Of a stretch of DNA of 36,873 bases, positions 1-36,873 are shown one piece after another. The translations under genes and the position numbers were made by a program. Position 1 is the first letter of the stretch, and each line of letters starts with the position of its first letter. This DNA comes from Hyphomicrobiales bacterium. Its GTDB lineage: Bacteria > Pseudomonadota > Alphaproteobacteria > Rhizobiales > Methyloligellaceae. The stretch spans positions 1-36,873 of the forward strand of contig JAJFHO010000186.1 in assembly GCA_021775575.1 (NCBI GenBank), in the 5' to 3' direction. The notes beneath the pieces were generated by a model. The model saw nothing but the letters and a program-made list of their open reading frames with translations. It ran no database searches and had not been told where the DNA came from.

Positions 1-767
1 TAAAGGAGCCGTTCGGGCGCCAGCATCGGATCGACCAGTTCCTGATCCTCAAGCGTCTCGGCAAGAATGCGGACGCGGTTCCAGTCTTCCGGATTCCGGT
101 CATCGCCAGGCAGCGCGTCGAGATCGACCCTGACGCCGCTCTGCCCGCCCTCACGCGACAGGTTCTGCATCATCAGCCCGCCGGCACGCCATCGCCAAGC
201 GCCCTCCCCGCCGTTGGCTGACCCAGTGTAATGGCGCGCAACGGCGACACGCAGGAACGTGTCGAGCTGGACCGACTGGCGAAAATAGGTGTCGGCGGCC
301 TGATTCAGGTCTGAATGATCCAGTGGCACAATGCCCTGATAGCGTTCCATATCGGCGCCCTGATCGATGGTCATCGCCATATGGCCCTTACCCAGCAGCA
401 TTTCCGGCGTCGCTTCTTCCGCTTCCTGCAGCGCCGCCACGCTGTCCCGGTCGAAGGCGGCATGGCCGCGCAATTTCCCCGGCGAGGTAAAGTCGGCGAC
501 CAGCAGATGAACGGGACCGTCGGTCTTGGTCTGGAGAATAAAGGTGCCGTCGAATTTCAGCGCGGCGCCGAGCATCGCGGTCAGCGCCACCGCTTCGCCA
601 AGCAATTTCGACACCGGCTCGGGATAATCGTGATGAGCGAGAATCTCGTCGACCACGCCTCCCAGCCGCACAACCCTGCCGCTTGCGCCGGCATTGTCGG
701 TCTGAAAGGGCAGGATCAGATCGTCCGGCGCCGCGTCGCCCAAGACGGTTTTCTCCGCTTCTTTCAT
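1..767 (-). CDS. hslO: Hsp33 redox-regulated chaperone (HslO), 3' end outside window
   Basis: Manual minus-strand translation from the ATG at 767: MKEAEKTVLGDAAPDDLILPFQTDNAGASGRVVRLGGVVDEILAHHDYPEPVSKLLGEAVALTAMLGAALKFDGTFILQTKTDGPVHLLVADF..., typical of Hsp33. Open to the window edge. Confidence 0.88.
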   Translation of the reverse strand, partial: MKEAEKTVLGDAAPDDLILPFQTDNAGASGRVVRLGGVVDEILAHHDYPEPVSKLLGEAVALTAMLGAALKFDGTFILQTKTDGPVHLLVADFTSPGKLRGHAAFDRDSVAALQEAEEATPEMLLGKGHMAMTIDQGADMERYQGIVPLDHSDLNQAADTYFRQSVQLDTFLRVAVARHYTGSANGGEGAWRWRAGGLMMQNLSREGGQSGVRVDLDALPGDDRNPEDWNRVRILAETLEDQELVDPMLAPERLL

Positions 768-774
768 TGTCTCC

Positions 775-1692
775 TTACGCCAAGCCGAAACACCAGGCCA
801 ATATCGCCTTTTGCGCGTAAAGGCGGTTTTCAGCCTCGTCAAATACGATCGACTGAGGTCCGTCGATCACCTCCGCGGTCACTTCATCGCCGCGATGGGC
901 CGGCAGGCAATGCATGAAAACGGCGTCGGTCCCGGCCTTGGCCATCAGCGCGGCATTGACCTGATAGGGGGCAAGCAGCGCCTTGCGTTTCTCCGGCTCG
1001 TCGTCGCCCATCGATACCCAGACATCGGTGACAACGGCGTGTGCGCCGGACACAGCCGCGCCGGGATCATCCAATACCCTGACCGATCCGCCTTGCTTTT
1101 CGGCCCAGCCGAGAATGTCCTCGCCCGGCGCCAATTCCGCCGGACAGGCGATTCTCAACTCGAAACCGAAGCGAACCGCCGCGTGAATCCAGGAATTGGC
1201 GACATTGTTGCCATCTCCAACCCAGGCGACCGAACATCCCTCGACCGACCCGCGATGTTCCTCGAAGGTCTGGATATCGGCCATCACCTGGCAGGGATGG
1301 GAATTGTCGGTGAGCCCGTTGATCACCGGAATATCCGCATTGGCGGCCAGCTCGGTCAAATTGGAATGGGCGCCTGTCCGCAGCATGATGGCATCGACAT
1401 AGCGCGAAAGCACCCGGGCTGTGTCGCCGATCGTCTCGCCGCGTCCAAGCTGCATGTCGCCGCTGTTGAGGACGATCGTCTGGCCGCCGAGATGGCGCAT
1501 GGCGACGTCGAAAGAGACGCGCGTTCGGGTCGAGGGTTTGTCGAACAGCAACGCCAGCACCGTATCGGAAGAAACCCGCCGCTGCCCTTCACCGGCCCGG
1601 CCGGCTGCCTTCATATCTCGCGCGCGAGAGAGAATGCCGCGCAGAAACGCGGTGTCGAATTGATCGATATCGAGAAAATGCCTGAGCGCCAT
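775..1692 (-). CDS. argF: Ornithine carbamoyltransferase
   Basis: [24 protein letters not shown]...[21 protein letters not shown]...[17 protein letters not shown] and HCLP motifs of OTCases. Start placed at the internal Met (1692) rather than the ORF-track start 1803, which overlaps argD. Confidence 0.95.
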
Positions 1693-1714
1693 AGCCGGTC
1701 CATTCCCTGCAAAA

Positions 1715-2911
1715 TCAACGCGCCGCGCGCGCGGCGGGCGCAAGTTCAGCCAGGGCCCGGGAAAGCCGCCCGCAGGCCTCGTCAATTTCCGCGTCGGAGA
1801 CAATCAGCGGCGGCAGCAGGCGCACGACATTCTCGCCCGCGGGAACCGTGAGCAAGCCTTGCCGCGCGGCCGCGGCAACCACATCGGCATTGGGAACGCG
1901 GCATTTGAACCCCAGCAGCAATCCCTCGCCGCGAACATCCTCAACGACATCGAAATTTTCGTCGCAAATGGCCGCCAGTTTCTGCTTGAAGTGCAGACCC
2001 GCCGCCTGCACATGATCGAGAAAACCGGGCTCGAGGACAACATCCAATACCGCGTTGGCGGCTGCGGCGGCGAGAAGATTGCCGCCGAAGGTCGAGCCGT
2101 GGGTTCCCGCCGTCATGCCCTTTGCGGCCTGTGATGTCGCAACGCACGCGCCAATCGGGAAGCCGCCGCCAAGCCCCTTGGCGAGCGCCATGATATCGGG
2201 CGCCATACCGCTCCATTCATAGGCAAAGAGTTTGCCGGTTCGCCCGATGCCGGTCTGCACTTCGTCGAACAGCAGCAGCAGGCCTTTTTCATCGGCGAGC
2301 GCGCGCAGCTCGCGCAAAAATCTCCAGGGGACGGTGCGGATACCGCCCTCGCCCTGTATCGGTTCGATCAGAATTCCCGCGGTCTCTTCGCCTATGGCCT
2401 TCTTGACCGCATCGATATCGCCGAACGGCACCTGATCGAACCCGTCGACCGGAGGCCCGAAGCCTTCCAGATGCTTCTCGTTGCCGCCGGCGGATATGGT
2501 TGCCAGAGTACGGCCGTGGAAGGCGCCCTCGAAGGTGATCAGCCGGTAGCGCTCCGGGGCGCCGCACGCGCTTTGATATTTACGCGCCATCTTGATCGCG
2601 CATTCCAGCGCCTCGGCGCCGGAGTTTGCAAAAAAGGCGCAGTCGGCAAAGCTCGCCCCGACGAGCCGCTCGGCAAGCCGCTCCTGACCGGCAATCCGGT
2701 ACAGGTTGGACGTATGCCACAGGGCATCGGCCTGCTGCTTGAGGGCCTCGACCAGATGCGGGTGGCCATGACCAAGCGCAGTGACGGCGATACCGGCGCC
2801 GAAATCGAGAAATTTCTCGCCCGACGCGGTAAACAGCCACGCGCCCTCGCCCCGTTCGAAAACGAGGTCGGTTCTTGCATAAGTCGGCATCACCGCGGAC
2901 ATCGGGGGCAT
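1715..2911 (-). CDS. argD: Acetylornithine aminotransferase (class III PLP transaminase)
   Basis: 398 aa; [56 protein letters not shown] upstream of the ATG at 2911. Confidence 0.93.
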
Positions 2912-2940
2912 CTTTTTCCGTTCACAAGCCCAAAAAGCTC

Positions 2941-2971
2941 AAAAAACCAAAAAAGCCGCCGGACCGGCGGC
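2941..2971 (-). terminator. Rho-independent terminator, minus strand
   Basis: Perfect 8-bp inverted repeat GCCGCCGG-a-CCGGCGGC (2955-2971). On the minus strand it is followed by TTTTTTGGTTTTTT. Confidence 0.7.
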
Positions 2972-3018
2972 GACATGAACGCGATTGTAGAGTCTCACGG
3001 GAGTGTGTCAATCGCGCC

Positions 3019-3304
3019 TCAGCTTCCAAGCTTTTTACAAAATTCGTCCACTGCCCCTTTCTTTTCTGGGGACAGTCGTGGCAGAATCTCAATTAGCCGT
3101 GGAAAACAGGCGGGCATGTAGAACGGGCGCTTGCCGTAGTTTTCCAGGATATTGTAGCGTTCAGGAAGTCGGCCACGACATTTTTGTCAGTGTCTCTCAC
3201 CGAGTCGGCTGCGGCCTCACGTAAAGCGTTTGCATAATCGCAATTGCCGCTTCGCGGTATGCGGATGGATTCCGAGTCGCTTCAGCCTGGAGGGCCAGCG
3301 ACAC
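3019..3304 (-). pseudogene. Decayed or frameshifted gene remnant of unknown family
   Basis: Minus-strand protein-like segments in three successive frames: VSLALQAEATRNPSAYREAAIAIMQTL / DYANALREAAADSVRDTDK / KCRGRLPERYNILENYGKRPFYMPACFPRLIEILPRLSPEKKGAVDEFCKKLGS*. The second junction sits on an A5 run. A minus-strand terminator lies just downstream. Confidence 0.4.
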
Positions 3305-3325
3305 TATGTGGAGGAACTAAATAAG

Positions 3326-3847
3326 ATGGCGTGGACCGACGAACGTGTTGATATATTGAAGAAACTTTGGGCAGAAGGCCTGAGCGCAAGCCAGATTGCA
3401 AACCGGCTTGGTGGGGTTACTCGCAACGCGGTTATAGGTAAGGTGCACCGGTTGGGGCTTTCGGGCCGAACAACGACATCGCGTGCGAATTCATCGCGTC
3501 CGCGCCGCAGGGCCGCGCCGAAAACAACGAGCAGAGGCGGGAGCGGCGGCCTGAGATCCCATGGCAATCTGGCCCTGAAGGCTTATTATGACGCTGATCC
3601 AGACGCCGAGCCGGAGCTTGTATCGGCTCAAATCGAGGAGCTTGTGATTCCGATTAACGAGCGCGCGAGCATCCTGACGCTGAAGGAAAGCATGTGCCGC
3701 TGGCCGATAGGCGATCCCGGCGACAGTGATTTTCATTTTTGCGGCAGATCGTCGGATCAGGGCATACCTTATTGCGAATTCCATTCGCGCATAGCCTATC
3801 AGCCGCCCCAGTCACGGCGCAGGGACAAAAGGAGCGCGGTGCGTTGA
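3326..3847 (+). CDS. gcrA: GcrA cell-cycle regulator family protein
   Basis: MAWTDERVDILKKLWAEGLSASQIANRLGGVTRNAVIGKVHRLGLSGR is the GcrA N-terminal signature; C-terminus has CRWPIGDPGDSDFHFCGRSSDQGIPYCEFHSRIAYQP. GAGGAA about 9 nt upstream of the ATG at 3326. Confidence 0.95.
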   Translation: MAWTDERVDILKKLWAEGLSASQIANRLGGVTRNAVIGKVHRLGLSGRTTTSRANSSRPRRRAAPKTTSRGGSGGLRSHGNLALKAYYDADPDAEPELVSAQIEELVIPINERASILTLKESMCRWPIGDPGDSDFHFCGRSSDQGIPYCEFHSRIAYQPPQSRRRDKRSAVR

Positions 3848-3894
3848 GACACGTATCGTTGCTTTGGCGCGCCAACAGACCCGCTTCATATAGA

Positions 3895-3931
3895 GGGCAC
3901 CGGTAAACCCGCACAAAAGGTGCCGGTGCCC
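3895..3931. terminator. Stem-loop downstream of gcrA, possible terminator without a T-tract
   Basis: Perfect 9-bp inverted repeat GGGCACCGG (3895-3903) / CCGGTGCCC (3923-3931), 19-nt loop. Confidence 0.4.
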
Positions 3932-4050
3932 CTTGGGTCCGCCTGACGATTTCGTGAAATCTCTTCCATTTCGCGCGTGAAACCGCATATTAGGGTCTGG
4001 TAAGTGACGGGAGCGGGGGCGCTCGCACGTTCAGGCGGTAGTGCCACGCG

Positions 4051-6486
4051 ATGCTTGACATTGTCCGTTATTGCGCCCGGCTCATCGAGTTGCTGCTCGC
4101 GGCACCGATCCGCGCCCTCCGCCTTTTGTTCTCGGCACTGATATTCAATCCAAGACTCGGCCGGTTCCGCATCCTGACCGGGTTCGCCGCCGGCTACGTC
4201 ATCTTCGGCCTGGTTCTAGTCTATCCCTTCGCCTTTTTCTGGGGCCTGGTCGGCCAGACCTGGATTGGAAAGGCGCTGACCTACGCCAATGAACGCTCGC
4301 TCGGTACGGCGATCTACGACACCCAAGGCCGTTTCGTCGGGATCCTCGATCCGATTCTCGATAGCCAAGAGGATTTCAACTATACGGGTAAGCCGATCGA
4401 GCTGCCGGGCTATATTGCCTACCCGGACCACAAGTCGCTGCATGTCAGCGTGATCCCGGAGCATTACTGGAATTGCCTCGCTTTCCACGAGGACCGCCAT
4501 CTGCGCAGCGTGTCCAACCCGTGGGGCATCGACCTGACGGGTTATCTCAAAATCCCTGTCAGCACCCTGCGTCGCTCCATCGAGGCGCGCAGCCTGAAGC
4601 TGGGCGCGGGCGGTTCGACCCTGTCGATGCAACTCGCCCGCATCTTTTTCAAGACGCCGCCTAGCGCAAGCGAAGGCGCGCTTGGCAAAATCGAACGCAA
4701 ATTCAAGGAATGGTGGCTGGCGCCGGTGATCCACCGCGAATTGACCCGCGGCGGCGACATCACGCCGCTCAAGCGCTGGGCCGCAAACCATTTTCCACTG
4801 GCCCAGCGGACCGGCGGCGCGCCGCTCTACGGCGTCGAGCAAACCAGCCTGATCGTGTTCGGCAAACCCTCCGCCGAGCTTGGCGCTGCCGAACAATATG
4901 TCCTTGCCGCCGCCGTCAACCAGCCGATCATTCTGCTTGAGGGCGGCGAAAGACTGAACCGTTATCGCCTGGCGAGCTGGAAACGCGTCGCCGGCACCCG
5001 TGCGCGCCAATGCGCGGACGCCCTGATCACGGACCTGCCGGAGCGCGAGCGGATAGTCGCTGCGCTTGAGGAGATGGCCGATAGCCAGCCGGACCCCAAA
5101 ACACCGGTTGAAATAGCGGCTGTACTGGCCGAGCTAGCGCCCGACGCCGCAAGACCCGCGGGCGCCAATCCGGTGCGCCGCGCCAATGCCCTGATCCCGG
5201 CCGCGAAATATGGCGTGCGCGGCGAAATAAGGGACCGTTTCGGCTTTGGCTGGCGGTCGCATGTACGCGGCGTGCAACTCTCATTGAACGTCGCGGAAAA
5301 TCTCGCCTTTCGCGAACGGATTCTCGATCGGCTTAAGACCATTCAAAACAGGTTCCAGGCACGGATAAATCCGCGCTACTCGCTCGATGTCAGGTCAATA
5401 CGCACCAGCGATAACGCAAGCGATGCGCGCATCCCCGATATCGTCATCGCCGCGGCCGACGGTTCAGGCGCAATCGTGCGTTATTTCGAAAGCAACTACA
5501 CAGCCGCCTATTTTGGCTCCGCTTTGGGCCGCGATCCCGCTACGGGCAAATATAACCCGGCACGCGAGAGCCGCTTCATCGCCTCGGTCGCCAAAATGGC
5601 GGCGGCGGTCGCGATCGCCAATGAGGGGTCCGATGCACCCGACAGCGGCTATCTCGACGTCGCGGCGCCGGCGAGCGGTCTGGAGGCCTGCAAAAAGGGC
5701 CGTGAACGACGGCTGCGCCGCGCCGATGTCGCATTCGCCTGTTCTCTCAACGTGCCCATCGAGTGGCGGATGCGGCAAATCACCGGCCGCAAACTGCGCC
5801 GCATCGTCAATCAGTTTTCGCTCACCCTTCCCGACAACGGGCCCGCGCTGGCGAAGAGCCTGACGGTCGGCCAAGTGGCTGCCAGCCCGCGCACTGTGCA
5901 CGCGATGGCCGGAACCGTCCTCGCGGCACTGACCGCCGGCGACAAGAGCCCCGGCGGCGCGCAGCCGCCATCCCTGCTGCATCGTATCGACCATACGAAA
6001 AGCGCAAACGCAGCGCGCGCGATTGTCCGGCCGGCACCCGCTCCGCCCCCCAATCCGGTTCATGCCGAGGCCCGCGGACTTTTGGCCACCCTGCTCTCCG
6101 CCCCCATCTGCTACCGCTACGGGACCTTGCGCCGGATCTCCGACTGGTGCGCGGCCAAACGCGATGACGTAGCGCTGCACTTCGCCAAGACAGGTACGCG
6201 CGGCACGGGCGCACTGTCTCCCGATGCGGACGATACCGTCGATCTGTGGGTTGCGGGCGGCATAAAATTCAAAAGCGGCCCCGCCTACTCCTACGTCATT
6301 CTCGTCGGTACGGGAAACCCGAATCTGCCCTGGGGCCGCGATCTTTACGCGGGCTCGTTGACCGAGCCGCTGTTGCGGGCGCTGCTTGAGGACCTTGCTG
6401 GACTGGCCGTTGAAAAAGAAAAAAAAGACAAGACTGCCAGTGCCTTAACCCCACAAGCGACGGTTAACGAGGGGTTAAGCCGTTGA
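4051..6486 (+). CDS. Class A penicillin-binding protein-like: GT51 transglycosylase plus transpeptidase-like domain
   Basis: 811 aa; N-terminal TM; GT51-like HEDRHL, GGSTLSMQLARIFFK, ERKFKEWW, YGVEQTSLIVFGKPSAELGAAEQYVLAAAVNQP; transpeptidase-like SVAK (SxxK), SLN (SxN), KTG. Confidence 0.82.
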   Translation: MLDIVRYCARLIELLLAAPIRALRLLFSALIFNPRLGRFRILTGFAAGYVIFGLVLVYPFAFFWGLVGQTWIGKALTYANERSLGTAIYDTQGRFVGILDPILDSQEDFNYTGKPIELPGYIAYPDHKSLHVSVIPEHYWNCLAFHEDRHLRSVSNPWGIDLTGYLKIPVSTLRRSIEARSLKLGAGGSTLSMQLARIFFKTPPSASEGALGKIERKFKEWWLAPVIHRELTRGGDITPLKRWAANHFPLAQRTGGAPLYGVEQTSLIVFGKPSAELGAAEQYVLAAAVNQPIILLEGGERLNRYRLASWKRVAGTRARQCADALITDLPERERIVAALEEMADSQPDPKTPVEIAAVLAELAPDAARPAGANPVRRANALIPAAKYGVRGEIRDRFGFGWRSHVRGVQLSLNVAENLAFRERILDRLKTIQNRFQARINPRYSLDVRSIRTSDNASDARIPDIVIAAADGSGAIVRYFESNYTAAYFGSALGRDPATGKYNPARESRFIASVAKMAAAVAIANEGSDAPDSGYLDVAAPASGLEACKKGRERRLRRADVAFACSLNVPIEWRMRQITGRKLRRIVNQFSLTLPDNGPALAKSLTVGQVAASPRTVHAMAGTVLAALTAGDKSPGGAQPPSLLHRIDHTKSANAARAIVRPAPAPPPNPVHAEARGLLATLLSAPICYRYGTLRRISDWCAAKRDDVALHFAKTGTRGTGALSPDADDTVDLWVAGGIKFKSGPAYSYVILVGTGNPNLPWGRDLYAGSLTEPLLRALLEDLAGLAVEKEKKDKTASALTPQATVNEGLSR
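6464..6478. promoter_or_regulatory. CtrA-box-like TTAA-N7-TTAA
   Basis: TTAA CGAGGGG TTAA, exact 7-nt spacing; a further TTAA at 6445-6448. Lies in the last codons of the PBP-like gene, upstream of the 6749 CDS. Confidence 0.4.
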
Positions 6487-6748
6487 ATATGAAAAAAGGT
6501 CGCCGCACCGTGCTGGGCGGCCATGCCGGGGCAGCAGATATGACGTATGCAGAGCATTGGCCGCGGCGGGAGGGATTTGCGCTTCCCTCCTCGCGCGCCC
6601 ATATTAATCCTGTTGGGCTCCGGGGGCGCCAACCGGGAAACCGCGAGGTTTCCGCGCGACAGCATAATTTTCTTGGGGCCGGTTGCGAGGGCGCACCAGA
6701 TCGCCATCCAGCTGCCTCCGATTGCTACAGGAGCCTGCGGAACCGCCC

Positions 6749-8608
6749 ATGACGCTTCCCGGCACACCACCACGCGGGGTCAAATTCGACCGCGCCGTCG
6801 ACGCTCTGGAAAATGGAACCCAGCGCTGGCAGCGCCTGCGCTCGGCCTTTCCCGGCTTCATCAAGATCTTTCTGATTCTGGGCCTCGCGGCACTTTCCTG
6901 GCTTGCAACCTACTCCGGAATGATCGAGCTGATCGCCGCCAACACCGGCCCGATCGATCTGCAATACCAGATCGCCATTGGTTTCGCGGTCGCGATGCTG
7001 ATGGCGATGATCATCTATATTCTGGACACGCTATTCTCGCCGATCGGCTGGGGCCTGCGCACTCTTTATATATTCGGTTATGTGTTCCTGACGCTTATTT
7101 CGGTCGGTTTCGGCTTTGGCTTCTACTGGAAATTCCTGGAATCCCGCGCCGAGGCGACCCGGTCGGCGGAAACCGCAATCGCCCATGTCCAGGGCTCGCT
7201 GCAGAAAAGCCAGGTCCAGCTCGATCAGCTCCAGGAAACACTTGTCACGCTTACCGCACTGTCGAAACAGAAGGCGGTGGATGAGCGCGAAAAAGGCAAC
7301 ACCTGCCCCAACTCCAGACCGGGCGACGGTCCCCGCCGCCGCCTGCGCGACGCCGATGCACGGGATTTCGCGTTCATTTCCGAATTCATTGGCGGCCGGT
7401 CGAAGACAGTCAAGGCCGACTTCGACGCGCTTGCCGGCGACCTTACCATGATCATTCGCAACGACCCCTCGACCTTCGATCCGGCGACGGGAACGCGTAA
7501 CAATTTCATGCGTGCGCTGAACCGCAAGCTCGACCTCACAATCACCCGCTTCAATGCACTTCGGGCCGATCCTCAACTAAGTGAACATCGCGACCGGCTT
7601 GCCGAACGGTCGCAGAAGACGACGTTCAGCGACGGCGGCACGACCTTCGCCTGCCCCGACCCGCAATTGCAAAGCGCGCTGCGCGGCGTCGTCAAGGCCA
7701 TCGACCGGCTTCCGGAGATTGAAAAGCCGGATGTCACCGCGGTGGAAGGATCGGAAGCCATCGTCGAGGCGTTCCGCCGCTTGACGGTTACCATGATCGG
7801 CGCCGTGCAGTTCAAACTGCCGCCGGGACCGGAAGAATTGAGAGAGCTGCAGAAAAGAGCCGTTCGCTCCGTGCAGCAGCCGCCGCAGGCCAGCAATACC
7901 GACGTGCTCAGCCTCAATCCCGGATTGGGGAACCGCGACTATATCCCGCTGTTCATCGCGCTGTTTGTCGACTTCTGCATTCTGCTGGTTTCGATCAACC
8001 GGCCGATCAACCGGTTCCAAATGCTCGTTCACCTCGCCAGGGAAGCACGCGAAGGGCCTATCGCGGAGATCCTTGCGCGGTTCCACGACACCCACATGGG
8101 TGGTCTGCGGCAGGAATTCCAAGTCTTCCAGCATGTCGTATTCGATTTTCTCGGCGATTATTATGTCGCGGTTCCCTTGAGCGCGAAAAGCATGGACGCG
8201 CGTTACCTGGCCAATCTGTTTGTGAGTCTCGAGGGCAAAGGCATCGTCGACCGCGTCCTTCTTCCACCCACCTTCATCGTCCGCCGCAAACTGGCCCGGC
8301 AGAGCAGCGATTTCGCCGGCGAGCGGAGCTTCCGCCTGTACAGGTTCCGCGACGGAGCCTGGTCGAAGATGGTGCTGGATGCGATCCTGGGAACTGAATC
8401 GAACGAGAGGCCGACGGCCGCGGCCATGGCAAATAGCAGCCGGGCTAATGGCGGCAATGGCAGCGGACCGCACAAGGCCGGCGAGAGCGGCAATGGCAAG
8501 ACGCAACAGACGCCGGCGGCGCGCGAGCCGATGACCGTCTACAACCTGCCCGGCGAGGACCTGCCAGCCCTGCCCGGTCCCGGGCGACAAGACGGCGAAC
8601 CGTCCTGA
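6749..8608 (+). CDS. Large membrane protein of unknown function (N-terminal TM helices, central soluble region, further TM, C-terminal Gly/Asn-rich tail)
   Basis: MTLPGTPPRGVKFDRAVDALENG... with hydrophobic stretches FIKIFLILGLAALSWLATYSG, IAIGFAVAMLMAMIIYIL, LYIFGYVFLTLISVGFGFGFYW and later YIPLFIALFVDFCILLVS. CAGGAG upstream of the internal ATG at 6749. Confidence 0.75.
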   Translation: MTLPGTPPRGVKFDRAVDALENGTQRWQRLRSAFPGFIKIFLILGLAALSWLATYSGMIELIAANTGPIDLQYQIAIGFAVAMLMAMIIYILDTLFSPIGWGLRTLYIFGYVFLTLISVGFGFGFYWKFLESRAEATRSAETAIAHVQGSLQKSQVQLDQLQETLVTLTALSKQKAVDEREKGNTCPNSRPGDGPRRRLRDADARDFAFISEFIGGRSKTVKADFDALAGDLTMIIRNDPSTFDPATGTRNNFMRALNRKLDLTITRFNALRADPQLSEHRDRLAERSQKTTFSDGGTTFACPDPQLQSALRGVVKAIDRLPEIEKPDVTAVEGSEAIVEAFRRLTVTMIGAVQFKLPPGPEELRELQKRAVRSVQQPPQASNTDVLSLNPGLGNRDYIPLFIALFVDFCILLVSINRPINRFQMLVHLAREAREGPIAEILARFHDTHMGGLRQEFQVFQHVVFDFLGDYYVAVPLSAKSMDARYLANLFVSLEGKGIVDRVLLPPTFIVRRKLARQSSDFAGERSFRLYRFRDGAWSKMVLDAILGTESNERPTAAAMANSSRANGGNGSGPHKAGESGNGKTQQTPAAREPMTVYNLPGEDLPALPGPGRQDGEPS

Positions 8609-8811
8609 GCCTCCAGGACAACGGCCGCATTTTCAGATTTCAAATTGTTTGTTTCCGCCCGCGGCATTGCCGCTCGCGGCCAGTCCCAACGATTTCCGTT
8701 TCGGGACAGCGGTCAAGCTTTCCTTAACTCCCAGCAGTTAGTGTTAGCGCATCAAGACCAGAAACCGCCGCCGCGTGGCGCTCCAAAACACACCACAGGA
8801 AATCCAGCTCG

Positions 8812-9453
8812 ATGAATCTGATGTCTCAACTTCGGAACAACAAAAAGACCGTGGAAACCACAGCTTTCGAACGGCATGACGCATTCATCTCGCTTTTTTT
8901 GGAATCGCTCGCCGATAAAACAGGCGCCGGTTCGCGGAACCGGACTATTTCGATCATCGCCCGCTCGCCGGAATCGCCGGTCGTCAAGGCGATCATTTCA
9001 CGCAGCGACGAACTCAAGCAACATCATGCTTCGGTGCAAGCGATCTTCGCCGACATGAGTGCCGAAGGCGCCCTTGCCGAATTCTCCGGCGCGCTCTCCG
9101 GACTCAATGCCGGAGCGCACGCATGTGACAATATCAGATGGGCGCGCAATGCCTGTCTCAAGGATGCTCACGAGCAACTTATTCTCGGGACAGAAATGTG
9201 CTGGTCGGGCGATTGCATGCGCAGGGAACCCGGCAAATGCAACAGCCTGGATCTGTTCGAGGCGGCCGCTCCCGGCGTCGTCCGCCTCGGGATTCTCGCC
9301 TTCGACGCCATCTGGGCGATTTCCGAGCCCGTATCGGCGTCACGCCTGCGCGCCAGCAAGCCGTCGGCCGCGTACGCCGCCGGGCATGAAGCCCGGCTGT
9401 CGGCCTTTTCGTTCCTGCGCAAGTCCGACCGTTCCAGCCCGATCGCGCACTGA
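8812..9453 (+). CDS. Conserved-looking hypothetical protein, 213 aa
   Basis: Intact ORF on the same strand as its neighbours, CAGGAAA upstream; central Cys-containing segment ACDNIRWARNACLKDAHEQLILGTEMCWSGDCMRREPGKCNSLDLFE. Confidence 0.6.
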   Translation: MNLMSQLRNNKKTVETTAFERHDAFISLFLESLADKTGAGSRNRTISIIARSPESPVVKAIISRSDELKQHHASVQAIFADMSAEGALAEFSGALSGLNAGAHACDNIRWARNACLKDAHEQLILGTEMCWSGDCMRREPGKCNSLDLFEAAAPGVVRLGILAFDAIWAISEPVSASRLRASKPSAAYAAGHEARLSAFSFLRKSDRSSPIAH

Positions 9454-9575
9454 ACGGCGCACGATTTTCAGGAATGGAATATCGACATTTATCTTCCGGC
9501 TTAATCGTCCTGCAATATTCTCCATCTACGGTCCGAAGCCATTGATTGTCTTCTTGTGTAGTGGGGGTGATTGAC

Positions 9576-9932
9576 ATGGCCATGAGACCGGTATCGGTGC
9601 TTATCGCAATCCTTCATATCCTTGTTGCGGCATCGCTGTTCACGCCGGCATCAGCCGCCAGCGGCTCCAAGGATAAAGCCAATTGCAAAAAACCGATCGC
9701 GGCCAAGGGTATACCCAATCTCATGGAAAGCGTCGCCGGCCTGAGCGCGCTGCGAATGTGGAGCCAGACCGCTGAAACCAAGCATGGCGCGGGCTATTCC
9801 ATGTGGCACAATGCCGGCGGACAGGCGGTCAAATGCGAGCGGAAGGGCAACTCGGATTTTCATGTCTGCGTTGCCACCGGCAAGCCGTGCCAGGCGACCA
9901 CGCCGGACAAAACCGCCAAGCAGGCGCGCTGA
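9576..9932 (+). CDS. Small predicted secreted protein with Cys residues
   Basis: MAMRPVSVLIAILHILVAASLFTPASAASGSKDKANCKKPIAAKG...: Sec signal peptide with ASA cleavage-like site; four Cys in the mature part. Confidence 0.65.
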   Translation: MAMRPVSVLIAILHILVAASLFTPASAASGSKDKANCKKPIAAKGIPNLMESVAGLSALRMWSQTAETKHGAGYSMWHNAGGQAVKCERKGNSDFHVCVATGKPCQATTPDKTAKQAR

Positions 9933-9944
9933 GCGCGGTGGCCG

Positions 9945-10982
9945 TTATTTTCCTGATCCTGGCCCGGAGTCCTCGCCTCTGGCCAGTGTCCGCACCAGAA
10001 GCGATTCAAGCGCGGCCAAACCCTCCACGCTCGCCAGATTGAATGCGGGCAGGCCGGTAAGCTTGCCGACCAGATCGGCAGACGCGATATTGTTGGCCGC
10101 CTGCCCGGTAACAAAATCGGGCGCACAGTCGCACATATCGCAGAAACCGCGCGCGGCGTAGGCGTCGCTCGCGCACAAGGCCGTCAGTTTTATATGCGGT
10201 TTGAGCCGCTCGATCGCGGCGGCTCCGTTATAGGGTTCCAGTGGCGATGCGCCGACTTCGCCGACCGCGACGCCGGCGTCGGTGGCGGCCATCATGGCAA
10301 GCAGAGTTTCCAGGCCGGCATCAAAGTCCTCGCGCGCGCACACGGTCGAAACAAGCCCTGCGTCGACATAGTCGAAGATATGATCGGCGCCCGCATCCCT
10401 GTATGTCAGCGCATCCTTATACCCGGCCGCGCCGGTCAGTTTCGCCGCGACGACACCGAAACCCTGCTTCTTCAACAGGTGGATGATCGTCCGGCCCGTC
10501 ATGGTCTTGCCGGCCGACATCGACGTGCCCGCGACCAGCACGACCGGCATCGCGAAACCGCTGTTCTTCACCGGCGTCACAAAGTCGGCGATATTCATTT
10601 TTCCCGCGCGCGTCACATGACCGCGATAGACGATCTCCATCGGCTTGCCGACCCAGCTTGAATTGGAGACGACCTTGCCAAAAACGCCCGCGCCGGTCAG
10701 CTGATGCAACATGAGATCGTCGCCGGTCTCGCGCCAGTCACCAACGCATTCCAGCGTCGCGGCGCGACGGCCGAGCGCACCCACCAGCCGGTCGCCCGGC
10801 AACACCTGCGTACGCCGGCCCGATACCAGTTCGACCCGGTAGAGGGGACCCGGCGTCCCAACCACCTCGCACATCACATAATCGCCTGTCGCCCATGCAT
10901 CGCGCGGCAACGTCTCGACGTCGAAGGGCCGGCTGGCCAGGTCGGAGACGCGGGTTATCGAGGTTAGGAATTGCTGTGCCAT
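9945..10982 (-). CDS. DUF1611-like P-loop NTPase-domain protein
   Basis: Start at MAQQFLTSITRVSDLA (10982). P-loop-like VLVAGTSMSAGKTMTGRTIIHLLKKQGFGVVAAKLTGAAGYKD; GASPLEPYNG; DUF1611/DgcN-like architecture recalled from general knowledge. Confidence 0.65.
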   Translation of the reverse strand: MAQQFLTSITRVSDLASRPFDVETLPRDAWATGDYVMCEVVGTPGPLYRVELVSGRRTQVLPGDRLVGALGRRAATLECVGDWRETGDDLMLHQLTGAGVFGKVVSNSSWVGKPMEIVYRGHVTRAGKMNIADFVTPVKNSGFAMPVVLVAGTSMSAGKTMTGRTIIHLLKKQGFGVVAAKLTGAAGYKDALTYRDAGADHIFDYVDAGLVSTVCAREDFDAGLETLLAMMAATDAGVAVGEVGASPLEPYNGAAAIERLKPHIKLTALCASDAYAARGFCDMCDCAPDFVTGQAANNIASADLVGKLTGLPAFNLASVEGLAALESLLVRTLARGEDSGPGSGK

Positions 10983-11254
10983 GCCTGTCGTTTCCTGTTC
11001 ACTGCGCTTCGCCATATCGCATCGTGAGATCGAACGACAGCCTTGATATTCTCTCGAAGCATGAATTCCGGGCTCGGACGGGATTTCGCGAGGGTTGGAA
11101 CTCCAAGGAGCGCCTCGCCCATTTTCATGCCCGCGGCCGCGTAATCTGTTGCCTGCAGGCCGCAGGTATAGCAAAGAAACATCGGTTCAAACGGCAAGTC
11201 CGCGGCATTCGGTGCAATCTTGTTGACAGACATGGACGGCGCAGCTTGAGTCAC
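10964..11254 (-). CDS. Small ORF of unknown function, 96 aa or shorter, overlapping the start of the downstream DUF1611-like gene
   Basis: FEPMFLCYTCGLQATDYAAAGMKMGEALLGVPTL... (CxxC); collinear with the downstream gene and filling an otherwise empty ~330-nt gap. Weak evidence. Confidence 0.35.
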   Translation of the reverse strand: MTQAAPSMSVNKIAPNAADLPFEPMFLCYTCGLQATDYAAAGMKMGEALLGVPTLAKSRPSPEFMLRENIKAVVRSHDAIWRSAVNRKRQAWHSNS

Positions 11255-11313
11255 GTGCCTCTTGCGCTATACGGCATCAAAAACCAGATAAAAAGGGGGG
11301 AGGATAACAGCCG

Positions 11314-11880
11314 ATGATCCAGGCGACCGAAATCCTGCAGGATCTCGACCCGGTCCGTTCCGCTGTTGCCGGGGTCGATGCGCTCCTGAAAGAACATGGC
11401 CAGCTTTCCGTCACCTCACGGCCCGGCGCCGCTGAACCGCTTCTCGATGCCCTGGGCTGGCTGCCGGAAGATGCGCGGGAGGCCGACTATTCAGTCGTCA
11501 ATGAGGAATTCAGGGGTGGCGCCATCGAGGAATTGTTGCGCAAGCTCCCGTTTCGCCATGGCCGTGTCCGGCTGATGCGGCTTGCGCCGAAATCCTGCCT
11601 TTCAATCCACAAGGATTCGACCCGGCGTTACCATTACGCCGTTAGAACCTCGCCGGATTGCTATCTGGTGGAGATGAATGCGACAAGCGGCATCTTCCAT
11701 CACATTCCGGCCGACGGGCGGCTTTACGAGATGGACGCGCGGCGCACGCATACGGCAATCAATGCCGGCCGCGAAGGCCGGGTCCATATCGTCATCTGCA
11801 ACGCGGACGAAACCGACGCGCTGCAAGCGGACGCCGTCGGGCGTGTTCGCGGCCTTGCGCCGGCGGAGGGTTCGGCATGA
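11314..11880 (+). CDS. Aspartyl/asparaginyl beta-hydroxylase-like Fe(II)/2OG oxygenase
   Basis: HxD...H...R pattern: RLAPKSCLSIHKDSTRRYHYAVRTSPDCYL ... RRTHTAINAGREGRVHIVICNAD. AGGGGGGAGGA upstream. Confidence 0.72.
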   Translation: MIQATEILQDLDPVRSAVAGVDALLKEHGQLSVTSRPGAAEPLLDALGWLPEDAREADYSVVNEEFRGGAIEELLRKLPFRHGRVRLMRLAPKSCLSIHKDSTRRYHYAVRTSPDCYLVEMNATSGIFHHIPADGRLYEMDARRTHTAINAGREGRVHIVICNADETDALQADAVGRVRGLAPAEGSA

Positions 11881-11968
11881 CCGGATGCGGGACGAATGCC
11901 CGCTCGCTGCTACGTCGAGGCCCCCGGGTCCGCAACCGCCATGCCGCAGCAGGCCGCCAAGGATGAGC

Positions 11969-13915
11969 ATGGCGGCGGGCAATCTCACCAGGAGACCGTC
12001 GCGCAAGCGCGCCCCCCCGGCCGTGCCGAAAGATAACCTTGTTACGGTTCGCAACCTGCGTATCGCTTTTCAGGAGCACGACCAGGATGTCGAGGTCGTC
12101 AAAGGCGTCTCCTTCCGCATCGAGGCGGGCTCGACAGTCGCGCTGGTCGGAGAATCCGGCGCCGGAAAGTCGGTAATCGGTCAGTCGATCATGGGCATCC
12201 TGCCCAAGATTGCGAGAGTCACGGCCGGTGAAATTCTGTTTGCCGATGCCAAGACGGGCGAGGTGACGGACCTCGCCCAGGTCGATCAGGATTCCAAGCA
12301 GTATCAGCAAATCCGCGGCGGGCGGATTTCGGTGATCTTCCAGGAACCTATGACATCGCTCTCGGCCTATCATACGATCGGCGATCAGATATCCGAGGCC
12401 CTGTTCCTGCATCGCGACGTAACGCACAGCGAGGGTATGGACCTTGTTGTCGAGATGCTCACGCTGTGCGGTTTCCCCGACCCTTCCAAAGCGGTCAAAC
12501 GCTATCCCTTCGAGCTGTCGGGCGGTCTCCGGCAACGGGCCATGATCGCCATGGCGCTGGTCTGCCGTCCGGCCCTGCTGATCGCGGATGAACCGACGAC
12601 CGCGCTCGATGTATCGGTTCAAGCCCAGATTCTAAAGCTCATCAAGGATCTGCAGGCCAAGCTCGGGATGGCCGTCCTGATCATCACCCACGATCTTGGC
12701 GTCGTCGCCAATATGGCCGACGAGGTGATCGTTCTGTTCCACGGTAAGATCATGGAAAGCGGAACGATCAACGACATCTACACCAAACCCAAACACGCCT
12801 ATCTGAAGGGATTGTTCGGCGCTGTGCCGCATTTCGACATGAAGCCGGGCGAGCGGTTGATTTCACCGGCCGATTTGACGCTCGTTTCCCCAATGCCGGA
12901 AGACAATGCCGCCAAGGAAAAAGAGGAAGCAAAGAGGCCCGCGCGCGCCCTGCTGGAAGTTCGCAACCTGACCAAGGAGTTTGTCGCGCGCAAAGGCGGG
13001 TTTTTCGGAGCGTCAACCGAAAACAAGGTCGTCGCGGTTGACGATGTCAGCTTCGAGATTCGGGAGCATGAATGCCTTGGCCTGGTGGGCGAATCGGGTT
13101 GCGGCAAGACCACGCTGTCGAAAATGATCATGCGCGCGCTGGCGCCGACATCGGGAGAAATACTGGTTCACCGCAAAAGCGGCACGGTCGATCTGGCCCG
13201 GAACCGGGACCATGGCGGAGAACTCAATCAGGCCATCCAGATGGTTTTTCAAGACCCTTTCGGGTCGCTCAACCCCCGCATGACCGTTTTCGATATCATC
13301 CGCGAACCCCTGGTGATCCACCGGATCGGCGACCGCGCCGACCATGCCGTGAAAGTGCAGGAATTGATGCGGCTCGTGCGGCTCGATCCGCGCTTTCTGA
13401 CCCGTTACCCGCACAGCTTCTCCGGTGGCCAGCGCCAGCGGATCGGTCTGGCGCGTTCGCTCGCCCTCGACCCCGAACTGCTCATTCTCGACGAACCGGT
13501 TTCCGCCCTCGACGTGTCGATACAGGCGCAGATCCTCAATCTGCTGAAGGACATGCAATCCGAGCTCGGGCTGACCTATCTTTTCATTTCCCACAATCTT
13601 GCGGTGGTCGATTATGTGGCCGACCGCATCATCGTCATGTGCCAGGGACGCATCGTGGAGTCGGCGCCGCGCGAGGTTCTGTTCCGCAATCCCGTCCACC
13701 ATTACACGCGCGCGCTTATTTCCGCCGTCCCCTATGCCGAACTCGACCGGCCGCTCGATTTGAGCGCGCTGCAGGCCGGCGACGGCACGGCCCCGTCGGC
13801 ATGGCCCCCTCCATTCACTTTCGCGCCCGGACAGAAGATGGAATTTCTCGATCTGGGCGAGGAACATAAAGTACTTGTCGCGGTCGGAGCGACGAAGAAG
13901 GACCTTCCCAAATGA
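11969..13915 (+). CDS. Fused double-NBD peptide/oligopeptide ABC importer ATPase (DppD-DppF / YejF type)
   Basis: Two complete ATPase domains: GESGAGKS...LSGGLRQR...[13 protein letters not shown] and GESGCGKT...FSGGQRQR...[13 protein letters not shown]. Start near 11963/11969 (AAGGA upstream). Confidence 0.9.
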
Positions 13916-15846
13916 GCCGGTTTCCATGGGTGATTGCGGTCCTTCTGGCTTTCATTTTGCACGCAAGCCCGGCCTGGCCCGCCGAGCTGAAGGAACCGCC
14001 CTATCTGCAGAGCTTGATCGCTTCGGGCGCCTTGCCGCCGGTGGCCGAACGCCTTCCCCAAGACGCCATGGTCGTCGACATGACCAGCGAGGGAAAAATG
14101 CCGGGCCGCCACGGCGGCGCTTTAAAAATCTTGCTCGGCAAGCAAAAAGATACGCGCATGATCACCGTCTACAGCTATGCGCGTCTGATCGGCTACACGC
14201 CCGACTTCGAACTGAAACCGGACATCTTGAAGAAAATCGATGTTGAGGAGGGGCGCATTTTCACCTTCCACCTTCGCCGTGGCCACCGCTGGTCGGACGG
14301 GCATCCCTTCACCGCGGAGGACTTCCGCTACTATTGGGAAGACGTCGTGGGAAACAAGCAGCTTCGTCCGGGCGGGCCGCCCAAGCAGATGCGGGTCGGC
14401 AAGGAGATCGCGAAATTCGAGGTTATCGACGAAGTCACCGTGCGTTACAGCTGGTCCAAGCCCAATCCGCGCTTCCTGCCCTGGCTTGCCGGTTCCAGCC
14501 CACCGGCGATCTACCGGCCCGCGCACTATCTCAAACAGTTCCATGACAAGTATGGCGATGCGGCGGAAATCCGCAAACGCGTCGAGAGCGAGGGCCGGCG
14601 CAACTGGGCGGATGTGCATTTCAGCCGCGATCGGCCATACCGCGCCGACAATCCCGACCGGCCAATGCTGGAGCCGTGGGTGAACGTCACCGCGCCGCCG
14701 TCGCAGCGCTTCGTGTTCCAGCGCAACCCCTATTACTACCGTATCGATGAAAATGGCCGGCAGTTGCCCTATTTGGACGAAGTCATGGTTACGCTGGGTT
14801 CGGTCGCCATGGTGCCGGCCAGAACCGGCTCAGGAGAAACCAATCTGCAGGCCCGCTATCTGCGCTTTGAACATTACACCTTCCTCAAGCAGGCCGAGCA
14901 GCGCAACAATATGTCCGTGCGCCTCTGGCAGATTCTGAAGTCGTCGCATAAGGCGATCTACCCCAACATGAACACCGCCGACCCGGTCTGGCGGAAACTC
15001 ATGCACGACGTCCGGTTCCGCCGCGCCCTGTCGCTTGGCGTCAACCGGCATGAGATCAATCAGGTGATCTATTACGGTCTTGCGAATGAGAGCAACAATA
15101 CGGTTTTCCCCGCCAGTCCTCTGTACAGGCCCGAATATCAGTATAACTGGGCGAAGTTCGACATTGAGCAGGCCAACGCGCTGCTCGACGAGATCGGTCT
15201 CACCAAACGCGACGAAGAAGGAACGCGATTGCTCCCCGACGGACGGCCCGCGCATATGATCATAGATCTGGCCGGCGAGAGCACCGAGGAAAGCGATATT
15301 CTCGAACTGGTCCGCGAAAGCTGGGGGCAGATCGGCCTTAAGCTGTTCCCGCGCCCGTCACAGCGCGAAGTGTTCAGGAGCAGGGTTTTCTCCGGCGAAG
15401 CGCTGATGTCGATGTGGGCGGGCTTCGGAAATGGCCGCTCCACGGCGCAAATGAGTCCTTACGCCTTCACGCCGACGCAGCAATATCAGTATCAGTGGCC
15501 GCAATGGGGCCTTTATGTTTCCACCCGCGGCAAGAAAGGGCAGAAGCCGGAGCTTCGCGAGGTCAACCGTCTGATCGAGCTCAACAAGGAATGGCTCGGC
15601 TCTGTCGGCGAAGAAGATCAGACGCGCATCTGGCGGGAAATCCTTCAGATCAACGCCGATCAGGTGTTCACCATCGGTACGGTCAACGCGACGTTGCAGC
15701 CAATCGTCGTATCCAACGACATGCAGAATGTACCTGAGAAGGGATTTTACAACTGGGACCCGGGCGCCTATTTCGGCATTTACAAACCTGACACTTTCTG
15801 GATCAAGCAGATCGAGAAAAGCGCTGCGGTTGCGGCGGACAAATAA
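13912..15846 (+). CDS. Extracellular solute-binding protein family 5 (peptide ABC importer)
   Basis: Signal peptide [52 protein letters not shown] and DVRFRRALSLGVNRHEINQVIYYGLA are family 5 hallmarks. ATGA overlap with the upstream ATPase. Confidence 0.9.
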   Translation: MSRFPWVIAVLLAFILHASPAWPAELKEPPYLQSLIASGALPPVAERLPQDAMVVDMTSEGKMPGRHGGALKILLGKQKDTRMITVYSYARLIGYTPDFELKPDILKKIDVEEGRIFTFHLRRGHRWSDGHPFTAEDFRYYWEDVVGNKQLRPGGPPKQMRVGKEIAKFEVIDEVTVRYSWSKPNPRFLPWLAGSSPPAIYRPAHYLKQFHDKYGDAAEIRKRVESEGRRNWADVHFSRDRPYRADNPDRPMLEPWVNVTAPPSQRFVFQRNPYYYRIDENGRQLPYLDEVMVTLGSVAMVPARTGSGETNLQARYLRFEHYTFLKQAEQRNNMSVRLWQILKSSHKAIYPNMNTADPVWRKLMHDVRFRRALSLGVNRHEINQVIYYGLANESNNTVFPASPLYRPEYQYNWAKFDIEQANALLDEIGLTKRDEEGTRLLPDGRPAHMIIDLAGESTEESDILELVRESWGQIGLKLFPRPSQREVFRSRVFSGEALMSMWAGFGNGRSTAQMSPYAFTPTQQYQYQWPQWGLYVSTRGKKGQKPELREVNRLIELNKEWLGSVGEEDQTRIWREILQINADQVFTIGTVNATLQPIVVSNDMQNVPEKGFYNWDPGAYFGIYKPDTFWIKQIEKSAAVAADK

Positions 15847-15916
15847 GCTTGAACCGGGGGAGAATCGGGGCAGTGAGCGGCAAGAATCGCAATATCGGTG
15901 AAGCCGGAGGCAAGCC

Positions 15917-16915
15917 ATGATCGGTTTTGTCTTGCGCCGCATTCTTTTGATGATTCCAACCCTCTTGGTGATTTCAATGATCGTTTTCACGATCATTGAA
16001 TTACCGCCCGGCGACTATCTGGAAAGCTATGTTGCGGAGCTGCAGGCGCGGGGCGAAACGGTCAACGAAGACGAGATCAATTTTCTCCGCGAGCAATATG
16101 GCTTCGGCCAGCCCGTCGTCCAGCGCTATGTCGACTGGGTCTGGGGGATGCTGCATGGGGATTTCGGATATTCGTTTGAATACCGGTTGCCGGTTTCCGA
16201 TATCGTTGGCGACCGTATCCTCCTGACCATCGTGGTCTCGCTGGCGACCATTATATTTACCTGGCTCGTGGCGTTTCCAATCGGCATCTACTCGGCCACG
16301 CATCACTATAGCTGGGGCGATTACGGTCTGACCTTCCTCGGCCTGCTTGGACTGGCGACGCCCAACTTTCTGCTCGCCCTTGTCCTGCTCTATCTCGCAA
16401 ATGTCTGGTTCGGAACCTCGATCGGCGGTCTCATGGAACCGAAATATCTCGACCAGGCCTGGTCCTGGGGCAAACTCGTTTCAGTGCTGGAGCATTTGTG
16501 GATTCCGGTGGTCGTCGTCGGCACCGCGGGCACCGCGGGTCTTGCCCGCCGGCTGCGCGCCAACCTGCTGGACGAGTTGCAGAAACAATATGTCACAACC
16601 GCCAAGGCGAAGGGGTTGTCCCCGGCCAAGGTGCTCATCAAATATCCGCTGCGCGCGGCGATGAACTTCTTTGTTTCGGACATCGGTCATCTGCTGCCGG
16701 CGATCATTTCCGGCGCCGAGCTGACCGCGATCGTGCTTTCGCTGCCGACGACGGGACCGGTGCTGATCTCTGCCCTGCAGAGCCAGGACATGTATCTGGC
16801 CGGGTCCTTTCTGATGTTCCTGTCAACGCTGACGGTCGTCGGCGTTCTGGTGTCCGACCTGGCGCTCGCGGTCCTGGACCCCCGGATTCGTCTTGAAGGG
16901 GGGCAAAGCCGGTGA
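15917..16915 (+). CDS. Peptide ABC importer permease (DppB/YejB type)
   Basis: MIGFVLRRILLMIPTLLVISMIVFTIIELPPGD...; YVTTAKAKGLSPAKVLIKYPLRAAMN permease EAA-like loop. Confidence 0.92.
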   Translation: MIGFVLRRILLMIPTLLVISMIVFTIIELPPGDYLESYVAELQARGETVNEDEINFLREQYGFGQPVVQRYVDWVWGMLHGDFGYSFEYRLPVSDIVGDRILLTIVVSLATIIFTWLVAFPIGIYSATHHYSWGDYGLTFLGLLGLATPNFLLALVLLYLANVWFGTSIGGLMEPKYLDQAWSWGKLVSVLEHLWIPVVVVGTAGTAGLARRLRANLLDELQKQYVTTAKAKGLSPAKVLIKYPLRAAMNFFVSDIGHLLPAIISGAELTAIVLSLPTTGPVLISALQSQDMYLAGSFLMFLSTLTVVGVLVSDLALAVLDPRIRLEGGQSR

Positions 16916-18090
16916 AACCGCGCCAGATACCCAAACCCGGGCAGAAATTGCCGCATTACACCTCCCGGGAACCATTCGAGCATGCCGCCGCTGCCCGTCT
17001 GACGCCCGAACAGGAGCGCTACTATCTCGCCTCGCAATGGCAGTTGATGTGGTGGCGGTTCAAGCGGCACCGGCTCGCCGTGATCTCCGCAGTCTTCCTG
17101 CTGCTGGCTTACGGCTCGATTTTTATTACCGAGTTCCTGTCGCCTTACAATCTGCATTCCCGGCATGTCGACCAGATCTACATGCCGCCGCAAAGCGTCC
17201 ATCTGTTACACGACGGCTCCTTTATCGGCCCGTTCGTTTACGGAACGCATTACGAGCTCGATATGCAGAATTTGCGGCGCGTCTATACCGAGGACAAGTC
17301 GAAGATTCACCGTCTCCAATTCTTCTGTTCCGCCGACAGCTACAAATTCTGGGGGCTGATTGAGGCCGACAACCACCTGTTCTGCGTCGAGGATGGCGGT
17401 ACGATATTTCTGCTCGGCACCGACCGTCTGGGACGCGATATCCTGTCGCGCCTTTTATCCGGCGGCCGGATTTCGCTGACCATCGGTCTCATCGGCATTG
17501 TCCTGAGTTTCACCATGGCGATCACGATCGGCGGCCTTGCGGGCTATTACGGCGGGATTGTCGACCTCTTCGTTCAGAGGGTCATCGAAATCCTCCAGAG
17601 TTTCCCGCAAATTCCGCTATGGATGGCGCTGGCCGCGATCCTGCCGGTCACCTGGTCGCCGCTGCTGATCTATTTCGGCATAACCGTCATTCTCGCCCTG
17701 CTCGACTGGACCGGACTTGCGCGCGCAGTGCGTTCCAAGCTGCTGGCGCTGCGCGAGGAGGATTATTGCATGGCGGCCCGGGTCATGGGCGCCAGTCCCA
17801 ACCGCGTCATATTCCGCCATCTTATGCCCGGCGTCATGAGCCACCTGATCGCGTCGGCGACATTGTCGATCCCGAATATGATCCTCGGCGAAACCGCGCT
17901 GAGCTTCCTGGGGCTCGGCCTCAGGCCGCCAATCACAAGCTGGGGCGTTTTGCTGAACGAGGCACAGAATATCAATGTGGTCGCGTTGTACCCCTGGCTC
18001 ATTTTTCCAGTGGTTCCGGTGATCCTTGTGATCCTCGCCTTCAATTTCGTCGGCGACGGGATGCGCGACGCCGCCGATCCCTACAAGTAG
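16912..18090 (+). CDS. Peptide ABC importer permease (DppC/YejE type)
   Basis: GTG start overlapping the upstream stop; WWRFKRHRLAVISAVFLLL; GTDRLGRDILSRLLSGGRISLTIGL; DYCMAARVMGASPNRVIFRHLMPGVMS. Confidence 0.92.
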   Translation: MKPRQIPKPGQKLPHYTSREPFEHAAAARLTPEQERYYLASQWQLMWWRFKRHRLAVISAVFLLLAYGSIFITEFLSPYNLHSRHVDQIYMPPQSVHLLHDGSFIGPFVYGTHYELDMQNLRRVYTEDKSKIHRLQFFCSADSYKFWGLIEADNHLFCVEDGGTIFLLGTDRLGRDILSRLLSGGRISLTIGLIGIVLSFTMAITIGGLAGYYGGIVDLFVQRVIEILQSFPQIPLWMALAAILPVTWSPLLIYFGITVILALLDWTGLARAVRSKLLALREEDYCMAARVMGASPNRVIFRHLMPGVMSHLIASATLSIPNMILGETALSFLGLGLRPPITSWGVLLNEAQNINVVALYPWLIFPVVPVILVILAFNFVGDGMRDAADPYK

Positions 18091-18098
18091 CGGCGAAT

Positions 18099-18869
18099 AT
18101 GAGCGACCGGAAGGCCATGTGCTACGTCGACAGGTTCGATAACGCGACGATTGAGCATCACGGGCCGTTCCTGACGCCTCCAGGCGCACCGCGCTCCAAC
18201 TGGCAGGTCGTGCAGCCCGCCGGCGAAAACCCTTATCTGGAGCTCACCGTCTGGCATGGGCTCAACGCCATGCATCCCGTCAACGGTCTCTCCAACGAGC
18301 GCAGCGAATATATAACGCCTTACGATACCACCGCGATTGAGGGCCGGACCTTTCACTATGGCTTCCGGGTCCGCTATCCCGGCTACCGGAAGATCAACTC
18401 CCGGCACATGCTGACCCAGTTCAAGGTGAATATGCGCGACGGCGTAAACCCCTCGCCGATTGTCGGCATCTATCTGGAGACCGGCGGCGCACGGCATCTG
18501 GAGAAGATCAAGGTCTGCCACGCCTATGACTATGCGACACGCAAATGCATCTGCGAGAACCACCTCATTGAGGAAGACAGCGAGCATTTTCCGCTGCTGC
18601 CGCCCGATGAGTGGATAACCCTGAAGCTGTCGATTTACGTCAGCAAGGGAGATGGCGGCTGGATCAGGATCAGCAAAAACGGGACTCTCGTGTGGGAGTA
18701 TAACGGTCCGACAAACTACTGGAACACGACATTCGAGAAATTCACGATCCGCTTCGGTCTCTACCGCGACAGTGGTCCCGAAGGGTCGCCCCACGCGGAC
18801 GCCGTCGCCCATTTCCGCGACTTCGCCTTTTCAACCGACGAAGCGTTTGTCGACGAGATATTGGGATAG
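18099..18869 (+). CDS. Heparin lyase I-like / polysaccharide lyase-like concanavalin A fold protein, no obvious signal peptide
   Basis: FHYGFRVRYPGYR...LTQFKV...EWITLKLSIYVSKGDGGWIRISKNGTLVWEYNGPTNYWNTTFEKFTIRFGLYRDSG resembles the PF14099 pattern (GW...NG..V....GP...FK.GIYR). Confidence 0.6.
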   Translation: MSDRKAMCYVDRFDNATIEHHGPFLTPPGAPRSNWQVVQPAGENPYLELTVWHGLNAMHPVNGLSNERSEYITPYDTTAIEGRTFHYGFRVRYPGYRKINSRHMLTQFKVNMRDGVNPSPIVGIYLETGGARHLEKIKVCHAYDYATRKCICENHLIEEDSEHFPLLPPDEWITLKLSIYVSKGDGGWIRISKNGTLVWEYNGPTNYWNTTFEKFTIRFGLYRDSGPEGSPHADAVAHFRDFAFSTDEAFVDEILG

Positions 18870-18915
18870 GCCGCAAACGCCGGTTGAATGAGCCGGGCCG
18901 GCCAGGCGGTAACAA

Positions 18916-19941
18916 TCAATCCCGGGCGATATACCGGCCGCTCTTCTGCATGATCTTATAAATACGGCATGTGGTGCAGGGCACATCGTCCCGCGCCTCC
19001 GCCCGGCCGGTCACCATGGCGCGCGCATAGTTGACCTGCTCGCTGTTCAAGGCCGCCTCCAGACCATCGTCGAAGGCATTGACGTCAAACGCCTTCCAGG
19101 TGTTCCGGCAACAGCCGAATATCTCGCCATTCCAGTTGACCTGCGGCTGGTCCCAGAGCTGGTGGCAAAGCCGCTGCATGTAATGGTGGCCGAATTTCTC
19201 CTTGAATTCGCTGCGCGAGGCAACGCCGTCGGTCTGCTTGGCGCGAACCGCCTGCACATCCTGGACGGGCGAATAGGATTCATCCCAATTCAGCTTCATG
19301 AAGAAGTCCATGCCCAGGCGTTCGGCCATGGCGCGCGCATCATCGATCTCATGCTCATTGTGGCCGAAAACGACGAATTGCCAGGTCAGTTCAGGATACC
19401 GGCTTGCGTGCTTCTCTTTGTGACGGTTCAGCGTCTCTATGTTGGCGATGACGGTATCGAAATCCCCCGCAACGCGGTATTTCTCATAGGTCTCCGCCGA
19501 CGCGCCGTCGAGCGAGACGCGCATATGGCGGAACCGGTAGCGCACCAGATCCTCCAGCACTTTGGCGCGAACAGTGTTGAGATTTACACCGTTCGACGCT
19601 GTCAGCCGAACATTATGCTCATGGGCATAACGCACAATTTTCGACATATGCGGATTGAGAAAAATCTCTCCATTGTTGGAAAGCTCAACTTCCTCGACCC
19701 AGGGATTCTCGTCGACAAGCGTCCTGAAGTCATCGAATTTGAGGAAGCCGGCGCCGATATATTTGTGGATTTCACCGGTCGCGGTCTGACAGACGGGACA
19801 TTTCAGCTGACAATGGGTGCAGGCCTCAAGGCGAATATTCGGCGGCCGCGATGCCGCCGGCGGGAGGGCTGTCGTCTCGTCCGCGGCGTCGGTCATTTCC
19901 ACCAAGGCTACTTCGTCGCTCAGAGTCATTTTGTCCGTCAT
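18916..19941 (-). CDS. Radical SAM / SPASM domain protein
   Basis: Start at MTDKMTLSDEVALVEM (19941). Contains CTHCQLKCPVC (CxxxCxxC) and C-terminal Cys clusters CHQLW...GEIFGCCRNTW...CTTCRIYK. Confidence 0.88.
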   Translation of the reverse strand: MTDKMTLSDEVALVEMTDAADETTALPPAASRPPNIRLEACTHCQLKCPVCQTATGEIHKYIGAGFLKFDDFRTLVDENPWVEEVELSNNGEIFLNPHMSKIVRYAHEHNVRLTASNGVNLNTVRAKVLEDLVRYRFRHMRVSLDGASAETYEKYRVAGDFDTVIANIETLNRHKEKHASRYPELTWQFVVFGHNEHEIDDARAMAERLGMDFFMKLNWDESYSPVQDVQAVRAKQTDGVASRSEFKEKFGHHYMQRLCHQLWDQPQVNWNGEIFGCCRNTWKAFDVNAFDDGLEAALNSEQVNYARAMVTGRAEARDDVPCTTCRIYKIMQKSGRYIARD

Positions 19942-20373
19942 GGCCGCCTCGCGGTACTTTCGGTAAACCGATTGGGTTTTGACCCTAGCATTGAAATAGG
20001 GTGAACAGAATGGACCGGTTGAGCGCACGGAGGGAGGGCCTTGGTGACAAATCTAAGCCTGGCGGTTCGCGGCCCGCCTCTCAACCTGTCGGCGCAGAGG
20101 CTCATCATGCCTTTAATATCGCTGACTAAAAACCCGTTTGCGCCGTTCAACGGTGCGCGTTAACCATAAAGATATTCGACAAACTGTGTTGGCGAAACCT
20201 GCCATTTTGCAGGGTAAATTGTGCGTGTCATTGTCTGTTCACCATAGTAGGATTGAGCGAATATAGGGGTTGCGAAATGCCCCTTTTTCGTTCCGTTGCG
20301 GGGGCATGGAACGCAAAGCACCTTAGAGGGTAAATTTCGAAAATCGATTCTGGCCGGGTAGGGGTAGAGAGTT

Positions 20374-21588
20374 ATGAGCGAGCGGCTCGACGGCGCGCGT
20401 ATGTTGATTTACAGCCACGATACATTTGGCCTCGGTCATTTGCGTCGGTGCCAGGCGATCGCCCACGCGCTGGTCGAGCGCTACAAGGGCCTTTCCATCA
20501 TCATTCTGTCGGGCTCCCCGATCATCGGCAGTTTCGACTTCCGGGCCCGTGTGGATTTCGTCCGTGTGCCGGGCGTAATCAAACTCTACAATGGCGAATA
20601 TACCTCGCTGGCGCTGCATATCGATATTCAGAGCACCCTGGCGATCCGCGCCTCGATCATCAGGCATACAGCGGAGGTCTTCCACCCCAATCTGTTCCTT
20701 GTCGACAAGGAACCGCTCGGTCTGCGTGGCGAAATCACCGAGACCCTGCACCTGCTCAAGGGCATGGGAACGAAACTGGTGCTTGGCCTGCGCGATATCA
20801 TGGACGAGCCGAAATTGCTGCGCCGGGAATGGGAATCGCGCCAGCTTATGCCCGCGCTGGCCGGCCTCTATGACGAAATCTGGGTCTATGGCCTGCAGGA
20901 GGTCTGGAATCCCCTGACCGATCTGGAGATACCGCAGCAGGTTACCGACAAGATGCGCTACACGGGTTATCTCAAACGCTCGCTACCGCAACGCGTCAAG
21001 CGCACGCCGGCCGCGGAAGTGAAAGAGCCCTATATTCTCGTGACCGGCGGCGGCGGCGGCGACGGACATGACCTGATCGACTGGGTGCTCCGGGCCTATG
21101 AATCCGATCCCACCCTGCCTTATGCGCCTCTGTTCGTCCTCGGCCCCTTCATGAACGCCGATCAGCAGGAAGAGCTGACAGGGCGGATCGAGCAATTGCC
21201 GGGCGCCAACACCATCACCTTCGACAGCCATGTCGAATTCCTGATGGCGGAGGCAGCCGGCGTCATTGCGATGGGCGGCTACAATACCTTTTGCGAGATC
21301 CTGTCCTTCGACAAGAAGGCGATTATCGTGCCACGCTGCAAGCCTCGGCAAGAGCAGCTTATCCGGGCGCAGCAGGCCAGCCGGCTTGGACTGGTGCGGA
21401 TGATCGATCCGGAAAGAATAAAGGATCCATCGGTCATGGCGACGGCAATCCGCGAGCTTCCCAATCAGCCCAGGCCATCCTCGACGCTTCTGCCGGGGAT
21501 GCTTGACGGATTGGACAAGGTCGCCAACCTGGCGCGGCCTCACCTTCTCGGCGTCGAAGAGAAGCAGGCCGTCGTCGAAGCGGTTTAG
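20374..21588 (+). CDS. GT28/MurG-like predicted glycosyltransferase (COG4671 type)
   Basis: RMLIYSHDTFGLGHLRRCQAIAHALVE; C-terminal VTGGGGGDGHDLID...VIAMGGYNTFCEILSFDKKAIIVPRCKPRQEQLIRAQ. Confidence 0.8.
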   Translation: MSERLDGARMLIYSHDTFGLGHLRRCQAIAHALVERYKGLSIIILSGSPIIGSFDFRARVDFVRVPGVIKLYNGEYTSLALHIDIQSTLAIRASIIRHTAEVFHPNLFLVDKEPLGLRGEITETLHLLKGMGTKLVLGLRDIMDEPKLLRREWESRQLMPALAGLYDEIWVYGLQEVWNPLTDLEIPQQVTDKMRYTGYLKRSLPQRVKRTPAAEVKEPYILVTGGGGGDGHDLIDWVLRAYESDPTLPYAPLFVLGPFMNADQQEELTGRIEQLPGANTITFDSHVEFLMAEAAGVIAMGGYNTFCEILSFDKKAIIVPRCKPRQEQLIRAQQASRLGLVRMIDPERIKDPSVMATAIRELPNQPRPSSTLLPGMLDGLDKVANLARPHLLGVEEKQAVVEAV

Positions 21589-21602
21589 GAGCGCGCCTGC
21601 CG

Positions 21603-22859
21603 GTGACCGGCACTGTCGCATTCATCCTCAAGGGGTATCCGCGCCTCTCCGAAACCTTCATCGCGCAGGAAATTCACGGTCTCGAACAACTCGGTCTCGA
21701 TATCCATATCTATTCCCTGCGTCCGCCCCGCGAGCCCGAGAGACATCCTGTCCACGCCCAGATTCGCGCGGACGTCACCTATTTGCCGGAACGCCTGCGC
21801 GATGATCTCCCGCGCGTCTGGCGCGCGCTCAGGCAGGCGACAAGCCGCCCGGGATTCAAGAAGGCGCTGAGACGCTGGATCTCCGATATGCTGCGCGCAC
21901 CCTCTCCCGACCGTGCACGCCGCTTTGGCCAGGCGCTGGTGCTGGCCGGCGAAATCACGCCGGAAACCACGCACCTGCACGCCCATTTTCTGCACACGCC
22001 TTCCTCAGTCGCCCGATACGCGGCCGCGCTCACCGGCCTGCCCTGGAGCTGCTCGGCGCATGCGCGCGATATCTGGACGATCGGCGATTGGGAAAAGCGC
22101 GCCAAACTCGGCGAGATGGACTGGCTCGTGACCTGTACGCGGACGGGCTGCGCTCATTTGGCGGAACTCACGCCAACACCGGCAAAGGTCGAGCTGGTCT
22201 ATCACGGATTGGATTTGGAGCGCTTCTCTCCTCCGGCGGCGCGGGCGCCAGCGCGCGACGGCACGAAAGCGAGTGATCCCGTCCGGCTGCTCTCGGTCGG
22301 GCGGGCGGTGGAGAAAAAAGGTTTCGACCTTTTGCTGAAGGCGTTCGCTTCCCTCGACAAAGGCACCCATTGGCGCTGGGTCCATATCGGCGATGGGAGC
22401 CTGATCGATCCGCTGAAAGGTCAGGCGCGCAGATCGGGTCTGGAAGAGCGGATCACATGGCTTGGCGCGTGCCCGCAAGCTCAGGTGATCGATCAATATG
22501 CCCGTGCGGATTTGTTCATTCTGCCCTCCCGCATAGCCTCGGACGGTGACCGCGACGGACTTCCCAACGTTCTGGTCGAGGCGCAATCGCAGGGCCTGTG
22601 CTGCCTGTCGACCCGCCTGCCCGCGATATCGGAACTGATCGACGACGGCATGACGGGGCTCCTTGTGCCGGCGGACGAGGCCAGCGCCCTCACCGCGGCA
22701 CTGGCGCAATTGATCGGCGATCCGGATTTGCGCCGGCGGCTTGGCGAAGCGGGCCTGAAAAAAGTGCGCCGCGACTTCTCTCACCACACCGGTCTGGCCA
22801 AGCTCGCCCGGCGCTTCGGCCTGCCGCCCACCGACCAAAGCACACGGCCGGCGGCATGA
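21603..22859 (+). CDS. GT4-family glycosyltransferase
   Basis: FILKGYPRLSETFIAQEIHGLEQLGLDIHIYSLR; LLSVGRAVEKKGFDLLLKAFA; DLFILPSRIASDGDRDGLPNVLVEAQSQGL. Confidence 0.9.
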   Translation: MTGTVAFILKGYPRLSETFIAQEIHGLEQLGLDIHIYSLRPPREPERHPVHAQIRADVTYLPERLRDDLPRVWRALRQATSRPGFKKALRRWISDMLRAPSPDRARRFGQALVLAGEITPETTHLHAHFLHTPSSVARYAAALTGLPWSCSAHARDIWTIGDWEKRAKLGEMDWLVTCTRTGCAHLAELTPTPAKVELVYHGLDLERFSPPAARAPARDGTKASDPVRLLSVGRAVEKKGFDLLLKAFASLDKGTHWRWVHIGDGSLIDPLKGQARRSGLEERITWLGACPQAQVIDQYARADLFILPSRIASDGDRDGLPNVLVEAQSQGLCCLSTRLPAISELIDDGMTGLLVPADEASALTAALAQLIGDPDLRRRLGEAGLKKVRRDFSHHTGLAKLARRFGLPPTDQSTRPAA

Positions 22860-24022
22860 CCCGGCTTCTGATCCATGTCCAGTATCTCAAGGGAATTGGC
22901 CACCTGCAGCGCGCGAAGCTGATTGCCGAGGCCGCCGCCGCGCGGGGGCTTGATGTGCATATCGCCTCCGGCGGCCTGCCGGTTGCGGATTTCCGTCCCG
23001 GGGGCGCCGCGGTCCACCAGCTCCCGGCGCTTCAGGCCGGCCCCGGCGGCTTCACGGATCTGCGCGACGCAGATGGGAAGCCGGTCGACGACGCCTGGCG
23101 CGCAACGAGACAGGATAAATTACTGGCCCTGTTCAGGCAGGTTCGCCCGGATATTCTGCTGGTCGAGAGCTTTCCTTTCGGCCGCCGCGCGCTGTCATAC
23201 GAACTGGTGCCCCTGCTGGAAGCCGCGCACGGGCGAAGCCCGCGTCCGGCGGTTCTGTGCTCCCTACGCGACATTCTTCAGACCAACCGCAAGCCCGGCC
23301 GGACGAAGGAAACCCTTTCGCGCCTGCGCGAGTTTTTCGACGGCGTGCTCGTCCATGGAGATCCGGACTTTGTTCCGCTGGAGGAGACATTCGCGAGAAC
23401 GCCGGAAATCGCAGGCCTGCTTCGCTACACAGGTTTCGTCGCGGCGGACAAAGAGGCCTTCGAGCCGCGCCCCGAAACGCCGCGCGGCGAAGTCATCGTC
23501 TCCACGGGCGGCGGCGCCATTGGCCCCGCGCTTCTCGACGCGGCGCTCGCCGCGCGGCCCGATACGCCGTTTCACGATACGCCCTGGCGGCTGATTGCCG
23601 GCCCGCACCTTGCGCAGAGTGACTATGAACGGCTGCTCCATACCGCGCCCGATGGCGTCGCCGTGGAGCGGTTCCGTAATGATTTCAGAGCCTTGATGGC
23701 GGCAGCGAAGCTTTCCATCTCCTATGCCGGCTATAATACGGTAACGGATCTTTTGCGCGCGCGCGTGCCAAGTGTGCTGATCACCTATGGCGGCGAAGAG
23801 GGGCGCGAGACCGAGCAGGCGATGCGCGCGGCACGGCTCAGCGGCGGCGGACTGGCAGCAACGCTGTCCGATGCGGAACTTTCGCCGGACACCCTTTTGC
23901 GGGCGATTGAGGAGGCCGATGCATGCCGGCCCGTGCCCGCATGCGATTTCGATCTGGAGGGCGCCGCCAAGTCGGCCGATATATTAGCTGGATATGATTG
24001 CGAGGCAGCGGCCGCGGGTTGA
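22856..24022 (+). CDS. Second GT28/MurG-like predicted glycosyltransferase (COG4671 type)
   Basis: MTRLLIHVQYLKGIGHLQRAKLIAEAAAARGLDVHIASGG; STGGGAIGPALLDAAL; AAKLSISYAGYNTVTDLLRARVPSVLITYGGEEGRETEQAMRA. ATGA overlap with the upstream GT4. Confidence 0.8.
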   Translation: MTRLLIHVQYLKGIGHLQRAKLIAEAAAARGLDVHIASGGLPVADFRPGGAAVHQLPALQAGPGGFTDLRDADGKPVDDAWRATRQDKLLALFRQVRPDILLVESFPFGRRALSYELVPLLEAAHGRSPRPAVLCSLRDILQTNRKPGRTKETLSRLREFFDGVLVHGDPDFVPLEETFARTPEIAGLLRYTGFVAADKEAFEPRPETPRGEVIVSTGGGAIGPALLDAALAARPDTPFHDTPWRLIAGPHLAQSDYERLLHTAPDGVAVERFRNDFRALMAAAKLSISYAGYNTVTDLLRARVPSVLITYGGEEGRETEQAMRAARLSGGGLAATLSDAELSPDTLLRAIEEADACRPVPACDFDLEGAAKSADILAGYDCEAAAAG

Positions 24023-24119
24023 CGCCACAAGCGCCAATCCTGCCTGGATGCTATGATACGCCACTGACAAATTCGAAAACAGACATGCGCCGCATCGCGA
24101 ATGAGGTAAAACTGGCCGG

Positions 24120-25226
24120 ATGTATACACAGAGCGACATAAGGGCGATCCATCTGGAGGTTACGACCCATTGCAACGCGCATTGCCCGCAATGCCCGCGC
24201 AATATCGATGGCGGCGCCCGCAATCCGAACATGCCGCTGACCCAGCTCTACCTCGCCGATATCGAAAAGATCTTTCCCCGCCCCGACTTTCCAAACCTCA
24301 AGCGGATACAGGTGTGCGGGAATTATGGCGACGCGATCATGGCCCGGGACTTCCTGGAGATTGCGCGCTATCTCAAGAGCCTCTACCCGCATATTTCGAT
24401 AACGCTCGCAACCAACGGTTCGTTGCGCCCGGTGGATTGGTGGCGCGATCTGGCGGTGCATGTGGACCATTGCGTGTTCGGAATAGACGGTCTGGCCGAC
24501 ACCCACGCCCTCTATCGCCGGGGAACCGACTTCGACACGATCATTGCCAACGCGAAGGCCTATATCGCCGGCGGCGGACGGGCCGAATGGGCCTATCTGA
24601 TCTTCAGGCACAACCAGCATCAGGTCGACGAAGCGCACCGGCTGAGCCAAGAACTGGGCTTCCATGAATTTTCCGCCAAGGCGACAAGCCGTTTTTACGA
24701 CGAGGGCCGCAAGGCGGCGACAAGTCCGGTGCGCGATGAAAGCGGGGAGATCGTCTATCGTCTCGAAGCGCCTAGCGACGTCCGGCTCGGCAATGCCGAA
24801 CTCGACCGCCTCGACCAAACGCTGCTCGGCGACGCGCAAAAATTCAACGACTACATCACCAGCACCAAGATCGACTGCAAGGCGATCAGCCGCGCCAAGC
24901 TTTATATCAGCGGCGAAGGGCATGTCTTTCCCTGCTGCTGGGTCGGAAATATTTATCCTTCCGACAAGTCCTGGCGGGATACCCAAAGAGGAGGCGCCAT
25001 CCTGCGCAGCGGCGGACTGGATCTTCTCGACGCCAAAATCCACCCGATTGGCGCCATTCTCGAAGGCGAGTTTTTCAAACGCACCGTGCCGGAGGCATGG
25101 AAATGCGGCCCTGACCGGCTGAAGGTCTGTTCCAAGATGTGCGGTGAAGTCGATATCAATCTGGCGCAATATGTCGACTATACGCCTCGGTCCGAAGACC
25201 GGGAGGAGGAACAGCTGGAGGCGTAG
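24120..25226 (+). CDS. Radical SAM / SPASM domain protein
   Basis: HLEVTTHCNAHCPQCPRN (CxxxCxxC); ATNGSLRP; SPASM-like CKAISRAKLYISGEGHVFPCCWVG...CGPDRLKVCSKMC. Confidence 0.85.
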   Translation: MYTQSDIRAIHLEVTTHCNAHCPQCPRNIDGGARNPNMPLTQLYLADIEKIFPRPDFPNLKRIQVCGNYGDAIMARDFLEIARYLKSLYPHISITLATNGSLRPVDWWRDLAVHVDHCVFGIDGLADTHALYRRGTDFDTIIANAKAYIAGGGRAEWAYLIFRHNQHQVDEAHRLSQELGFHEFSAKATSRFYDEGRKAATSPVRDESGEIVYRLEAPSDVRLGNAELDRLDQTLLGDAQKFNDYITSTKIDCKAISRAKLYISGEGHVFPCCWVGNIYPSDKSWRDTQRGGAILRSGGLDLLDAKIHPIGAILEGEFFKRTVPEAWKCGPDRLKVCSKMCGEVDINLAQYVDYTPRSEDREEEQLEA

Positions 25227-25242
25227 CGGTTCCGGGTCGGCG

Positions 25243-25959
25243 CTATTTCCGCCCGATCAGCATGAAGCGGGTGTATTTCTCAAGTTCAAGCTGCCCGGCG
25301 AACAGCAGCTCGCTCATCGGCGCCTGGCGCTTGAAGGCCTCAAGGCTTTCAACGCAATTCACATGCTCGGGGATCACCACATAATTGTTCGACTGGAGAA
25401 CCAGCGTCACACCGTCCGGCAGGCGCGCATACCAATCGTCGAATGCAGCCAGATGCTCGCAGCTCGTATTGACGATGATGTCGGGTCGGGTGAGACCATC
25501 GGGCAGTGCTGAATAGTCCAGTGCGTAGATGTCGTGGCAGGCGAAGGCGAAGCGGCCTGTCTTCGCATGGGTCGCATTCAGGCTGAGTGCTACTTCCTCG
25601 CAGGAGGGATCGACATCGACAACAGTGAGTTTCTCCACCTGCAACTGCTTCTCCGCCAGCAGCATCGCGCCTAACAGGCCGTACCAGCCGGCAAGGATAT
25701 GAATTGTCCCCAGCTCAGGCCCGCAGGCGCGCGCCAGCTCCTCGACAAGCCACTTCTTGCAGGCCGTCTGCTTCTTGTTGAGGGCGATGCCGAGTGCCGA
25801 GTCCGGATAGGCGAGAACGGTGTCGCGGACATCCCGGATAAAGGGGTTCTGGTAGAGGACCGCGAGCCCGTCCAGAATGTCCTTGAAGGACTGAACTGTC
25901 GGATCGAGATCGCGTCCGACCGCTTCCGGCCAGACCGGCCACCGCTTTGTCACATCCAT
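25243..25959 (-). CDS. Class I SAM-methyltransferase-like protein with a variant motif I
   Basis: TIHILAGWYGLLGAMLLAEKQLQVEKLTVVDVDPSCEEVAL ... HDIYALDYSALPDGLTRPDIIVNTSCEHL; Rossmann-like layout with acidic VDVDP. Starts 3 nt after the stop of the 1033-aa gene. Confidence 0.6.
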   Translation of the reverse strand: MDVTKRWPVWPEAVGRDLDPTVQSFKDILDGLAVLYQNPFIRDVRDTVLAYPDSALGIALNKKQTACKKWLVEELARACGPELGTIHILAGWYGLLGAMLLAEKQLQVEKLTVVDVDPSCEEVALSLNATHAKTGRFAFACHDIYALDYSALPDGLTRPDIIVNTSCEHLAAFDDWYARLPDGVTLVLQSNNYVVIPEHVNCVESLEAFKRQAPMSELLFAGQLELEKYTRFMLIGRK

Positions 25960-25962
25960 CCC

Positions 25963-28900
25963 TCAGGCGGCCTTTTGCTGACTCATCATCGTATTGGCCA
26001 GCCGCTCGCTGGCAATACGCGCCGCATTCGCGGCAACTTTCGGGTCGTTCTCGATGATCTGCAGGAACGGCTCCTTTTCTATTTCAAGGGCGACGACCTT
26101 GGAAAAGGCCCGGGCGCCGGCGGTCCGGGGCACCGTCGCGAGCAGCGCGATCTCACCAACCGGTTCGTGCTGGCCCAGACGCGCAACCTGTTTCTCATCC
26201 GGCGTGCCATCGTCGAGCAGGATGTCAACTTCACCGGACAGGATCACATAGGCCGCATTGCCCTTATCGCCTTGACGGAACAGGGTCTCGCCCCTTTCAA
26301 AGGTGACGCGCTTGGAGCCGAATGCCAGCAGTTTCAGATTGGAGGAACGGATATCGCGGAACATCGGCACTTTCGCCAGCGCCGCCGCCTCCGCCTGGAT
26401 TGCCATGGGCGCTTCGGCCTCCTCTTCCGCTTCGGCGGCAACCGGTTCAACGACGTGCTCTGTCGCGTCGACGATACGCTTCTCGATTCGGCCGTCGCGC
26501 AGCACGAGAACCTCGTTGAAATCCTCAGCTTTGGGGGTTTCACTATCGAGCCAGATGACGCTCGTCCCGGGCAATAGTTTGAAAATATTCTGCCGGATAC
26601 GGTCGACGGTCTCGCGATCATATGCGCCAAGCGCATTGTTGATGATCAGGATTTTCGGGCGTTTGATGATGCTGCGGGCCAGCCCCAACCCCTGGCGCGC
26701 GGCCGTGGTCAAACGCTGACCGCCAATCCCGGCCTCGGAATCCATGCCGGATATGATCACGTCTTTCAGCAAATCCATTTCCGTAATCACGTCGTGCAGC
26801 AACTCGTTCACTTTCGACTCCGCATTGGCGCGCTGCTGATTGTTCCGCCCCATAATCAGGTTGCGCCGGATCGAAAGCTGGGGATTGAATTTGTCCGGCT
26901 CGTAAAATGCAATCGCATCCGCCAGCTCCTCGGGCAGCGTGTCGTGGAACAGTTTGCGGGCCTCGACGATTTTCGACTGGAACGCTTCGTCGATATGGCC
27001 CAGCCGGTGCCGCTCGACACTTATCCGCGACGTCAGGGAAATCAATTCGGCCCTGTCTTTTTTGTCCAGCGCCGCAATGCCACCGTCCTCGCCCTTGGCC
27101 AGTATTCCCGCCAGCCGGTCGACTGTCGCATTGTCGACAAAGCTGAGCCGCTCAAGCAGGCCGGATTCGGCTTCACCATCGCCAAACATGTCAACCAGAT
27201 TGCCGGCAACCTCGAATCCGATTTCCTCGAATTGCCGTTCCAGTCCCGTTTCGGCGAGGATCGACCGGATAAAGGCATTGGTGCCGAAATTCTTCGGCGC
27301 CAGCCGATCATCCATGGGCTGCCCGAACAGCAGGTTGGTTCCGATCGCCGCACTGACGTTGAAAGTGTCGAAATCATACCGGCGGATGAGCTGGCTGAGC
27401 GCCTCATCCGACTCGAGCCGGGCAACAATATGTTTGCGGGCTTCCAGCAGTTTTTCGGGCAGGTGCGGGGTCCGGGTTTCGTCCACACGCGCGTTCAGGG
27501 CATGCTGCAAGACAATCTCATCGAGCTCGACGGATCGGATAATCTTGAACCACCAGTCCTGCAATTCCTCGACACTCGAAACGCCTGCCGACTTGAAATC
27601 CGTCCAGTCCTGGTCGCGGTCGTAGGGGCTGTTGCCGGAGGCCGCGGCTTCCATCGGGTCATACTCGCCGATATTGCCGGGAATTTCGCGCATCAGCCCG
27701 TAAACCGAGTTGTAGCCGATCGAGCCTTCGAAAATATAGGTCTCCGCTCCGGCATAGCCGATTTGCGAGCCGAGAACCTTGTCGGAGACCTGCGCCAGAT
27801 TGCGGCCGCCGACAAACACCTGCCCGCTACTCGGCTGGGTCAGGCGCGTCATGATCTGGGCAAGCCGGTCGCGGCCGGTATCACCCGCGACGATCGCCAG
27901 CTTGCCGCCCGGCGGAACCTCGAACGACACCGAGTCCAGCGGTTTGCTGCCATCCTCATCCGACACCGTCAGCTTGTCGAATTTGAGTGATCCGGCGAGA
28001 GGCTCCGCCTCTCCGGTGTCAGGCTCCAATATATCTCCGTTCAACAGAGACCCCAGTTCGAAATTCTCGACCAGTTGCTGATATTTGAGCCCGGCATCGC
28101 CAACGCGCTGATAATATTTCAACAACTCCTTCCAGGGAGTCGTGAGCTGGGCGTAAGCGCCCAGCGCCGCCACCAGCTGACCGACATCCAGCCTGCCGCT
28201 GAGGATCAGGAGCCCGCCGACCGAATAGAACAGCAGCGGCGTCATCTTCAGCAGAAACACATTGAGCGCCTTCATGAAATATTTGGTTTTGAACAGCCTG
28301 TAACGGACCTTGAATATGCCATCTAGATGTTTGGAAAAATCCGCCTGACTGAACACCTCGGTATTGTTGGCGCGGATATCGCGAATGCCTGAAACCGATT
28401 CGCCGACGCGCCCGGAAAGTTTGCGGGCCCGCTCGATACGGTCGCGGTTCATCAGATTGATTTTTCGCTGCAGCTTGGGGATTACATAGGCCTGCAGCGG
28501 TATCAGCGCGATACAGGCGACACCCATCAGCCAATCCTGGACAAACATAAAGGTCAGAATGACCAGCAATGTTCCGCCCTGGTAGACAGGCAGTGCAATC
28601 GCGTCGGCGATAAAATCGCGGACCAGCTCGACTTCGCCGGCGATCATCGTCGAAAGCTCGCCCTGGGAGACGCGCTGAAAATGCGGCAGGGGAAAGCGGA
28701 GTATGCGCTGATACAGCATATAGCGAAGCCGCCGCGTCATGCGCTCCGACATCAGATTCTTGGTCGTGTTGGTCGTCATGAGGAAATAGGCGTTCGCCAT
28801 GAGCAGAAAAAACAGAACGGCGCACAGGGTCAGCAGATAGCTCGCCTGGTCGAATTCGATCCCGAAGCAGACACGCGGGAATCCGCCACCCTCGCAGAAA

Positions 28901-29064
28901 AATGGAGCTGTCGTGGAGGTGGTCTTCAGGGCATCGTTGACGATGATTTTCGGTAGCTCGAGCGTCGCATAGAGAAAGGGGAAGGAGGCGAGCGTGATCA
29001 GCGTGATCGCGAATTGCTGCCGCTTGCTGTAACGCCAGATAAAATCGTAGATACTTTTTTCCAT
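25963..29064 (-). CDS. ABC exporter-like protein with degenerate NBD, large NBD insertion and C-terminal cyclic-nucleotide-binding domain
   Basis: 1033 aa: type IV exporter-like TMD (aa ~1-330); NBD-like region with GDTGRDRL in place of Walker A, IGGQRL signature-like, ILIINNALGAYD in place of Walker B/D-loop; CNB domain VPMFRDIRSSNLKLLAFGSKRVTFERGETLFRQGDKGNAAYVILSGEVDILL...GEIALLATVPRTAGARA. Confidence 0.85.
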   Translation of the reverse strand: MEKSIYDFIWRYSKRQQFAITLITLASFPFLYATLELPKIIVNDALKTTSTTAPFFCEGGGFPRVCFGIEFDQASYLLTLCAVLFFLLMANAYFLMTTNTTKNLMSERMTRRLRYMLYQRILRFPLPHFQRVSQGELSTMIAGEVELVRDFIADAIALPVYQGGTLLVILTFMFVQDWLMGVACIALIPLQAYVIPKLQRKINLMNRDRIERARKLSGRVGESVSGIRDIRANNTEVFSQADFSKHLDGIFKVRYRLFKTKYFMKALNVFLLKMTPLLFYSVGGLLILSGRLDVGQLVAALGAYAQLTTPWKELLKYYQRVGDAGLKYQQLVENFELGSLLNGDILEPDTGEAEPLAGSLKFDKLTVSDEDGSKPLDSVSFEVPPGGKLAIVAGDTGRDRLAQIMTRLTQPSSGQVFVGGRNLAQVSDKVLGSQIGYAGAETYIFEGSIGYNSVYGLMREIPGNIGEYDPMEAAASGNSPYDRDQDWTDFKSAGVSSVEELQDWWFKIIRSVELDEIVLQHALNARVDETRTPHLPEKLLEARKHIVARLESDEALSQLIRRYDFDTFNVSAAIGTNLLFGQPMDDRLAPKNFGTNAFIRSILAETGLERQFEEIGFEVAGNLVDMFGDGEAESGLLERLSFVDNATVDRLAGILAKGEDGGIAALDKKDRAELISLTSRISVERHRLGHIDEAFQSKIVEARKLFHDTLPEELADAIAFYEPDKFNPQLSIRRNLIMGRNNQQRANAESKVNELLHDVITEMDLLKDVIISGMDSEAGIGGQRLTTAARQGLGLARSIIKRPKILIINNALGAYDRETVDRIRQNIFKLLPGTSVIWLDSETPKAEDFNEVLVLRDGRIEKRIVDATEHVVEPVAAEAEEEAEAPMAIQAEAAALAKVPMFRDIRSSNLKLLAFGSKRVTFERGETLFRQGDKGNAAYVILSGEVDILLDDGTPDEKQVARLGQHEPVGEIALLATVPRTAGARAFSKVVALEIEKEPFLQIIENDPKVAANAARIASERLANTMMSQQKAA

Positions 29065-29269
29065 AGCCAGATCCCCATGGGCGCCATATCCCGCTTCATG
29101 CGCCCTAATGCCGCACGCGCCAATCTGACCACCTGCCTAACAGGAATACAACGCTGGAAATGTCGAATAACAATATCTGCCAACGGTGTGTGCGGCCTGG
29201 ATTTATTCGACGGGATTGGTCTCGCGGGCTAGCTGAGCGCATATATTACGTATAAGCAGAGACTTAAAG

Positions 29270-29926
29270 ATGCCGCCTTATCATAATGAACATATCCTGG
29301 CCGACGATGCCGCGCGCAACGCTTTGCGGAAGCTGGCATCGTCATGCGCCCAATTCGCGGCGGCCATGCCCGACGACGAGGAGGCACAAGGGAACGCATT
29401 GCAGGGCCTGATCGCGGAAGCCGGAGAACAGATACGAACGCGTACTCTTCGTCTCGCCGACAACTTCGCCGGGAAAGATGAGGTTATCCGGCTTTACAAG
29501 GCGCCCGTCGGCGCGGGCCGGCTGAAACTGCAACTGTTCCCGCTCGATGAGGGCGACACCCATCCGCCCCATGCGCACTACAATCTTATCAGCTGCCAGA
29601 TCGTCCTTAAGGGCCGTGCGCGGATACGCGAATATTCGCTGCTCAGACGCCTGGCCGGCGATGAACTGGAAATTCGGGAAGAGCCGGTCAGGTTCGTGGA
29701 GCCGGGCGACGGGGTTTATACGCTGCAAAAGCGCAACAACATCCATTGGCAGGAGGGGCTTGAGCCCGGCACCGTGCTGCTCAACATCAACTGGCAAGGC
29801 TTCTTCACCGACAATGTGATGGCGCCGGACCGCGCCGTGCACGGACGCTGTTATATCGACTGGGAGCGTGCCCGTCCGGCGGAGCGGGCCGGCTGTTTCA
29901 TCGTGCCGGAGGTCGTCGGCGCCTAA
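29270..29926 (+). CDS. Cupin-like protein
   Basis: HPPHAHYNLISCQIVLKGRARIREYSLL ... VEPGDGVYTLQKRNNIHWQEGLEPGTVLLNINWQG; metal-ligand-like His pattern. Confidence 0.6.
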   Translation: MPPYHNEHILADDAARNALRKLASSCAQFAAAMPDDEEAQGNALQGLIAEAGEQIRTRTLRLADNFAGKDEVIRLYKAPVGAGRLKLQLFPLDEGDTHPPHAHYNLISCQIVLKGRARIREYSLLRRLAGDELEIREEPVRFVEPGDGVYTLQKRNNIHWQEGLEPGTVLLNINWQGFFTDNVMAPDRAVHGRCYIDWERARPAERAGCFIVPEVVGA

Positions 29927-29935
29927 ATCGCGTCC

Positions 29936-30568
29936 CTAGCGCGCATATTTCACCGAACAGCCATAGGCGCGGGTCGCGCGCGGATCCGGCAGCTTGCCCG
30001 CGGCCATCGCCGCAAGGGCGGAGCGGACATAATTCGTCGCTTTGGCGACATCGTCGTGGCTGGCACTGGGAATATCGTCAATCGCTCCCTTGTAGGCGAG
30101 CACGCCTTTATCATCGACAACATACATATGCGGCGTCGCGGTCGCCTCATAGACGCGGCCAATGTCGCCTTCCTCATCGAGGATGACCGCCGCCGGGCTG
30201 GCGCCTCGGCTTGCGGTCAGCTCGTTGGCGCGCTGCGGCGAAACATGCCCCTGCCGGCCCGGCGCGGACGAAATCACCGAAAGCCACACGATATCTTTGT
30301 TGCCGGCTTGCTTTTGCAGCGCCTGCATGTTGCCGGTGCCATAATGCTTGCCGACAAAAGGGCAACCGTGATTGGTCCACTCCAGAACCACGGTCTTGCC
30401 CCGATAGTCGCCGAGCTTCACCGTCTTGCCGTCGCTGGTCTGGCCCGTGAATTCAGGCGCCGGCTTGCCGACAATGGCATCCGCCCTGACGGGCGGCGAC
30501 AGGGCAAAACATGCGAGCGTCAGTGCCACGACGGCCGCTGAGTGCCGGTACAGCGCAAATTCGACCAT
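29936..30568 (-). CDS. Secreted thioredoxin-fold / AhpC-TSA redoxin family protein
   Basis: Signal peptide MVEFALYRHSAAVVALTLACFALSPPVRADA; KPAPEFTGQTSDGKTVKLGDYRGKTVVLEWTNHGCPFVGKHY; ATATPHMYVVDDKGVLAYKGAIDD. Confidence 0.85.
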   Translation of the reverse strand: MVEFALYRHSAAVVALTLACFALSPPVRADAIVGKPAPEFTGQTSDGKTVKLGDYRGKTVVLEWTNHGCPFVGKHYGTGNMQALQKQAGNKDIVWLSVISSAPGRQGHVSPQRANELTASRGASPAAVILDEEGDIGRVYEATATPHMYVVDDKGVLAYKGAIDDIPSASHDDVAKATNYVRSALAAMAAGKLPDPRATRAYGCSVKYAR

Positions 30569-30742
30569 CCTTGGCCTCCCGATCTGAAAACAAGTCCTTC
30601 CACAAGTATCTGTGCCGCAACTTGTCTTTTTCAAGACGAACCGTGAGCGTGCGGGAAAAGGGTCAAGCTGGGAATATGACCGGAAGGGGGATGCGGTGAT
30701 CCGTATCGTGACGGGATCGGGTCACGGGTTTAGGCTAAAGGC

Positions 30743-31015
30743 ATGCAGCAGCACCCTTCCGGAAACGCCAACTTGTTCCAGGACGCGGTGATCTGCGGCG
30801 CGATCGCCGGCGGCATCGCCTGGCTGTTCGGCAGACACCTGTTTTTCTGGATGCTGGTGTGCGCGATAGTGGGACCGATCATTGTTCTGTGGGCCGGACG
30901 CGCGGTTCGGGCATTGCCCTTCGATCTGCCGGGAAAACAGAGCGGAACGTATGAATTCGCGGTTTTTTCGCTGCTCGCGGCGATTTTGATCGCCCTTGAT
31001 CCCTTTGGCTTGTAG
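30743..31015 (+). CDS. Small membrane protein, 90 aa
   Basis: LFQDAVICGAIAGGIAWLFGRHLFFWMLVCAIVGPIIVLWAGRAV...FAVFSLLAAILIALDPFGL; about three hydrophobic segments. Confidence 0.5.
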   Translation: MQQHPSGNANLFQDAVICGAIAGGIAWLFGRHLFFWMLVCAIVGPIIVLWAGRAVRALPFDLPGKQSGTYEFAVFSLLAAILIALDPFGL

Positions 31016-31103
31016 ATGTGGCCGGTGGAGGGAATACTTCCATTCGATGGCCCGGCCGCGCGCCAGCCCTATTGTGCAAGTGCCCAGCCACGCGAGGACG
31101 GAT

Positions 31104-32474
31104 ATGAGCATCGCCAGACAGCATGACGCGGAACAGCATTTTCCGGTCACCGCGGATTTCGCAGCCTGGATCGCCGGGCTCCGGGAGAGCGATATTCCCG
31201 AAACCGCCTTTGTTCGAGCCCGCCATGCCTTGCTGGACTGGTTCGGCGTAACGATCGCCGGCGCCCGCGAGCCTCTGGTGGAGATGATGGCAGCCGAATA
31301 TGCGGGCGAGCCTGGCGACCCCTGCACCCTCGTCGGCCGTGGCGCGCGGGCGCGGCCTCACGATGCCGCGCTCGTCAATGGCACAGCCTCGCACGCGCTC
31401 GACTATGATGATGTTAACCGCCGCCTGCACGGCCACCCGACGGTGTGCATGGCGCCCGCCGCGCTGGCGCTGGGGGAACTTCTGAAATCCAGCGGCCGCG
31501 AAGTGCTGGTCGGCTTCATCGCCGGCACCGAGGCCGGCTGCAACTTGGGCGAAATGTCCGACGAGGCCCATTACGAGGCCGGCTTTCATGCCACCGGCAC
31601 CATGGGCACCTTCGGCGCGGCGGCTTCTGCCGCGAAGATGATGCGGCTCGACGCCGGCGCGACGGCGAACGCTCTGGGTATCGCGGCATCGCAGGCCGCC
31701 GGTCTCAAAGCCAATTTCGGCACCATGACCAAGCCGCTGCATGCGGGCAAGGCGGCGATGAACGGCATCATCGCGGCGCGGCTGGCGGCGCGCGGGTTCA
31801 CGGCCAACACGGCCGCCATCGAAGCGCCACAGGGATTTGCCGCCACCCAGGCACCCGATTTCACAGCCGGTCCGATACGGGGCGACGCCAACCGGGCCTA
31901 TGCGGTGGAGGAGATATTGTTCAAATATCACGCGGCCTGTTACCTCACCCATTCCTGTCTGGAGGCAATTGGCGAATTACGGGAGAAACACGCGATCGCG
32001 CTCGACAATGTGAAGACGGTGAGGCTGCATATCCGCCCGACTCACTTCTCGGTCTGCTGCATCCCGGCGCCAAAGACGGGCCTGGAGATCAAATTCTCCA
32101 TTGCCCATCTGGCGGTATTGGCGCTGGACGGCGTCGATACCGCGGCGCTCGAAAGCTATAGCGATGCCAATGCGAACGACCCCCGCTACATCGCGGCGCG
32201 CGAGCAAAAAGTGCAGATTGACGGGCGGAGCGATATCGACCGCCTCGCCGGAGCGGTCACGCTGGAGCTTGGCGACGGGCGCACACTTACTGCGCAGGGC
32301 GATGTCGGCCGGCCCGCCGTCGACCAGGATGCACAATGGCAGAAGTTGAGCGCCAAATTCCACGCTCTGACCGCGCCGGTGATCGGCCCTGAGCGCGCCA
32401 GGGCTATCGAAGATCAGATTGCCCGGCTCGACGGGACCGCCGACCTCGGCGCGCTGATGCAGGCGGCCCATTAG
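31104..32474 (+). CDS. MmgE/PrpD family protein
   Basis: RARHALLDWFGVTIAGAREPL; LVNGTASHALDYDDVNRRLHGHPTVCMAPAALALGE; GLKANFGTMTKPLHAGKAAMNGIIAARLAARGF. GAGGACGG upstream of the ATG at 31104. Confidence 0.92.
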   Translation: MSIARQHDAEQHFPVTADFAAWIAGLRESDIPETAFVRARHALLDWFGVTIAGAREPLVEMMAAEYAGEPGDPCTLVGRGARARPHDAALVNGTASHALDYDDVNRRLHGHPTVCMAPAALALGELLKSSGREVLVGFIAGTEAGCNLGEMSDEAHYEAGFHATGTMGTFGAAASAAKMMRLDAGATANALGIAASQAAGLKANFGTMTKPLHAGKAAMNGIIAARLAARGFTANTAAIEAPQGFAATQAPDFTAGPIRGDANRAYAVEEILFKYHAACYLTHSCLEAIGELREKHAIALDNVKTVRLHIRPTHFSVCCIPAPKTGLEIKFSIAHLAVLALDGVDTAALESYSDANANDPRYIAAREQKVQIDGRSDIDRLAGAVTLELGDGRTLTAQGDVGRPAVDQDAQWQKLSAKFHALTAPVIGPERARAIEDQIARLDGTADLGALMQAAH

Positions 32475-32481
32475 CGCCCTC

Positions 32482-33708
32482 ATGCAAAGAGCCACGACCG
32501 AGACGAATAGGACGCCTTACAAAGGTCACTGGTTCATCACCGGCCTCGGCGTCGGCCAGCTCGTCTCCTGGGGGACATTCTTCTACGCCTTCCCGCTGAT
32601 CGCCGAACCGATGGGGCGGGAGTTGTCGCTGACCAAACCGGAAGTCTACGCCGCCGCCAGCATCGGACTGGCCTTTGCCGGCATTGCCTCTTATCCGGTC
32701 GGCGCGGCGATCGACCGGGGCAACGGCCGCGCCATCATGGCGATCGGATCGGCGATTGGCGGGCTGCTGTTCATTGCCTGGTCGCAGGTCAACAGCCTCT
32801 GGACCTTTTACCCGCTGCTGGCGGGGATGGGGATTGTTCAGGCGATGACCCTGTATGAACCGGCTTTCGCGGTGGTGGCGAGGCGGTTCCGGGAGGATGC
32901 GCGCGGCGCCATCACGACGCTGACATTGTGGGGCGGCTTCGCCTCGACGGTCTTTGTTCCGCTCACCCAATTGCTGATCGACAATTTCGGCTGGCGCCAT
33001 GCCCTCATTGCACTCGGCGTCATCAATCTGGGACTGTGCGTCACGCTTTACGCGGTGACCATCGATCCGAAGTCCGATCCGCCGCCGCTGCACCCGCCAG
33101 GAGCCGATGCAGCGGAAGCGTTGTCGGGGCGCGAGGTCGTGCACTGGGCGTTCGGGCAGCCGGTTTTCTGGGGCGTGCTCATTGCGTTCTCGCTATATCT
33201 CGGGATCCATTCGGGTCTTATCTTCCACCTCTATCCGCTGCTTCTCGAGCGCGGTTACGACACCGCGACCACGGTTGCCGCGCTTGCCATCATCGGCCCG
33301 GCGCAGGTAGCGGGGCGTGTCGCCATCTGGTTGTTCGCGTCAAAAGCGACGATCCGGACAGTCGGAATGGTTACGGTATTGCTGTTCCCTGTCGGCATCG
33401 CCGTGCTGTTTCTCGATTCACTCGGCTTTCTCGCTCCCGCCCTGTTCGCGGTCATCTATGGCGCGGCCAACGGAATTTTCACCATCGTCAGGGGGACAGC
33501 GATACCGGAGATGCTGACCCGCGAGGCCTATGGCGCTATCAACGGCGCAATCGCGGGTCCCGCCTTCGTCCTGCGCGCGCTGGCGCCCGTTGCAGTTGCG
33601 TTTCTATGGAGTTCGGGAGGGTCCTATAGCACGGTGCTGATCGGCGCGATCATCGGAACCGCTTTCGTCGCGATGGCCTTCTGGTTCGCAGCCCTTGCGC
33701 GGCGGTGA
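32482..33708 (+). CDS. MFS transporter
   Basis: 408 aa, about 12 hydrophobic segments; GLAFAGIASYPVGAAIDRGNGRAIMAIGSAIGG; GPAQVAGRVAIWLF. Confidence 0.85.
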   Translation: MQRATTETNRTPYKGHWFITGLGVGQLVSWGTFFYAFPLIAEPMGRELSLTKPEVYAAASIGLAFAGIASYPVGAAIDRGNGRAIMAIGSAIGGLLFIAWSQVNSLWTFYPLLAGMGIVQAMTLYEPAFAVVARRFREDARGAITTLTLWGGFASTVFVPLTQLLIDNFGWRHALIALGVINLGLCVTLYAVTIDPKSDPPPLHPPGADAAEALSGREVVHWAFGQPVFWGVLIAFSLYLGIHSGLIFHLYPLLLERGYDTATTVAALAIIGPAQVAGRVAIWLFASKATIRTVGMVTVLLFPVGIAVLFLDSLGFLAPALFAVIYGAANGIFTIVRGTAIPEMLTREAYGAINGAIAGPAFVLRALAPVAVAFLWSSGGSYSTVLIGAIIGTAFVAMAFWFAALARR

Positions 33709-33751
33709 AGATGACGTAGAACTCTTGCGGTGAAACTCCGGAGCAACCCTC

Positions 33752-34675
33752 GTGCGGGATGATGTGGCCCATAAAGCTGTGAAATGCCCCGTCTGCGCGG
33801 CGGCGATGACGCAGCGCAACCCCGACTGGTGGCATGTCTGCGGGGCATGCGGCATGCAGGCATCCACTCTGCAGCCGGCGTTCGACGATACGCCGATGGA
33901 GGAGATGTTCGATTGGGAGCAGCGCGAAACCGCCTTTGCTCCTCTGCGCCAGGCAAATGCGGAAAAGCTTCTGGACAGGCTTGAAAAGGTTGCTCCGCCG
34001 CCCGCCCGGCTGCTGGATGTGGGCTGTGCCGAAGGGTGGTTCGTCCAGGCGGCCTGCGCGCGCGGCTACGAGGTCCAAGGGCTGGAGCCAGACGAACGCA
34101 TGGCCCGGAAAGCGGACAAGACGCTTAACATCCGCGCCGGATTTTTCCCCGATGCGCTTGGCCGCGCGGAAGGTTTCGACATCATCGTCTTCAACGATGT
34201 GTTTGAACATCTGCCCGATGTCCGCGCGGCAATGCGCGCTTGCGAAAAACACCTCGCGCCAAAGGGCATTCTGGTCATCAATTTCCCAAACGCGCTCGGC
34301 GGAATTTATCGCCTCTCCTGCGTTGCCGCCCGGCTTGGCTTTTCCGGACCGTTCCGGCGGATGTGGCAGCAAGACTATCCCTCGCCGCATCTGACCTATT
34401 TCACGCCGGCGACGCTTCTCACGCTCGCTGAAAGCGCGGGACTGGGTGAAAAGTGCCGCTTTGCCCTGCCCGCGATGGAACCGGCGGAGCTTTGGGCGCG
34501 GATTCGCTGCGACCGCAGCCGATCGCTCGCTTATTCCATAGCTGCCTGGACGTCTGTCATGGGCGCCATGCCGCTGCTTGCGATGATGCCCTCGGATATA
34601 AGCGTTCAGATGTTCGCAAAGACGGCACGGAACGGGCCCGCGCGGCGGCGCAAGAAAAATCCCGAAGTTTCCTGA
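33752..34675 (+). CDS. Class I SAM methyltransferase with N-terminal zinc ribbon
   Basis: CPVCAAAMTQRNPDWWHVCGACG zinc ribbon; LLDVGCAEGWFVQAACARGYEVQGLEPDE; FDIIVFNDVFEHLPDVRAAM. Confidence 0.85.
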   Translation: MRDDVAHKAVKCPVCAAAMTQRNPDWWHVCGACGMQASTLQPAFDDTPMEEMFDWEQRETAFAPLRQANAEKLLDRLEKVAPPPARLLDVGCAEGWFVQAACARGYEVQGLEPDERMARKADKTLNIRAGFFPDALGRAEGFDIIVFNDVFEHLPDVRAAMRACEKHLAPKGILVINFPNALGGIYRLSCVAARLGFSGPFRRMWQQDYPSPHLTYFTPATLLTLAESAGLGEKCRFALPAMEPAELWARIRCDRSRSLAYSIAAWTSVMGAMPLLAMMPSDISVQMFAKTARNGPARRRKKNPEVS

Positions 34676-34684
34676 TCGGGTTTT
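34656..34684 (+). terminator. Possible rho-independent terminator overlapping the end of the zinc-ribbon methyltransferase
   Basis: CCCGA (34661-34665) / TCGGG (34676-34680) followed by TTTT, preceded by an A-run. Confidence 0.45.
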
Positions 34685-34737
34685 GCCGCATGGCCGCCCC
34701 CGCGCGATCAGCCGGAGCCTTTTCGGGCTATCGGACC

Positions 34738-35088
34738 CTAGGTCGCGCTGACGACGATCCCGGCGACGATGAGAAACACGCCGGCCCAATATCTCAGGCT
34801 GAGCGCCTCGCCGAACACCAGCCACGCGCCAACCGGCACCAGCACGAAGGCCAGCGCCATGAAGATATAGGCGCGGCTCAATGGCAGATCCCGCAGGGCC
34901 AGTACCCAGAAAATCGTTGCAACGCCATAGAGCACCAAGCCGGCGGAAAAGGCCGCGAGAATATCGGCCTGGGTTATCAGCGAGGTGAACGAATTTCCGC
35001 TCAGCCTGTTCCCCACAAATTTGAAGATGAGCTGCCCGAGCGAAATGCCCACCATGCACAGCAAGGCCCAGAAGTAAGCCTTGTTCAT
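34738..35088 (-). CDS. SMR/EamA-like four-TM transporter (ArnE/EmrE-like)
   Basis: MNKAYFWALLCMVGISLGQLIFKFVGNRL...LVLYGVATIFWVLALRDLPLSRAYIFMALAFVLVPVGAWLVFGEALSLRYWAGVFLIVAGIVV; four TM helices. Confidence 0.82.
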   Translation of the reverse strand: MNKAYFWALLCMVGISLGQLIFKFVGNRLSGNSFTSLITQADILAAFSAGLVLYGVATIFWVLALRDLPLSRAYIFMALAFVLVPVGAWLVFGEALSLRYWAGVFLIVAGIVVSAT

Positions 35089-35294
35089 GACGGCGCACCG
35101 TTGGCCGGGCGGGCGCTTGATTGCGGAGCGAGGTTCAAATCGAACCAGTGTCCGGGCTGGCAGTCGCGCGCGGCCAGCATGTGCATTGGCGGCGGTATCG
35201 GGCCGGACAGCCCTGCCGCATCGTTGTTCTGACAGCAAACACAAACCCGGCGCTGACAGAAGCCGCTGTAAACCGGGTCGGATGTCATTTGCAT
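35085..35294 (-). CDS. Small Cys-rich ORF (69 aa), ATGA-coupled to the SMR-like gene
   Basis: MQMTSDPVYSGFCQRRVCVCCQNNDAAGLSGPIPPPMHMLAARDCQPGHWFDLNLAPQS...; stop overlaps the ATG at 35088; GC-rich third positions in this frame. Confidence 0.4.
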   Translation of the reverse strand: MQMTSDPVYSGFCQRRVCVCCQNNDAAGLSGPIPPPMHMLAARDCQPGHWFDLNLAPQSSARPANGAPS

Positions 35295-35726
35295 TGAAAG
35301 GATTTCCCTTCAGCGTTTCTGCGCGACCCGTCGCCGCCAGCCATTCGAACCCGCCATAGCGGAGAAGCCGGTTCAAGACAATAGACTAATCATAAGCCGA
35401 ACCCGCAAGGCGCGGCGCAGGCGGAAGTATTGACTTTCGCAAGGCCTGCCATTCTGATCAGCATCATGCCGCCCGGCGTGGCCCTTCTGCAAACGCGGTC
35501 GCGCGTCGCCTTGACTTTGCTGGCCGTTTGGGCCTGATTTGCGCGCCCTCGACACATCCGGCGGACACGGGTCGGGCGCGGCGTTTGAAAACGGAAGGGG
35601 CACGGCATTGGCCGCCACGATATCGCAGAAAGAGGCGAGTTCCCGCCACCTGTTCGACCGAAATATTCTGACAGATCCGGTGAAGCTCATGCTCGTTACG
35701 CCGCCGGCGCGGCGGACGGGGGCGTC

Positions 35727-36728
35727 ATGACCGATACGGCGCCGCGCATCGCAGTCCTGGTGCCCTGCTATAAAGTGGAACGCCATGTGCTGGACGTGCT
35801 GGCGCGCATACCTCAATCCGTATGGCGAATCTATTGCATAGACGACGCCTGTCCGAATCGCTCAGGCCGCCTGATCGAGGAGAAATGCGCCGATAGCCGC
35901 GTAAAAGTGCTCTATCACGAGAGCAATCGCGGGGTCGGTGGCGCGGTAAAAACCGGTTACCGCGCCGCGCGGGCGGATGGCTGCACCATCGCCGTCAAAA
36001 TCGACGGAGACGGTCAGATGGATCCCGAGCTCATAGACCGCTTCGTCGCCCCGATCCTTGCCGGGCAATGCGACTACACCAAAGGCAATCGCTTCTATTA
36101 TCTTGAAGACGTAGAAGCCATGCCGGTATTCCGGATGTTCGGGAATGCGGCGCTAAGCTTCCTGTCCAAATTGTCGAGCGGCTACTGGTCGCTTTTCGAT
36201 CCGACCAACGGTTACACCGCACTGCATCTGGCGTTGCTGGACGTGTATCCGCTTGACAAGGTGCATGACCGCTATTTCTTCGAATCCGACATGTTGTTCC
36301 GCCTTAACATCGCCAGGGCGGTCGTCAAGGATATCCCGATGCGGGCCCTTTACGCGGATGAGCGGTCGAATCTGAGCGTCACGCGGGTCTTCCTGCCATT
36401 TCTCGGCAACCATCTCCGCAACCTGGGCAAACGCCTCTTCTACAGCTATTTCCTGCGCGATTTCCAGGTCGCCTCCATCGAGATTATCACTGGACCAGTG
36501 CTGCTGCTGTTCGGCGTTCTTTACGGCGGCTACCACTGGTGGCAGTCGGCCCATGCGGAAGCTGCGGCGCCCACCGGTACGGTGGTCATTCCGGCGCTTG
36601 CCATTATTCTCGGAGTGCAGCTCATCCTGTCGGCGCTGAATTTCGACCTGCGCAACATGCCCGACGACCCCGTGCATCCCTACCTGCCGACCGGAGAAGA
36701 GCGCGACGGACGGTCGGGGACGGACTAG
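35727..36728 (+). CDS. GT2-family glycosyltransferase (dolichyl/undecaprenyl-phosphate sugar transferase-like) with C-terminal TM helices
   Basis: RIAVLVPCYKVERHVLDVLARIP; YCIDDACPNRSG; HESNRGVGGAVKTGYRAARADGCTIAVKIDGDGQMDPELI; C-terminal hydrophobic segments. Confidence 0.88.
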   Translation: MTDTAPRIAVLVPCYKVERHVLDVLARIPQSVWRIYCIDDACPNRSGRLIEEKCADSRVKVLYHESNRGVGGAVKTGYRAARADGCTIAVKIDGDGQMDPELIDRFVAPILAGQCDYTKGNRFYYLEDVEAMPVFRMFGNAALSFLSKLSSGYWSLFDPTNGYTALHLALLDVYPLDKVHDRYFFESDMLFRLNIARAVVKDIPMRALYADERSNLSVTRVFLPFLGNHLRNLGKRLFYSYFLRDFQVASIEIITGPVLLLFGVLYGGYHWWQSAHAEAAAPTGTVVIPALAIILGVQLILSALNFDLRNMPDDPVHPYLPTGEERDGRSGTD

Positions 36729-36734
36729 CGGCCT

Positions 36735-36873
36735 ATGTTCCCGCTTTCCGACGACAATCCGAGCCAGATTACCCCGGTCGTTACATGGGCGCTGATCGGC
36801 GCCTGCATCGTCGTTTTTACCTGGCAGCTTTCGCTCGGGGAAAAGCAAGGGGAGCTGGCTATCTTTCGCCTCG
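36735..36873 (+). CDS. Rhomboid-family intramembrane protease, N-terminus only
   Basis: Manual translation MFPLSDDNPSQITPVVTWALIGACIVVFTWQLSLGEKQGELAIFRL, open to the window end; matches the usual N-terminal pattern of bacterial rhomboid proteins. Confidence 0.65.
   Translation, partial: MFPLSDDNPSQITPVVTWALIGACIVVFTWQLSLGEKQGELAIFRL

Follow-up and report, generated by a model that had tools for sequence, protein, structure and literature searches.

A degenerate ABC exporter family linked to a cyclic-nucleotide-binding domain and glycosyltransferase genes in Alphaproteobacteria: a candidate surface-glycan membrane protein

Introduction

SbmA and BacA are peptide transporters (SLiPT) that have an exporter-like membrane domain without an NBD and are driven by an ion gradient. 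Type IV ABC exporters include MsbA, Sav1866, TmrAB, TM287/288, and P-glycoprotein. The protein described here resembles these exporters in its membrane-domain fold, in the order of its NBD segments, and in its match to the Pfam family ABC_membrane, but it lacks their catalytic motifs and carries an insert of ~320 aa and a cyclic-nucleotide (cNMP)-binding domain. By general description it also resembles SbmA/BacA, in which an exporter-like membrane domain functions without an NBD, but it has a full-length pseudo-NBD and thus does not belong to that NBD-less type. A third comparison is TIGR03896, a model of bacteriocin ABC-export cNMP proteins, in which a cNMP-binding domain is also associated with an ABC exporter; the match was weak, 37.5 bits against a cut-off of 161 bits for the cNMP partner protein.

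Two systems on the megaplasmid pSymB of Sinorhizobium meliloti are also relevant. MsbA2 (SMb21191) is likewise an ABC exporter-type protein encoded beside glycosyltransferases (PMC3687685). According to the main text of PMC10128002, nine genes between smb21252 and smb21271 were found by Tn-seq to be required for an uncharacterised surface polysaccharide, the phazolicin-protecting polysaccharide (PPP). Our literature search found no description, for this group, of a degenerate exporter linked to a cNMP-binding domain. Here we analysed a stretch of 36,873 nucleotides (the window; contig JAJFHO010000186.1) from a Hyphomicrobiales bacterium that encodes such a protein.

Results

Domain organisation and altered ATP-site motifs

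The gene and the parts of its product are as follows.

25963..29064, minus strand: pseudo-ABC exporter fused to a cNMP-binding domain, 1033 aa (ORF and Pfam)
28045..29064, minus strand: exporter-type transmembrane domain, aa 1-340 (PF00664, E 8.2e-29; Pfam match aa 76-310)
27724..28002, minus strand: N-terminal part of the degenerate NBD, aa 355-447, with altered Walker A and the Q-loop (Pfam and alignment)
27862-27885, minus strand: altered Walker A GDTGRDRL, aa 394-401 (coordinate check)
27724-27756, minus strand: Q-loop YAGAETYIFEG
26767..27723, minus strand: ~320-aa insert between Q-loop and signature, aa 448-766 (alignment, conservation, AlphaFold)
26995..27474, minus strand: repeat unit U2 of a Q-loop-like segment, aa 531-690 (hhalign)
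26695..26994, minus strand: repeat unit U3, aa 691-790, extending into the signature (hhalign)
26470..26766, minus strand: C-terminal part of the degenerate NBD, aa 767-865, with altered signature, Walker B, and H-loop (alignment)
26710-26727, minus strand: altered signature IGGQRL (coordinate check)
26617-26652, minus strand: altered Walker B ILIINNALGAYD (coordinate check)
26542-26559, minus strand: altered H-loop VIWLDS (coordinate check)
25987..26379, minus strand: cNMP-binding domain, aa 896-1026 (PF00027, E 6e-19; Pfam match aa 920-1007)
26107-26157, minus strand: phosphate-binding cassette GEIALLATVPRTAGARA of the cNMP-binding domain

The ORF runs without interruption to a single terminal stop, as the first-pass annotation had stated in describing an intact frame of ~3.1 kb. 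Pfam matched ABC_membrane, ABC_tran, and cNMP_binding in it, and the ABC_tran match was confined to the first half (aa 376-448; 28.5 bits, cut-off 25). The whole protein was modelled at a pLDDT of 80.7 and matched type IV exporters in Foldseek, with target TM-scores of 0.56-0.60 for TmrAB, TM287/288, and MsbA, so that PF00664 and the predicted fold both identify an exporter-type transmembrane domain. Against the MsbA lipid A exporter model TIGR02203 the protein scored 143.3 bits, below the equivalog cut-off of 602, and none of three family members scanned reached the cut-off of any NCBIfam model.

Motifs were placed by alignment with solved exporters and with canonical exporters from the same genome and the same taxonomic order. 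In this alignment the altered residues occupy the true positions of the Walker A, signature, Walker B, and H-loop motifs. Where canonical Walker A reads VGPSGAGKST, the window protein has V-AGDTGRDRL, with Arg for Lys and Asp for Ser, and so departs from the GxxGxGK[ST] consensus. Canonical Walker B LLDEATSALD is replaced by IINNALGAYD, in which NN stands for the Asp and the catalytic Glu, and the H-loop IAHR is replaced by WLDSE, in which Ser stands for the switch His. The first-pass annotation had read a P-loop without Lys and Ser/Thr, NN for DE in ILIINNALGAYD, and VIWLDS at the switch-His site; all three coordinates were exact and the alignment placed the same residues there. Its signature IGGQRL was also located exactly, but the change goes beyond what it described: LTTAA, followed by RQ, aligns with LSGGQ, and the consensus is absent.

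A widespread family under purifying selection

Homologues were found in 22 of 60 related genomes. They are mostly full-length, with identities from 60% down to about 32%, and have the degeneration in common with the window protein; what had been presented as a property of one protein is thus a trait of a whole family. The family matched 98 of 289 genomes in an Alphaproteobacteria-wide sample and 32 of 399 in a phylum-wide sample, where all but one match fell within Alphaproteobacteria. The GTDB species genomes contained at least 572 confirmed relatives, and among the matches listed were Azospirillum, Inquilinus, Reyranella, Thalassospira, Sneathiella, Tistrella, and Rhizobium. Plasmid records contributed members from Sinorhizobium, Rhizobium, and Ruegeria; where these carry a product name, it is usually 'ABC transporter transmembrane domain-containing protein' or 'ABC transporter ATP-binding protein'. 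A contig scan with the single window protein as query gave no matches, while the alignment as query recovered relatives. The gene is single-copy in most genomes that carry the family, and full-length copies came from both isolates and MAGs. A search of the window's own genome for a canonical paralogue or partner gave no match closer than distant exporters (E 7.5e-17 or weaker).

Omega estimated from close pairs was ~0.01-0.27 in every domain, with one outlier of 0.56, which indicates purifying selection. The NBD evolves faster than the membrane domain, yet it is constrained. Because distant full-length homologues share the degeneration and the domains are under selection, pseudogene decay is contradicted: the motif loss in the aligned sequences exceeds chance, and the first-pass denial of ordinary decay is borne out.

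Related forms were also identified. NBD-less relatives of 382-437 aa have the same membrane domain and form one separate clade (L152:9773-11077 from Phaeobacter inhibens pP74_a, L189, L190, L191, and L184). The Phaeobacter protein is 36% identical across the whole membrane domain, and its gene sits among copper oxidase, copper-binding, TolC, and cytochrome c genes. Three other proteins of 863-880 aa (L185, L186, L194) keep the insert and have a more degenerate NBD and a membrane domain that the family profile barely recognises.

The ATP site across the family

ATP-site residues were counted over an alignment of 123 members. Lys is present at Walker A in 62/123 and the following Ser/Thr in 15/123, with K[ST] together in 8/123. 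At Walker B, Asp is kept in 16/123 and the catalytic Glu in 60/123, with DE together in 6/123, and the switch His is kept in 31/123. The commonest states are GK or GR followed by Asp/Glu at Walker A, and Asn-Glu at Walker B. Thus, both Mg-handling positions are altered almost throughout the family; the Lys, Glu, and His positions are variable. The homologue collection and alignment proposed at first pass found all five canonical residues in aligned positions in only one of the 123 members (L133). The non-canonical reading is therefore not refuted, and some members may still hydrolyse ATP.

Explaining the Lys position alone on the unrooted membrane-domain tree takes a minimum of 20 state changes. 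Rooting with canonical exporters was tried and rejected since the outgroup branches were too long, and with no reliable root the direction of change at the ATP site is not fixed. The window clade has R-D-N-N/D/E at these positions, Rhizobium has A-E-N-R (Ala for Lys, Arg for Glu), and in the S. meliloti homologue Walker A and Walker B read GGTSGGGEAL and FNQ and the switch His is missing. Since about half of the members keep the Walker A Lys and about half the catalytic Glu, many of them may bind ATP or hydrolyse it slowly. A 'dead ATPase' fits the residues in the window clade and in Rhizobium/Sinorhizobium, with mixed residues elsewhere in the family. The earlier claim that canonical ATP hydrolysis has been lost is very probably right for the window protein, and is the best reading for its closest relatives; for the family as a whole, which is mixed, it is less certain.

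A conserved insert within the NBD

The ~320-aa insert, which the first-pass annotation had missed together with the C-terminal cNMP-binding domain and the family-wide degeneration, was seen in 22/22 members examined row by row and, by length, in 122/123. Its near-invariant residues are W487, R543, N577, RHR685-687, and R703; W487, R543, N577, and R703 are 100% conserved, and the insert residues are far better conserved than the Walker residues. In hhalign comparisons, U2 and U3 form a tandem repeat (probability 98.9, E 3.4e-17), and the Q-loop unit matched the first insert unit with a probability of 90.0. U2 and U3 matched the canonical Q-loop segment, represented by three exporters only, in register and weakly (probabilities 30 and 21). 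This suggests that U2/U3 may be derived from the canonical Q-loop segment. Modelled alone in AlphaFold, the insert is predicted with confidence to fold by itself (pLDDT 94.7, pTM 0.88). No Pfam family covers it, and comparison with solved structures by sequence and fold gave nothing significant (best Foldseek E 1.1).

The cyclic-nucleotide-binding domain

The window protein matched PF00027 at 68.3 bits (cut-off 27.5), and its phosphate-binding cassette has the expected Gly-Glu and Arg (GEIALLATVPRTA). These residues are conserved in 94-98% of the family domains (Gly 113/115, Glu 108/115, Arg 108/115). The domain is fused to the exporter in 23/123 loci and encoded by a separate gene directly downstream in 92/123, a total of 115/123; no cNMP domain was found in the remaining 8, some of which are at contig ends. 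In known proteins the cassette residues bind the cyclic phosphate and ribose, and certain proteins with the cNMP-binding fold bind nothing. From its cassette, a cyclic nucleotide is the probable ligand of the window protein. The intact cNMP-binding domain, fused or adjacent in these 115 loci, gives separate support to the first-pass suggestion that the protein may be a sensor or ligand-gated membrane protein.

The window's own genome encodes nine class III cyclase domains. On pSymB of S. meliloti R14 (L158), a class III adenylate/guanylate cyclase gene at 21685-23034 lies ~12 kb upstream of the pseudo-ABC gene and directly before importer genes, and similar class III cyclases occur in several other pseudo-ABC loci.

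Glycosyltransferase neighbourhood

The following genes of the window surround the pseudo-ABC gene.

20374..21588, plus strand: glycosyltransferase-like protein (GT28_C; GT28a), the constant partner (Pfam, co-occurrence)
21603..22859, plus strand: GT4 glycosyltransferase (Pfam)
22598..24022, plus strand: second GT28_C-type glycosyltransferase (GT28b), true start probably downstream of 22598 (Pfam)
25243..25959, minus strand: methyltransferase-like protein, family assigned by eye (homologues beside the pseudo-ABC gene)
11678..18090, plus strand: oligopeptide-type importer with a double ATPase, SBP_bac_5, and two permeases (Pfam)

GT28a was present in 94 of 289 genomes, and 92 of these are among the 98 with a pseudo-ABC gene (Fisher p 2.6e-65, phylogeny ignored); it was adjacent to the pseudo-ABC gene in 26 of 30 genomes checked. 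Across 45 loci with long flanks, GT28a occurred in 34, GT4 in 36, GT28b in 36, and the importer ATPase in 25, where paralogues could be among the GT4 and importer matches. The importer block is also beside the pseudo-ABC locus in R. etli, S. meliloti, and Azospirillum. Collinearity of the importer, glycosyltransferase, pseudo-ABC, and cNMP genes extends to R. etli p42e and S. meliloti and, in part, to Azospirillum. From this neighbourhood, it is highly likely that the pseudo-ABC protein works in a glycan pathway.

The methyltransferase-like gene starts 3 bases downstream of the pseudo-ABC gene. Its product has no Pfam match, and a homologue adjoins the pseudo-ABC gene in 12 loci. Two radical SAM genes (18916-20028, minus strand; 24120-25226, plus strand), one with a SPASM domain, interleave with the glycosyltransferase cluster, and neither has a homologue within the 45 related loci. 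The window also encodes a class III aminotransferase (1715-2911, minus strand), the cell-cycle regulator GcrA (3230-3847, plus strand), and a transglycosylase-domain protein (4051-6486, plus strand).

The homologous locus of S. meliloti

The S. meliloti homologue lies on pSymB at 841723-844435 (NC_003078, L159). The copy in NC_003078 (S. meliloti 1021) is one base longer than that of most strains, and the frame breaks early in the gene. No homologue was found at 870-912 kb of pSymB. MsbA2, considered as the homologue, was ruled out by position, since one gene of the msbA2 operon lies near 938 kb and the homologue locus is elsewhere, at 841.7-844.4 kb.

Gene numbers were obtained by counting genes, in one S. 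meliloti pSymB record, between SMb21252, a glycosyltransferase, and SMb21265, a glycosyltransferase family protein (both as given in the main text of PMC10128002), and SM_b21272, a LacI-family regulator (PMC11387232). By this counting we infer that the homologue is SMb21269 and its cNMP partner SMb21270. By gene position and content, the S. meliloti pseudo-ABC locus matches the PPP cluster as delimited in the main text of PMC10128002, the homologous gene being in the same gene set, between the glycosyltransferases and the LacI regulator. That text does not name the pseudo-ABC homologue among the nine PPP genes. It reports that phazolicin sensitivity rose about eight-fold in insertion mutants of smb21252 and smb21265 and about two-fold in a mutant of the adenylate cyclase gene cyaA, the latter an effect its authors call small. 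The window resembles the PPP cluster in having neighbouring GT28_C-like, GT4, and GT28_C glycosyltransferases, but its gene set is split over two strands and includes the two radical SAM genes.

Discussion

We propose that the window protein serves a surface glycan as an exporter-derived membrane protein under cyclic-nucleotide control and acts without canonical ATP hydrolysis, a reading based on sequence comparison and gene linkage to which we give a probability of roughly 55%. The NBD of a type IV ABC exporter homologue would have become a regulatory or structural pseudo-ATPase, and the protein would be an inner-membrane component of a surface-glycan pathway. Its C-terminal domain would bind cAMP or cGMP, and the signal would pass via the pseudo-NBD and the insert, through conserved cytoplasmic loops, to the membrane domain. 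This domain would then gate the movement of a glycan or glycolipid, or the activity of a glycosyltransferase, without canonical ATP hydrolysis. Whether the protein moves the glycan itself instead of regulating enzymes is a finely balanced matter, and we lean slightly against movement. A more specific version is doubtful: a cyclic-nucleotide-gated glycan transporter or channel on an ABC-exporter fold, with no ATP hydrolysis and an undescribed NBD-internal domain as relay, in about a third of the sampled alphaproteobacterial genomes.

The protein might instead be a regulator or scaffold and not a transporter, with a membrane domain that serves as an anchor and relays the cyclic-nucleotide state to the glycosyltransferases. 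The lost ATP site, the tight linkage of the glycosyltransferase genes, and the presence of the cNMP domain would all suit this role. However, the conservation profile shows the membrane domain as the best-conserved region across the family, it has the fold of transporting exporters, and it alone is retained in the NBD-less relatives, all of which makes a pure regulator rather unlikely.

These relatives, with the 36% identity of the Phaeobacter protein across the whole membrane domain, could be taken to indicate a secondary transporter whose membrane domain is driven by an ion gradient without ATP, by analogy with SbmA/BacA. We consider this improbable, as purifying selection retains the pseudo-NBD and the insert, and no coupling residue was identified in the window protein.

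Known heterodimer halves of exporters retain more of their core catalytic motifs, while all such motifs are altered in the window protein. It is thus quite improbable that it is the degenerate half of a heterodimer like TM287/288 or TmrAB, with the canonical half encoded elsewhere, even though these degenerate-site heterodimers are among its best fold matches and canonical exporters are present in the genome. The recurrent neighbour families that we examined included no recognisable canonical exporter half.

An unconventional but working ATPase, in which Arg/Lys-Asp/Glu in the P-loop and Asn-Glu at Walker B support hydrolysis, would account for the Lys and Glu kept in about half of the members and for the five residues of L133. 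It is very improbable, because Lys, Ser/Thr, Asp, Glu, and His are missing together in the window protein and in the Rhizobium members Ala replaces Lys and Arg replaces Glu. Pseudogene decay or an assembly error, to which the lost motifs alone might point, has practically no chance of being correct given the full-length copies in many isolate and MAG genomes and the low omega values.

The exporter-derived, cyclic-nucleotide-controlled protein that we favour belongs to a large and widespread family annotated solely as ABC transporters, and its insert is a domain for which no solved relative was found. If our reading is right, an exporter membrane domain has been uncoupled from ATP hydrolysis and placed under second-messenger control. 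The membrane component that is missing for an S. meliloti envelope polysaccharide affecting sensitivity to an antibiotic peptide might then also be found in this family.

Follow-up and report, generated by a model that had tools for sequence, protein, structure and literature searches.

The window analysed here, a stretch of 36,873 nucleotides from a Hyphomicrobiales bacterium (Alphaproteobacteria), encodes a large protein in which a membrane exporter of the ABC type, with a degenerate nucleotide-binding domain (NBD), is followed by a cyclic-nucleotide-binding (CNB) domain. This protein is the fused form of a two-gene unit, comprising a degenerate ABC protein and a small CNB protein, which is widespread in Alphaproteobacteria. 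The association of the two partners is near-obligate, and we consider it probable, at roughly 60%, that the unit is a pseudo-ABC exporter controlled by a cyclic nucleotide and serving a cluster of glycosyltransferases.

Domain architecture of the ABC-CNB protein

The features of the gene and of its conserved neighbours are listed in Table 1. In a Pfam scan of the 1033-residue protein the exporter transmembrane family PF00664 was matched at residues 76-310 and the ABC ATPase family PF00005 at residues 376-448 only, and no match to a C39 peptidase domain was found. The AlphaFold2 model of the whole protein, built on 39 homologues, comprises six long transmembrane (TM) helices, an NBD broken by a helical insert, an unstructured linker at residues 869-884 and the CNB domain, and a Foldseek search with the whole chain returned type IV exporters, among them P-gp, TmrAB, MsbA and TAP. 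Pfam, model and Foldseek matches thus agree on a six-helix exporter domain (TMD) followed by an NBD, as in type IV ABC exporters. The insert is present also in the homologues and in two canonical paralogues from the same genome (L038 and L039, discussed below). It carries extra NLLFG-like motifs, similar to the segment that follows the Q-loop, which may have arisen by internal duplication.

Table 1. Features of the ABC-CNB fusion gene and neighbouring genes in the window
Feature	Coordinates	Strand	Evidence
ABC-CNB fusion gene, 1033 aa	25963..29064, stop codon included	-	ORF translation, Pfam, AF2 model pLDDT 84.6
TMD, residues 1-335, six TM helices, type IV exporter fold	28060..29064	-	PF00664 E 8e-29, model, PDB matches
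NBD first part, residues 352-460	27685..28011	-	PF00005 partial match E 2.6e-6
Degenerate Walker A AGDTGRD	27868-27888	-	within NBD first part
Q-loop region YAGAETYIF	27730-27756	-	within NBD first part
NBD insert, ~255 residues (461-715), helical, between Q-loop and signature	26920..27684	-	
NBD second part, residues 716-866	26467..26919	-	motif comparison; H-loop His absent
Degenerate signature GIGGQRLTTAARQ	26692-26730	-	within NBD second part
Walker B IINNALGAYD	26617-26646	-	within NBD second part
Acidic/Ala-rich flexible linker, residues 867-884	26413..26466	-	pLDDT < 50 at 869-884
CNB domain incl. N-terminal helices and C-helix, residues 885-1033	25966..26412	-	PF00027, model, PDB matches
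Phosphate-binding cassette EPVGEIALLATVPRTAGARA, residues 967-986	26107..26166	-	
Cassette Glu971 codon	26152-26154	-	
Cassette Arg980 codon	26125-26127	-	
238-aa ORF directly downstream of ABC-CNB gene	25243..25959	-	
Three glycosyltransferase genes of conserved neighbourhood	20374..24022	+	Pfam, family HMMs
GT28-like	20374-21588	+	family HMM E 1e-150
GT4/GT1	21603-22859	+	family HMM E 3e-175
GT28-like	22862-24022	+	family HMM E 3e-129

The CNB domain and its cassette

A sequence-only reading of the window had placed a CNB domain at 26035-26373 on the minus strand (residues 898-1010), and the Pfam family cNMP_binding (PF00027) indeed matched residues 920-1007 with an E-value of 6e-19 and 68.3 bits, compared with a gathering score of 27.5; a match by chance was rejected on the E-value and on conservation in the family. 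The position had been given correctly and the size too small, since helices of the domain begin at ~885 and a long C-helix extends to residue 1032 (25966-26412). Of the acidic and Ala-rich linker that had been proposed at residues 873-896, a low-confidence linker is found at 869-884, whereas the Ala-rich end forms the first helix of the CNB domain. Modelled separately from an alignment of 31 rows (pLDDT 93.7), the domain exhibits a β-roll, a short cassette helix and the C-helix. Its best matches in the PDB are CRP/GlxR, PKA-RI, PKG and SthK, in agreement with a profile search of PDB sequences (PKG, PKA-R, SthK and CRP), and sensors of ligands other than cyclic nucleotides (cNMPs), e.g. DNR, are also among the fold matches.

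It is well established for PKA and CRP that a Glu of the cassette contacts the ribose and an Arg contacts the phosphate of the nucleotide. Both residues (Glu971 and Arg980) are intact in the window cassette, as had been noted from its sequence pattern, and when the window CNB is aligned with 30 separate homologues the Gly is kept in 31/31 rows, the Glu in 29/31 (Asp in L048, Ala in L052) and the Arg in 30/31 (His in L072). The objection foreseen in the sequence-only reading, that the homologues might consistently lack the Glu and the Arg, therefore falls away, and its impression of a competent-looking ligand domain is borne out by a well-formed fold with both residues kept across the family. 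Judged by these residues, the window CNB is likely to bind a cyclic nucleotide. A Thr that follows the cassette Arg (PRTA here) favours cGMP in eukaryotic kinases; this rule is unreliable in bacteria, and the ligand is therefore left as cAMP or cGMP.

It is unlikely, in our opinion, that the CNB domain is instead a structural or protein-protein interaction module, or that it binds another small molecule such as ppGpp. There are precedents for this, as the CNB folds of FNR, NtcA, DNR and HetC respond to other ligands, and DNR is among the fold matches of the window domain. In the ABC exporter HetC of Nostoc PCC 7120 the CNB domain is needed for function in vivo, and it bound ppGpp but not cAMP (PMC10986499), so a CNB domain on an ABC exporter may bind something other than a cNMP. 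However, the retained Glu and Arg are the pattern expected for cNMP binders, and genes of cyclases are enriched beside the ABC-CNB pair (see below).

Pairing of the CNB domain with the ABC protein

Homologous loci were gathered by similarity of the ABC protein alone, 40 of them from the same order and 80 from named contigs; relatives on the contigs were found with an alignment query, while a single-sequence query found none. Removal of duplicates left 115 distinct loci, of which 114 are untruncated (L073 is cut by a contig end). Whether a CNB is always present in the homologues, a question raised by the sequence-only reading, could be answered almost in the affirmative: it was found at 111 of the 114 loci, fused in 8 (L043, L044, L055, L065, L066, L068, L069 and L152) and encoded in 103 by a gene of ~155 codons directly downstream, and it is absent from L151, L157 and L171. 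Five of the 103 downstream CNBs were missed by the gap rule, because their stop-to-stop frames begin far upstream, yet they do carry the domain. Fusion to the ABC core, which that reading had seen in the window protein, is therefore real, but it is the minority state, most homologues having the separate downstream gene.

In a phylogenetic tree at least three changes between the fused and the separate state fall on well-supported (starred) branches, which indicates that fusion or its reversal occurred repeatedly; the long branches of L055 and L066 are placed with little certainty. A frameshift or misassembly as the source of the fusion was rejected, because the fused state recurs in independent genomes and on a Ruegeria plasmid (L188).

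Distribution

With stringent cut-offs, homologues of the ABC family were detected in 68 of 199 genomes of the order and in 78 of 240 genomes of the class, i.e. in about a third. A sample of the phylum yielded 16 matches, every one of them again from Alphaproteobacteria, and a few gammaproteobacterial MAGs with homologues were found separately. Plasmid records add homologues in Rhizobium, Sinorhizobium and others. On pSymB of Sinorhizobium meliloti 2011 (L187) glycosyltransferases, the ABC gene and a CNB gene of 154 codons stand in a row, and the Ruegeria plasmid carries the fused form in a different gene setting.

Degeneration of the nucleotide-binding domain

The NBD had been described as catalytically suspect, and this description proved correct for the window protein and for the family as a whole. 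In the window protein the Walker A motif reads AGDTGRDRL, the signature LTTAARQ and the Walker B motif IINNALGAYD, and the H-loop lacks the His, so that of the three motifs of a catalytic NBD (GK[ST], DE and the H-loop His) none is present. Most of the ~120 homologues have Arg or some other residue at the position of the Walker A Lys, or lack the Ser or Thr that should come after it, and in the motif alignment none of the ~120 combines GK[ST], DE and the H-loop His. At the level of sequence the decay is family-wide and graded, as some homologues, mainly from beyond the window's order (Azospirillum, Inquilinus), retain the Walker A Lys, the catalytic Glu or the H-loop His; ATP may hence still bind in a part of the family. 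The distant paralogues L038 (CNB fused) and L039 (adjacent CNB gene), which possess the insert and have all three motifs intact, provide a positive control for the motif alignment. From the state of the motifs we infer that ATP hydrolysis has been lost in the ABC-CNB family, and, as the sequence-only reading proposed, a cNMP or another small ligand, rather than ATP, may be the operative input of the protein.

The loss of all catalytic motifs, with the TMD and the insert conserved (many columns of the TMD are invariant), would also agree with a loss of transport as such, the TMD and NBD serving only as a membrane anchor or scaffold that reports the level of cNMP to the glycosyltransferases or to some other partner. 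We regard this as doubtful, since the TMD folds like that of an intact exporter and the invariant residues concentrate there, as would be expected if selection acts on the channel itself.

Alternatively, the degenerate NBD could be the non-catalytic half of an ATP-driven heterodimer, with a canonical half-transporter encoded elsewhere and with the CNB only tuning the activity. Heterodimers of this kind, in which one half is degenerate, have been described, and TmrAB, TM287/288 and MsRv1273c/72c are among the fold matches; moreover, the genome encodes other type IV exporters and the two canonical CNB-linked paralogues. Such a heterodimer is nevertheless quite improbable, as the neighbourhood survey revealed no conserved partner half-transporter beside the ABC gene, a search of 121 genomes of the order, with the L038 protein as the only query, found the L038-type paralogue in no more than 3, compared with 68 of 199 for the ABC-CNB family, and the signature, Walker A, Walker B and H-loop have all been lost, which is more than one site's worth.

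Conserved neighbourhood and linkage to cyclases

Genes in the neighbourhoods were called by codon-position GC scoring; a longest-ORF caller was dropped, because it chose antisense ORFs. The recurrent layout comprises a polysaccharide-deacetylase-like gene and at least two glycosyltransferase genes on one side, then the ABC gene, the CNB gene, often a gene of the metallo-β-lactamase (MBL) fold and often a class III cyclase gene. At least two glycosyltransferases are encoded at 93 of the 115 distinct loci, and the three in the window belong to the set kept in most of them. A cyclase gene is present at 54 loci, with one located downstream on the same strand at 42, and an MBL gene at 43. Where a cyclase is present, a hydrolase of the MBL fold is often encoded between it and the CNB.

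Within the fetched stretches a class III cyclase was encoded at 20 of 33 loci, compared with 1.24 expected from each genome's own count of cyclases (nominal P ~1.6e-22, which is an upper bound on the strength, as it assumes independent genomes and these are related). The neighbouring cyclases are members of PF00211 and exhibit at least four architectures: a six-TM type, a fusion of a 2Fe-2S ferredoxin (Fer2) with the cyclase, cluster-12, and a zinc ribbon-cyclase-AAA-TPR type. Most of them retain the purine-contacting Lys, which is lost in L052, L067, L070 and L079, and in most members of the six-TM type a Lys replaces the transition-state Arg. The cyclases of cluster-14 (L067, L070 and L079) lack the catalytic Lys and/or Asn and are possibly pseudo-cyclases. 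The MBL-fold neighbour was considered as a possible cNMP phosphodiesterase; it scores only 28 bits against NF041851 (cut-off 400), and RNase Z provides its nearest solved structures.

There is no cyclase gene in the window, and none of the nine PF00211 cyclases of its genome adjoins the ABC-CNB gene; the linkage thus comes from the relatives, which speaks against the preferred reading, and for the window protein a link to a cyclase is suggested by analogy with them. The genome does encode a full-length orthologue of the six-TM neighbour cyclase (L090, E 2.6e-186), a full-length orthologue of the Fer2 type (L086, E 4e-184), in which the metal-binding Asp pair, Lys, Asn and Arg are all retained, and a close homologue of the cluster-12 cyclase (L088, E 4e-96), so that a cyclic nucleotide can plausibly be made.

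A cyclase and a CNB-containing effector are also the logic of the Pycsar anti-phage systems (PycC with PycTIR/PycTM), in which the cyclase signals to a membrane effector; PADLOC models of PycTIR/effectors match the CNB, models of PycC match the neighbouring cyclases, and one PDB match of the CNB is that of Pseudovibrio PycTIR. A Pycsar-like role is nonetheless highly improbable, since these PADLOC matches cover only the shared CNB and cyclase domains, the pair shows wide vertical conservation (about a third of the sampled alphaproteobacterial genomes) in a glycosyltransferase setting and in no defence island, most neighbouring cyclases keep the purine-type Lys, and a cyclase stands beside the putative effector at about half of the homologues and not in the window.

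Proposed mechanism and significance

In the reading that we prefer, that of a cyclic-nucleotide-controlled pseudo-ABC exporter, a membrane-bound class III cyclase would make a cyclic nucleotide, most likely cAMP and possibly cGMP, which would be bound in the CNB cassette, its ribose by Glu971 and its phosphate by Arg980. The C-helix and the N-terminal helices of the CNB would then move and, via the linker, act on the NBD dimer to set the state of the transmembrane part, control presumably running from the nucleotide to the transporter. As cargo, a glycan or glycolipid produced by the neighbouring glycosyltransferases is probable. We propose, as a tentative possibility, that the switch which moves the exporter domain is no longer ATP hydrolysis but the binding of cNMP to the CNB, which would make the protein a ligand-gated pseudo-ABC, i.e. 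a flippase, valve or scaffold for glycan export under the control of cAMP or cGMP.

If the preferred reading is true, these proteins would add a class to the targets of second messengers in Alphaproteobacteria. Many of these bacteria encode class III cyclases in large numbers (as many as 38 among the genomes counted) and have few known receptors. The proteins would also form a family of ABC exporters with a CNB domain in place of the lost ATPase. The homologous pair on pSymB of S. meliloti 2011 makes the system accessible in a laboratory strain.

Relationship to known systems

In the open-licence literature we found no description of a unit of a degenerate ABC protein and a CNB, an absence that is no proof of novelty, and HetC was the only relevant precedent. 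An ABC exporter with a CNB domain is thus already known; the degenerate ATPase, the near-obligate pairing in fused or adjacent form and the linkage to cyclases set the window family apart. HetC has its CNB at the N-terminus and also contains a C39 peptidase, and a catalytic residue of its ATPase is essential (PMC10986499). In the window family, by contrast, the CNB occupies the C-terminus or is a protein of its own, a peptidase is lacking, and the ATPase motifs have been lost.

A CNB protein encoded together with an ABC export system is characteristic also of TIGR03896 (cyc_nuc_ocin, bacteriocin-type transport), but the CNB scores against this model are far below the cut-off of 161 (38.5 and 31.7 bits), and genes for bacteriocin precursors or their maturation were not seen here. 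With MsbA, TAP and TmrAB the ABC-CNB protein shares the six-helix TMD and the NBD, and it differs from them by the insert, the incomplete catalytic motifs and the attached CNB. SthK, which is among the best matches of the CNB, and the prokaryotic cyclic-nucleotide-gated channels likewise carry a C-terminal CNB on a pore-like membrane domain, which here is an ABC exporter and not a tetrameric cation channel.

Other genes in the window and in its genome

The 238-residue ORF downstream of the ABC-CNB gene has no match in Pfam or NCBIfam; the closest two relatives, L043 and L044, also have it next to that gene, and it occurs in L071 as well. A radical SAM gene is also located near the ABC-CNB gene in the window. 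The stretch 11678-18866 on the plus strand holds genes of an oligopeptide-type ABC transporter, which recurs near many homologues, together with a polysaccharide lyase-like ORF (17988-18866, PF14099).

Elsewhere in the genome, a gene cluster for a Tad/Cpa-type pilus includes a paralogue in which ABC and CNB are fused and the Walker A, Walker B and H-loop motifs are intact (L175:10528-13611, minus strand, contig C237), and a second canonical ABC paralogue has a CNB gene directly downstream and an adjoining radical SAM gene (L176:2311-5836, plus strand, contig C254). CNB domains were also found fused to a peroxiredoxin-like protein (L040:1487-2458), a patatin-like protein (L041:754-2538) and a SulP/STAS transporter-like protein (L042:1801-3750).
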